DNA of 49,715 nucleotides from Chrysochromulina tobinii (Eukaryota > Haptophyta > Prymnesiales > Chrysochromulinaceae): NCBI GenBank assembly GCA_001275005.1, contig JWZX01003341.1, positions 1-49,715 on the forward strand, read 5' to 3'. Below the pieces are notes generated by a model. That model had not been told where the DNA came from. It searched no databases and saw only the letters and a program-made list of their open reading frames with translations. Positions 1 through 49,715 of the stretch are shown piece after piece. The stretch's first letter is position 1; every line of letters starts with the position of its first letter. A program made the translations under genes and the position numbers.

Positions 1-177
1 ACAGCATCATCCTAAGTCTCTTCTAGCCTTCCCTGGCGCCCTGGGGCGCCTGCGGCGCCGTTTTCTTTTTTTTCTTTTCCGCCCCACACTACGGAAAAAA
101 AGCCGAGATAGCGCAAATGTGCCGTGCGCCAGAGCCTACGGGCTAACGGGCATGCCATCGTGCGTGGCATCGACCAG

Positions 178-3100
178 TCATCGCTTCTTGGACCTCTTGT
201 TGGAGAGGCAGTTGGCGCAGTCTCCCTCGTCCATACTATCTCCTTCCAGCTTGCGGCCCTTACGAGCCGTCGCTGCAGAAGCCGCCGGCTCCAGCTGCGC
301 GTCGGTCCGTGGTGGGCAGCGTGCCGCTTTGGTGGCCGTCCAGACGGTGAAGCGGCCGTCATCGTACGCCGCGCGCGCGCCGCACAGTCGGCCAGCTTGG
401 CGAGCGAGCAAGCGGCCTACCGGCACGTACGTCTGTGCGACCAGCCAGAGGGCACCGCCGTGCTGAAGACGCTTGGCGGCGCCCGCGATGAGGGTCCGAA
501 GGACCCGAAAGTCAGTCTGGAGGCCCAGGTGAACGGGCGGGTTGGAGACGATGAGGTCGAAGCGAGTACCACGTGGCAGGCCGTCCCACCCATCGCCTAG
601 GTACACGCGCGCGCCGCCGCCCACGTTGCCCCTTGCCGCGCGAACAGCGAGCGCGTCGGCGTCTAGGAGGTGTAGCCGGAGTGTCGGCTCTGCTGCCAAG
701 AGGGCGGCGGCAATCACCCCACTTCCCGCGCAAAAGTCGAGCACCTTTGCGCGCGTCGGCGGCGGCGGCATCGCGGAGAGCAAGGCGCTCGTCATCACAT
801 CAACCAGACCAGAGGCGAACAGCCCCGGGAGCGTGAGCCACCGAACAGGGGCGGACCGAACAGGGGCGGAGGCAGGGGCGGACCGAACAGGGGCGGACCG
901 AACAGGGGCGGAGGCAGGGGCGGAGGAGCCTTCGGTGGCAGGGGCGACGGCGCTCGCGGTCGTCGGTTGCCCCACAATTGGCAACATGATCATGCAATGC
1001 TCATCAAAGTCCGCAATCCCGACCCGCTCTGCGATACACGCTGAGCGGCGCGCGCACAGCACCGCCGCCGCGCCTCCCAGCGGCTGCGCTGCGCCTACCG
1101 ATTCAAACAGCCGAGGTGGCAAGCATGCATGCGTCGAATGAATCCCCTCATCGCGGCATCCGAGAATGATCAACAGTCCGCCGGTGCAGAGGACGGACGC
1201 GGCAGCATGCGTGGCGTGATCGAGTGCAGAGCGGGAAGGAGGGAGACGCAGCACGACCGCCGCATAGCCCCTCGCCGCCGCGGCTGCTGCCACCACCGCC
1301 GCCGTCGCCGTCGAGGGTGGCGATGCACCATGGTCGCCCCTGCCCCTCTGCCCGTCCCTCGAAGCCCACGGGGCATGTGGCCAGGGCGCGGCCGGCGGGC
1401 ACTCCTGAGGCAGGCGTGCATCAGCAAAGCGATGATAATGGGCCACCAGAAGGCCCGCGGCTCGTAAGGCAGCGCTCAGCCGACGGTTGACCGAGCCAGC
1501 ACTCCCCGCGTTCATGAGCAGCACTGGTGAGCCAACGGCCACAGAGGCCCAAGGGGCGGGCGAAGCGCTCAGAGCGGCGCGTGCGGCGAGGACATCGAGG
1601 GCTTTCCTCTCCTTCTTGACGATGGCGAGTGCGCTCGTGGCAGCGCTCGACAGGCGCGCCACGAGCGCATCGGCTGCCTCGCCCAGAGAGACAGCCCCAG
1701 ATGGCTCGCTGCCGCCAGGCATGGGCATGCCGCCACCACTGCCCCGACTTTCGAGGCGAACCCGCGTCGTATCGGGCAGTCCCCGCGTCCCGTCCCGCGT
1801 CGTATCGGGCAGTCCCCGCGCCCCGTCCGCGGCGAGCACGCGCATTCCGAACTCGATGGTCGCCACCTCCTGCCAGCCTAGGTGGGAGGGCGGCAGCCGG
1901 CTTGCGTGCTCCCACAATGCGCCCACCACACGCTCCCATGGCGATCCGAGCATGGAGTTTGGCGCCCTAGCCAAGAATGAAGACGAAGCAGACCCATCAG
2001 TGCCGCCGCCGCCGCTGGTGCCAGAGCCGAGGCAATGACTCAGCTCACTGCCGCCCGCCGCGCCTGCATAGAAGCCCGAGCCAAGATGCATACGGCCGAC
2101 GGCCCAGACCACGTCCGCCACGTCGGCGGGCCCAAGTGCCGACACGGCGCCCGGTCGCTCGAGCAAAGGGAGCACACACGCGGGAGGCGCGGCCAGACGC
2201 GCACAAGCAGTGCAGACGTTGGCGAGACCTTGGGGGGTTAGGGCGCCTGCCTGAGCTGCCGCCTGCCGCAATAGCGCGTGCACGAGCGAGGCGGGGGGCG
2301 CGGGCTCGAGGCGCGAGAAGGCGTACAAGCAGTTCGCGATGCCCTGCGCACTGAGCCCTTGAAGCAAGGCGCAGCCGCCGCCCTCGCCGTCGCCGCCCTC
2401 GCCGCCGCCGCCCTCGCCGCCGCCGCCCTCGCCGCCGCCGCCCTCGCCGCCGCCGCCCTCGCCGCCCTTGCCGCCCTTGCCACCCTTGCCGCCCTTGCCG
2501 CCGGCAGCAGCACCCGCGAGGGCTTCCGTATTCGCAAGCGCGCCGTGCAGCGCGCTCACCAGACGCCCGAGCTCCGCAGCAGGATACAGCTGCAGCTTGG
2601 TCGCTGCCCACGCCGTCGTTGAGAGCTCGAGTGGCTTGAAGCGGTTCAGGAGTTGATGCAGGTGCTCATCGAGAGCGAGGACAAGGGAGCTCTCAACGGG
2701 TGTGCCCAGCTTGGCGAGCGCCCACAGACCATTCGCCACATCCTGCGGCGCGCAGCTCCGCGCCGTGATGAGCATCGCCAGCCTCCGCTGAAGACGGCGA
2801 AGCGTCTCGGGCGGTGGTGGCGGCGGCGGCGGTGGCGGCGCGGAACCAGAGACGAGGCCGAGCGCGTGCATTACACCCACCACCGCCTGTGCGTCGAGCG
2901 GCTCGCCGCCGCTGCTAGCTGCAGTGGACGGTCCTGCCGATGCATTGCCTTCCGAACCACAGCAGTCTGCGAGTGCCGTCAGAGCATTGGTGATGGCGAC
3001 TCGAGTGGCTGGCACTGCCGCGCTGTAGGGCCACAGCTTGCCGAGCGCCCACGCAGCCTTGCTGACCGCGCGCCCGTCGAGGCGGCGACAAATGCCATTC

Positions 3101-3318
3101 GCATGGAGCTGGGCGACGAGCCGGGCGATGCGCTCGTCCTCGCTCTGTGGCGCAGGCGGCGTGCCGAGCCTCGCGAGGACGTTGAGGGCGTGGGAGGCGA
3201 TGTTTGCCCGCCGCAGCGGCGTTTCCGTGTCTCGTGGTGTCGCGGCGTCGAGCAATGCCGCGGGAGATGTCGCCGCCGAGCAAAGCTTGAAGGCGTCCGG
3301 GCCTCGGATTGCGGACAT
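178..3318 (-). CDS. OPR-like repeat / RsmC-type methyltransferase fusion
   Basis: Single-exon gene of 1,046 residues from the first ATG (3316-3318); the frame opens slightly earlier but only with a GTG codon. The N-terminal half has helical repeats of the type 'ANGLWALAKLG' and 'ANCLYAFSRL', as in octotricopeptide/FAST-like RNA-binding proteins of organelles. The C-terminal half matches RsmC, the 16S rRNA guanine-N2 methyltransferase. It has a degenerate first Rossmann-like domain, then 'LPGLFASGLVD', the SAM-binding motif 'VLDFCAGSG' (about residue 858) and the catalytic 'SNPPVH' (about residue 923). The two parts are joined by low-complexity Gly/Glu and Ser/Ala/Pro/Arg linkers. From this I infer organellar rRNA or mRNA methylation guided by the repeat domain. 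No clear targeting peptide is visible. The methyltransferase fold is certain; the RNA target is inferred. Confidence 0.8.
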   Translation of the reverse strand: MSAIRGPDAFKLCSAATSPAALLDAATPRDTETPLRRANIASHALNVLARLGTPPAPQSEDERIARLVAQLHANGICRRLDGRAVSKAAWALGKLWPYSAAVPATRVAITNALTALADCCGSEGNASAGPSTAASSGGEPLDAQAVVGVMHALGLVSGSAPPPPPPPPPPETLRRLQRRLAMLITARSCAPQDVANGLWALAKLGTPVESSLVLALDEHLHQLLNRFKPLELSTTAWAATKLQLYPAAELGRLVSALHGALANTEALAGAAAGGKGGKGGKGGKGGEGGGGEGGGGEGGGGEGGGGEGGDGEGGGCALLQGLSAQGIANCLYAFSRLEPAPPASLVHALLRQAAAQAGALTPQGLANVCTACARLAAPPACVLPLLERPGAVSALGPADVADVVWAVGRMHLGSGFYAGAAGGSELSHCLGSGTSGGGGTDGSASSSFLARAPNSMLGSPWERVVGALWEHASRLPPSHLGWQEVATIEFGMRVLAADGARGLPDTTRDGTRGLPDTTRVRLESRGSGGGMPMPGGSEPSGAVSLGEAADALVARLSSAATSALAIVKKERKALDVLAARAALSASPAPWASVAVGSPVLLMNAGSAGSVNRRLSAALRAAGLLVAHYHRFADARLPQECPPAAPWPHAPWASRDGQRGRGDHGASPPSTATAAVVAAAAAARGYAAVVLRLPPSRSALDHATHAAASVLCTGGLLIILGCRDEGIHSTHACLPPRLFESVGAAQPLGGAAAVLCARRSACIAERVGIADFDEHCMIMLPIVGQPTTASAVAPATEGSSAPASAPVRSAPVRSAPASAPVRSAPVRWLTLPGLFASGLVDVMTSALLSAMPPPPTRAKVLDFCAGSGVIAAALLAAEPTLRLHLLDADALAVRAARGNVGGGARVYLGDGWDGLPRGTRFDLIVSNPPVHLGLQTDFRVLRTLIAGAAKRLQHGGALWLVAQTYVPVGRLLARQAGRLCGARAAYDDGRFTVWTATKAARCPPRTDAQLEPAASAATARKGRKLEGDSMDEGDCANCLSNKRSKKR
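843..921. repeat. Coding minisatellite, Ser-Ala-Pro-Val-Arg repeat
   Basis: Tandem copies of GGGGCGGACCGAACAG, some with a GGCGGAGGCAG insertion. They encode an SAPVR/SAPA linker just before the catalytic domain of the RsmC-like protein on the minus strand. Confidence 0.8.
1761..1826. repeat. Two-copy 33-bp in-frame tandem repeat
   Basis: A 33-bp unit beginning CCCGCGTCGTATCGGGCAGT occurs twice in a row. It encodes the duplicated 11-residue segment RGLPDTTRDGT of the RsmC-like fusion. The unit is a multiple of three, so copy changes keep the frame. Confidence 0.8.
2377..2510. repeat. Gly/Glu and Gly/Lys coding minisatellite
   Basis: Repeated 15-bp CCCTCGCCGCCGCCG units followed by 9-bp CTTGCCGCC-like units. 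On the minus strand they encode GGKGGKG then GEGGGGEGGGG, a flexible linker between the helical repeats of the RsmC-like fusion protein. Confidence 0.85.
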
Positions 3319-3867
3319 GGTGCAGTATACCGGTAACACACCTAAAACTGGATGTGAACGACGTGGTTGTGGAATTCACGGTAAAAAGACACCGGCTCGG
3401 GGGGAGCCGGGACCAGCTCGTAGGCGTTCAGCAGAGGTGAGAAAACGGCGTTGTGCTTCTTTCTTTAGATTGACGCAACGACATGCAGACGACACGAGGA
3501 CCCGTCGACCCGACACCATTTCCTTGTACACCATCAACCAGCCCGTTCAACCCACACGGCCAGAAAACCAGCACCGGCAAACTAATACCTTGCTAATACC
3601 CACATAGAGCCCGAGTACCCGAATACGTGTGTGCACGGTACGAACCGCAGGCCTATCCATACTCAGCTCCCTGTGCCGCGCTTAGCCCTTCGAACGGTTA
3701 GCCCTTCAAACGGCCAGCCCTTCGGTTCTTGGTCGAAGCTTGCGACAAAAATGCATCACCAACCAACGGCACGCGTAACTCCAACGGTGCCGCCCATGCT
3801 CTTTTTGCCCGTCGTTGTTTTCCCAGGCGAGATCCCCAACTCCGGAGGCGATGTGCCGTCATCCCTG
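3319..3867. other. Spacer with a three-copy 16-bp repeat
   Basis: This 549-bp region lies between the start of the RsmC-like gene and the stop of the Sfi1-like gene, both on the minus strand, so it holds the promoter of the former and the 3' end of the latter. At 3681-3728 three 16-bp copies of a TTAGCCCTTCGAACG-like unit follow each other. I see no convincing gene or TATA box. Confidence 0.5.
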
Positions 3868-6800
3868 TCACCCAACGTGCGCTGGAGCGCCAGGGCCGCT
3901 TCGAGTGTGGTCTTCGCGCGGTAGGCCAACAAAGCAGACGAGCGCGTCTTCAATCTTGAACGACCGCGCCGAGGACGGCGTCCGCCCCGAGGACGGCGTC
4001 CGCGTCGGCGAGGTCCGCATCGATGAGGTCCGCGACCGCGTCGGTGACTTGTTCGTCGTCGGTGACGTGCTCTCGATGTAATTCGGATCATGCGTGGCGC
4101 GCCACAGCCTCCGATATGCCTCGTCAAAGCGGCTCGCCTTCGCGCTGGCCTCGCTCGAGAGCTCACGCGCGTTGCTAAGCGCACCCCGGAGAAAGGAAGC
4201 CTCTGCCTCCGCCGCGAGTCTCTTACGCCTCTCATCATCCCCGCGCGCGTTTGCCTCGTGCGCCGCCGCTTGCGCCTTGTCCAGCGCATGCGCCGCTTCA
4301 TCGGCTCTTGCCTCGAGCTCGGAGACGACGCGCGCGAGGACGAGTTCGGCCTCTTCGGCTTGTGCCTTGAGCTCGAGGACGAGCAGACGGCCTTCTGCCT
4401 CGCTCTCGGCGAGACGAGCCTCGAGCTGCTCCGCGCCTGAGACGGCGTTTCGCCTCTCCCGCCCGAGCTCGACCGTTGCGAGCATGCGCGCGCGCCGGTG
4501 CGCCACCCGCCCCCACTGCAACAGCGCACATCGCAGCAACTGCTGCAGCAGCGCACCATGTGTCGTCGCATGCGCCGCAGACAGCGCCGCCGCCTTCAAC
4601 CGCTCCGATTGCACGCCACGCCGCCAAGAATGCGCCCAGCTTCCAAATGCGGAGCGCTGGGCTTCGGTGCGGCACAGCCGGGTACTCATCGCCACCAGAA
4701 AGCGCGAGGCACGCCGGGCAGCGCGGAGCGCCCGGCTGTGAGCGGCCCAGACGACGATGGCCCGCCGTGGGGGATTAATAAGCGCCCAGCGTGTGCCGAT
4801 CGCTGCAGTCACTTGACTGCGTGACCGTGAAGGTGTCTCACCTACCTCGCACAGCAGCGAGCGGCTCCCGAGGCGCGCCGTGAGGAGCATCTCGAGCTGC
4901 TGCAGCGACGCGTTCTGTACCTCGTCGGCGAGCTCGAAGGCGGCTCGGGACTCCGTGGACATTCCCTCCCACGTGATCCACGCACGGCGCATCCCAAAAT
5001 GGCACAGGGGGATGCCTAACGTGAGGAGCTTTTGAAACCTTTGGTGCTCTGTGGACTCTCCCTCCCACGTGCTCCACGCGCGGCGGAGCCCTGAGTGGCG
5101 CAGGGCAGTGCCAAACGCGCGGAGCCTGGCGCGTTCGCGCGCGACGCCGAGCCAGGTCGTGAGTGCCTTGCGCGCGCCCGCGTGGCGTAGCGCAAAGAGC
5201 GCCTCGCGCAGCCGTGCCAGATGGAACGCCCTCTCGTGAGCCATCTCGATCCACGAGTTGAACACGAGCCTCGCGCCGCGCATCCGCAAGGAGCGGGCCA
5301 CCATGCGCATCTGCGTGAGCGCGGTCCGTCCGTGCTCACGCTGCTCTGCCCAGCTGGCGAAAGCTTTGCGTGTGCTGCCGTGACGGAACGCCGTGACCGC
5401 TTTCTTGAAGAGGAGATGCGTCTTCCGAGAGCGTGCGGCAAGCGTCCACGTGCTGAATGCGAGCCGCTTGCCACGGTGCACCATGGCGCTGAGCGTTGAG
5501 CGCAAGAAGCGAAGCGACGCGACCACCTCTTGCCACTGCAGCCACGCCGCTTGCCGTTTGCCGAGTGCCCATTCGCGGATGGTCTCGTGGACTCGTTGGT
5601 TGAGCTGATTCACCTCCCCCTTGGCGGACGCCAGCTCCGCCCAAGCATTCATCGCGCGCCGCCGGCCGGCGTTTCGTAGCGAGGCCACCGTCCTCCGCAG
5701 CAGCTCCAGCCGCCTCTCCCTTAGCTCCATCACTTCACGCCACGTGCTCCACGCGCGGCGACGCCCCGAGTGGCGCACGGCTTTGCCAAACGCGCGCAGC
5801 TTGGCCATGGCGCGAGCTTGCAGCACCCACGTGATGAGCGCCTTGCGCCCGCTCTTTTGCCGAAAGCTCAGCAGCGCCAGCTGAAGGCAATCGAGCTGAT
5901 GCATGCACTGCAAACACGTGCGGCGCCACTTCCCCCATGCCGCGCGCAGCTGCAGGCTCACCCGCACACGTAAGTGCGCCTTGAGGCGGCGGTCGGCATC
6001 GCTCACAGCAGGGCCAGCACGCGCCGTCCAGGTATTCAGAGCGGCACGCTGCAGACGATGCGTCGACCATTGGACGGCAGACTCCATCACCCGACGATCG
6101 TGCAGCAGACTCAGCCAGCTTTTCCACGCCTTGCGCACCACGTCACCACGGAATGCCGACGCAGCAGAGAGCAGCGCCCGCTGCGAACGCTGGCGAGCCT
6201 CCAGCATGGCTTGCACGGTGCCGATCCAGCGCGTAAATGCCGCATGTTGCCTCGGCATCACCCACTGAGCCAACAGGCCTCGAAGACGATCTGAGGCCTG
6301 TTTGAGCATTTTGAGAGCCTCGGCCCAAATATTCAAGGCACGTCGCAGACCGCTGTGAAGTAGCGAGACCAGCGCTCCTCGGAGTAGACGCTCCTGCCGT
6401 CGCCACTCTGTGGACACTCCCTCCCACGTGCTCCACGCGCGGCGGAGCCCCGAGTGGCGCAGGGCGGTGCCAAACGCGCGGAGCCTGGCGCGTTCGCGCG
6501 CGACGCCGAGCCAGGTCGTGAGTGCCTTGCGCGCGCCCGCGTGGCGTAGCGCAAAGAGCGCCTCGCGCAGCCGTGCCAGATGGAACGCCCTCTCGTGGGC
6601 CATCTCGATCCACGAGTTGAACACGAGCCTTGCGCCGCGCATCCGCAAGGCACTCACCGCCCTCGTGCGCAGCGCCTTCTCGTGCCGCCGGCGCGCGGCG
6701 TAAAGACGAAAATCGTCGATACCGAGGGTCATCATCTGCCGGAGCTCTCTGAAGCGCAGTGCGAAGGCGTACTGGTTGCAAAGATCATGTTTGACGCCTT

Positions 6801-7182
6801 CGATGTGCCTTCTCATCCATCGAGCAAAGCACCTCTTCTTCATCTTTCTGAGGCTGGACTCGATCTCCATCTTCTCCTGCGTGTCCCATAGCCGCTGCGC
6901 CTCCTCCCTGATGCGCACGCGCTCCCGCGCAATATCCTCGATATCTCGCAGCGTGTCAGCCGAAGTTGGTGCTTGGCGTGCGATCCGATCTGAGCGGCTG
7001 AGAGCAAGCTCGATCTTCTTCTTTATGGGATCGTCCGCGTCCAAGTTCAGCACGGGCGAGCGGGGCGACGTGGCGGGGGGGCTGCTGCCGATGGAAGGCA
7101 ACCGAAACTCGAAAGACTGGGGCGAATCCTGTCTCGATAAGCTGGGGCGTTTCTCCGAGGGGCTCAAGGAGGTGCGCCTCAT
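3868..7182 (-). CDS. Sfi1-like centrin-binding repeat protein
   Basis: A 1,104-residue protein with a genuine ATG start. From about residue 115 to 800 it is built of roughly 30-residue helical repeats with a hydrophobic/Trp signature such as 'AFSTW', 'AWSTWEGV' and 'ALTTWLGVAR'. This is the hallmark of Sfi1-family proteins, which bind centrin at centrosomes, spindle pole bodies and basal bodies. A coiled coil rich in Glu/Ala follows (about 912-1000), then a Ser/Thr/Pro/Arg-rich tail with TSPTR and TPSSGR motifs that could be phosphorylated. Two blocks of repeats are almost identical at DNA level (5047-5291 and 6406-6650). A stop-free 39-bp GT-AG segment at 4803-4841 could be an intron or coding. 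The family is well supported; localisation is inferred. Confidence 0.85.
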   Translation of the reverse strand: MRRTSLSPSEKRPSLSRQDSPQSFEFRLPSIGSSPPATSPRSPVLNLDADDPIKKKIELALSRSDRIARQAPTSADTLRDIEDIARERVRIREEAQRLWDTQEKMEIESSLRKMKKRCFARWMRRHIEGVKHDLCNQYAFALRFRELRQMMTLGIDDFRLYAARRRHEKALRTRAVSALRMRGARLVFNSWIEMAHERAFHLARLREALFALRHAGARKALTTWLGVARERARLRAFGTALRHSGLRRAWSTWEGVSTEWRRQERLLRGALVSLLHSGLRRALNIWAEALKMLKQASDRLRGLLAQWVMPRQHAAFTRWIGTVQAMLEARQRSQRALLSAASAFRGDVVRKAWKSWLSLLHDRRVMESAVQWSTHRLQRAALNTWTARAGPAVSDADRRLKAHLRVRVSLQLRAAWGKWRRTCLQCMHQLDCLQLALLSFRQKSGRKALITWVLQARAMAKLRAFGKAVRHSGRRRAWSTWREVMELRERRLELLRRTVASLRNAGRRRAMNAWAELASAKGEVNQLNQRVHETIREWALGKRQAAWLQWQEVVASLRFLRSTLSAMVHRGKRLAFSTWTLAARSRKTHLLFKKAVTAFRHGSTRKAFASWAEQREHGRTALTQMRMVARSLRMRGARLVFNSWIEMAHERAFHLARLREALFALRHAGARKALTTWLGVARERARLRAFGTALRHSGLRRAWSTWEGESTEHQRFQKLLTLGIPLCHFGMRRAWITWEGMSTESRAAFELADEVQNASLQQLEMLLTARLGSRSLLCEVGETPSRSRSQVTAAIGTRWALINPPRRAIVVWAAHSRALRAARRASRFLVAMSTRLCRTEAQRSAFGSWAHSWRRGVQSERLKAAALSAAHATTHGALLQQLLRCALLQWGRVAHRRARMLATVELGRERRNAVSGAEQLEARLAESEAEGRLLVLELKAQAEEAELVLARVVSELEARADEAAHALDKAQAAAHEANARGDDERRKRLAAEAEASFLRGALSNARELSSEASAKASRFDEAYRRLWRATHDPNYIESTSPTTNKSPTRSRTSSMRTSPTRTPSSGRTPSSARSFKIEDALVCFVGLPREDHTRSGPGAPAHVG
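5047..5291. repeat. Internal 245-bp duplication, copy A (Sfi1-like gene)
   Basis: This stretch matches 6406-6650 at a constant offset of 1,359 bp with five mismatches by eye. The offset is a multiple of three, so the same 81-residue run of centrin-binding repeats appears twice in the protein. Confidence 0.9.
6406..6650. repeat. Internal 245-bp duplication, copy B (Sfi1-like gene)
   Basis: Partner of 5047-5291. The near identity contrasts with the strong divergence of the other Sfi1 repeats, so this duplication is recent or kept alike by gene conversion. Confidence 0.9.
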
Positions 7183-7350
7183 TGATCAAACCAAAAAAGA
7201 AATCGTTTTTTGCGCATGCAAAACATGCGAAACGCGAATTCTGGAGCTCCTTTGGCCTCTGGAGCCCCCTTGCCTGTTCACAGTTCTTCCTGCACTGTTC
7301 ACAGTCGCGCCTGGAGAAACCTTGTTGTGTCTGAGCAAAGCAAGGCCAGG

Positions 7351-7935
7351 ATGGGGCTCATTGCGGGCCTCACGGGCGCGAGCCTGGGCACGATGATCGT
7401 GATCTACACGCGGGCCTTGCGGAAGGTGGCGCTCTTCTCGAGTGAGTGCTCCTCGCGCGCGCGCGCAGATGCTGCAGCTCTATCGCACACGAAATCCACA
7501 GCGGCTCACTCTCCTCTCACTATCGCCTCTGTCAATCGCCTGCTGTGTGCGCACACATGCCTGGCCTCTGAGCGCGTGCATGCGCCGTCGTCCTGCTGCG
7601 CAGAGCCGTGGGAGCACGTCTTCTTTGGCGTCATCGGCGGCTGGTGGGGTGTGCACAAGCTGCTGCAGGCGGAGAGCTATTGCGAGGCAAAATCCAAAGA
7701 GCTGCTCTTGGCAAAAATGGAGCGGAACAAGGTGCGCGGGGCCAACCGCCACGTCGCCCGTGCGCCTTTGCGGAGCAGCCCGCGATGTCGCTCGTGTGCC
7801 TTTGCGGAGCAGCCTACACTTATCGCTGCCGATCTCACCCTGCCGCTCCGCGCGCGTCGTGTGCAGGGCACCCTCGATGAGAAGTACCGCGCCATGCTTG
7901 GCAGCAGCTACGCAAAAATCTTCCCCGAGAGCTGA
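7351..7935 (+). CDS. Small two-helix membrane protein, three exons
   Basis: Proposed exons are 7351-7441, 7604-7731 and 7867-7935, giving 95 residues. Introns are 162 bp (GTGAGTGC...GCGCAG) and 135 bp (GTGCGCGG...GTGCAG). Both are multiples of three without in-frame stops, so the unspliced frame stays open. The spliced protein starts MGLIAGLTGASLGTMIVIYT, an apparent membrane helix. It continues with FSKPWEHVFFGVIGGWWG, a second helix, then a charged tail ending KIFPES. Size and architecture resemble small inner-mitochondrial-membrane or respiratory-complex accessory subunits, but I do not recognise the family. An in-frame ATG at 7210 would add 47 residues; I prefer 7351 because the conserved-looking part begins there. 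It is divergent from the Sfi1-like gene across about 168 bp. Confidence 0.6.
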   Translation: MGLIAGLTGASLGTMIVIYTRALRKVALFSSECSSRARADAAALSHTKSTAAHSPLTIASVNRLLCAHTCLASERVHAPSSCCAEPWEHVFFGVIGGWWGVHKLLQAESYCEAKSKELLLAKMERNKVRGANRHVARAPLRSSPRCRSCAFAEQPTLIAADLTLPLRARRVQGTLDEKYRAMLGSSYAKIFPES

Positions 7936-8461
7936 GGCGCGGCCGCGCTCCAGCTTCTCGATGTATTGGCCGCGCGAGATGCCGCGCGAGTGGTGCGGGG
8001 CCTGCGTTTTACGTTTCGCAGGTCCGTCGCCGCTTGCACACCTATAGAACTCCTCCTCGATGCGGACGGCCTCGAGGAGCTAAGCGTCTGGATCGACTTT
8101 TCAGAGTCACGGGCACCGTCCACGTTAGTGACAGTGTGTCGTATCGCTGTGGGCGGGAGTTCTTTTGTTTTTCGACCTTGTTTTCTGCTTACACAGCGCC
8201 TGACTCGTCCTCGAAGAGCGGAGCCGCCGGCCGCGCCGTAGCGCATGCCGCATGGCCGTAGCGCCGCCGGGCGAGCGCGGCCGACCGGTGCAACCGCATT
8301 CAGATTCACACAGAGCACACGGCAAGAGGGGGAAGCGGCAGCCCCACTCCCCTGACTATCAGCCTAATCGCCGGCCCCCGCCGCAGAGCGAGTCTGAGAG
8401 AGGTGAGCCGGCCGCGCCTACGGCTACGCGAGACGCGAGAGAGCAAAGTCCGAGACCACGC
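7936..8461. other. Convergent 3' spacer, nothing recognised
   Basis: The 526-bp spacer lies between two genes that end toward each other. Short frames run through it but none has a recognisable domain or clear codon pattern. Confidence 0.4.
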
Positions 8462-9202
8462 CTAGGCGACGGTGAGGTCATCGGAGAAGTATAGGTGGAT
8501 GGTAGGGATGTGATCGTCTGGATCCATGTTAAGAAGGTCAAACTGCAGGTCCTCATCGGGGATGCCGTTGGCAGCGAGCGTCTTCTTCATGTCGAGGACG
8601 CGTGAGAGAGCGTGGTCGTCGCTGCGCTTCCACACATACGAGCCCGAGTGCTGGTTGTACGGGATGTACCGCTTCTGGATCGCGTCCAGAGTCTCCTCGC
8701 TGCACACCTCGATGACCGACTCCTGCTTGGTTAGCATGTTGAACAAACGGATCTTGCGAGTCTTCGCAGTGAGCAACCCAATCTGCAGCGTCTTGTCCTT
8801 CCACCACGGCTTGCCGATGTCCGACGACCACATCGCCGTCGGCTCCGACGGTGGGCAGTGCAGGAACTCGCCCATCGGGCAGAATGGCACCTCGAGCTCG
8901 GTTTTCGGGTCAATATACGACTTGACCTTCTTCGTGACGGGATCGAACCAGTGCGATATGTCCGTGCCCGCCGCATCGATGATCGGCTGCACGAGGCTGC
9001 CCGGGTTAGCGGCCACGAGCTTCGTCAGGTCGCACACCTTGCCGAACATAGACACCCACAAGTCATCGATGCGGTTGTGCGCCTTGATCTCATCGGGCGT
9101 ATAGTAGCCCTGACCCTCCAACTTCGCACGATCGCTGCGGCCGCGCACGCGTGCCTGGACGACGGTGGCAGATTCGTTCTCGATCCTCACCTTCTTGCGC
9201 AC
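8462..9202 (-). CDS. CYB5D1: CYB5D1-like cytochrome b5-domain ciliary protein (5' end unresolved)
   Basis: The protein matches CYB5D1 nearly end to end. It has a cytochrome b5-like start (YYTPDEIKAHNRIDDLWVS), 'DISHWFDP' with a candidate haem-ligand His, 'GKPWW', 'LLTAKTRKIRLFN', 'RYIPYNQHSGSYVWK' and a C terminus 'LYFSDDLTVA'. CYB5D1 orthologues are radial-spoke-associated proteins needed for coordinated ciliary beating, so this implies a motile flagellum. Upstream of the b5 domain is an IQ-like segment (ATVVQARVRGRSDR), a possible calmodulin or centrin site. The frame has no ATG before the domain: the first codon at 9202 is GTG and the frame stays open to about 9266. A short upstream exon must therefore supply the start, but I could not place it. 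Confidence 0.88.
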   Translation of the reverse strand: MRKKVRIENESATVVQARVRGRSDRAKLEGQGYYTPDEIKAHNRIDDLWVSMFGKVCDLTKLVAANPGSLVQPIIDAAGTDISHWFDPVTKKVKSYIDPKTELEVPFCPMGEFLHCPPSEPTAMWSSDIGKPWWKDKTLQIGLLTAKTRKIRLFNMLTKQESVIEVCSEETLDAIQKRYIPYNQHSGSYVWKRSDDHALSRVLDMKKTLAANGIPDEDLQFDLLNMDPDDHIPTIHLYFSDDLTVA

Positions 9203-9261
9203 GTCTTTTCCTTTCTTCGCCGCCGCAATCCGGTCAGCCGCTGGCCTGCTGCTCAGGGTCC

Positions 9262-10096
9262 ATGGCTACCCGCGCGCTCGCGGCTCAGCTACGCGAAAGA
9301 GTCGTGTGCGCGGGCGGAGCCGCTCAGTCGTGCCGAAGCCCGGTCGCAAGGACCAGCAAAAAGCAACCGATCGAGGTGAGTGAGGGTCAAAATGGAAACC
9401 GTTTCGTCACTCGGCATTTTCAGTCGCCTCGACGTTCCCCACCGACAAATCGAACCGACAAAGACTCCTGCGCATTCGCCACTAGTGTGAAACTGACGGG
9501 TATGCTCTCCCCGCGTCTTTTCGTTCGATTGATTCCAATTGCTTCTTTGCCTTCCTTCCATGAAGCGGGAGACGCTCCATCCACAGCGAGGCCGCCCCGG
9601 TCCTGCCCCGTTCGCGTGCTGCTACCTCAACGAGTGTCCGGATTTGCCGCCGCTGCTTCTCGCGCTCGAAAGCGCGCCCGACATTGCTGGGCTGCTCGAC
9701 CTTGCCGCCGGCTCGCTCGTCAATGTAGCCGGCAGGAGCGAAAGCATCGTCCCAAAGGTTGCCTTCAGGCCGGACGGCACGGTGGTTCCCAAGGTGACCA
9801 AGTGCAGCTCGCTCCCGCCAGGCACTGTGCTCGTCTTCGGCTCCGGCGAGCCCTTCAACGCCGCGTCCGTACCAGCACGTGCGAAGAGGCTGAACCTGAC
9901 GCAGCAGCGGAGGCAGCGAGATCTTGGGCCTCTCGTGCGCGCGCCACAGACGCCGAGACAACTGTGTCGTGCAAGTCCGGGCATACATCCAAGGTTGGCC
10001 GAACCGCTCGCGGAGCCAATCCACGACGCGCCGTGGAAATTCTCGCCCTCGGGCCGATGGGAATCGCCCTTGGCACTCCGTCCAGATCGCCTCTGA
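9262..10096 (+). CDS. Hypothetical protein, possibly two exons
   Basis: Weak prediction. Exon 1 (9262-9375) would encode 38 residues starting MATRALAAQLRERVVCAGG, basic and Ala-rich like a transit peptide, and ends at a strong donor (GAG|GTGAGTGAG). Exon 2 would begin at 9566 after a pyrimidine tract ending in AAG, in matching phase, and run to 10096. Codon use looks coding mainly over 9570-9900, including the segment SLPPGTVLVFGSGEPFNAAS; the rest is less convincing. An alternative is a single exon from the ATG at 9560. No family is recognised. If real, its first exon abuts or overlaps the unresolved 5' end of CYB5D1 on the other strand. Confidence 0.33.
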
Positions 10097-10635
10097 GAGT
10101 TGACGAGAACGCGCGCTCTATCTCTGAGAGAAGGATCTTTTTCGATGATCGACACCCAGTGAGACTAGAAGTAGAACGGCATGGATCGCATCGATTTTTT
10201 GAGTCGAGAGCGCGCATATAGCCGAGCGTACGTCCGTTTTAGCAGTAATTCCAAATTCGTTCGTCCGCCGGGATCGGACAACGGCAGCGCGTCCCGAATC
10301 CGGATCTCTGATGTGTGATTCACCTGAGAGCGCCGGAGTTCAGCGGCTCAGTTCTGACGTGAGACTGAGTTCAGCTCAACGGCGTTAAAGACATTAAAGA
10401 CATGGAATAAGAGAACTGCCAGTCCCCGGGGTCCCCGCGGCGCGCTACATGGCCGACGCGCGACGGGCGGCGGTATCCGATCTGCCGATCTGCGCGATGC
10501 GCGGTATCCGATCTACGGAGGCTGCGCAGCCGCATTCCTACATACACGCTGGGCAGTGAGGCACCGAAAGGCGCTGCGCTCGCCGCCGCTTGACGCGCCA
10601 CCTGATGGACGCCTTCGCGTTGGCAGTCTCTGATT
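10097..10635. other. Spacer with a short direct repeat
   Basis: This region lies downstream of the hypothetical gene and of the J-domain gene. It contains GCGGTATCCGATCT twice, at 10470 and 10501, and an A/T-richer stretch near 10380 with two AAAGACAT copies. No gene is seen. Confidence 0.4.
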
Positions 10636-11179
10636 TCACAGCTTGAGATTCTGCGGCTTGATTCGAAGCTGCTCGTCGGCGGTCATCTGCAGCTGGTAGC
10701 GGCCTGCTTCGGCGTCGAAGCCCATCACCTTGCCCACCTTGTCGTTCCACTTCGAGCCGCTGTCGCTTGTGAGCCCGTGTACACGACCACGCGTCCCCGC
10801 GGGCAGTATTAGATTAGATAGCTGCAGCGAGGCGCGACCAACGCCTGCGATGTCAGCATGGTAGCGATCCCTCTCGGCATCGTAGCCGGCGATGGTCGCC
10901 TTTTGGCCGTTGAGCTCCGCGCGGTTTTGCATGCCCACCACATGCGCCGTCACCTGCTGCACTAGATTGTCCAGCTTAATGCGCAGCACCTCCCCGTCGG
11001 CGAGATTCACCAAGTACCGATATGAGGTTGGGTCGTACTCTTCAACCTTACCTGCCTTGCCGTTGTGCTGTGCCGCGCCGCGCAGGCTGTGGACGCACAC
11101 GGGCGTGCCGGCGGGCAGCACGCTCGGCTGCTCGGGCGCTGCGCGTGAGCGTCGGCCTCCACCCATGCCGCCGCCCTTT

Positions 11180-11210
<31 letters not shown>

Positions 11211-11817
11211 GCATGCCGCCCATGCCTCCCATCATGGCGGCAAACTCCGGCGGCAACCCCCCCATGCCGCCCATGCCGGCATGCATGCCATGCATGCCGC
11301 CCATGCCGCCCATGCCTGGCCCGCCGGCCGTCGAGAAGGCGAAATGAGCGCCGGGGCCTCCCGCCGCGAAGCCGCCATTTGCCTGCTGGCCAAAGAGCAC
11401 CGAGAAGGGGTCCTGCCCGCCAAAGAATTGCGCAAAGATCTCTTCGGCCTGCCCGCGCGAGAAGCCACCGCCGCTCATGCCCGCGCCGTTGAGGCCCTTT
11501 CTGCCAAACTGGTCGTAGGTTTGTCGCTTCTCCTTATTGGAGAGCACCTCATAGGCCTCCGACACCTTCTTGAAATTCTCCTCTGCGAGCTCCTTGTGTT
11601 CGCCCGGGTTTTTATCCGGGTGGTACTTGATGGCGAGCTTCTTGTACGCTGCGCACACGGCGGCGTTAGCACACAGACTTAGCGTGAGGGTCCATGGCGG
11701 GCTGCAGCAGCTCGCATGCAGCGTAGGAGGTGCGCTACCTTTGTTGATCTCCTGCTCACTCGCGTCCTTTTTGACGCCGAGGATCGCATAGTAGTCGTCG
11801 CCGGTGATGCGCTCCAT
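10636..11817 (-). CDS. DnaJ (Hsp40) co-chaperone with SH3-like C-terminal repeats
   Basis: Two exons (11739-11817 and 10636-11648) give 363 residues. The 90-bp intron (11649-11738, GTAGCGCA...GCGCAG) splits the J domain; splicing restores '[20 protein letters not shown]' with the HPD motif that stimulates Hsp70 ATPase. The start '[15 protein letters not shown]' is typical. The J domain is followed by a Gly/Phe region, then a long Gly/Met-rich stretch (GMGGMGGM repeats). There is no DnaJ-type zinc finger and no recognised client-binding beta domains. The C terminus instead has three related roughly 50-residue units marked [22 protein letters not shown] and [11 protein letters not shown], resembling small SH3/KOW-like beta modules. 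The intron is stop-free and in frame, so retained transcripts would still be translated but with a broken J domain. Confidence 0.9.
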
Positions 11818-12296
11818 TCGGCGGTCGGCACGCGGCGACTCGAGAGCCTAGGTGTCTCGAGCGTCCGACGTCCAGACGCTCCGAGCTCGCGCCTCTTGCG
11901 TGCTCGGAATTTAGAAAGTTATTTCGTAGCGTAAAGATTCGTAAATTGGCGGCGCGTCTTTATGTACATGTACAATACCCACACTGCTCAAGTTATCCTA
12001 TCACAGCCAATGGTTATATTTATATTTCGGACACCCAAGACCTGAACTGAGCTGAACTGAGCTGAACCGGTACCACTACAAGTAGCTCGGGGACCCCTGG
12101 ACCGCCTTCCCACAGCCATACTCGAAAATCCGCCGGGCCGGGCGCTTCGCCCCGCCCCCTGATCTCACCTGCTCATCCCGTTCCAAAGTTGGCACGAAAA
12201 CTTTGCGTTCTTCTGGGGCCTTTTTGCATTACACTCAATCAGTGTGGTCCCTGTCCGAGCGTCCGGAGAGGCCGGTCCTTGAGTCGTCGGCGAAGC
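11818..12296. other. Divergent spacer with CCAAT-containing dispersed repeat
   Basis: This 479-bp region holds the promoters of the J-domain gene (-) and NAMPT (+). It includes CACAGCCAATGGTT at about 12003, followed by a CGGACACCCAAGAC motif, three copies of CTGAACTGAG-like decamers near 12042-12066, and ACTCGAAAAT at 12120. The same motifs occur in the same order near 44219. Confidence 0.45.
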
Positions 12297-14053
12297 ATGT
12301 CGTGCTTCGACAACATCATCCTGGCCACCGATAGCTACAAGGTTCCTTGCCTTCGTCAGGCCGACGTTTCAGACTGTCCAGCTTGCTGATCGGCCGCGCA
12401 CGTATCCTTCTCATCTCTCGCAGGTCAGCCACTACAGGCAGTACCCGCCTGGCACGGAGTATGTCTACTCGGTACGTGCCGCACGGCACAGCGCGCAGCG
12501 CGCTCACTGCCGCAGCAAACCAGCCCATGGCTCGTACTGTGCTGCGCAGTGCGCGGCGCCGAGCATTGCTCATGATTACTCGGTTCCATTGCCCTTGCCA
12601 ATGGGATCCCTGTGAGCGCCGTGAGCGCTCCAGCCGAGACGCGGCCCCTGCAGCTGCCTGCCGCGTTCCCGCTCGAACGCGCCTGCTCCACCGCCGCCTT
12701 TGCGCGCAGTACTTCGAGAGCCGCGGCGGCGTCTTCGAGGAGGTTGTCTTCTTCGGTCTGCAGTACTTCATCAAGCGCTACCTGTGCGGCGTGGTCGTCA
12801 CGGAGGACAAGATAGCGTACGCCAAGGAAATCCTGGACAGCCACATGGGTCCTGGGCACTTCAATGAGGAGGGCTGGAGGCACATCCTGACCGCGCACGG
12901 TGGCATGCTCCCGATCTCCATCAAGGCGGTGCCTGAGGGCACGGTCGTGCCTGTGAAGAACGCCCTCTTCACCATGGTGAATACAGACCCAAAGTGCTTC
13001 TGGTTGACCAACTATCTCGAGACGCTGATGGTCGAGGTGTGGTACCCGATGACGGTCGCGACCAATTCGCGCGAGCAGAAGAAGCTGCTGCTGAAGGCGC
13101 TCGCGGCGACAGGTGGCGATCCGTCCAACGCCGACCTGCAGCTGCACGACTTTGGTTACCGTGGCGTCTCGTCGGTCGAGTCGGCGGCCATCGGCGGCGC
13201 TGCGCACCTGGTCAGTTTCCAGGGCACGGACACGATGGCCGCGCTCATCTGCGTCAAGCACTACTACAAGGGCGGCGAGGCCCTCATCCCGGGGATCAAC
13301 GTGACAGTGCCTGTGCCGGGCATCTCGATCCCAGCGGCCGAGCACTCCACCATCACGTCGTGGGGTCGCGAGGGCGAGCTGGACGCGTTCCGCAACATGC
13401 TCACGCAGTACCCAGAGGGGGTCGTGGCCGTCGTTTCAGACTCGTACGACATCTTCAACGCGTGCTCCAATCTGTGGGGCACGGAGCTCAAGGAGATGAT
13501 TAAGAATCGCAAGGGGCGGCTGGTGGTGCGCCCCGACTCGGGCGAGCCTATGGAGATTGTGCCGCTGCTGCTCGACTTGCTTGGCAAGGCGTTTGAAGAG
13601 GATGTGACCACGACGAGCACCGGCCACAAGCTGCTGCCCCCCTACATTCGGCTCATCCAAGGAGATGGAATCTCGTACGAATCGCTCGGCGGCATCCTCG
13701 ACGCCGCCGCAGCCAAAGGTTGGGCGGCGGAGAACCTTGTTTTCGGCTCAGGCGGCGCACTGCTGCAGAAGCTGCACCGCGACACGCAAAAGTGCGCCTT
13801 CAAGTGCTCGGAGATCATCAAGGCCGACGGCTTGGCCACGCTCGTGTACAAGGACCCGATCACAGATAAGGGTAAGCAGTCCAAGAAAGGCAGGCTCACC
13901 CTCGAGATGCAGAACGGCAAGCTCACCACGGTCACTGAGGGCAAAGGTGACCCGAGCAAGGACGTGCTGATCGAAGTCTTCCGCAATGGCGTCATGACCG
14001 TCGAGCATGCCTTTAAGGACGTTCGCGCGCGCGCCGTGATCCCACCCCTTTAG
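12297..14053 (+). CDS. NAMPT: Nicotinamide phosphoribosyltransferase
   Basis: Converts nicotinamide and PRPP to nicotinamide mononucleotide, the rate-limiting step of NAD salvage. Three exons (12297-12341, 12424-12471, 12710-14053) give 478 residues, close to the 491 of the human enzyme. Splicing restores 'NIILATDSYKVSHYRQYPPG' and then 'VYSYFESRGG'; introns are 82 bp (donor GTTCCT) and 238 bp (donor GTACGT). Active-site motifs are present: 'VATNSREQKK', 'LHDFGYRGVSS', 'FQGTDT', 'PAAEHSTITSWG' with the catalytic His, 'VVRPDSGEP' and 'FGSGGALLQKL'. The start at 12297 is chosen because the family begins just before 'NILLATDSYK'; an in-frame ATG at 12189 would add a basic 36-residue leader. No paired deamidase gene is nearby. 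Confidence 0.95.
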
Positions 14054-14600
14054 CGAGCGGGCTCACATCCCCATCGACGTGCCTCTGCTCCCCACAACCG
14101 CGGCCATAAGGGAGCAAGCACACTCCATGAGCATGGTGTGGGTGAGGTCAATCAAAAATTTCAATACAACATGTGCGGTGGAGTGCGGTCGTATAATTGT
14201 CAATTGCGCAAAAACGATATTAACTCACGTACACATCGTCCCGTCCTAGTCTCGCCCGATAACTGTTAAACTCCATGGGTTGCGAGCTTTATCCAATTCT
14301 TTGACGGGGACGACGCCGCTGATAGGTCTTAGGTGAAGCGGGCCGACGCACGACCGGCGCGCGACATCGGGTGAGACGGCGTGATGCGGGCCGCCCGACG
14401 CGCGCACGCGCGGGCCCACCGTCGGCGACACTTCAGAAAAGCTCGCGCTTCACAAGCGAACCGACAGCGTGAAGCGCACACACAAGAACACAGCACATGC
14501 CAGCTCGCGGACACGGTGCGCACAGGTCTCAGGTGCGAGGTGGCCTCCGGCACAGCCACGGGTACGGTAGCACGCACCCACCCTATTTCTCAACGCGCAT
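14054..14600. other. 3' spacer, nothing recognised
   Basis: The region lies between the NAMPT stop and the proposed end of the U-box gene. It is A/T-richer at 14150-14300. Short frames on both strands show no domain. Confidence 0.4.
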
Positions 14601-15817
14601 TCACGCACTCCATACGCATGCGTCATCTGATTGAGTACATCTCTGGTACACTACCTTGTATAGTGTACGCCTGGGCCCGCAGCGCTCCAGCTGCAGCTGC
14701 CACACCTCGCGGCGCACGACCGCACGTCGGCCGATACCCATCGTGACCTCGCCGTGCTTCGCGCCGCATATCCAGGCTCCGACACCAACTGAAGCCTTGC
14801 CCCCTACGAACATGACCGTGCGCAGCTCCCGTTGCGTCTCATCATCTGACATCATCTCGCTAGCCCCATCCTCATGTTTGTCTGCTAACGAACAGGTGAT
14901 GCCATATGAGTAGTGGTGGCGAAGCCGAGACCCATCCAGGTGATGCAAGACGGCGAGCGGACGCTGCGCTGCGTGGCCAAGAGCGGCTGCGGGAGCAACG
15001 AGGACCTCAGTGGATCGGCCACGGCCGGCGGTGCTACGTTCCGGCCGGCGAGGTGCAGACCAATCGAGCAGAAGAAGAAGCCTGCGAGCAGCAAGCATCG
15101 CGAGAGGAACAGAGCGCTCGTAGCGTCGCCGCCCTTGGCGGCGGCGAGGCCGTGGCAAAAGGAGGTGATCGCGAGAGGCGCTCCAGCGATCACGAACAGG
15201 ACGGCGGCGCGCTCGTCACGCACGCACACGCCGGCACCACATAGCCCGACGCCCGTGAACAGGAGAGGGGCTCCGAGCGCACCACCGCAGTGGCTCAGAG
15301 TGCGGGCTGCGGCCTCAGCCACCGAGAGACCCATTGACAGAGAAAAGAAGACGTTCTCCGCAAGGAGTAAGGCGATCACGGGCATGGCGACACAGCACAT
15401 GAGCGCAATGTGAAGCATGCGGTGACGTGGGCCGCCAGAGTGCGACGGAGCGGGCGGCAGAGCAGGTGCAACCTCCTCGTAGGACTCACGTGAGGAATGT
15501 GGTGCACGCGGCGATGCGGCTGGCCTTAGAGGGTGGTACGCTTCTTCGAGAGCATTGCAGCGCAGGATCATTGGCTTGTCGCGCACGTGCTGTGTTCCTG
15601 CAAGCTGTTGGCACGCTTTTCGGAGAGCGATGTTTGGCAGGAGCCGCGTCGAGCGAAGTGGGAGGAGCGTCAGCGGTGAGAGAGGCCAAAGCTTTGCGGA
15701 CCTCGCCTGCTCGAGCCATTGCTCGATGGCACATCGCTCGTACGAGTGACCATCAGCAGCGACGACGGGGTCACGCATCACCTCCAATGTGATGGGGCAG
15801 ATGAGGAAGTCGTGCAT
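14601..15817 (-). CDS. U-box E3 ligase-like membrane protein
   Basis: The N terminus is a U-box: MHDFLICPITLEVMRDPVVA, then 'DGHSYERCAIEQWL' and 'SPLTLLPLRSTRLLPNIALR'. U-boxes recruit ubiquitin-charged E2 enzymes. About four hydrophobic helices follow a Pro-rich linker, including 'MLHIALMCCVAMPVIALLL' and 'CLLLAGFFFCSIGLHLAG', so it is probably membrane-bound. The ATG at 15817 directly precedes the U-box; an in-frame ATG at 15988 would add 57 residues of non-conserved sequence. If unspliced the frame ends at 14885. A 50-bp GT-AG intron (14882-14931) would join in phase to a coding-looking segment down to 14601 (DKHEDGASEMMSDDETQREL and onward), giving 388 residues. The U-box is firm; the 3' exon is probable rather than proven. 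Confidence 0.75.
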
Positions 15818-16087
15818 GGGCGTCACTGATGACTGACGCCACCGCGTGCGCTCGAAGATGACCGCTTTTTGACTCCTGACGCCACCAAACTTGATGAAAC
15901 AGTCCGAAGAGCGCCCTGCTCTCGGCGTAACGGCCGGAGTGTGGTCTTGGTATTCAGACGACGGGTCGCGATCGATGTTCGAATGCATGCTCTTCAGGTG
16001 ACCCAAATTTTGCGCGATGTGTCGACGTCATTGGAGTCCGCTCACACGTGGACGTCACGACCGGTCGGTCCCGTCGGTCCGCACTGC

Positions 16088-17221
16088 ATGGGTACTCCGG
16101 ATTTGCGGATCTTTGCTGAGCTCTCGACGCCTGCGTCGACGCGATCCACGGCACTCAGGAACCACGAGCGCCGCTACCCGATAGGGAGCCCTCCTAGTTT
16201 GCAGAGTCGCTCGTCAGCTCCGCGGTACACGCTGCAGAACCTGCCAAACACGTACTCGAACATGAGCTCAGTTCAATTATCTTCAAGTCCATGGTCCCAT
16301 GCATTACTACGCCAACGGCAGATGCAGCTTCCTATGGCAGAGCGGCTGCCGCCGAGCATGCCGCAAAAGCAGGAGCAACGAGTGGAAACGGCCGAGCGGC
16401 CGCCTACGAAGGAGCATCAACAGCTGCAGCAAGCGAAGAGGTTACAGGAGCTTGAGCAGGAGCCTGAGCAGGAGTCGCAGGGGACGCACCGAGTGTCAGA
16501 GCGACGACACGTTGAGTATCTGCATACACGCAAGGCACCGAACAGGGCACCGATCATTGATACCCGCACCCTTGCATCGCCATCTTACAAGATCATCCTT
16601 GGCGTCTCGACATCCGACGTCGACCTCGCCTACGTCGTCGGGCTCACGTCGCAGCGCTTCAAGCAGTTCGCCGCTCGCATGGAGGTGCGCACGCCGCAGG
16701 GCTATATCGTCACCCCGGCACAGCTCGAGGGTGAGCCGTTTGCGACGTCGCACCTTCCGGACCCGCAGCCCCATCAGCAGTCAAACCGTATTCTATGGTC
16801 GCACGCAGAGAGCAAGCGCGCTGCCCGTGAGCATGCAGAGGCAGAGCGTGAGCTCATGCTCGAGCAAGGGCTGCGCTTCGACACGAGCTGGCGCTCGAGT
16901 ACAGAGTCTGTAGTCTCGGGCACGACAGGGGCGGCAAACCCGCTCTGGTGGGACGGGGACCATGAGGAAGACGAGGGACATGACCATGAGGATGCGGAGG
17001 AGCAGGAAGACCATGGCGAGTGCTGCAGCTGCAGTTGCGTCGCGTCGCGGCTGTGCGGGTGCCTCATATGCATGCTGCGAGGCTGCTTCGGCCCACACTG
17101 GGTGTGCTTTAGGTCGGCAGCGGAGATGCGCCGAGCCGCAAGACTCTCCGCACGACGGGCGGAGAGGGTCAAGGTGAAAAAGGCCTTGCGCGCGTACGTG
17201 AACTGGAAGAGCATGGTGTGA
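16088..17221 (+). CDS. Hypothetical protein with Cys-rich C terminus
   Basis: A single frame of 377 residues from the ATG at 16088; the next in-frame ATG at 16262 would give 319. No family is recognised. The first third is Gln/Glu-rich and probably disordered. A middle block (residues about 155-240) containing 'SPSYKIILGVSTSDVDLAYV' and 'RMEVRTPQGYIVTPAQLEGE' looks folded. An acidic His/Glu/Asp run (DHEEDEGHDHEDAEEQEDH) is followed by a Cys-rich segment (ECCSCSCVASRLCGCLICM). The latter could be palmitoylated or bind metal, and a basic tail ends KALRAYVNWKSMV. It is divergent from the U-box gene. Confidence 0.55.
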   Translation: MGTPDLRIFAELSTPASTRSTALRNHERRYPIGSPPSLQSRSSAPRYTLQNLPNTYSNMSSVQLSSSPWSHALLRQRQMQLPMAERLPPSMPQKQEQRVETAERPPTKEHQQLQQAKRLQELEQEPEQESQGTHRVSERRHVEYLHTRKAPNRAPIIDTRTLASPSYKIILGVSTSDVDLAYVVGLTSQRFKQFAARMEVRTPQGYIVTPAQLEGEPFATSHLPDPQPHQQSNRILWSHAESKRAAREHAEAERELMLEQGLRFDTSWRSSTESVVSGTTGAANPLWWDGDHEEDEGHDHEDAEEQEDHGECCSCSCVASRLCGCLICMLRGCFGPHWVCFRSAAEMRRAARLSARRAERVKVKKALRAYVNWKSMV

Positions 17222-17486
17222 TGCACCAACCAGCCTCGCACGGACGGCCGAGGCTCCGATGGCGCATGTGCTCTCCTCGCTCGACGTGCTCCACCTACTC
17301 CTTCCAGCCTCTCACGCATCTTTGTTCTTCGCTTTAACTGCAGTGTTGAAGTGGACGATCTAGCGCCTAGTTTTGCATGACATCACTTAGACATTCCTTC
17401 ATGATTTTAGTGTGTATGCTCAGAACTGATAAAGAAGGCGGGGCGACGCATTCACACCATGGCGTGTGCTGTTTTGGCGCGAATTG

Positions 17487-20400
17487 ATGTCGAGCTTTTC
17501 GTCTAACAACGTGTCGCCGCATGCTGCTCCGGTCGCCGACCTGACTAAAGTCTCGAGCGCCGAGAGCGAAGCGGACGACTCAGTGGCTCGTAAACGCCCG
17601 CGTTTCACAGTACAGTGCAGCGATGACCCAACAATGCTGCACGACGACAAGCCATTGCTGGATGCGGGACCGGCGGATGCTCCCCTCACAATTGAGGTCA
17701 GCGAAGATCGTATCGAGCTCGACCAGATGGTTCGCGTTATAGAGGCCGAGGAAAAGTCGCAAGCTGCAGAGCGCAGAATGGCCGCTGTGAAAGCTGCTGA
17801 GGCAGAGGCTGAGCATTCAGCCGCACCTCCGACAATAGACGATGGGAAAGGTGCCAGCTTAGCAGACGGCGGTTCCTTCGAAATCCTCGATTTCTCACTT
17901 TTTGACGAGGCTTCCAGTGTGAATGCATCTCCGCCACTCGCATCGCCCAACAAGAAGCTCGATCTCGGACTCATCGCCCAGCACCTCGAAGCCTCTCTAC
18001 CCTCTATAGAGCACGTGGCTGGGCGGAAAGTAGCGCTGATGCTCGGTAACACGGGCGTGGGGAAGTCGCTGCTACTTCAGGCGATGACTGGACGCAGAAT
18101 AACGCGACGGCCGTACGTGCCAATCAGCGTCACGGCCAATGCTTGCAGCACCGACGCGATGGATATCTCCGATGCCGAGCCAAAGGCATCGGATCAGAAG
18201 TTGGTGTGGGATGTGGAAGAGCCGCTCGAGGGCTTCGGCGTGGGTCACGAACAGAAATCAGAGACCAAGTGCATCCGCCACTACTCCGAGGGCGACGATT
18301 TCGATTCTATCGTGTATCTCGATGCTCCCGGGTACGCCCACACGACCTTGCTGCACGCAACGTTGCATTTACATGCACTTCTCACCGCCACTCAGTGCAT
18401 GCACCGCCTCTCAGTCCATGCACCTCTCACTGCCACCTCTCACCGCCACGCCCGCACTCGCGGCCGCTCCGTGCGCGCAGCTACGAAGACACGGCAGGCG
18501 TGGAGGTCGACATTGCGACGTCCATCGCTTTCAAGAAGGTCGCCGAGCGATGCTCTGCGCTCCGGTTTGTCGTGTTGGTAGACTGCCACACGTTTAGCGT
18601 CGACCGCGGTGGTGCGATGCGACGCGTCGCGGCGCTCATCTCCTCGTTTGTGCGCCCGTTCTTGCCTTTGAAGGAGTCTTTCACCTTCGTCTTCACAAAG
18701 GCCGACGCGCTGGGCGAGGCGGCGACACGCGAGGCGGCGCTTCAGCGGCTTAACACGGTGCTCAAGGAGACGCTCAGGGGCACGTCCGATGGTGACGTGA
18801 AGGAGGTGCTCAACTGGATGCTCTCGTGCCTGCATTTCAGCTACCCATTTGTTGACATTTACCATCCTGCGCTCTCGAACCCGCTGCTAGTGCGAAAGGC
18901 CATCGAGACTTTCGGTGCGCCCGCGGGGCCGAAAATGACATCGCTCACCTCGCCCCGTACCCAAGTACGTTGCGGCCTCACGGCCAAGGCGGAGAGCCAG
19001 ATCAAGCTCGACCTGGAGACACACCTGGAAGAGCTCCGCGTGTTGCTACTCAATGGGCACGCTGCGAGCGGCGCCGAGCTCCTCCGAACGCTCGACTTTC
19101 TCCGGCAGCACGTCGACAAAGGTTATGTGCAAGATGCGTATGCCAAAGCCGCGTCGTACTGGGGCGACCATGGCAAGGGCGTCCTCCTGACCGAGGCGTA
19201 CGCGCTCGTCGACGCGGGGCTGCTGCGTGACGACGCGGAGCTCCCTCTCGAGGTCATTGGACAAGGCCGCTGCGGCTTCACGGCAGAGCACGGCCGTGAG
19301 GCGCTGCGCCGCATTGCGCTTCTGCGGCTCTTTCTGCCGCACGAGGTGCCAGGAATGCCCGCAAGGGCCGCCGAGGAGGCACTCGAGTACTTGCGCAGAG
19401 GAGTTCGCGAATTGGGCAAGCGGGTGCATGCTGGGCTGATCCTCACGCTCGTTGGTCCGCACGAGACGAAAGCGGAACTGGCCCGTGCTGCGCACCTCAA
19501 TTTGCAAGCGTTCGTGGGCTCGGTTCTGGCCCTCGAGAAGCTGCGCCAATGGGTGGAAGTGCACCGTGAGTTTTGCGGCGCGGCAGACGGGGCGTCGGAG
19601 GCGATGCGCATGCACATGGAACAGCTGCATGCGATCGCTGCTTCGGAGACAACGGGCCAGCAACAGCTCGTGCTCGCTCTCAACCGCCTCTGGTACGCTG
19701 ACTCGAGCTGTGCGGCTGGTGAAGCACGTCTAAGCGCACTCGTCGAGACAGCCCGCGCCAAAGCTGCAGCGGCACTTGATGACGAGGCGATGTCTGACGA
19801 GGATCGACTGAGCGAGACGCGCCTCGCCTGCTACCGCGCATCTCTTACGCAGATTGAGGAGCTGCAAGGACTCTTGGACTGCGAGAACGCAAACCTCAAC
19901 AGCAAAGCTGCCTATGAGCTTCGCGAAACCGTTGGCATCGTGCGACGCAAGGTCTTGAACGACGCAAAGTCGCAGTTGCACCAACTGCTTCGCGAAATCG
20001 GCGAGGCTGTGGGAGCTTTTGACAACGCTTGGCTTGGCTTGGCCATCGGACACCCTAAACTTAGCGAGTCGCTTTGCCGCCTCGAGGAGTTAATGAGCCA
20101 CCTCGAGGTCTTCATGAGCATCATGTCACGCACCTCGCAATCACTGCTGAACGCGACGCAGCATGCGGAGTTCGAAACCGGCAACCTCGTGGCACAGGCG
20201 GCCAATATAGCTGGCAGCCCGGCGCGACGGCTCCTCTCTTTCTCAGTCGGCCTCTGCGAGCGCGAGATGCGAGACATCGAGCCGCTCTCAAACACGGCTG
20301 CGCATGCGGCGACGCTGAAACAGCTCGCTGCGTGCGTGTGGATCGATGACTGTCTGAGTGCTAGTGGGCAAGACGCAGAAGCTTTTGTTAGGAAGGGCGT

Positions 20401-23400
20401 TGCCAAACTCCATGATGAGTACGCGAACTTTGGCGAACGCGCCGTCCGCCTCGCTCTCAAGACCTTCGAGCGTCTCCTCGGCAACAGTGAGGGCGATGGC
20501 CACCGCTCTACCGTCTGGGGTTCGGATGTGACCACATTCACCGATGCGACCAAGGTGCTCTCACAGCTCAGTCCACTCCTCCAAAGCGACATCGCACGCG
20601 ACAGGAATCAAGCCATTAGCTTTGCCGAAGGCTTGTCCGCGTCCTTGCGCACGTGGAGTCGCGACGGCGATCGCTTCAACGCGATCTCTGACTGGCAGGA
20701 TCCACTAAAGGTGCTCGCGCCCTCCGCCTCACCGTCGGCTGCCGATCTGGAGGAGGTACTGAGAGTGTACCACCTCCTCAGTGACTCCGGTGCAGCTACC
20801 TTTGGTCCTTTCGAGTACCTGACCAGCTTGGACGCGCAGATTCGCTCACAACTCAGCTCAGCAAGCGTGGCGCTCAAGAAGATCTTCGATGCTGAGTCAC
20901 CGGCCGATGCTGAGAAGCAGAGTGCCGCGCTCCAAGGGCTGCACACGCTGCGAGCCAAGGGCCTGCAGAAGATAACGGAGCTGCTACCGGACGTCGATCA
21001 GCTTCGGGAGGGAGTGGCGCAGGAGTTGCGGGCCAAGACTGACGCTGCGCGTGCCGCCGTCAACGAGTCGGCCGGCGATCCGGATGCTGCGGGAGCTGCC
21101 CTCTCCGAGCTCTCTGTTCTCGCGACCGCGTTCCGAGACTTCGACTTCGGCCAGCAGGCCGCCCAGACGGCGAATGACCTGAAGCAGACGTTGGACCTCC
21201 GTGGTGCCAAGCTCGACGAGACGCTGCAAGAGAGCCTGAGCTCGGGAAGATTCAGATATGTTCACGAATACATCGAGCCACTCCTTGGAGCGAAGGATCC
21301 GCTGAAGCGAGAGAAGCTCAGCCGTGCGCTTGCAGCCGCAAAAGATTTACTGCAGCAGAAGTTTGAAGATGCGAGCGCGAGCGTGCAGGATGCTTTTCGC
21401 ATGGCCAAGGCGATCCGTCTCTTTGACGACGCCACGATTCATCTCAATAAGGTCCTCACCGAAGAGGGCATGGATGTGCTGTCGCTCGCCGCCACGCTTC
21501 GAGATCGGGCCGTTGCGTGCCTGAGGCGCCACGTTGAGGAGCTAGAGGCGGCCATCGAGGCGCAGCGCTTCGCCCAGGTTGTGGAGGGTGCCGAGTCCAC
21601 CAAGGAATATTTGGACGCCGTGGCCCAGCTGCTAGGGGCCGCCGAAACTGCAGAGCAAGTAGCTCAGAGACGCCGAAAGCGTGGCGGCAGCTCAAGCGCC
21701 GCAGGCAGACAGGCTCCAGAGCCGCCTAAGGCGGACCCTAATGAATTCCTCAAGACCCGCGCTCAGGCGGCCGTAGAGAATGCGGAGCGGTGCCTAGTGG
21801 CTGTTGATAAGGCGGCCAAGGAGTTCATCGGCCATATGAAGAGCTCGAACCTGGGAAAGAACCCATACCGAACCGCAATGCTCTGTGAAAGGCTGGGCAA
21901 GCTGAAGATGGCCGCCACAAGAGGCGGCGGTTCGCCAAACACGTCAGAGAGGCTCAAGACGCGTTACGAGGCGATTACTCGTGAGCTTACACGTGAGCTT
22001 GACAGCACGCTTGAGGAGGTGCAGAAACAGGCGGAAACCGAGCGGCTGGTGACATATGGCCTCACGATTTTCGGCTATGTCGCCAGCGAGTTTCGCGCCG
22101 GTCTTGCGGATCATGTGGCACTGCAGGTGGACGTAGACGGTGCTATTTCGGCCTTTAAGGCGATGGAGAGCGAGGCGGCCCAGAATATTCTTGCATTGTC
22201 GATTGAGCTCATCGAGACGAAGATTCGACCCGAGCTTGACACATTGAAGCAGCACTCATCCTCATATTTGATGTTCTGGCGTGCCAAACAGTACGATACC
22301 GCGAAAGCACGCTTCAGCGAGCAGCTCCGCCAGCTCATCGATACTACGAAGGTGATGGCACTACAATCGCGGCAATATCTGGAGGCTGGGCATCAGGCCG
22401 CCACCATTCAGCACGCCGTCCGCGTGTCTCCGCCTGTGCCGCCATCACGTCTACCGCCGCCGCCGTCGGTGTCGGTGCACCTGGAGCAAGGCGTGCAGAG
22501 CCGATGGACTCAGGCAAAGAATGCGATTGTGTCCGAGTTTGCTTCCCTCTGCGAAGCGGCCAAGGGTGCCCTCTCTCAGGGCAATGGCCAGAGCTTCGAG
22601 ATTGCGTTGCGCCAGATGCACGCCTTTGAGGAAGGACTCACCTGCGTCGATGCAAGCAAGATCATGAGCCTGGCCCGGGATGTGCACCACGCGATTGGCA
22701 CGTGGATTGAGGTGCAGGTGGCGACGCTTTTGAAAGAGCTGGAGGACGCAAGCGGACTTGTCTCGGCTGCCGAGTCGGTCCAAAGACTTCGTGGCGTGGG
22801 GCGGGTGCTTTTGAGCACGTGGGCGCTGTATGTTGAGCTGGCACAGTGTTCGCAGCGGCATGACAAGGAGGACGATGCGATCGCTCGCATCGCCAAGCTC
22901 GTCCGCAAGCACTTCGGCGGTGCGGACCTCTCCGAGATCGGCATGTGGTACTCGCTGCTCGAGCTTGACGTGAGCGCGACTAAGCCCGACGTGGCGAAAG
23001 CGTACAAAATGGTGAGCAAAAAGTACCACCCTGATAAGCGTCCCGCACTGCCGGACGTTGAGGGCCGCAGAGCCGAGCCGGGGCACAGAATGCAGCAGCG
23101 CGTCCAGGACGCCAAGGCGAAGCTTGAGGACGACGGCGCGCGCGAGCGCTTCGCTGCCGGCGTGAAGGCGCCCTTTGCCGCCGAGATCAAGAAGGTGCCC
23201 GTGGCGGTGCTCAATCATCTGACCAAGCTCCTAGAAGAGGACGCGTACGAGAGCGTGCGCCAGGTGCTAGTATCTCTGCCGGATCTGTCCAGGCTGCTCG
23301 CTCATGTCGATGGGCTCAGCAAGGATGAGATACACAAGCCGGCGAAGACGGCGTCCACGAAAGTAAAGGAGCACATGCGGCGGATCCGCGCCGACGTCGA

Positions 23401-26400
23401 CCGCCTGTGGGAGCATCGCAAATACAAGGAGCTCAACAGCCGGCTCAACGCGGTGGACGCAGCGGACAAGGCTCTTGCCGCGCACGAGGGCTTCTACGAC
23501 CCATCATGGGGGCGAAAGATACGTAAGGCGGTCGAGCAGGAGATCGAGTCCATCGCCGAACAAGCCCGCAAGTATGTCGAGGGCAAGTCCGAGGAGCAGG
23601 CGGAGCTGAAGCTGAAGGATTTTGCCCACAAGCTCATCGTGCTCGGGCGCATCCTGGACGAGCTACCCCGCTATAAGGACTTTTGCCGCACCAAGATGGC
23701 GGGCCTGCTCGACTCCATCCACGAGCAGGGCAGCTGGAGCTACTGCTACCTCTTCAAGCTGGGCATGTTGCTGGGGCAGGGCAAGGTGGGCGAGCTCGAC
23801 AGCAGCGGCAAGGTTGTTGCCGAGGACGACCGCATCGGCAAGACGATCGTCGCCGAGTTCAAGCACTTCAAGGACGTCACGACGATGGTCTGGAACGAGG
23901 AAGTCACGCAGCGGGAGGTCGGCTCGGTCGTGAAGGATGCCCTCGCCTGGCGTGTTGAAAACGGGATCAAGCGCAATGTCCACCTCGACGAATCCAAGCT
24001 CATCGAGGGCTTCGAGCGTTACCAGAAGGAGTACGACCGCTGCTTCAAGGAGTGGACTGCGGGTCGCCTTCCGCCCGAGGAGCTCGCGCAGAAAACAATC
24101 GCGGCGGCTGCGGGCATCCAGCCGGGCTCGTCGCTTCGGTGGTGCAACAAGGTGGTGGAGGCGGTGCCCACGCTACTCGCGCGCGTCTTCTGCTACTTCA
24201 CCGTCAGCAAGTCCGGCGACAGTTACTCGCGGCTGCTCGATCAGGCCGACAAGTTCGACGAGAAGGAAGGCGGCTCCGCCATGAACATGGACAACGTGCT
24301 CCTAAAGCCCCACTGCACGCAGGTGCTGACGGTGCTGCAGATGCTCGGCTATGGCAGCTCGGTCGGCGCAGCGTTACAGCGCCAGCTCATGCAGATCCGC
24401 ACGGGCGAGGGCAAGAGCATCATCCTTGGCGCGTGCTCGACGGTGCTCGCACTGCTCGGCTTCCGCGTGCGCTGTGTCTGCTACTCCGACTATCTGAGTG
24501 GGCGCGACTTCGACCTCTTCTGCGAGCTCTTCGAGAGCTTCGGTGTGCGGGGTCTTGTGGACTATTCGACGATCAGCGAGTACTCGGAAGTTGTCACGAA
24601 GCGCAAGGGCGACATCCGTCAGCTGACTGCTGCACTCCTCCTCGGCCGAGAGCTGCCCCAGACTTCCTCCTCCACATCTTCCTCCTCTTCCTCCTCTTCC
24701 ACACGTCTGGCCGGGTCGTCGGCGTCCGCCATCATGGCTGGCGCTGCGTCCTCCTCCTCCCCGGCGACTTCAAGCTTGGCAGCCGCCTCCAGCTTGGCAG
24801 CATTCTCCTCGGCGGGCGACCAACTGTCCAAGAGCGGCAGGGGCAAGAAGAGGAGCTCCGCGGCCTTGGCTGACCCATCTGATCCACCGCAGGAGACACA
24901 CGCACGTGGCCTGGCCGCCGCTCCCGAAATTTTGCTGGTCGACGAGGTCGATATCTTCTTCGGTGAAGACTTTTACGGCCAGACGCACAATCAGGTGGTG
25001 CAACTCGACGTGCCCGAGGCGGTCTCCATGCTTCAAACGGTCTGGCGGCTCCGCGTGTCGCACAGAGGCTACGGAAGCCTGTTGCGCGCTGCCAAGGAGT
25101 CGGCCGAGTACCGCGCCTTGCGCGTGCGCTTCTCCGAGTGGGACGACATAATTGAGCGCGAGGTGCAGGCAATGTGTGCCGACGTACAGTGCTTCGATGA
25201 CCCGAAGCCGCACTACGACAAGGGCTCCGATCGGCTCGGGTACAAAATCATGGATGGCATCGACTACGAGAGCGCAGTGTACCGGTATCGCACCGCCTTT
25301 GCGCACCTCAATGCCGCGGACAGTGGTACGTTTCGCAATCCAGGCGAGGCGCTCAAGCGCGCACTCAAGCTGCAGGTGCCGTGCGGCAAGTTCAGCTACG
25401 CCAACATCGAGCCCGACTGCATCCTTGGCGTCTCGGGCACGCTTGACGCTCTCGGGGATTACGAGCTCAAGGTGATGGAGCGGTACGGCATCCAGCTGTA
25501 CGCGAGCATGCCGTCGGTGTACGGCGAGACGCAGCTCAAGTTTGACCACGCGGGCGGCGCGATCAGCATCGAAGGCTCCGATGACGCTTTCCACCGCAAG
25601 ATCACCGACGAGACCAACCACAAGATCCGCGAGGGCCGCGCCGTCATCGTTTTCTTCGAGGCCGGTCGGCTCGATGCGTACAGGTCGTCGGCCTACTTCA
25701 AGAAGGTGCCCCACGCCAACGTTCTCGACGAGAGCCTCGACCCCAAGACGCGCGACTATGTCATCCGGAAGGCCGCGACGCACGGGCAGGCAACATTTGC
25801 ATCTGAAGCCTTTGGGCGAGGCACGGACTTCTTTTGCAAGGACAGCAAGCTTACGAACGCCGGCGGAGTGCACGTGCTGCAGACCTTTTTCGCGCTCAAG
25901 AAGGCAGATGAGGTGCAGATCCAAGGTCGCACCGCGCGCCAGGGCAAGCAGGGCACCTATGGCTTGGTGTTGCTGCACAAGGACCTCTCGGACAATTTCA
26001 AGCTTGGCTCCATGGACGGGGTGGCGCAGCGTGACATATACCGCACGCTCGAGTCGGCACGCAACTCTTTCCACGCGACGGCCTGCAAAGAGACGGAAAA
26101 GGCACTCGCGGAGGCAACGCGCATCGACAGGATCACGCACCAATACTTTGACGCGGTCTCTAAGGCCGGCGTCTCTCACTCTCAGCGCAGTACTGCTGTC
26201 GGCAATCTGCACAACTTGTATGTGGAGCTGCGTCCTAAGGAGGCTGGAAAATCTGTTGATCTTTGCATTGTCATGGACTGTACGGGCTCGATGGGGGCAT
26301 GGATCAGTCAGGCACACTCTAAGCTCGTACGATGCGCGCAAGAAGAGATGAATCTCGAGGTCAGGGTGGCTTTTGTTGCCTATCGCGACCATTGCTGCGG

Positions 26401-26905
26401 CCGGGACCGCCTCGAGACTCTGAACTTCATCGACGCATCCGATATCACACGACTGCAGAATTTCATATCGTCTCGATGCTCGGCCAAGGGAGGGGGTGAC
26501 CACCCGGAGGACGTTGCTGGAGGGCTGAATGCTGCTCTCATGTTGTCATGGAGTGATGCGCCGAACAAACTCGTTTGCCACTTTGCAGATGCGCCCGCGC
26601 ACGGCAGAAAGTACTGCGATGACGGCGATTCGTATCCTGACGGCTGCCCGCTTGGTCTTGATCCGCAGCAACTCGTGGAACAGCTTGCATCGCAGGTTAG
26701 CGCAAACTACTATTTCATCAACTGCGAATGCGGCTCGACTACGGCAAAGATGGTTCGCATCTTCCGCGAGGTGTACAAACTATTTCCTGGCCGGGACTTC
26801 AATGAGTACAAACTCGGCACTGATTCGGCACAGTTTCTCAGCACGATGGTCGAGACTGTTGCGCGTACCGTCGAGCTCGCGCATTCTGGCCGATCGAAGC
26901 GCTGA
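17487..26905 (+). CDS. Giant GTPase / J-domain / SecA-type ATPase / vWA protein
   Basis: Two exons (17487-18331, 18481-26905) encode 3,089 residues; the ATG at 17487 is the first in frame. Near residue 187 is a P-loop (LGNTGVGKS). The splice restores 'LDAPGYEDTAGVEVDIA', a GTPase switch-II motif, followed by 'FTFVFTKAD' with an [NT]KxD-type motif. Residues about 350-1750 are largely helical. A J domain with the HPD motif lies at about 1798 (KYHPDKRP). A SecA-type motor follows: 'QLMQIRTGEGKS' (2256), 'ILLVDEVDIFFGEDFYGQ' (2436), 'EAFGRGTDFF' (2727) and 'QIQGRTARQGKQGTYG' (2764). Between Walker A and B is a Ser/Ala-rich insert. The C terminus is a vWA domain with MIDAS 'DCTGSMGAW' (2881), of the type seen beside alpha-kinases. 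No signal peptide is seen. Function is unknown; a nucleotide-driven remodelling or transport machine is inference. Confidence 0.88.
18332..18480 (+). other. Intron of the giant gene, with C/A-rich degenerate repeats
   Basis: A 149-bp intron (GTACGCCC...GCGCAG) sits inside the GTPase switch-II codon. Its interior is made of imperfect copies of a TCAGTGCATGCACCGCC/TCTCACTGCCACC type. Because 149 is not a multiple of three, splicing is required to join the GTPase to the rest of the protein. Confidence 0.8.
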
Positions 26906-26978
26906 CTGTTCATCAGTTCGGCAAGCACATCGAGCACGACTGCATCCTTGGCGTCTCGTGGAAAGTAGACAGGGTACA

Positions 26979-26996
26979 TGTTCTAATTGAATGTCT
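26979..26996 (+). repeat. 18-bp direct repeat, left copy
   Basis: TGTTCTAATTGAATGTCT. Its partner at 27569-27586 differs at one base. Together they bracket 572 bp, so they could be target-site duplications of a non-autonomous insertion. Confidence 0.6.
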
Positions 26997-27568
26997 CAGG
27001 GGGGGGGTGTGTTGTACGCGCCTTGGGTCCACTCCGCGGGCGGTTGACCTAGGAAACCGTCCTCCCCGGACCCACTCACTAGGAACCGTGATCCCTGCGC
27101 TTTTCGTTTAGGGCCGGGCGGGAGGTTCCCCGGTGCCGTGCCGCGCGGCGGGGGCGGCTCGTCGCCTACCCGCCCGCGCACACGTTTACCCAAGTCCCAA
27201 CCCCACCCAAGGGGCGGTACGAGGGAGCGGGATTTATTCATGGATTTCGATTTCTGGATTTGCACACAATCCTCATAGCCTCAACCCTGATCGTCAAACT
27301 GAGTGCGACTGCACCTCACGAGTCATGTGAGGGAGGCGGTTACGTTAGACTTTCCGGTCGGGTGGAGGGTGAGGTTTTCGGTTTTGCTTCGAACCCCTGC
27401 CTATCACAGGGGCGTGAGGTCACTTCACACTTGCGTCTGGGGTGGGGGTGCTGGCCTTCTGGGTAGGCTTCCGGTCGTCCTCGCCGCGCCGTGTGGCGCA
27501 GCGGTGGCGAGGGCCCATCTAGGGTCCTGGGAGGTATGTGGGAGGCCCATCGGGTAAGCCTCCGGCCG

Positions 27569-27586
27569 TGTTCAAATTGAATGTCT
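27569..27586 (+). repeat. 18-bp direct repeat, right copy
   Basis: TGTTCAAATTGAATGTCT, the partner of the copy at 26979-26996. Confidence 0.6.
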
Positions 27587-27760
27587 GTCTGAACGGTCGT
27601 TCTGACCCCGCGTTTTGTTCCCCACTGGGCTCAGGGGATTCGGCCCGGGGCGCAGGCGGAATCTCGCCTTCAAGTCAAGTCCAGTTTTGGCGCGACTTGG
27701 CGCCTTCACATGAATGAGGAGAAGAGTGACGGGTCACAACTCCAGAATCGCTGAAAAAAA

Positions 27761-29242
27761 ATGTTCGTGCAGATCCGCGTACCACCAGGCGTTTTCGCTG
27801 GCCAAGAGTTCGAGTTCCTGTCACCATCCGGCGAAGTAAGCCGCGTGCGCGTACCGGTGGGCGTTCGCCCTGGCGACGAGTTTGTGGCTCAATTGGCTCC
27901 TGCGCCACCACCTGTGCCCATGGGTGCGCCGGTGCACCTGGGAGCACCGGCACAAACGGGTGGCATGGGCGGCGGGCCCACGCCGCTTCCGGCAACGCGT
28001 GCACGTCCGCTGCCAGCTGCGGCGAGATACGCCGAATGCCCAATCTGCTTCGAGCCGCTGCACGCCGGCCCCGTTGGCGTATTCCTCGACGGCTCGGGCA
28101 AGCGAGTCTCCCAGCACTTTTTCCGCCTGGACGCGGCACGGGAGTGGCTCGCCTCGGGCAACGGCATGTGCCCCATCACGCGCGCGCCGATCCGCTCGGT
28201 GAGGCCGGTACCCAACGTGCAGACCGATCCGGACGGCTGGTTCGCCGTGTGCGACGTGGACGGCAACGGTAAGCTCTCTCGCAAAGAGGCGATCGAGTGC
28301 ATCAAGGCGCAGTACGCGTGCGACGTTGCGCAGCTCGACGCGGCCCTCACTGATGAAGCTCATCGGATGTGGAGGCAGTGGGATGTTGACGGCAGCGGTT
28401 TCATTGAGCGTCACGAGCTACTGGCATCGCCCAACGGTCTGGCCCTCTCGGTTCCACGGCTCTTCCCGCCGACCGTGCGCGGCACTATGCCCAACATGCG
28501 CACCGACAAGAGCGCGTGGTGCGTCGATGCCGCCTCGGATGGCCTCTGATGGCCTCGGATGGCCTCTGATGACCACGGATGGCCTCGGATGGCCTCTGCG
28601 ATGGCCTCGCACAGCCCCTCGCGTAGCCCCTCGGATGGCCTCTATGACCACGAATTGCATCTCACGGCCACTCATGACTTCTAATGACCTCTAATGACCT
28701 CTAATGACCTCTAATGACCTCTAATGACCTCTAATGACCTCTGATTGCCATCAGGTACGACTTCTTCGACGAGGACCATTCGGGCTCCCTCGAGCGCGAA
28801 GAAGTCGTTCGCGCGCTCATCAAGACGCTTGGCCTCTCCACGAACCAAGCCAAGGTGGCCCTGTCGCCATGAGTGCCGCTGATTGCCACCCTAATCAAGC
28901 CAAGATGGCCCTGTCGCCTTGAGTGCCGCTGATTGCCACCCTAATCAAGCCAAGGTGGCCCTGCCGCCTTGATTACCTCTGATTGCCTCTGATGACCTCT
29001 GATTAACTCCCTCATCAGGTGGCCGAGCTCAAGATGACCTCTGATTGCCTCTAGATTACCTCTGATTGCATCTGGTGAACTCTGATTGCCTCCCTCATCA
29101 GGTGGCCGAGATGCGCGGCACCGTGCAAGCAATCTGGCCCATCTTTGACACCGACGGCAGTGGCTCGATCGAGCGCGGCGAGTTCCTGAGACCAAACGAA
29201 GGCCTGGCAGACACAATCCTGGCGACTCTCGGGCGGGCGTAG
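27761..29242 (+). CDS. RING/U-box-like four-EF-hand calcium protein
   Basis: Three exons (27761-28518, 28755-28854, 29102-29242) give 332 residues. The N terminus has two beta-rich motifs of the form VPPGVFAGQEF and VPVGVRPGDEF, common in algal proteins. A Cys-containing module follows (YAECPICFEPLHAG ... MCPITRAPIRSV), resembling a RING or U-box but lacking a full set of zinc ligands. Four EF-hand loops come next: DVDGNGKLSRKE, DVDGSGFIERHE, DEDHSGSLEREE (exon 2) and DTDGSGSIERGE (exon 3). All keep the acidic residues at positions 1 and 12. Introns (236 and 247 bp) are filled with CTCTGATTGCC/CTCTAATGACC repeats and contain copies of the exon edges. This suggests a Ca2+-regulated ubiquitin-related protein. 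The EF-hands are firm; ligase activity is inferred. Confidence 0.85.
28519..28754 (+). repeat. Repeat-filled intron 1 of the EF-hand gene
   Basis: The intron (GTGCGTCG...CATCAG) consists of GGATGGCCTC(T/G) decamers in its first half and six exact-looking 10-bp CTAATGACCT units at about 28681-28741. Both units derive from a CCTCTGATGG-like core. Confidence 0.85.
28851..29101 (+). repeat. Intron 2 of the EF-hand gene with duplicated splice sites
   Basis: A 50-bp unit starting CAAGGTGGCCCTGTCGCC recurs at 28851, 28901 and 28951, copying the exon-2 donor. The second copy has GA in place of the donor GT. CTCATCAGGTGGCCGAG, the acceptor plus exon-3 start, occurs at 29011 and again at 29094. CTCTGATTGCC repeats fill the rest. 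Confidence 0.85.
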
Positions 29243-29718
29243 TTTTGGGGCTCGTTCGGGGGTCCAGTTCGCTTTGCACCGTGATTGTGCTGTGCCGGGC
29301 CGGTCAACTCTGAGGACGACGGCCCCCACGCCCCACCATCCGAGCATGGGGAAGGCCGAGGCGGCGCCGAGGCGGGTGCCCAAGCCGCAAGCGGCCCCGG
29401 GATGCCGAGGAGCAGAGGGACCGGGGCGCAAGCGCAGCGGCCCGCCTTCTATATATTCGCGCGGGCAGGATATGTGACAGGGTACACGACCCCACACCGT
29501 TTCAACCCGCCCCCACATCTCCTGAAGCGAACCCATCTCCCCTTGTGTGTGTCCGTGTGTTGAGGAGAGAGTGCTTGACTGCGCCCTCCTCATTGTGTCT
29601 ACACGGGACCAGTGGTTGTGCGTCTTACCGAGATGGCGAATAAACGTGAACGTGAAGACGTGATCGTGTGAAAGTGTGCTTCGTCAAAGTTCGTCCTTGC
29701 AGTTCGTCCTGATCTCTG
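29243..29718. other. Spacer, promoter region of the lumenal protein gene
   Basis: This 476-bp region has a TATATATTCGCG stretch near 29449 and an A-rich AATAAACGTGAACGTGAAGACGTGA segment at about 29638. Otherwise it is GC-rich with no gene seen. Confidence 0.4.
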
Positions 29719-30160
29719 ATGAAGATTTTTGTTTGCGCTGTGCTCAGCGGGCTCTGCGCGTGCGACGCGCTGCGTATCGATGCAGGCAAGGGCGTGAGCC
29801 GACGTGCGGCCATCGGTGGAGCGATTTTACCTGCACTGTTCGTTTCGCCGGCATTCGCCAAGTACCGCCCAAGTCTTGCTGAAATGAAGGGATTCGGCTC
29901 CAGTCCAGTTGTTGACGAGATGAAGGAGGCTCAGCCCGTGAAGACTGAGCTCACACACGCACAGCTCGTAGCAAACAGCTGTGAGATGCAGGTCCGTGCT
30001 TGTGTGCCAGAATCTGCGGGCTTAGCTTGAAACCTCGCTCACATGAGCTCCTGCACCCGTGCTCGCGCAGAAAAAGCTGCTCGGACGTGACCTCACCGAA
30101 TCAGAAGTGGCCGAAATCGACGCCAAGATCCGCAAGTACTATCCCGACGCGCAGAAGTGA
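29719..30160 (+). CDS. Small probable thylakoid-lumen protein
   Basis: Two exons (29719-29991, 30071-30160) with a 79-bp intron (GTCCGTGC...GCGCAG) give 120 residues. The N terminus reads as a bipartite leader. A hydrophobic signal-like start (MKIFVCAVLSGLCACDALRI) is followed by a twin-arginine thylakoid signal (SRRAAIGGAILPALFVSPAFA cut after residue about 51 at AFA). Tat-type signals export folded proteins into the thylakoid lumen. The mature part is about 70 residues, charged and helical, ending RKYYPDAQK. It resembles small extrinsic photosystem-associated proteins in size and leader, but I do not recognise the family. Without splicing the frame stops after 12 unrelated residues, which supports the intron. 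Confidence 0.7.
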
Positions 30161-30948
30161 GCTGACAATGCAATAGCTCCGCAATTCAAACCTTCGCGGA
30201 GGTGAGCCCAGATTGTATGGTCGCTCGTGTGCTGCGGCGTTGTCGTATGTGAGTACATGCAACGCCTCGTCAAGTATGTAGCGCGTGTAGAGAACAGGAA
30301 AGGATCAAAGCTATTAATACACCGCGACCACACTAGACGAGATCTGAGCTTAACGGAGCTCGGAGGCGCCGGCCGAAGGCGCGGGCGCGCCCCTTGCGCG
30401 CCCACGGCAGGCCGCCCCGCCTTCTGAGCGCGTCCCGGCCGCGACCGCCCAGCCGTGGACGGCGCAGCCGGGAGCTGGGCGCGACCCGACCCGCGCGCGG
30501 ACGGCCCCGTTCACCCGAGCTGCCGCCGCCGCGCCGTGTCGGGCGCCGCTACATTCGTCCCACGCACACCGACGAAAACCGACGAGTCCACTCCGGGGCC
30601 ACCGCGGGAAAAACGCTAAATGGAGGAAGGACTCTCACGTTCGTCACTTCTTGAATCCTGATGATTACTGTGGCAGTGTCCGAGCCGACGGTGTCTATAC
30701 ACACTACAGACGTAGACATGATCCTCTCTTACACGGAACCAACTCTCGCGCACTGCGCGTGGACCGTCTCGACCGCACGATCAATAGTTACACATGCCCT
30801 GCTCGGGGGGGTCTCGAGGCACCCGCGTGTACAAGAGACTCACGCGCCAATAGCTAGGCACTTCATGTGAGCAAGATTGATGTAAGCTCCATACGTTGAC
30901 GTCAAAAAGTGTTTTGCGCCACGAGCGTGCGACGCCACCGTCCTCGTC
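30161..30948. other. Convergent spacer with a GC-rich block
   Basis: This 788-bp region lies between the 3' ends of the lumenal protein gene and TIM8. A strongly GC-rich block spans about 30360-30560. The short frames at 30651-30870 show no domain or coding pattern, so I call no gene. Confidence 0.4.
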
Positions 30949-31197
30949 TCATTGCTGCTGCCGCTTCGCCATCATGCGGTTCACGATGAAGACGCTGCTG
31001 TCAAGGTATCGGCCAGCACAATTGGCAATGCAATTCGCCTCCGACGAGTCGAGCTTATTGCCCGGCTTTGTGACGCACTTATCGAAGCACGTCTCCGTTA
31101 GCTTGCTGATCGCTTGCTGGATGATGGCCTTCTGGTTCTCTGTTTCCATGAACGTCTGCAGCTCCCTAGCTTGCGCATCCGAAGGCTCTGCGTCCAT
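30949..31197 (-). CDS. TIM8: Small Tim chaperone Tim8
   Basis: An 82-residue protein from the ATG at 31197, the size expected for the family. It shows the twin CX3C signature of small Tims: 'CFDKCVTKPGNKLDSSEANC' then 'CIANCAGRYLDSS', whose cysteines form two disulfides. Small Tims chaperone hydrophobic precursors across the mitochondrial intermembrane space; Tim8 pairs with Tim13. The lengths before and after the motif and the 'RYLDSS' end fit Tim8 best. The frame extends further upstream, but that sequence is not conserved-looking and overlaps the shared promoter with the ferredoxin gene. Confidence 0.9.
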   Translation of the reverse strand: MDAEPSDAQARELQTFMETENQKAIIQQAISKLTETCFDKCVTKPGNKLDSSEANCIANCAGRYLDSSVFIVNRMMAKRQQQ

Positions 31198-31389
31198 GGC
31201 GACGTGCAAGTTCGAAGAGGCGGGGTTTTGTTCGCGGCACGTGGATGCGCCGCGTTTGATGACGTGCCCGCGACGCCGCGAAGCGCGCCGCAACGAAAGT
31301 CACGATTTAGAGTGGTTCACCTCAAATGTTCACACACCGCGAAACGCTGCAGGGTGGGCGCCCCCCTGTCCTAGGACTCCAAAGGGGAC
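31198..31389. promoter_or_regulatory. Short bidirectional promoter, TIM8 / ferredoxin-like gene
   Basis: Only 192 bp separate two divergent start codons, so both promoters must lie here or overlap the 5' UTRs. No TATA box is evident. This is inferred from gene orientation. Confidence 0.5.
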
Positions 31390-31764
31390 ATGCTTTCGCT
31401 GACTTTAGCGATGCTCTCGTTGGCCCTGCAGCCAGGATCGCGACCTGCCATTCGTCCTTCCTTCGCCTTCGAAATGTCGGGCGTCCGCGTGGAGGTGTGC
31501 CAGAACAAGTACTGCAAGAAGAAGGGCGCGGCCGCGACTCTCAAGCTTCTCCAGGAGCTTGTAGGAGACCGCGATGATGTGCAGGTGGTGGTGGCCGATA
31601 TGACCCACACAGAGCACGGCTGCTTCGACGAGTGCACGATGGGTCCCAATGTGCGTATTGGTGGCGAGCCACAGGGCGACGATGGTCGTGTCTACAATGG
31701 AATCAAGACCGAGGCCATGTGCTCAGAGCTGCTTGAAAAGGCAGCTGCAGCGGCCAGAACATAG
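31390..31764 (+). CDS. Thioredoxin-like [2Fe-2S] ferredoxin domain protein
   Basis: A single exon of 124 residues. After a hydrophobic leader (MLSLTLAMLSLALQPGSRPA) comes a thioredoxin-fold ferredoxin domain. The start 'VEVCQNKYCKKKGA' has Cys37 and Cys42, and 'HGCFDECTMGPNV' has Cys78 and Cys82. The four cysteines are spaced as in NuoE/thioredoxin-like 2Fe-2S proteins. The end 'VYNGIKTEAMCSELLEKA' is also typical. The leader suggests import into an organelle, possibly the plastid, given the short ER-signal-like hydrophobic start of secondary-plastid proteins. An electron-transfer role is inferred from the family; no partner gene is adjacent. Confidence 0.82.
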   Translation: MLSLTLAMLSLALQPGSRPAIRPSFAFEMSGVRVEVCQNKYCKKKGAAATLKLLQELVGDRDDVQVVVADMTHTEHGCFDECTMGPNVRIGGEPQGDDGRVYNGIKTEAMCSELLEKAAAAART

Positions 31765-32280
31765 TCGTCTAGATCAGGATCCATTGAAAATCGAGTGATA
31801 GTAGTAGCTGAGGGGGCATGGAAGGTTCAAATATCGGATTTGTACCGCCGAACAGCCAAAACAATCCAGTGAGCAGCGACCAGTCTTGAGTCTAGCCAAT
31901 TGTCTGTGTCTCCCCCGATGGATGAAAAGAGCATTGCGTCTCGAGACGCAAGCGTCAGTGTGATTTGTATAAGCATTCATGTGGTGGTACTATAGGAACT
32001 AATGGCTGGAAAATGAGGCTACGGGCTCAACTTGACAACCCCTTGACCATGCATCCCCCCAGCACGGGCTCATACGAGCTCCAGGCGCTGGTCGAGGCGC
32101 AGAGCCGACAGCCGAGACGAGAGAAATGGAGGAGGCGAGACCGCACAGGACCGTGATGATCGAGAAGGTGCGATGAGCTTGTGAACTTCTGTGATGAAAA
32201 GACGGAATCGTCACGGCCCGTGCCGAGAAAACACAAATCGAATCGAAGGTGGGCGGTCTTTTTGCCCCCTGCCAAGGGCC
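31765..32280. other. Spacer, nothing recognised
   Basis: This 516-bp region contains the 3' end of the ferredoxin-like gene and the promoter of the carrier gene. It is A/T-richer than its surroundings (31780-32000). No gene is seen. Confidence 0.4.
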
Positions 32281-33267
32281 ATGCCATCGCGGGTCGGCGA
32301 GGACCTCCGCCTCGAGGCTCTCCGAGGTGGAGCCGCGTCAGCCGCCGCTTGCCTGCTGAGCAACCCGATTGACGTCGTGAGGTGTCGGCTCCAGCTCGAG
32401 GGAGGCCGTAGTGGCCTCTTTCATTCCACAGGCATGGCGAGCTCGCTGCCCGCTGCGATGGCGTACAACGTTGTGATGAACAGCACGCGATTCGCGCTAT
32501 TCGCAAGTCTCTCCAGCAACACCGACCGGCCGTTGACGAGCGGCCTCTTGGCCGGCGGCGTTGCCGGTCTGGTCTCGTCGCCGCTTGCTCGGCTGCGGAC
32601 ACTGCAACAGGCTGGCGACCACATGTTTGCGTCGGCAGCGCGGGCGACCGCAGCCGCACCCTTCTCGGGCGCCGGTATATGGTCGCTGCGGAACGCCGGC
32701 CACACAGCCTGCATCTTCTACCTCTACGAGGCCGCCCTGCGACGCCTCTCTGTGAGGCTCGACGGTGCAGGCGTGCCACCCTTGTTGTTGTACCTGTCCG
32801 CGTCGCTGTGCGCGTCGGTCACCTCTTGCCTGCTGATGAATCCGCTCGACGTGCTCGCGACCCGCGCCTTCCACGCTCCTCCTGCCAACGCAGCGGCGCT
32901 TGCCGCGGGCTTCCACACACCGACGCACCTAAACACGCCTGTCGCCGCGCCGAGCACGCTCAGGACGACGCTTAGGACGCCTGCACGCCTGCCGCTGAAG
33001 TGGCCTCTGCTCGACACCGCGTACCGCGGCCTCGGTGCGAACCTGATTCGGACCGTGCCGCACACGGTCCTCACATTTGTCTTCCTCGAGGCCCTGCGTG
33101 GCAATGTGCCGCTTCTGCCTGCGCGCCCAGCTCTCACGCTCCCTCGGGACACTACCCCATCTTCGGTTCAACGAGAGGGCCTGCAAGAGAGGCGGCGCGG
33201 CCTGCTCGCGCGGTCGCAGACGGAAGTGATGCGGCCGTATTCTTTGGGACCTGGGCTGACGACTTGA
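32281..33267 (+). CDS. Mitochondrial carrier (SLC25) family protein
   Basis: A single exon of 328 residues from the ATG at 32281 (MPSRVGEDLRLEALRGGAAS). Three carrier modules can be traced by their signature: 'SNPIDVVRCRLQLEG' (near residue 28), a weakened 'SSPLARLRTLQQAG' (near 104) and 'MNPLDVLATRAFHAP' (near 188). A final helix 'LIRTVPHTVLTFVFLEALR' follows. The order and the short first module resemble SLC25A34/35-type carriers of the inner mitochondrial membrane. Modules two and three have lost some signature charges, and an insert (about 200-240) with Thr/Ala/Pro-rich sequence interrupts the third. The roughly 50 C-terminal residues are not family-like. The substrate cannot be told. Confidence 0.85.
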   Translation: MPSRVGEDLRLEALRGGAASAAACLLSNPIDVVRCRLQLEGGRSGLFHSTGMASSLPAAMAYNVVMNSTRFALFASLSSNTDRPLTSGLLAGGVAGLVSSPLARLRTLQQAGDHMFASAARATAAAPFSGAGIWSLRNAGHTACIFYLYEAALRRLSVRLDGAGVPPLLLYLSASLCASVTSCLLMNPLDVLATRAFHAPPANAAALAAGFHTPTHLNTPVAAPSTLRTTLRTPARLPLKWPLLDTAYRGLGANLIRTVPHTVLTFVFLEALRGNVPLLPARPALTLPRDTTPSSVQREGLQERRRGLLARSQTEVMRPYSLGPGLTT

Positions 33268-34200
33268 GCGCCTTGCCCTCCATCGCGGAGCGGGAGGGCT
33301 GAACTACTAGCATCGGACCCCGCACCCCCCCGCCCTATACGCACCCCCGCACACGGGGACACGCACCCTTGCGCTGTGTTTTTTGTTGTAGACTCTGTTG
33401 TAGTTTGTGCGTGTCGAGGTATCGGCGAATGTAGTCAGGTGTCAGGAATGTAGCGAGTTTTTGATAGTTCCAAGTTCCGTGATTGCTGATTCGTAGTATT
33501 GGTAATGGCATCCATTCGACGTGACGCCCGGGGCCCGGGGTCACGGCTCGCGCCTTACTCGCGCCGCGGCCGGACCCGGCCGGCGGCGGCCTGGCGCGGC
33601 CGCCCCGCGCTTAACCCCGCGCCCGGCCGACCGGCCGGCGCGATCGCGTATGCGCGTATGGCCGCGTTTTTTATCCGCGTATCGAGCGTTCGCAGGGGCG
33701 AGCGAGGCGGTCGCGGGCGCGTGCGCCCCAGCGTCCTCCCTCCTCCCCGCGCGCCCCGCGGCGCGGCGGGTTGTTGCTTCGTCGAATAACGAATACGAAC
33801 AGAACGGTCAGACGAAGTCGGTGCGTCCACGGTACGCCGGCGGGGGCGCTCACCGGGGGCGCGCCCCGTAAAACCGGCGGTTGGCTGGTACATGCCGTTT
33901 GGGTTCCGCTCCGGGCAAAACCGCGCCACATGTGGTTCGTGAACCGTGTGCTGATCCTAGCTGGTCGTCCGTGGAGCAACTCTTCATGCGTCATGGCAGC
34001 ATCTCCCCTCTCCCCCCACGACCTCCCTTCTTCCCCCACTATGCCAGCTGGATGTCACGTTGGCCACACCTCCGTGCTGGTAGCGTCGCTCACTCAACAT
34101 AGCCCACTGCTCCACGTGTGCGCGTGTCCACGGATCCCGCGCGCCTGCCGAGCACTGTGTTCACGTGTGCCGCCATCCCAATGCGCTCTGTACGTGGCGC
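33268..34200. other. Convergent 933-bp spacer with GC-rich block
   Basis: The region holds the 3' ends of the carrier and kinase genes. A block at about 33525-33780 is nearly all G and C. GTGACGCCCGGG at about 33520 also occurs near 38928. No gene is convincing on either strand. Confidence 0.4.
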
Positions 34201-37200
34201 TCAGATAGAGGAGACGCACTGGTACATGTTCTCCATGTACTCATCGACGACGGCGGTGGGCGAGACAAAGTCCCATTCGGCCACTTCGTACTCCTGATCG
34301 GGCGCCTCGCGCTCGGCCTCCGAGATATCATTGGCGATCTGCACGGCGAGATTCTCCTTGTCCTTCTTGCGCTTCGCCGGCGCCTTGAGGTTGACGCAGG
34401 GCGAGTCGAACTTTTTGAGCGGCACGAGGTCCCAGTCGATGCCCCTCCAGTACGGATGGTCGAGGATCCCTGCATGCAATGCGGGAGGCAATGCGGGACG
34501 CAATGAGGGAGGCAATGAGGGAGGCAATGAGGGAGGCAATGAGGGAGGCAATGAGGGAGGCAATGAGCAATGAGGGAGGCAGTCTGCATGCAATCGGGAT
34601 GATCGCAAGTCACGGAGCGCGCACCAGCGATGCCACGGCTGTCGCAGCCTAGTCGCACGTTGTGGTCTTGGTGAAGGAGCCCCATGACGAGGCTCTCGGC
34701 GGCGGAGTCCTTGAAGTCGTGCGGCCGGTACTGCGGGTTCTCGTCCTCAGGATGAGCATAGGGCACCGTGCCCGCCGAGAACTCGTACATGAGGACGCCC
34801 ACCGTGTACCAGTCGCACGACATGCCGTAGGGCTCGCGACGGTCCTTGGCCCATCGCACCTCAGGCGCCATGTAGCAATCGGTGCCCACACGCGAGCGCC
34901 TCTTGGGCTGCTTCTTAGAGACGCGGGCAGCGAGCCCCATGTCGATCATCCGCACGTGGCCCTCCTCGTCGATCAGCAGGTTCTCGGGCTTCATGTCGCG
35001 GTACAAGACGTTCTGCTGGTGGCAGTAGCCGATGACGCACACGACCTCCATCATGATGAAGCGCACCTGCTCGGCCGTCAGACGCTTCTTCGTGAGAACA
35101 AACTCGGAGAGGTCTCCCGCGGGCACGAGGTCCATGACCAGCACGAGGAACTCTGTGTTCTGGAAGGCGTACGAGAGGTTGACCAGGAAGGGGTGGTGTA
35201 GGCATGCCATCAGGTCCTTCTCGAGGTGGATCTTCCTCCTCCAGGACGAGCCCAGGGAGCGGCGCATCATCTCCTTGTGCATCACTTTCATCGCATAGTG
35301 CTTGCCGCAGTCGCGCTTGACTACCTCAAGCACCTGCCCGAAGCCGCCCTGGCCCAGCACCCGGATAAGCCGGAAGTCAGGCAGCCCAGGTACTCGCCCT
35401 TCCTTGGCTTTGAGCTCCAGGATGTACGCAAAGTGCTCCGACGAGAGGAACGGCGACATGCACTGGTCCTCGATGGCGCTGACCGCGATCTTCTGCGCCT
35501 CGTCGAAGAGCTTGCGTGCCTCTTTGATGTCGAGCGAGCCCACCGTCAGCTTGCCAAGCTCCGTCTTGATGGCCGCACGCTGCGTCTCAGTGAAGCAAGA
35601 GAGGCGCATCACGCCGTCGCTCTTGATGAAGTGCTCGTAGATGCGCGTGCCCATGTCGAGCAGCTGCGGCGGCTCAGGCTCTGATCGGAAGTCCTGCACG
35701 TCCATCCAGAACTCGAACATGGCGAGCGACATCGTGTACGCCTCGCGCTCGTCCGCCCGGTCCTCGCACGCCTTGGAGATGAACTTTCGGAAGATGCCCA
35801 TGTAGGCGGGGTTCTGAAGGATCTCGTGGATGGACACGTTGGCGAGGTGCTGGCCGGCAACCTGGCGCTTTTCGTTCGAGAAGGCCTCGGTTAGGTTGCG
35901 CAAGCGTCTCGCCTGGTACGAGGCGAGGAAAGCAAAGAAGCGGCCGGGCAGCTTCGGATGGGACGTGAAGAGGCTCTCGAGGTACGCTCCGTCCACGCAC
36001 ACGAGGATCGCCTCCTCCGAGTCGGTCACGATCGAGGCAGTCGCGCATCCGCTCTTGAGAAGCGACGTCTCGCCGAACATCTCTCCCGGCCCACGGTGTC
36101 CCACAACGACTGCCGTCGGCTGGTCCTTCAGCTGCAGCTCGACCCGCAGAGAACCCTGCAAGATCTGGTACAGGGCGCGCGTGGGCATCCCCTCGCGCAG
36201 CACCGAGTCGCCCTTTTTGAAGCGCATCTGCTTCGCGCCCGAGAGGAAGAGACTCCAATCCATCTCCGTCAAGTCCATCGAGAGTCCATGGGTCTGTGAC
36301 GAACCTGACGAAGCTCGAGGGCTCTCCCGCGCCGTGTGGCCGCCGGATTTGCCCAGCTCGAGCGCGTCCATGATGGTCTTGTCGACCTCCTCGTACACCT
36401 GCGCCTTCGTCGGCCCCAGCTCGGCCGAGGCCGCCTGCAGCGCCGCGGCCGTCGCCTGGCGGCGGCATTGCTCCATTTGTACCCACGTCTCCTCACAACT
36501 TTCGGGCAGCGTCAGCTCGAGCGAGTAGCCCTTGCACTGCACTTCGACCGTATTGGCCAGCTCGGTCGACTTGAGGAGTGCAACCACGTCCGTCAGATCG
36601 ACCGTCTGCTGCTTGTGGAAGCCGAAAACTTTCCAATCGAAGCACAGATGCTTCTCGAAGAGGTACATGTCACCGAAGGACACGTTGGCATCCTTGAGGG
36701 CATTCGCCTCTTTTCGCATGGAGCACGTGGTGCGCAAGACGAGGGGCTCGTCCTTGTCGAGGGCAAACAGCTGCCGGTACTTGGCCACGTTCAGGGTCGT
36801 GTCGCCCTGGGGCTTCTTGGCCGTTATGGTATTCTTGGCGTTCTTGGCGACCACCTCGGCGCGCATCTTGGAAGACGCCTCGCTGATGCGATCCGAGAGC
36901 GTCGAAGCGAGCATCCGGAAGACGCGGCCGCACTTTTCGGGGTCCGATGCGATGTGCTCTGCCAGCCTGGAGTGCTGCACGACATAAGCCTCGACCGTGC
37001 CCGCGGCGATGACGCTGCTGCCGGGCAAGTCGCCCAGCAGGAGCGTCATCTCGCCGATTAGGTCGCCCTTGCTGCGCTTGGCCACCTCCTTTGTACCTTT
37101 CAAGATCGTCGCGGTGCCCTTCCGGATGAAGATGGCAGAGTCCGAAGCCTGGCCCTCAGTGATGATCGCCTCCCCATCCTTATATGTCTTTGGCAGGCCG

Positions 37201-37334
37201 ACATCCCTGAAGAGGGCCTCACGGAACGCCTCCGCATCCTTCTCCGGTTGGAAGTGCGAACTCATAGAACGGCCGTGTGCATGGCCTTTCGCGGAGCCTT
37301 CTGCACCGCCTGCCTTGCTGCCCGCGCATCCCAT
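34201..37334 (-). CDS. Cyclic-nucleotide-binding, RGS-containing GRK-like protein kinase
   Basis: Two exons (34625-37334, 34201-34469) give 992 residues. The N terminus MGCAGSK fits N-myristoylation at Gly2 and palmitoylation at Cys3. Domains in order: cyclic-nucleotide-binding fold (about 30-150), GRAM-like domain (181-281), second cyclic-nucleotide fold (355-478), RGS homology domain (498-645) and an AGC-type kinase. The kinase has a Gly loop GQGGFGQV at 661, 'YAMKV', 'LYRDMKPENLL', 'MIDMGLAARV' and 'VGTDCYMAPEV'. DMG replaces DFG; GRKs have DLG at this place, and RGS plus kinase is the GRK layout. Splicing restores 'GIAGILDHPYWRGIDW', the usual end of AGC/GRK kinases. PKG-like cyclic-nucleotide control is inferred; ligand specificity is not. 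Confidence 0.92.
34470..34583. repeat. 12-bp tandem array between two identical splice acceptors
   Basis: About eight copies of GCAATGAGGGAG (plus strand) fill the intron of the kinase gene. The sequence CTGCATGCAAT, an acceptor on the minus strand, stands at both ends (34470 and 34584). The array is 114 bp, a multiple of three, and is open in the kinase frame. Confidence 0.9.
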
Positions 37335-37519
37335 GAGCGCCGCCGCGCGACCCGGCTTTCACGACGACGTGAATTCCGAGACACGGCAACTTCGCGTATC
37401 CGGATAAGGAGTTTCATAAATTCCCTTCAAACTCGAAAGGAGCCATTACAAACACCCACACAAATCTTGCAATTCGAGTCACGCAAAACTTTTTTTTGAC
37501 GAACCTCCCTTATCCGTCC
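37335..37519. promoter_or_regulatory. Bidirectional promoter, kinase / RING-CH fusion gene
   Basis: 185 bp separate two divergent ATGs. The half near the RING-CH gene is A/T-rich with an oligo-T run (37489-37497). Inferred from orientation. Confidence 0.45.
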
Positions 37520-38779
37520 ATGCAGAAGCCCTCAGACTGCGATGACGAGCCCAGCATCCCTTCATGCCGCATCTGCATGGAGCCGGGTACCCCTTACGAC
37601 GACCTCGTCCAGCCATGCGCATGCGCTGGCACGCAGGCTTGGATCCACATCGGCTGCCTGAAGCGGTGGCAGCAGTCGTCACCCAACCGGTCGCGAAAAG
37701 CCATCTGCCCAGTTTGCAAGGCGGCATACGCCCCCGAATTCGTGCCGCGCGAAAAGCCCCCTGCGAGCGTCTCTCCGCTCTCGCTGCCCTATAACTGGGT
37801 GCGCAATGCGATAGCCATGGCCAGTTTGGGGTTCGCCAACATCTTCTGCAACGAGCCTGTCATCATGATAGTAATCCTCGTCATCATGTTCATTGGCTGC
37901 TTGGACTGGTCGCTTCCGGCCCTCTTTGGTTTACGGCTGTGCATGCTCGTGGACGGAGACGGCACGCCCTCGCTTCGCCTCGTGCGTGTTGGGTCGAACA
38001 TCCAGGGCCTCGCGGCGGGCGCGCTGCTCGTGGCCACAGACGCCATCCGTGGCGGCATCTTTGACCGCGCGGTGGTCGTGATCACGCGCCACGACGAGGA
38101 GGGCACTGCCGGCTACCTCATCAACTGCCCCATCGAACGCATCCGCACCAACCATCCGGTCTTCGAAAGCGGCGCGCCTCTCCGCCACGCGCTCGCAACG
38201 CCTGAGGACCCGTTCGCGGTCTCGCACGGGCTAGGCGGGCCCGTCGGCCTCGACACTTGGGTCGTGCTGCACGCGTTCGAGAACGTGCCGGGCGCCACGC
38301 GCCTGGGGAGCGGACTGCACGTCGGCGGCGACCTCGCAACGCTACGCGAGCGCGCGCGCGCCTCACTGCTCGACCAACGCAGGGCCGTCGACGGGGCCGA
38401 GGCACAGCAGGCCGATGCGCGAGGAGCGCAGGCTGGCGCGGCCGACGGCGCGGCCGAGGGTGCGGCGGCCTTCCGCGCGGATGCCCTGCACGTGAGAGGA
38501 GAGGTCGATGCCGCATCGCTCTGGCGCTCGCATCGATGGGTGGGCACCACTCCACGCGAGCGCACCCACGTCCTCGCGCGTGCGCTGCATGGGCACTCCT
38601 CGTGGGCGCCCGGCCAGCTCGAAGGCGAGATCCGCTCGGGACTGTGGAAATGGGGCGCCGGCCAAGGGTACGAGTTCGCGCTCACGAGTGCCGGCTGGCC
38701 TCTTGCCGACGCGAGGCCCGATTATCGCATCTGGCACAAGGCCCTCGCCGTCCTCGAGCGTGCGCAGGTTGGAAGGTAG
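37520..38779 (+). CDS. RING-CH (MARCH-type) / UPF0301 (AlgH) fusion membrane protein
   Basis: A single exon of 419 residues from the first ATG (37520). The N terminus is a C4HC3 RING-CH domain with all ligands: Cys16, Cys19, Cys33, Cys35, His43, Cys46, Cys63 and Cys66. MARCH-type ligases ubiquitinate membrane proteins. One or two membrane helices follow (EPVIMIVILVIMFIGCLDW, about 115-140). The rest is a UPF0301/AlgH domain: 'GALLVATDAIRGGIFDRAVV', 'VITRHDEEGTAGYLINCPIE', 'HGLGGPVGLDTWVVLHA' and 'RSGLWKWGAGQGYEFAL'. An Ala-rich low-complexity insert splits it at about 295-325. AlgH domains are mostly bacterial or plastid proteins of unclear function, so a fusion to RING-CH is unexpected. The frame is continuous across the junction, so a joined gene is not required. 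Confidence 0.88.
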   Translation: MQKPSDCDDEPSIPSCRICMEPGTPYDDLVQPCACAGTQAWIHIGCLKRWQQSSPNRSRKAICPVCKAAYAPEFVPREKPPASVSPLSLPYNWVRNAIAMASLGFANIFCNEPVIMIVILVIMFIGCLDWSLPALFGLRLCMLVDGDGTPSLRLVRVGSNIQGLAAGALLVATDAIRGGIFDRAVVVITRHDEEGTAGYLINCPIERIRTNHPVFESGAPLRHALATPEDPFAVSHGLGGPVGLDTWVVLHAFENVPGATRLGSGLHVGGDLATLRERARASLLDQRRAVDGAEAQQADARGAQAGAADGAAEGAAAFRADALHVRGEVDAASLWRSHRWVGTTPRERTHVLARALHGHSSWAPGQLEGEIRSGLWKWGAGQGYEFALTSAGWPLADARPDYRIWHKALAVLERAQVGR

Positions 38780-39311
38780 ATAGAAAATCGATACGCGATT
38801 CGACGGGAATAGACATCTCGGTACTCGGACGCCCCGGCCCCCGCCCGGGCCCCGGCCGGCCGGGATCCGCCGCGCGCCGGCACACGCCGGGTAGTGAGTG
38901 AAGTGAAAGTCGTTCACGGAGTGTCAGTGTGACGCCCGGGCATATGCGCCGATGGGACGCGCTGTATTGTGCTCTTTATATATTACTTAGCGTATTGTAT
39001 GCAGATTCTCTCATTCACTCCGGTCGGCCTCCATCGCCAGCTGATCGCCGCGGAACGCTGAGACCGTGTCCTGAAACGAGTTTGCTCCCTCGACCTCATC
39101 AAACTCGCCATCGAGCAGCGTCCCTCGATACACGTCGTCGGTTGTGAGCAACTCTGATCCGGCAATCTAACGGCCGTTGTGACGAAATACGATCAAGTAC
39201 ACAATACCAAGCGGGATCACCGAATGGGGGCTGGACTCGCTGGATTCCCCCCCTAATCGCCGTCACCCGAAAAACCCGCCGCTACGACACACGCAACAAC
39301 GCCCATCGAAC
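38780..39311. other. Spacer with GC block and TATA-like stretch
   Basis: A G/C-only block at 38826-38880 is followed by TTTATATATTACTTAGCG at about 38975. That TATA-like sequence lies 330 bp upstream of the phosphatase start. No gene is seen. Confidence 0.4.
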
Positions 39312-40097
39312 ATGAGCGTCTCAATCGAAGTCTTGGTCCTGCGCCACGGCGAACGCATCGACGAGGTGCCAGACTCGAGCATCGTCAATGATCGCCCGAA
39401 GTGGGATCCGCCCCTCACTCGCAATGGATACAAACAGGCTGCAGAGGCGGGCGTGAGGCTGCAAGGCGAGCACCAGCGGCGTCCGTTTGAGCGAATTTAT
39501 GTCTCGCCGTGCACCCGCACATTCCAGACAGCGAGCTTCGTGGCGGCCCAGCTCGGTGGCGTGCCACTACGTCCCGTGCCCGGGCTTGCCGAGTGTGCTG
39601 CTGCAGTCCAGAAGTACGGCATCAGCGCTTTTGACCCGAAGGGCAAGGGGCCACGTTTCCTTGCTTCCGAGCAGGCGGGCGCCTACTGCGCCCCCGGCAC
39701 GACAATTGAGCCCACCGACGCTCTGTACTCGGAAGGTTTCGAGGCCTGCGTCGGCCGGCTGGCATCCGAGGCGGCGGCGCAGGGGCTCACGCGGGTGCTT
39801 CTCGTGTCGCATCGCGAGGGCATCCGCGACCTGTGCAACCTAGCTGGCTTTCGCGGCCGAGCATCCACTGCATACTGCTGCATCGCGCAGTTTCGGTACA
39901 CGCCGGACTCTGACCAATACGAACTTCTCACAGCACCCACCACTAAAGTGCTGCCGACGCGCGATCCCTTGCCGGCTCCGCCTCCGCCAGTGCCTAACGG
40001 TGTCGCCGTCACCCTACCCCTAACGGGCAGTGAGGTATCAGGTCCCCCACGAACGGTATGTGCGGAGAGTTGTACGGGTGAGTCACTAACCGTCTGA
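39312..40097 (+). CDS. Histidine phosphatase superfamily protein
   Basis: A single exon of 261 residues. The catalytic 'LRHGER' motif places the phospho-accepting His at residue 12. 'SPCTRTFQTA' supplies the second conserved Arg, 'EGFEACVGRL' the acid region, and 'LLVSHREGIRDLCNL' the second His at residue 167. This order is the branch-1 phosphoglycerate-mutase-like fold, close to UBASH3/TULA-type and other eukaryotic histidine phosphatases rather than glycolytic mutase. The C-terminal 45 residues are Pro/Val/Thr-rich and probably disordered. The substrate is unknown. No introns or targeting signal are seen. Confidence 0.88.
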   Translation: MSVSIEVLVLRHGERIDEVPDSSIVNDRPKWDPPLTRNGYKQAAEAGVRLQGEHQRRPFERIYVSPCTRTFQTASFVAAQLGGVPLRPVPGLAECAAAVQKYGISAFDPKGKGPRFLASEQAGAYCAPGTTIEPTDALYSEGFEACVGRLASEAAAQGLTRVLLVSHREGIRDLCNLAGFRGRASTAYCCIAQFRYTPDSDQYELLTAPTTKVLPTRDPLPAPPPPVPNGVAVTLPLTGSEVSGPPRTVCAESCTGESLTV

Positions 40098-40373
40098 TTT
40101 CATACCGTCATTAAGTAAGATGCGCGATCGTGACGACCGCGGACGTGCCAGGACGACTCGAGCAGTCGTGAGTCGAGCTTCGAGCTACGCGTCGAGCGGA
40201 CTTAAGACTGAGCGGAGGAAAGAGGGAAAGAGCGGACCGTCGCGACCCGCCACCGCCGGATCGGAAATCGCTCCTCGTTTGTTCATCATGATCATCCTCG
40301 AGATCATCCGTCCCCATTGGCCGTCGCGAGCTTCAGCCAACAGACACGGACTTGTGGGCTTGCCTCCGTCGCG

Positions 40374-42428
40374 CTACGCTGTCTTGGGCGGTTCCTTTGT
40401 GGCTGGCCTCGCCCGCGCTGTCTTGGGCGGCTCCATTGTGGCTGGCCTCGCCCGTGGCGGGAAGAGCCCAGCATGCGCCCTGAGGAATGCCCACGTGAGG
40501 TGGTCCTCGTGCGAGTACGCAGCGCCGCCCGTCTCGAAGAACTCACAAAATCGGCCGCAGCCTCGCGCGCCCACAGGTGGGAAGATGCGGGCAAAGGTGC
40601 CCGCATGATGAGCTTCGTCCACCAAATCGAGGAGCGCGGCTGAGCCGCTTGCGCCGCACGGGCGCGCGGCTGGCGCCTCCGCCTGCTGCTGCCGCGCCTG
40701 CCGCCGCTGCTGCTGCTGCTGCTGCGCCTGCCGCTGCTGCCTCGCGCAAAAGGCCTCGATCGCACTGCCCGCGCGCTCGCCGTACTCATGCCGCTCGTAA
40801 CCGCCGACTCCGAGAAACTCGAGGGCGTCGAGCGCGTACTTGCGCGAGAGGGGCAGCTCGTCGGAGGCGACGGCGCCATCCACGTCGACGTCCACCAGCA
40901 CAGGTCGGCCACCCTCATCAATGATCCAATCAAGGGAGAGCAGCGCCACGCGCCGATACGGCGCGATTGTGCCCGCGGCAGCGCTCGTACGCAGCCCACG
41001 CTCGTACATGGCGAGCTCACGCCAGACGGAGGCCACGACGCGCGTGGCAGCATCCTCGAGCGATGGCCACACGCGCCGCCGCCAAAAGACCTTTTGGGCG
41101 CTCTCGCCTCGATCATCGAGCGGCACGCCGCTTCTCGGGACGCCGACCAGCCCGCTCAGGAAAGCCTCGTGGTTCGTGCGGAGCACGCGATGCGCATGCG
41201 TGACGGAGCAGCGGCTTAGCGACCACAGGTGGACGCACGCATCCTTGTACGAGCTGAGCAGCTGGTCCGCGCGGTACGGCTTCGCCACGACGTGCGCCCA
41301 GGCGTCCTGCAGCATGTACACGCGCAGCGGAAGCACCGAGGGCACCACCAGCCACGTGCGCAAGATGAAGCGGTGGTGGCGCCAGAGCATGGGTGTGGTA
41401 GGCCATGGTTGCACCACCCAGAGGCCCGATGGCAGCGGATCGTTGGATGCGACGATCAAGCGCCCCTCAAACATCGAGGCGCGCTGGTGCTGCAGCGAGC
41501 GGTGGTACGTGGCTTGCTTGGCCAACCAGACCGAGCGCATCTCATCCAGTGTGATCTCCCGCCACTCAGCGAGATCTGCGAGCTCGTCCTCACCAAAGAG
41601 TGACTCGAGGCGCGACACGTCGCGCTGCGAGTGCAGCACCAGCTGGGCCGACGTGTAGTTACATGCGCGCGCCCCCCAGGTGCGCATGCATCGCTGGTGC
41701 GAGCGAGCGAGCGCGAGCGTCGTCCCGAGCGTATCGTGCTCGAGGCCCATAAGGGAGTTGACGAGCTGGCCCGCGCGCAGCCGACGGTCGTAGAACTGCA
41801 GGTTGGACGTCCACTGACCCCACAGCACATCCGCCGTCAACAAATCCGTCCGCAGCGTCGCAGCCGCCGGCTTCACCGCGCCGCCGGCCTCGTCGTAGCG
41901 ACCATCGTCAGTCTCGTCGGCGGCAGTCGCTGTGCTCGTCGTATTTTGCCCATCCAACGACTCGGCTCCAGGAGGCAGGCGCCACGGCAGCAGCAGCAGG
42001 TCGGACGAGTCGCCGCTGGTGCCGCTGCCGCGCAGGCGGCGCCCGCTCGTTCTGCTGCCGTTGCCGATGCCAGTGCTACTGCTGCTGTCGACAACCTCGA
42101 CCTCCAGACCTGCCTGATGGAAGAGGCTGATGTCCTGCGCACGCACCGACGAGACACGGGCGATGCGGCGCGTGCGCAACGAAGGCACAAACCAGGTGGC
42201 GGTACGCACGCCCAAGTCAAACAATTCCGGCGGCGGCGACGGCGGTGAAGGCACCGATGATGGTGGACGTGGCGGCAGCACTCGCGCCGCTGCCGTGGAG
42301 CGATGGGCGGTTGCGGCCGCTCGGAGTCGCCACGCATCTCCGAAGTTGAGCGCCAGCATCGCCACGAGCATAACGTACAGCGCGCGCTCGAAGCGGCGAA
42401 GCTCGGCCCGATGCGTGACGGCAGCCAT
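40374..42428 (-). CDS. TTL-like (ATP-grasp) type II membrane protein
   Basis: A single exon of 684 residues from the first ATG (42428). After a short basic N terminus comes a membrane helix (ALYVMLVAMLALNFGDAWRL, residues about 16-35), as in type II Golgi or ER proteins. A Pro/Ser stalk follows. The C-terminal half has tubulin-tyrosine-ligase-like motifs: 'GLWVVQPWP', 'HRFILRTWLVVPSVLPLRVY', 'KDACVHLWSLS' and 'LLSLDWIIDEGGRPVLVDVD'. In TTLs the last motif ends in LEVN; here it reads VDVDVDG. A Gln/Arg-rich run and two 13-residue RARPAT(M/K)EPPKTA repeats end the protein. TTLs ligate amino acids to tubulin in the cytosol, so a membrane-anchored, possibly lumenal version is unusual. The fold call is moderate, the activity uncertain. 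Confidence 0.65.
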   Translation of the reverse strand: MAAVTHRAELRRFERALYVMLVAMLALNFGDAWRLRAAATAHRSTAAARVLPPRPPSSVPSPPSPPPELFDLGVRTATWFVPSLRTRRIARVSSVRAQDISLFHQAGLEVEVVDSSSSTGIGNGSRTSGRRLRGSGTSGDSSDLLLLPWRLPPGAESLDGQNTTSTATAADETDDGRYDEAGGAVKPAAATLRTDLLTADVLWGQWTSNLQFYDRRLRAGQLVNSLMGLEHDTLGTTLALARSHQRCMRTWGARACNYTSAQLVLHSQRDVSRLESLFGEDELADLAEWREITLDEMRSVWLAKQATYHRSLQHQRASMFEGRLIVASNDPLPSGLWVVQPWPTTPMLWRHHRFILRTWLVVPSVLPLRVYMLQDAWAHVVAKPYRADQLLSSYKDACVHLWSLSRCSVTHAHRVLRTNHEAFLSGLVGVPRSGVPLDDRGESAQKVFWRRRVWPSLEDAATRVVASVWRELAMYERGLRTSAAAGTIAPYRRVALLSLDWIIDEGGRPVLVDVDVDGAVASDELPLSRKYALDALEFLGVGGYERHEYGERAGSAIEAFCARQQRQAQQQQQQRRQARQQQAEAPAARPCGASGSAALLDLVDEAHHAGTFARIFPPVGARGCGRFCEFFETGGAAYSHEDHLTWAFLRAHAGLFPPRARPATMEPPKTARARPATKEPPKTA
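40377..40454. repeat. Two-copy 39-bp in-frame tandem repeat
   Basis: A 39-bp unit starting CGCTGTCTTGGGCGG occurs at 40377 and 40416 with a few differences. It encodes the two 13-residue repeats at the C terminus of the TTL-like protein. Confidence 0.8.
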
Positions 42429-42571
42429 TGTGCTCGAGATGGCGCTCGTTGCCTGCAAGAGCTCTAGCGCCCGGGGAATTTTGGTAGGTTATCATAGTGA
42501 TCATTGTTCACACTCCGCCGACCCAGCTCCATGAGTTTCGTTGGTGATTTTTGCCGCGCTTTGCGGCAAAT
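42429..42571. promoter_or_regulatory. Bidirectional promoter, TTL-like gene / FEN1
   Basis: Only 143 bp separate the divergent start codons. The core is A/T-rich (TTTTGGTAGGTTATCATAG at about 42480) in a GC-rich setting. Inferred from orientation. Confidence 0.5.
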
Positions 42572-43871
42572 ATGGGCATCCAAGGGCTCACCAAGTGCGC
42601 ACCGAGGCCCTCTCACACTCCCCGCACGCGCGGCACAGACGCACACATTTTTTGCCCAAAATTCGCTACTCATCCTTGGCCGGCTCGCCTGATCCCCGTG
42701 CAGGCTCATTTCCGACAATGCGCCGGGCGCCATCAAGGAGGGCACCGTCGACAAGTACTTCAATCGCAAGATTGCCATCGACGCGTCGATGAGCATCTAC
42801 CAGTTCCTGATCGCCGTGCGGAGCATGGATGCAGCGGGTGGCGGCAGCATGCAGCTCACCAACGACGCGGGCGAGGTCACGTCGCACCTGACGGGTATGC
42901 TTTACCGCACGATCAAGATGCTCGAGGCGGGCATCAAGCCGGTATTCGTCTTCGACGGCAAGGCGCCGACGATGAAGGGCGGTGAGCTTGCCAAGCGCAA
43001 GGAGCGCCAGAAGGCCGCTGAGGACGAGCTCGCCAAGCTGCAGCAGGAGGGCTCGGGTGCGACGGCCGAGGACATCGAGCGGCAGCAGAAGCGGCTGGTG
43101 CGCGCGTCGCGCGAGCAGTCTGAGGAGGTGAAGCAGCTGCTGAGGCTGATGGGCGTGCCCGTGCTCGATGCACCGTGCGAGGCCGAGGCCACCTGCGCCG
43201 CGCTCGCCAAGGCGGGCAAGGTCTTCGCAACCGGCACCGAGGATGCGGACGCGCTCACTTTTGGCACGCCCATCCTTCTCCGGCACTTGAACGCAGCCGA
43301 GTCGCGCAAGCTGCCGATCGTGGAGGTGAACTTGGAGGCGGCGCTCGCCGGGCTGCATCTCACGCACGCCCAGTTCATCGACCTGTGTATCCTGTGCGGC
43401 TGCGACTACACCGACTCGATCAAGGGCATCGGGCCCGTAACAGCACTCAAGCTCGTGCGCGAGCATGGCTCCATCGAGGAGATCCTCAAGAAGCTGGACA
43501 AGGACAAGTACACGCTGCCTGAGCCCTTCCCATTCGCGGAGGCGCGCCAGCTCTTCGTGCAGCCCGACGTGATCGACGTCGAAGCGCCCGAGTGCGACTT
43601 CAAGTGGACCGACTGCGACGCCGACGGGCTGCGCAAGTACCTCGTCGAAGAGAAGCAGTTTGGCGAGGAGCGCATCAACAAGGCCATCGAGCGCCTGCAA
43701 AAGTGCCGCGGCAAGTCGAGCCAAGGGCGCCTGGACACCTTCTTCAAGGTGCTCGCCCCGACGCCCAAGACGGACGCGGGCAAGGGCAAGCAGATGCCCG
43801 TGGTCGGGAAGGGCAAGCACAAAATGGGGGCGGCCTCGTCGTCCAACGCCGCCAAGAAGATGAAGAAGTGA
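42572..43871 (+). CDS. FEN1: Flap endonuclease 1
   Basis: Structure-specific nuclease that removes 5' flaps in Okazaki-fragment maturation and long-patch base-excision repair. Exon 1 (42572-42594) encodes MGIQGLTK; a 109-bp intron (GTGCGCAC...GTGCAG) follows, and exon 2 runs 42704-43871, giving 396 residues. Splicing restores 'GLTKLISDNAPGAIKEG'. Catalytic acidic residues sit in 'VFDGKAP', 'CEAEATCAAL', 'TEDADALTFG' and 'CGCDYTDSIKGIGP', where the helix-hairpin-helix also begins. Near the C terminus 'SQGRLDTFFKVL' is a PCNA-binding PIP box, followed by a Lys-rich nuclear tail. 'EDADAL' differs slightly from the common 'EDMDxL' but keeps both metal-binding Asp residues. The annotation is secure. 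Confidence 0.96.
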
Positions 43872-44862
43872 GTCGCGCGCACTCGCAGCCGCCATCACTC
43901 GCAGCCGCCATCACTCGCAGCCGCCATCACTCGCAGCCGCCATCACTCGCAGCCGCCGACCGGCGAGAAGATTACGAGAAGATGGGACACATGATTCGAC
44001 CAGGGCAGAGGCTGCACCACACGGGCCCGGGCGCGCGCTGCTTCACAGCGGTGACCAGTGAGCGGTCCACGACTGTAAGCGGATTCCGTGTCCGGAGTTG
44101 CAGTTCCATTCGGTCGAGGTCACTGGTCCCCGGGGGCGCGGGGCGTGCTGACCGCAGTTTACATGTATCTGGCAACTGCCGCGGTTCTGGTCCGACTGGT
44201 GTATGCGACGTCGTAGCTCACAGCCAATGGTTTAATTCGGCACCCAAGACACCGGACCGGCGTAGCTACTCGAAAAATACCCAGTCGCCTCACAGTCGTG
44301 GTTCCGATGCGTAGCTGAACGGCACGACCACGTGAAATTTGTGGCGTCAACTCACGTACTTGTCCTGTATACTGGCAGTATTTTACTCTCTGACAGTCGC
44401 TATTAACCATCACGTCTCATGATTAGGGGCTGCGCGGCCCCACGAATCGAGTGAACGCGTCAACGTGACTGTGTGAGCGGCGGAGGAACCGCGTAAAAAC
44501 ATAACGACGAGCTTGATAAACCGGCAGTGCGAGCGGCAGTAGGGGTTGGAGTTGGTCAAGCTGGGTATACGCCTCTGAAGAAGCCTCTCACGCATCTCTC
44601 GACGCCGACGCAGAGCTCCGGGATGTCCTGATCCAGAACGCCGCCCATCATTAGCCATTTCTAAACCACCATTTTGCGAAGAACTCGAGCAGAGAATCTC
44701 GCGGCGTTGGCGGCGACATTGACGGCGGCGGCGGCGGCGGCGGCGAGGAATCCTGCCTTGCCGCCGCGCTTCTGCGCGGAGGGCATTTCGACCGCGCGGC
44801 CCTAGCGCGGCCCAGGTCGACCTCAGACAAATCGTCCGCCAGCTCTTCCTCCATGAGCCCAA
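43872..44862. other. Convergent 991-bp spacer with minisatellite and dispersed repeat
   Basis: The spacer lies between the 3' ends of FEN1 and the RING-like gene. It has five 16-bp repeats at 43881-43959. Near 44219 are the CCAAT-type motifs shared with 12003. A small minus-strand frame, 44651-44854, starts 9 bases after the RING-like stop. It reads MEEELADDLSEVDLGRARAA and ends SLLEFFAKWWFRNG; it could be a real small exon, but I cannot support a gene. Confidence 0.45.
43881..43959 (+). repeat. Five-copy 16-bp minisatellite after FEN1
   Basis: Tandem ACTCGCAGCCGCCATC units start 9 bases after the FEN1 stop codon and therefore lie in its 3' UTR. Confidence 0.9.
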
Positions 44863-45918
44863 CTAACTCAGGAGTTCGTCATCGTTAGCATCGTCCTCGT
44901 CGATGCTATGCAGCATCAGAGCCGATAAGAGCCCAAACTCGTCGACCTCCTCCGCCGACATTGCTTGGATTGCTCGGATTGCGCTACGTGCGACACACGA
45001 AAGGATGCCGACACCCGGGACGTTGATGTCGACGCTCCCATCCGCGTGCAGCAGCGCCACGGTGCAACCCCTGAAACGATCATAGGTCACCTGAGTGCCG
45101 ACGGCGAGAGTTGGCTCAGCTGAAGCGCGATGACGCGATGGCACCAGAGTCCTTGGCGTCCTCTGATGGAGAGTGGGCCGCCGTCCCCGAGCCAGTCCCA
45201 GTAACTGTTCCAGGGTATCCTGCGCTGAGTGCACCGTCGCCCAGGTGGCCTCCTCGGCCGCTGTCTGCCGCACCCACCTCGGCCACGCTGTGATAGTGTC
45301 CGCAAACCAGCCGCAGTTTGGGCACGCGTTACTCACTGGCGCCCTCCCGGGCGCCCGCACTTCGCCGTGGTGCATCGTCAGATCATTACAGCTCCCTGCG
45401 GTGAGCTCAACGGGCCCGTAGTGGCAGCGCGCGCACATGCGAGCGTTGGGCATGAGCAGCGCGAGCTCGGAACCCTCCTGGACGACCTGATCCACCTTGA
45501 GCGCGATGGGGAGCAACGCCCTCCCCTCGGAGTACTCGGCAAAGGTAAGTTCGCTCACGTTCAACGCGATCAAGCGGTCGCTAAATGGCGCCGCGCCACA
45601 CCCGTGGCCGCGGAGCGGGCAAGAGCAGGCGCCGCGGAGGAAGGCGAGTGTGGCACCGTCTTCACTGATCTGCGCCGTTTCTGCCTTCGCCGGCAGGTAG
45701 TCTGTCTCCCGAAGCTTCTTCACGTTCGTGAGAATGTACTTGTCGAGGCACACTTGGCAGATCGGGTGGCCCTCATCGCATTGAATGAGCGCAACACTGT
45801 CCTCGCTCTCCGAGCAGACGCACTCCGGCCGAGAGCAGATCAAGCACGCCCGCTTCGGATTTTCGGCGTTCTCGTCGCAACCACAGGTCTGGGTGCTTGC
45901 TGAACCCATCGCTCCCAT
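44863..45918 (-). CDS. Zinc-binding RING-like / RBR-related protein
   Basis: 351 residues from the ATG at 45918 (MGAMGSASTQTCGCDENAEN). The N-terminal third has a Cys/His pattern: CLICSRPECVCSE, 'LIQCDEGHPICQVCLDKYI', 'ACSCPLRGHGCGAAPFSDRL'. It resembles a RING/IBR-type E3 module with 'GH.IC..C' as core. The middle contains 'ARMCARCHYGPVELTAGSCN' and 'ACPNCGWFADTITAWPRW', a zinc-ribbon-like pair seen in protist ubiquitin-ligase proteins. The C terminus has a small beta segment (LAVGTQVTYDRFRGCTVALL) and an acidic end, DEDDANDDELLS. Upstream frame extension lacks conservation and overlaps the next gene's promoter. Ligase activity is inferred from the pattern. Confidence 0.7.
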   Translation of the reverse strand: MGAMGSASTQTCGCDENAENPKRACLICSRPECVCSESEDSVALIQCDEGHPICQVCLDKYILTNVKKLRETDYLPAKAETAQISEDGATLAFLRGACSCPLRGHGCGAAPFSDRLIALNVSELTFAEYSEGRALLPIALKVDQVVQEGSELALLMPNARMCARCHYGPVELTAGSCNDLTMHHGEVRAPGRAPVSNACPNCGWFADTITAWPRWVRQTAAEEATWATVHSAQDTLEQLLGLARGRRPTLHQRTPRTLVPSRHRASAEPTLAVGTQVTYDRFRGCTVALLHADGSVDINVPGVGILSCVARSAIRAIQAMSAEEVDEFGLLSALMLHSIDEDDANDDELLS

Positions 45919-46240
45919 CGAGCGAGTAGGACAGCATCCGTCCTCTGTGTGCTCGGGTTTTCGGTGGTTTCGACGATCCTTCACGCAGTGAGCAACGAGA
46001 CAGCGTACATGTATGAGTGAGTGTGAGCGAGCGAGTGTGTGAGTGTGAGCATGTATGTGTAAAACGGGAGTGTCAAGTTGAAACGGGTCGACACAGTACT
46101 GCAGCGCTGTGTGAGAAGTTAGAGGGGTTTTAGGGACAACCAAGAAGATCTGGGGTCTGGGCGACGTTCGAACGCGTCGTCTTGAGCTTGGGACGCTCGC
46201 TTTTCTCAGTAGGCCCGAGCACTGGTTGAGGCACCGAAAC
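45919..46240. promoter_or_regulatory. Divergent promoter with GTGAGTGA microsatellite
   Basis: This 322-bp region between the RING-like gene and the FHA/J-domain gene contains a (TGAG/TGTGAG)n microsatellite at about 46015-46050. CTTTTCTCAGTAGG near 46200 may be a 5' UTR acceptor. No gene is seen. Confidence 0.5.
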
Positions 46241-48895
46241 ATGGAAATCGATCGACTCCCGCTCATGTGGCACCTCGAGCTGGCAGATGCCAGTCTCGCT
46301 CAAAATAGGCTTCCGTCCCACATTCTACTTCAGCCTGGATCCACCGTGACCATTGGTCGCGAAGGTGACGACGTAATCTGCCTGGATCCTGTCGTCGCTG
46401 ACACTCCAGTTTGGGCATTGAACCTCATCTCTCGGCGGCACGCGAGCATTGCCTTGGGCGCCGCCGGGCCGCCGGTGCTGACAGACTTCAGCATGAATGG
46501 CTGCGAAGTTGACGGGAAGGGGGTTGATAAAAATGTGGCTGTGCCACTCACGGATGGCAGCACCATTCTCTTTGGCGCGCGTGGCCAACCGGGCTGCACC
46601 AAAAAGAGGAAGAAGTGGGTCGAGCGGCACTTCAAGTACGTCGTTCGTCTTGGTGCGCCACCTGGTGATATCAACTTGCCGATTCGGCAATGGCTCGAGA
46701 CCATCCATCTTTCATTCGGCAATCTGTACGGCGCTGCGCTCAAAGACGCGGGCTACGATCAACTCTCGTTCATCGACGGCGATGACGAGTTGTTCGACAA
46801 CATGATGAAGACGCTTCGGGACTCGACCGGGAACAGGCTTCCACACTATAAGATGATAGAGAAGGCAGCGCGAAAGGCCCTGGGCCTTCCCCCTGGGCCG
46901 AGCCAGCCTTATGCCGCGCCTGAGCCTGCGCCGCACCAGCCTTCCTCAGGCACTACCACGGCCTCGCAACCCGTTGCCTCAGCTGCCGTACCCGAGCCCG
47001 CCCATGCGCCTCCTGATGGGCTGGCTGCTGTCACGCCGACGGCTAGCGCTTTGAAGTCCACCTCACCCGACCTTGCAAACGCCATGCCGGCAGCTTCCCA
47101 CATGGCAGCAGATTCGCTGGGTGAAGGGGCGGCTGGGGGGCTTACGGAGGGGGAGGAGGGGGAGGAGGAGGCGAGCGATGTGGAGATGGATGCGGCGCCG
47201 GCGGAGTCGTCGCCGACCATCGATGACGCCGCACCGCCCGCCCCTGCCTTGCATGCAAGTGCTCATCACAGCGCGGGTTGGCAGCCGACCATTGACGACG
47301 TCGCACCGCCCGCCGAGACTTTCACATCGCCAACCGTACACCCGAGCTCTTCAGCGGGAAGTGCACCAAACGTCCTCGCCGCCGCAGCAGCCACGGCAGC
47401 GGCAGCGGCACTCAAAGTGGCGGAGGAGCGGGCGGCTGCGAGGGAGAGGGCGGCCGCCACAGCGGCTGGCCGCATGACTCTCGACGCCAAGACCGCCACG
47501 GCAGCAACGGCGGCAGCAACAGCTTCGGCGGCGGCGGCGGCTTCAGCAGGAGAAGAGCCGGCCGCCGCCCAAGCGCCGCCTCCTGCATACGCTCCCGCCG
47601 CAGCTTCCGCCTCCGCCCCCGCCCCCGCCAGTGCCGTCAGGCCGGCTTCAGGTTACCATGTTTCGGTCGTGGCGGGATCAGACAGCGATGATGATGAACT
47701 GCCACTTAACGGCAGCCGCAAGCGGCCACGCACATGCCCCTCACCGCCTGCGCAGATCGCCGCCTCGGCTCCCACACGCACCCCCACCGCATCGATGAGT
47801 CAGGCTGGGCAATGCCATGAAGAGATACCCGGCAGCGGCGAGCCTACGCCGGATGGGGAAGAGGAGGCGGGCGAGGAGTCTGACGAGGATGACTCGTCAT
47901 CCTCAGAGTCATCCTCGGAGGATGACGTGCCATTGGCAAAGTTGTTGGCAAAGCCCACCGACGCGAAGGGCAACGTGATCTACGAAAATCCTCCGTCGCC
48001 GCCAACTGGAGTCTCCGGACCTCCTCCTCCTCCGCCGTCATTGGACTTGGAGAGCCTCTCAAACCGCGACTTGAAGGAGCTCATCGCGAGGGCTGGGCTG
48101 GACACCACCGGGTGCATCGACAAGGCCGATTTGATCCAGCGCGCTCGCGAGGCAATTGCGAAGAGCTCTTCAGCGGGAAGTGCACCACCGTCAGCAGGAG
48201 AAGAGCCGGCCGCCGCCCAAGCGCCGCCTCCTGCATGCGCTCCCGCCGCAGCCTCCGCCCCCGCCCCCGCCACATCTTCGTCGGAGTCGGCGGCCGTCGA
48301 TGAAATTATTGGTTCGCGCGCCGATCCTTGCAAATCGCTAGGTGTGGCCGTCGATGCGACAGATGCGGATATCAAAAAGGCATTTCTCAACCGGTGCTTG
48401 CAGGTGCACCCAGACAAGTGTCAGCATCCGTCCGCCACAGTCGCCTTCCAGGTTATCAACGACGCCTTCGATGACCTAAGCGACGCGAGCAAGCGAGCTG
48501 CCCTCGACCAGGCGCGCTCGGGCCAACAGCACCTCGTCATGCTGACGCAGGATGCGTGCCGCTACAAAGTGAACGTCCTCAAGGCAGTGCTCTCGTCCAA
48601 TCGCCAGCTAACCTCGGGCAACAAGAGCGGACTCGCCGACCGGCTGGCGCGCTTCGTCTATGCTCGCGCTCAGAACAACGTCGTTGCGGCCGTCGCGACG
48701 CTTCGCAGGGAGTGCGACCAGCAGGCGCAGCGGCAAGTTCAGGCGCAGCAGCAGGCGCAGCAGCAGGCACAGCAGCAGGCGCAGCAGCAGGCGCAGCAGC
48801 AGGCGCAGCAGCAGGCGCAGCAGCCGGCGCAGCACACCTTGTGGACTCGCAAAGCTGGATTTCCCGAGTTCTGGAACCCTCCTTTTTTTCTCTAA
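46241..48895 (+). CDS. FHA / SAP-like / J-domain multidomain protein
   Basis: A single exon of 884 residues from the first ATG (46241). The N terminus is an FHA phosphothreonine-binding domain: 'VTIGREGDDV', 'NLISRRHASIAL', 'TDFSMNGCEVDG' and 'LTDGSTILFG'. A long Ala/Pro/Glu-rich disordered region follows, with acidic runs (GEEEAGEESDEDDSSSSESS) and a possible basic nuclear signal (SRKRPRTCPS). At about 603-640 is a SAP/ARMET-like helix pair (LSNRDLKELIARAGLDTTGC). A J domain with HPD lies at about 696-755 (VHPDKCQHPSATVAFQVIND). The C terminus is a QQA repeat (about 827-862) ending PEFWNPPFFL. It suggests a nuclear phospho-regulated Hsp70 recruiter. The domains are clear; the function is inferred. 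Confidence 0.85.
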   Translation: MEIDRLPLMWHLELADASLAQNRLPSHILLQPGSTVTIGREGDDVICLDPVVADTPVWALNLISRRHASIALGAAGPPVLTDFSMNGCEVDGKGVDKNVAVPLTDGSTILFGARGQPGCTKKRKKWVERHFKYVVRLGAPPGDINLPIRQWLETIHLSFGNLYGAALKDAGYDQLSFIDGDDELFDNMMKTLRDSTGNRLPHYKMIEKAARKALGLPPGPSQPYAAPEPAPHQPSSGTTTASQPVASAAVPEPAHAPPDGLAAVTPTASALKSTSPDLANAMPAASHMAADSLGEGAAGGLTEGEEGEEEASDVEMDAAPAESSPTIDDAAPPAPALHASAHHSAGWQPTIDDVAPPAETFTSPTVHPSSSAGSAPNVLAAAAATAAAAALKVAEERAAARERAAATAAGRMTLDAKTATAATAAATASAAAAASAGEEPAAAQAPPPAYAPAAASASAPAPASAVRPASGYHVSVVAGSDSDDDELPLNGSRKRPRTCPSPPAQIAASAPTRTPTASMSQAGQCHEEIPGSGEPTPDGEEEAGEESDEDDSSSSESSSEDDVPLAKLLAKPTDAKGNVIYENPPSPPTGVSGPPPPPPSLDLESLSNRDLKELIARAGLDTTGCIDKADLIQRAREAIAKSSSAGSAPPSAGEEPAAAQAPPPACAPAAASAPAPATSSSESAAVDEIIGSRADPCKSLGVAVDATDADIKKAFLNRCLQVHPDKCQHPSATVAFQVINDAFDDLSDASKRAALDQARSGQQHLVMLTQDACRYKVNVLKAVLSSNRQLTSGNKSGLADRLARFVYARAQNNVVAAVATLRRECDQQAQRQVQAQQQAQQQAQQQAQQQAQQQAQQQAQQPAQHTLWTRKAGFPEFWNPPFFL
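47343..47632 (+). repeat. Coding segments duplicated at 48160-48270
   Basis: AGCTCTTCAGCGGGAAGTGCACCA and a stretch starting GCAGGAGAAGAGCCGGCCGC occur here, separated by about 180 bp. They recur directly adjacent to each other at 48162-48250. They encode SSSAGSAP and AGEEPAAAQAPPPA(Y/C)APAA. Confidence 0.8.
48721..48835 (+). repeat. CAGCAGGCG 9-bp coding repeat (Gln-Gln-Ala)
   Basis: About eleven imperfect 9-bp units encode QAQQQAQQQA near the C terminus of the FHA/J-domain protein. Confidence 0.9.
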
Positions 48896-48995
48896 GGGGC
48901 GGAACGCTTTTTGAGCGCGTCGCTGCCGGGCTCGCTGGCGGCTTCAGACGCGCTCGGATCGGCCCGTTCGGGCTTCGAGGCGACGCCCGTGGTCG

Positions 48996-49496
48996 ATGCC
49001 GACCACGGCAAGAGCGAATCGCACCGACGGCGACGCCGAGGCCGGTGCTGCGGAGGCGGAAAAGTGCAAGAAGGCGCGGGTCACCCTGCCGATGCTCTCC
49101 GTGCTGCAGACGGTGCTTCAACACGCTGCCGAGGCGCTCGCCGACAAGACCAAGGAGCTCACCGACGTGCTCGGCTCGATCAACAACGATCAGCTCGTCG
49201 CAGAACCGGATGTGTGGCTGCAGCCCCACCCGCAGCGCACGGCGCGCAGGACAGCAGATGGCTCCAGGACAGCGCAGATAGCGTCGCATGGGCGGCTCAC
49301 GGCATGCCGGAGTCGCCTCATGAGATATCCCGACCGGGCTGATGATCGGAGAGCATCACTCTTCTTGCGTAGGGGAGCACTGTGCATACTCGCGTGTGTC
49401 GTACAGGGCATCTTGTGTTCATTATGTAGGTTTCCGTACTGCAGTGTGCGTCATATGTCGACCACTCTGTGTTGTATGTCTCCATATAGTCCCTAG
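48996..49496 (+). CDS. Possible small protein or 3' exon
   Basis: Weak call. The frame from the ATG at 48996 encodes 166 residues, but only 49000-49210 looks coding. It contains KKARVTLPMLSVLQTVLQHA and ADKTKELTDVLGSINNDQLV, an amphipathic helix. The remainder becomes low in coding character. It may be a separate short gene or a downstream exon of the FHA/J-domain gene. In favour of an exon, the stop of that gene lies in a pyrimidine-rich tract (CCTTTTTTTCTCTAAG) that resembles a splice acceptor. I do not recognise a family. Confidence 0.3.
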   Translation: MPTTARANRTDGDAEAGAAEAEKCKKARVTLPMLSVLQTVLQHAAEALADKTKELTDVLGSINNDQLVAEPDVWLQPHPQRTARRTADGSRTAQIASHGRLTACRSRLMRYPDRADDRRASLFLRRGALCILACVVQGILCSLCRFPYCSVRHMSTTLCCMSPYSP

Positions 49497-49715
49497 ACTC
49501 GATCTATGGCCCTCCAGCTATGTGCTGTCTCGCGATCCTTGGAGATGTGCATCAAAATACGGCTTCGGCTCGAATATCGACCCGTCAACCATTTGGCCAC
49601 ACAGCTCCACAATTGGCCGCCCAATTCGAGCTTCAAAACACCTTCTCTCGCCTGTTCTCGGTAGTGTGTATCTTATAGAGTGGTGTGCGATCCTAAGATG
49701 AAGAGTGGTCGACAT
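49497..49715. other. Window end, nothing recognised
   Basis: An A/T-richer tail. A minus-strand frame runs off the window edge but shows no domain. Confidence 0.3.

Follow-up and report, generated by a model that had tools for sequence, protein, structure and literature searches.

A GTPase, J domain, SecA-type motor and vWA domain in one gene of Chrysochromulina tobinii: a putative cytosolic motor with two forms of C-terminus

The stretch of DNA analyzed here, referred to as the window, is the 49,715 nt contig JWZX01003341.1 of Chrysochromulina tobinii (assembly GCA_001275005.1). It harbors a two-exon gene whose spliced translation comprises 3,089 residues with one terminal stop, the frame of exon 2 being open for 2,951 codons (Table 1). 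An earlier note, made from the letters of the sequence, had proposed that a GTPase, a J domain, a SecA-type motor and a vWA domain are linked in this one gene. This is borne out by the two-exon model, the motifs and the profile matches, and all motifs named in the note (GTPase, HPD, SecA-type and MIDAS) were located in the spliced translation. Judged from its sequence, this appears to be an intact gene of an alga. The genome further contains a plastid-like contig of 34% GC that carries its own SecA and suggests that the alga probably belongs to the red plastid lineage, and a second canonical SecA gene is also present.

Table 1. Features of the four-module gene (positions in the window, residues of the spliced protein)
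Feature	Position	Strand	Remarks
Exon 1	17487..18331	+	Residues 1-281 plus two bases; GTPase up to its middle, preceded by an N-terminal part with no recognised domain; homologous GTPase rows exist
GTPase domain	17970..18871	+	Residues 162-412; G1 GNTGVGKS 187, G2 S.T, G3 DAPGYEDTAG 279, G4 FTKAD 353; intron inside
Intron, 149 nt, GT..AG	18332..18480	+	Splits the G3 motif DAPG/YEDTAG; same break in 11/20 fragments, 1 fragment reading through
Exon 2	18481..26905	+	Remaining GTPase, spacer, J domain, SecA-type motor, vWA, stop
Spacer, about 1,350 residues	18872..22915	+	Without Pfam domain; presumably helical (only last part modelled); proline-rich insert 22424-22465
J domain	22919..23146	+	Residues 1762-1837; HPD 1798 (23027-23035); helices I, II and III predicted
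J-to-motor linker	23147..24145	+	Mostly helical (predicted)
SecA-type motor	24146..26026	+	NBD1: TGEGKS 2256 (24401-24418), DEVD 2436 (24941-24952); NBD2: GRGTD 2727 (25814-25828), GRTARQGKQG 2764 (25925-25954)
Ser-rich low-confidence loop in NBD1	24677..24892	+	Residues 2348-2419; differs between relatives
Stretch between motifs II and III	24983..25396	+	At the place of the SecA PPXD clamp; two long flanking strands; predicted secondary structure
45-residue helix after NBD2	26027..26161	+	Place of the SecA helical scaffold; C-terminal exchange starts at its end, residue 2842
vWA domain, VWA_4 type	26252..26902	+	MIDAS DCTGSM (26276; DCTGSMGAW 2881); different vWA type at this place in the near-identical P0002

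Fragments from the search for relatives bear on the intron. Eleven of 20 reach the site VYLDAPG in family-like sequence, beyond which nine run into unrelated letters and two stop; two of these 11 share 98% identity with the window and so do not count as independent. One further fragment (P0200, 83% identical to the window, on a 626-nt contig) is continuous over the site and reads VYLDAPGYEDTAG, while the searched motif is not shown in the remaining eight. The chance that merged adjacent genes or an incorrect splice produced the four-module protein artificially seems close to negligible: although the position of the intron was first set by eye and the available transcript ORFs come from other species, the J domain, motor and vWA domain share one unbroken frame, the intron site is conserved and read over by one fragment, and 22 of 40 proteins carry all four signatures in this order. 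In addition, two MMETSP ORFs of other species, both marked complete, overlap and together cover the module order (P0051: GTPase, J and SecA; P0025: J, SecA and vWA), and separate mRNAs for the modules were not seen among the MMETSP transcript ORFs of other species. A second intron at residues 1597-1610, which would shorten the protein, was considered, but no clean GT..AG of the right size was found by eye, and the stretch was provisionally kept as an in-frame insert; this proline-rich insert of 14 residues is missing in P0003, P0004, P0028, P0041 and P0009 (Seminavis robusta).

No GTPase model of Pfam reached its cut-off in the window copy (MMR_HSR1 18.1-19.9 bits, cut-off 21.9), and neither the AIG1 nor the septin model was listed for the window protein. 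A profile was built from 15 family GTPase rows, which include the window itself, L024, L026 and C1736, and it scored the window at 254 bits. In a scan of 41 rows, 24 scored above 20 bits, among them, outside the profile, P0004 (233 bits), P0017 (241), P0044 (246), P0047 (123), P0085 (74), P0087 (81) and L025 (54); of the 17 rows that gave no match, six are short and SecA-like (P0145, P0165, P0167, P0168, P0169 and P0173), and the GTPase may be cut off from them. The marks of a TRAFAC GTPase were found in the alignment of the 15 rows, with G26, G31, K32, D118, G121 and D124 invariant and the switch residues S97 and T99 present in at least 90% of rows. GIMAP4, IRGB10 and septins were among the matches of the profile search, and the AIG1 and septin models matched five and six of the 15 rows, respectively, at E<=0.1 (best 1.4e-3 and 4.8e-4). 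The J domain passed the Pfam DnaJ cut-off (29.7 bits, cut-off 27.8), and a J fold is predicted for it. In 17 of the family's J-like domains the HPD motif is gone, indicating that Hsp70 recruitment may be dispensable in some paralogues.

The motor passed the cut-off for SecA_DEAD (33.8 bits, cut-off 24.6), whereas P-loop_SecA remained below its own (13.9 bits, cut-off 27); the NBD2 motifs GRGTD and GR..RQG are nonetheless present, and Walker A, DEVD, GVSGT, GRGTD and GRTARQ are intact in the window and widely kept in relatives. In a profile search against the PDB the best 24 of 44 matches were SecA, down to 1.7e-15, the RNA helicase MSS116 following only at 3e-3. The earlier note had expected a SecA fold around residues 2230-2800. 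Such a fold was indeed predicted there, and among the 124 Foldseek hits of the predicted motor at E<=0.001 the best 36 were SecA (best 1.7e-17), with RECQ1, DDX21 and Brr2 among the weaker matches ranking behind them. Motifs II and III stand about 160 residues apart, and the stretch between them is flanked by two long strands; Pfam PF01043 (PPXD) did not match, and assignment of this stretch as a putative clamp follows from position and predicted topology. According to the part of PMC6599042 available, the strands flanking the PPXD of SecA bind the substrate backbone whatever its sequence. Neither Pfam nor the model shows a wing or two-helix finger in the window protein (SecA_SW, PF07516, which spans scaffold and wing with the finger). 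Of two sets of hits, one of 90 had no SecA_SW listed and one of 111 had it in 11 proteins, whose other domains identify them as canonical SecA. The absence of SecA_SW from the family hits means that the element with which canonical SecA pushes is lacking, so that action on a chain is not assured. This missing finger, and a motor fold common to SecA and helicases, would fit an ordinary superfamily 2 helicase acting on RNA or DNA whose likeness to SecA is a matter of ancestry only. We consider this quite improbable, since the leading fold and profile matches are all SecA, the stretch between motifs II and III is long, and no nucleic-acid-binding domain was matched by Pfam.

In phylogenetic trees the motor family is placed far from canonical and plastid SecA (support 100/100), and both canonical SecA genes of the genome group with bacterial SecA, apart from the window family (100/100). 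Forcing the algal family onto plastid SecA was 392 log-likelihood units worse (AU test, p 3e-74), so that the comparison with plastid SecA suggested in the earlier note yields a separate clade, and plastid descent of the motor was rejected. The absence of a leader claimed in that note was likewise found: a hydrophobicity scan detected no hydrophobic leader, by which measure the window protein is probably cytosolic or nuclear, and among 18 relatives scanned a hydrophobic stretch (1.67) was detected within the first 60 residues of P0056 only. With two canonical SecA genes in the genome, one on a plastid-like contig, the window protein might itself be a plastid or secretory translocase that is encoded in the nucleus and descends from plastid SecA; the tree and the forced grouping, the lack of a leader, and relatives in organisms without a plastid (Acytostelium, arthropods and bacteria) make this very improbable. 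From these comparisons the motor is best read as a relative of SecA and apparently not a Sec translocase.

Relatives were collected from about 7,980 candidates with the most shared words, within a length window, in a database clustered at 90%. Fusions of all four modules are also present in diatoms and the prasinophyte Cymbomonas, at nearly fixed spacing, so that the earlier statement of an unusual combination needs correction for algae, where it is conserved. G1 lies 1,864-2,083 residues from Walker A in 38 of 40 proteins; from the J domain to Walker A the distance is 423-464 residues in those 27 of the 40 proteins that show HPD[KR] (range searched 300-650), and a GTPase with G1 and G3 was found in 50 of the 55 proteins having room for it. 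One or two vWA domains stand in the algal branch at the place of the SecA wing and two-helix finger. A GTPase and a SecA motor without a J domain were found in Acytostelium and in three bacterial MAG loci, GTPase-SecA relatives occurring in Chlamydiae and Gammaproteobacteria MAGs; the total of four bacterial loci is a lower bound, as one pattern was used and 4 of 35 matching stretches were relatives. Taken together, GTPase and SecA motor appear to be the recurring core of the family, and because this core occurs without J, the J and vWA domains look like later additions or like parts lost elsewhere. The genome itself holds several SecA-like paralogues with differing partners.

The vWA domain of the window matched Pfam VWA_4 at 28.1 bits (cut-off 27) with a DxTGS MIDAS, and this part of the model is of lower confidence. 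A sister form, P0002, differs from the window protein by 12 substitutions in 2,559 residues (99.5% identical) and then changes abruptly at residue 2842 (nt 26159-26161); near-identical forms with different vWA types, split at this residue, are new here. An assembly error may have produced one of the two, against which the window form is seen again in P0001 (10 contigs) and P0002 represents 53 sequences, or the sister form could be a recent paralogue in another genome. In a vWA tree of moderate support, carrying a long-branch warning, the window's domain fell on the DxTGSM side and that of P0002 on the DESGSM side (99/98). The former grouped with C1468, another, stand-alone gene of its own genome (95/83), the latter with vWA domains of the family, and the diatom DxTGSM domains with C772 (98/92). 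These groupings, and a P0002-type vWA at the same place in the relatives P0003 and P0091, argue, with moderate support, for capture as the origin of the window form's vWA. The rival to capture is differential loss from an ancestor with both vWA domains, each form retaining one, as diatom relatives keep a tandem of DxTGSM followed by DESGSM and the two forms fall on opposite sides of the tree. No copy of the sister-form vWA was found in the genome (best 31%, C1736), and tblastn detected no second vWA elsewhere in the window, so that a downstream store of spare domains was dropped for the window. Recurrent exchange was not seen in 152 compared pairs: 91 of 97 family pairs keep their C-termini at no less than 56%, as do the 55 canonical SecA pairs, and the other six involve the window form. 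The vWA end probably can be exchanged, which, like the apparent GTPase-SecA core, goes beyond the earlier note.

A C-terminus that differs between otherwise near-identical forms, with a stand-alone gene from its own genome as the nearest match of the window form's vWA, would also suit an intracellular recognition or defence receptor. Assembly of the GTPase would then resemble that of GIMAP or immunity-related GTPases, and a ligand that is foreign or abnormal would be recognised by the vWA and remodelled or disarmed by the SecA motor. The SecA-like paralogues with varied partners, the GIMAP4, IRGB10 and septin matches, the relatives in Chlamydiae and Gammaproteobacteria and, as far as the accessible part of PMC3639933 reports, the movement of SecA-domain genes from eukaryotes into Wolbachia and Amoebophilus point in this direction. 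We nevertheless judge a receptor unlikely, as a single exchange was seen while C-termini are otherwise kept, the window lacks a second vWA and no PADLOC model matched exon 2. PADLOC gave no hits for exon 2 and L026 and one weak hit for L024 (mad8, 2.6e-4), and no MoxR domain, as in MoxR-vWA ternary conflict systems, was found in the gene itself or among ten ORFs scanned around it. A viral origin was dropped: with one degenerate pattern, none of 48 matches in viral contigs encodes a relative, and the best 50 matches in a viral structure library were vWA proteins, helicases and others, several nameless and none named SecA.

Our preferred reading, possible rather than probable, is that the window protein is a cytosolic polypeptide-handling machine which is switched by GTP, recruits Hsp70 and has an exchangeable docking end. 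The vWA end would dock a target or an adaptor, the GTPase would switch the machine through GTP binding or assembly, and the clamp of the motor would grip the chain by its backbone and hand it to Hsp70 recruited via the J domain; forward bias might then come from Hsp70, in place of the role that the finger of SecA plays in bacteria. For this protein a GTP gate, Hsp70 recruitment, chain handling and docking are plausible, and the substrate, the gating, the hand-over and the vWA ligand are what we infer. The three bacterial GTPase-SecA relatives without J, the J-like domains that lack HPD and the missing finger count against the reading as a polypeptide machine. More doubtful is a wider proposal, in which the family would represent an undescribed class of eukaryotic cytosolic polypeptide motors, with a fingerless, GTP-switched SecA clamp biased by Hsp70 through a J domain in cis and aimed by an exchangeable vWA, its GTPase-motor core being older than algae and shared with host-associated bacteria.

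SecA is taught as the export motor of bacteria and plastids. The present family, large, conserved and, as far as searched, uncharacterised, would place a SecA-type motor tied to a GTPase in the cytosol of many eukaryotes, with links to Hsp70 recruitment and to a docking domain added in algae; our literature searches found no paper that describes the GTPase, J, SecA and vWA architecture. If polypeptides are handled, eukaryotes possess a further soluble unfolding motor beyond the AAA+ rings. The missing finger makes the question of finger versus clamp in SecA testable in a natural variant, and the vWA exchange hints at an end that chooses targets.

Several known systems share parts of this architecture. 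In the Sec63/Hsp70 and Tim44/Hsp70 ratchets Hsp70 is recruited beside a chain-conducting machine, whereas the window gene combines a J domain and an ATP motor in one soluble protein. The vWA-alpha-kinase proteins such as vwkA, of which C772 is an example in the same genome, have the same VWA_4-type domain with DxTGSM and a kinase where the window protein has the SecA motor. With GIMAP, septin, IRG and EngA GTPases the window protein shares the P-loop, DxxG, the switch threonine and profile matches, but its copy lies below every GTPase cut-off of Pfam. Canonical SecA and SecA2 of bacteria and plastids have in common with it the NBD1-NBD2 motor, GEGK, DEVD, GRGTD, GR..RQG and a long stretch at the place of the PPXD; the window protein differs in lacking the SecA_SW wing and finger and a match to the SEC-C tail, in its separate clade and in the fused GTPase, J and vWA domains. 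Eukaryotic SecA-domain proteins are described, in the part of PMC3639933 available, from insects, Daphnia, Polysphondylium and Tetrahymena, with copies in Wolbachia (wBol1_1091/1092) and Amoebophilus. They are, like the window protein, very long, contain a SecA domain and form a clade apart from bacterial SecA, and Wolbachia, mosquito and spider rows lie on the window protein's side of our trees, placing it in this clade. Unlike the window protein, the rows tested gave no significant GTPase match, and that part of PMC3639933 names no GTPase, J or vWA domain. The terms GTPase, DnaJ and von Willebrand are absent from the main text of PMC4452313, which deals with bacterial secondary SecA_DEAD proteins, and its example with NACHT and TPR retains SecA_SW, unlike the window protein; these proteins nonetheless resemble the latter in that a SecA motor is fused to signalling or repeat domains.

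The spliced product of 17487-18331 and 18481-26905 has exactly 3,089 residues and contains all motifs from which the earlier note had derived a four-module gene. The J domain, the motor and the vWA all lie inside a single open frame of 2,951 codons, and the G3 motif of the GTPase is interrupted by the intron. Pfam searches confirmed three of the modules, with SecA_DEAD, DnaJ and VWA_4 above their cut-offs, while the GTPase model stayed under its cut-off. For the splice check, the GTPase alignment was used as query and retrieved 20 fragments. Eleven matched the family as far as VYLDAPG, after which nine ran into unrelated letters and two stopped, as they would if an intron were shared at this position. 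Fragment P0200 reads on as VYLDAPGYEDTAG, the same as the spliced window protein, and eight of the 20 did not show the searched motif. The module order is jointly spanned by two MMETSP transcript ORFs marked complete, P0051 (GTPase, J, motor) and P0025 (J, motor, vWA).

A profile of 56 relatives was compared with the PDB, and SecA chains were the 24 best of 44 matches. Structure prediction, proposed earlier as a check on the SecA assignment, bore it out: the 36 best fold matches of a model of residues 2075-3089 (mean pLDDT 82, pTM 0.79) were all SecA structures, and the best matches of a model of residues 1690-2879 (mean pLDDT 83.5) were likewise SecA. TM-scores were 0.30-0.41 by query and at most 0.65 by target for isolated SecA motor domains, modest values as expected of a remote relative. 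The predicted SecA fold is established, as is the absence of a hydrophobic leader. In the model, about 160 residues, bordered by two strands of 8 and 9 residues, lie between motifs II and III, and NBD2 is followed by a 45-residue helix, a shorter helix and the vWA. SecA_SW, the wing and two-helix finger, was found in none of 90 relatives and in 11 of 111 proteins of a second search, all 11 of which are identified as canonical SecA by the remaining domains they carry. The window's genome also encodes canonical SecA, intronless on one 34%-GC contig and divided into exons on another contig of 64-69% GC, which makes an alga of the red plastid lineage the probable source. In trees, these plastid-type and nuclear SecAs joined bacterial SecA against all SecA-like rows (100 and 100/100), the first of the two trees being flagged because long branches meet. 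The phylogeny against plastid SecA that had been called for was thus run, and a grouping of the algal family with plastid SecA was rejected (p 3e-74).

One conserved pattern, scanned against the genomes of 84,980 bacterial and archaeal species, matched 35 stretches, four of which were relatives. GTPase and motor without J were present in L024 (Gammaproteobacteria MAG), L025 (Chlamydiae MAG) and L026 ('Actinomycetota' MAG); no vWA match was obtained in any of them, L025 ending inside the motor at its contig end. Since genes for a cytidylyltransferase and RNase E adjoin L024, and thiC adjoins L026, both are located in bacterial DNA. The fourth locus, L027 (Gammaproteobacteria MAG), has the motor but no GTPase; its SecA-like giant ORF (3049-7779) is directly followed by another of more than 1,900 residues (7792-13527). 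A GTPase profile scored above 20 bits in 24 of 41 rows, including Acytostelium (74 bits, truncated model), C1914 of the window's genome (29, partial) and the paralogue C1736 (181, itself part of the profile). The Wolbachia, mosquito, spider and fish rows gave no significant match, and neither did several short ones. Given the matches in algae, Acytostelium and L024-L026, GTPase and motor are one unit common to algae, an amoebozoan and bacteria.

The motor-vWA query matched 90 proteins, from diatoms (Seminavis, Pseudo-nitzschia, Cylindrotheca, Nitzschia, Epithemia, Thalassiosira), the prasinophyte Cymbomonas, the pelagophyte Chrysophaeum and the slime mould Acytostelium, among others. The second search, restricted to shorter proteins, yielded the 111 and added dinoflagellates (Polarella, Symbiodinium, Durusdinium), Wolbachia, a spider, mosquitoes and a fish; canonical SecA matched at 5e-6 and weaker. 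Seminavis (P0009) and Cymbomonas (P0005) are examples with all four modules in which both HPD and MIDAS are present, and Chrysophaeum P0047 has the four modules but no longer the HPD. The dinoflagellate proteins retrieved are short; they comprise motor and vWA without GTPase, that of Durusdinium having in addition a J-like stretch lacking HPD. In a set of 200 proteins (199 plus the window's), Walker A and DEVD were present in 159, with more than 1,850 residues preceding Walker A in 55. Fifty of these 55 carry G1 and G3; the exceptions are P0001-P0003 (neither motif; P0001 starts beyond the intron), P0054 (G3 only) and P0065 (beginning at G1). For 40 proteins with G1, G3 and motif VI, window included, the distance from G1 to Walker A was 1,864-2,083 residues in 38 and 2,188 and 2,633 in the remaining two. 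HPD[KR] lay within the searched range in 27, at 423-464 residues ahead of Walker A, MIDAS behind the motor in 32, and both in 22. A J profile built from 69 rows detected 22 additional J-like domains, of which five kept and 17 lost the HPD as read from printed sequences, and gave no match in seven proteins longer than 2,400 residues. The modules, their order and spacing and the intact motifs of the window copy are established.

Over residues 283-2841, the near-identical sister form P0002 shows 12 substitutions and a two-residue insertion relative to the window protein, whereas from residue 2842 nearly everything differs (24% identity across the C-terminus). From residue 283 through to its C-terminal end, P0001 is identical to the window protein except for three letters, at which P0002 shares the letters of P0001. 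The C-terminus of P0002 is 56-60% identical to those of P0003 and P0091, both of which are more distant. A tree of 39 vWA domains placed the window's vWA with C1468 of its own genome (95/83), a vWA gene with a 492-residue frame and no SecA part, and that of P0002 amid the DESGSM vWAs of the family, on the other side of a 99/98 split. No copy of the P0002-type vWA was found in the window's genome (53 Mb, 2,253 contigs, the window being one entire contig). These sequence comparisons are most simply read as a recent replacement, in one form, of its end by a vWA of other origin, the seam probably lying directly behind the last long helix of the motor. Alternatively, an ancestor may have had two tandem vWAs, as diatoms do, with each form retaining one; the vWA tree argues moderately against this. 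Such a change of end was observed once, and C-termini were retained in the other 91 of 97 family pairs.

Further genes of the window are listed below; one of the two J-domain genes carries FHA and SAP domains. In the giant protein, a 14-residue proline-rich insert (residues 1597-1610; 22424-22465) is shared with P0001 and P0002 and missing in the five other aligned relatives. Elsewhere in the genome, C1736 has a 3,667-codon open frame with GTPase, motor and vWA, J not being matched within the 3,300 residues read. C1978, which has armadillo repeats, and C1190 represent a second SecA-like kind on a separate long branch. C309 encodes a SecA-like protein with vWA that groups with bacterial L027, adjoining the arthropod/Wolbachia group, and C772 a vWA and alpha-kinase gene with a vWA of the window's type.

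Other genes in the window
Feature	Position	Strand
J-domain gene	10636-11817	-
NAMPT/NAPRTase-type gene	12347-14050	+
GRAM, cyclic-nucleotide-binding, RGS and protein kinase domains in one protein	34161-37334	-
J-domain gene	46226-48892	+

In the mainly open-access journal literature searched, no description of a protein that unites GTPase, J, SecA and vWA was found. Published accounts describe a clade of eukaryotic SecA in insects, Daphnia, Polysphondylium and Tetrahymena and its transfer into Wolbachia and Amoebophilus (PMC3639933), secondary bacterial SecA_DEAD proteins, one carrying NACHT and TPR (PMC4452313), a SecA DEAD-like protein counted as a eukaryote-like gene in a Legionella species (PMC4256840) and SecA-like ATPases mentioned in giant secreted bacterial toxins (PMC8195603). 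In the giant protein, the GTPase may switch or assemble the machine, the clamp may grip a chain and the vWA may select the target. The J domain would call Hsp70, which could substitute for the bias given by the finger; because bacterial relatives are J-less and some paralogues HPD-less, this step cannot be essential family-wide. In SecA, two strands joining NBD1 and PPXD grip the backbone of the substrate whatever its sequence, and cooperation of this clamp with the two-helix finger in moving the backbone has been proposed (PMC6599042). Canonical SecA has wing and finger, whereas the motor of the window has lost both.
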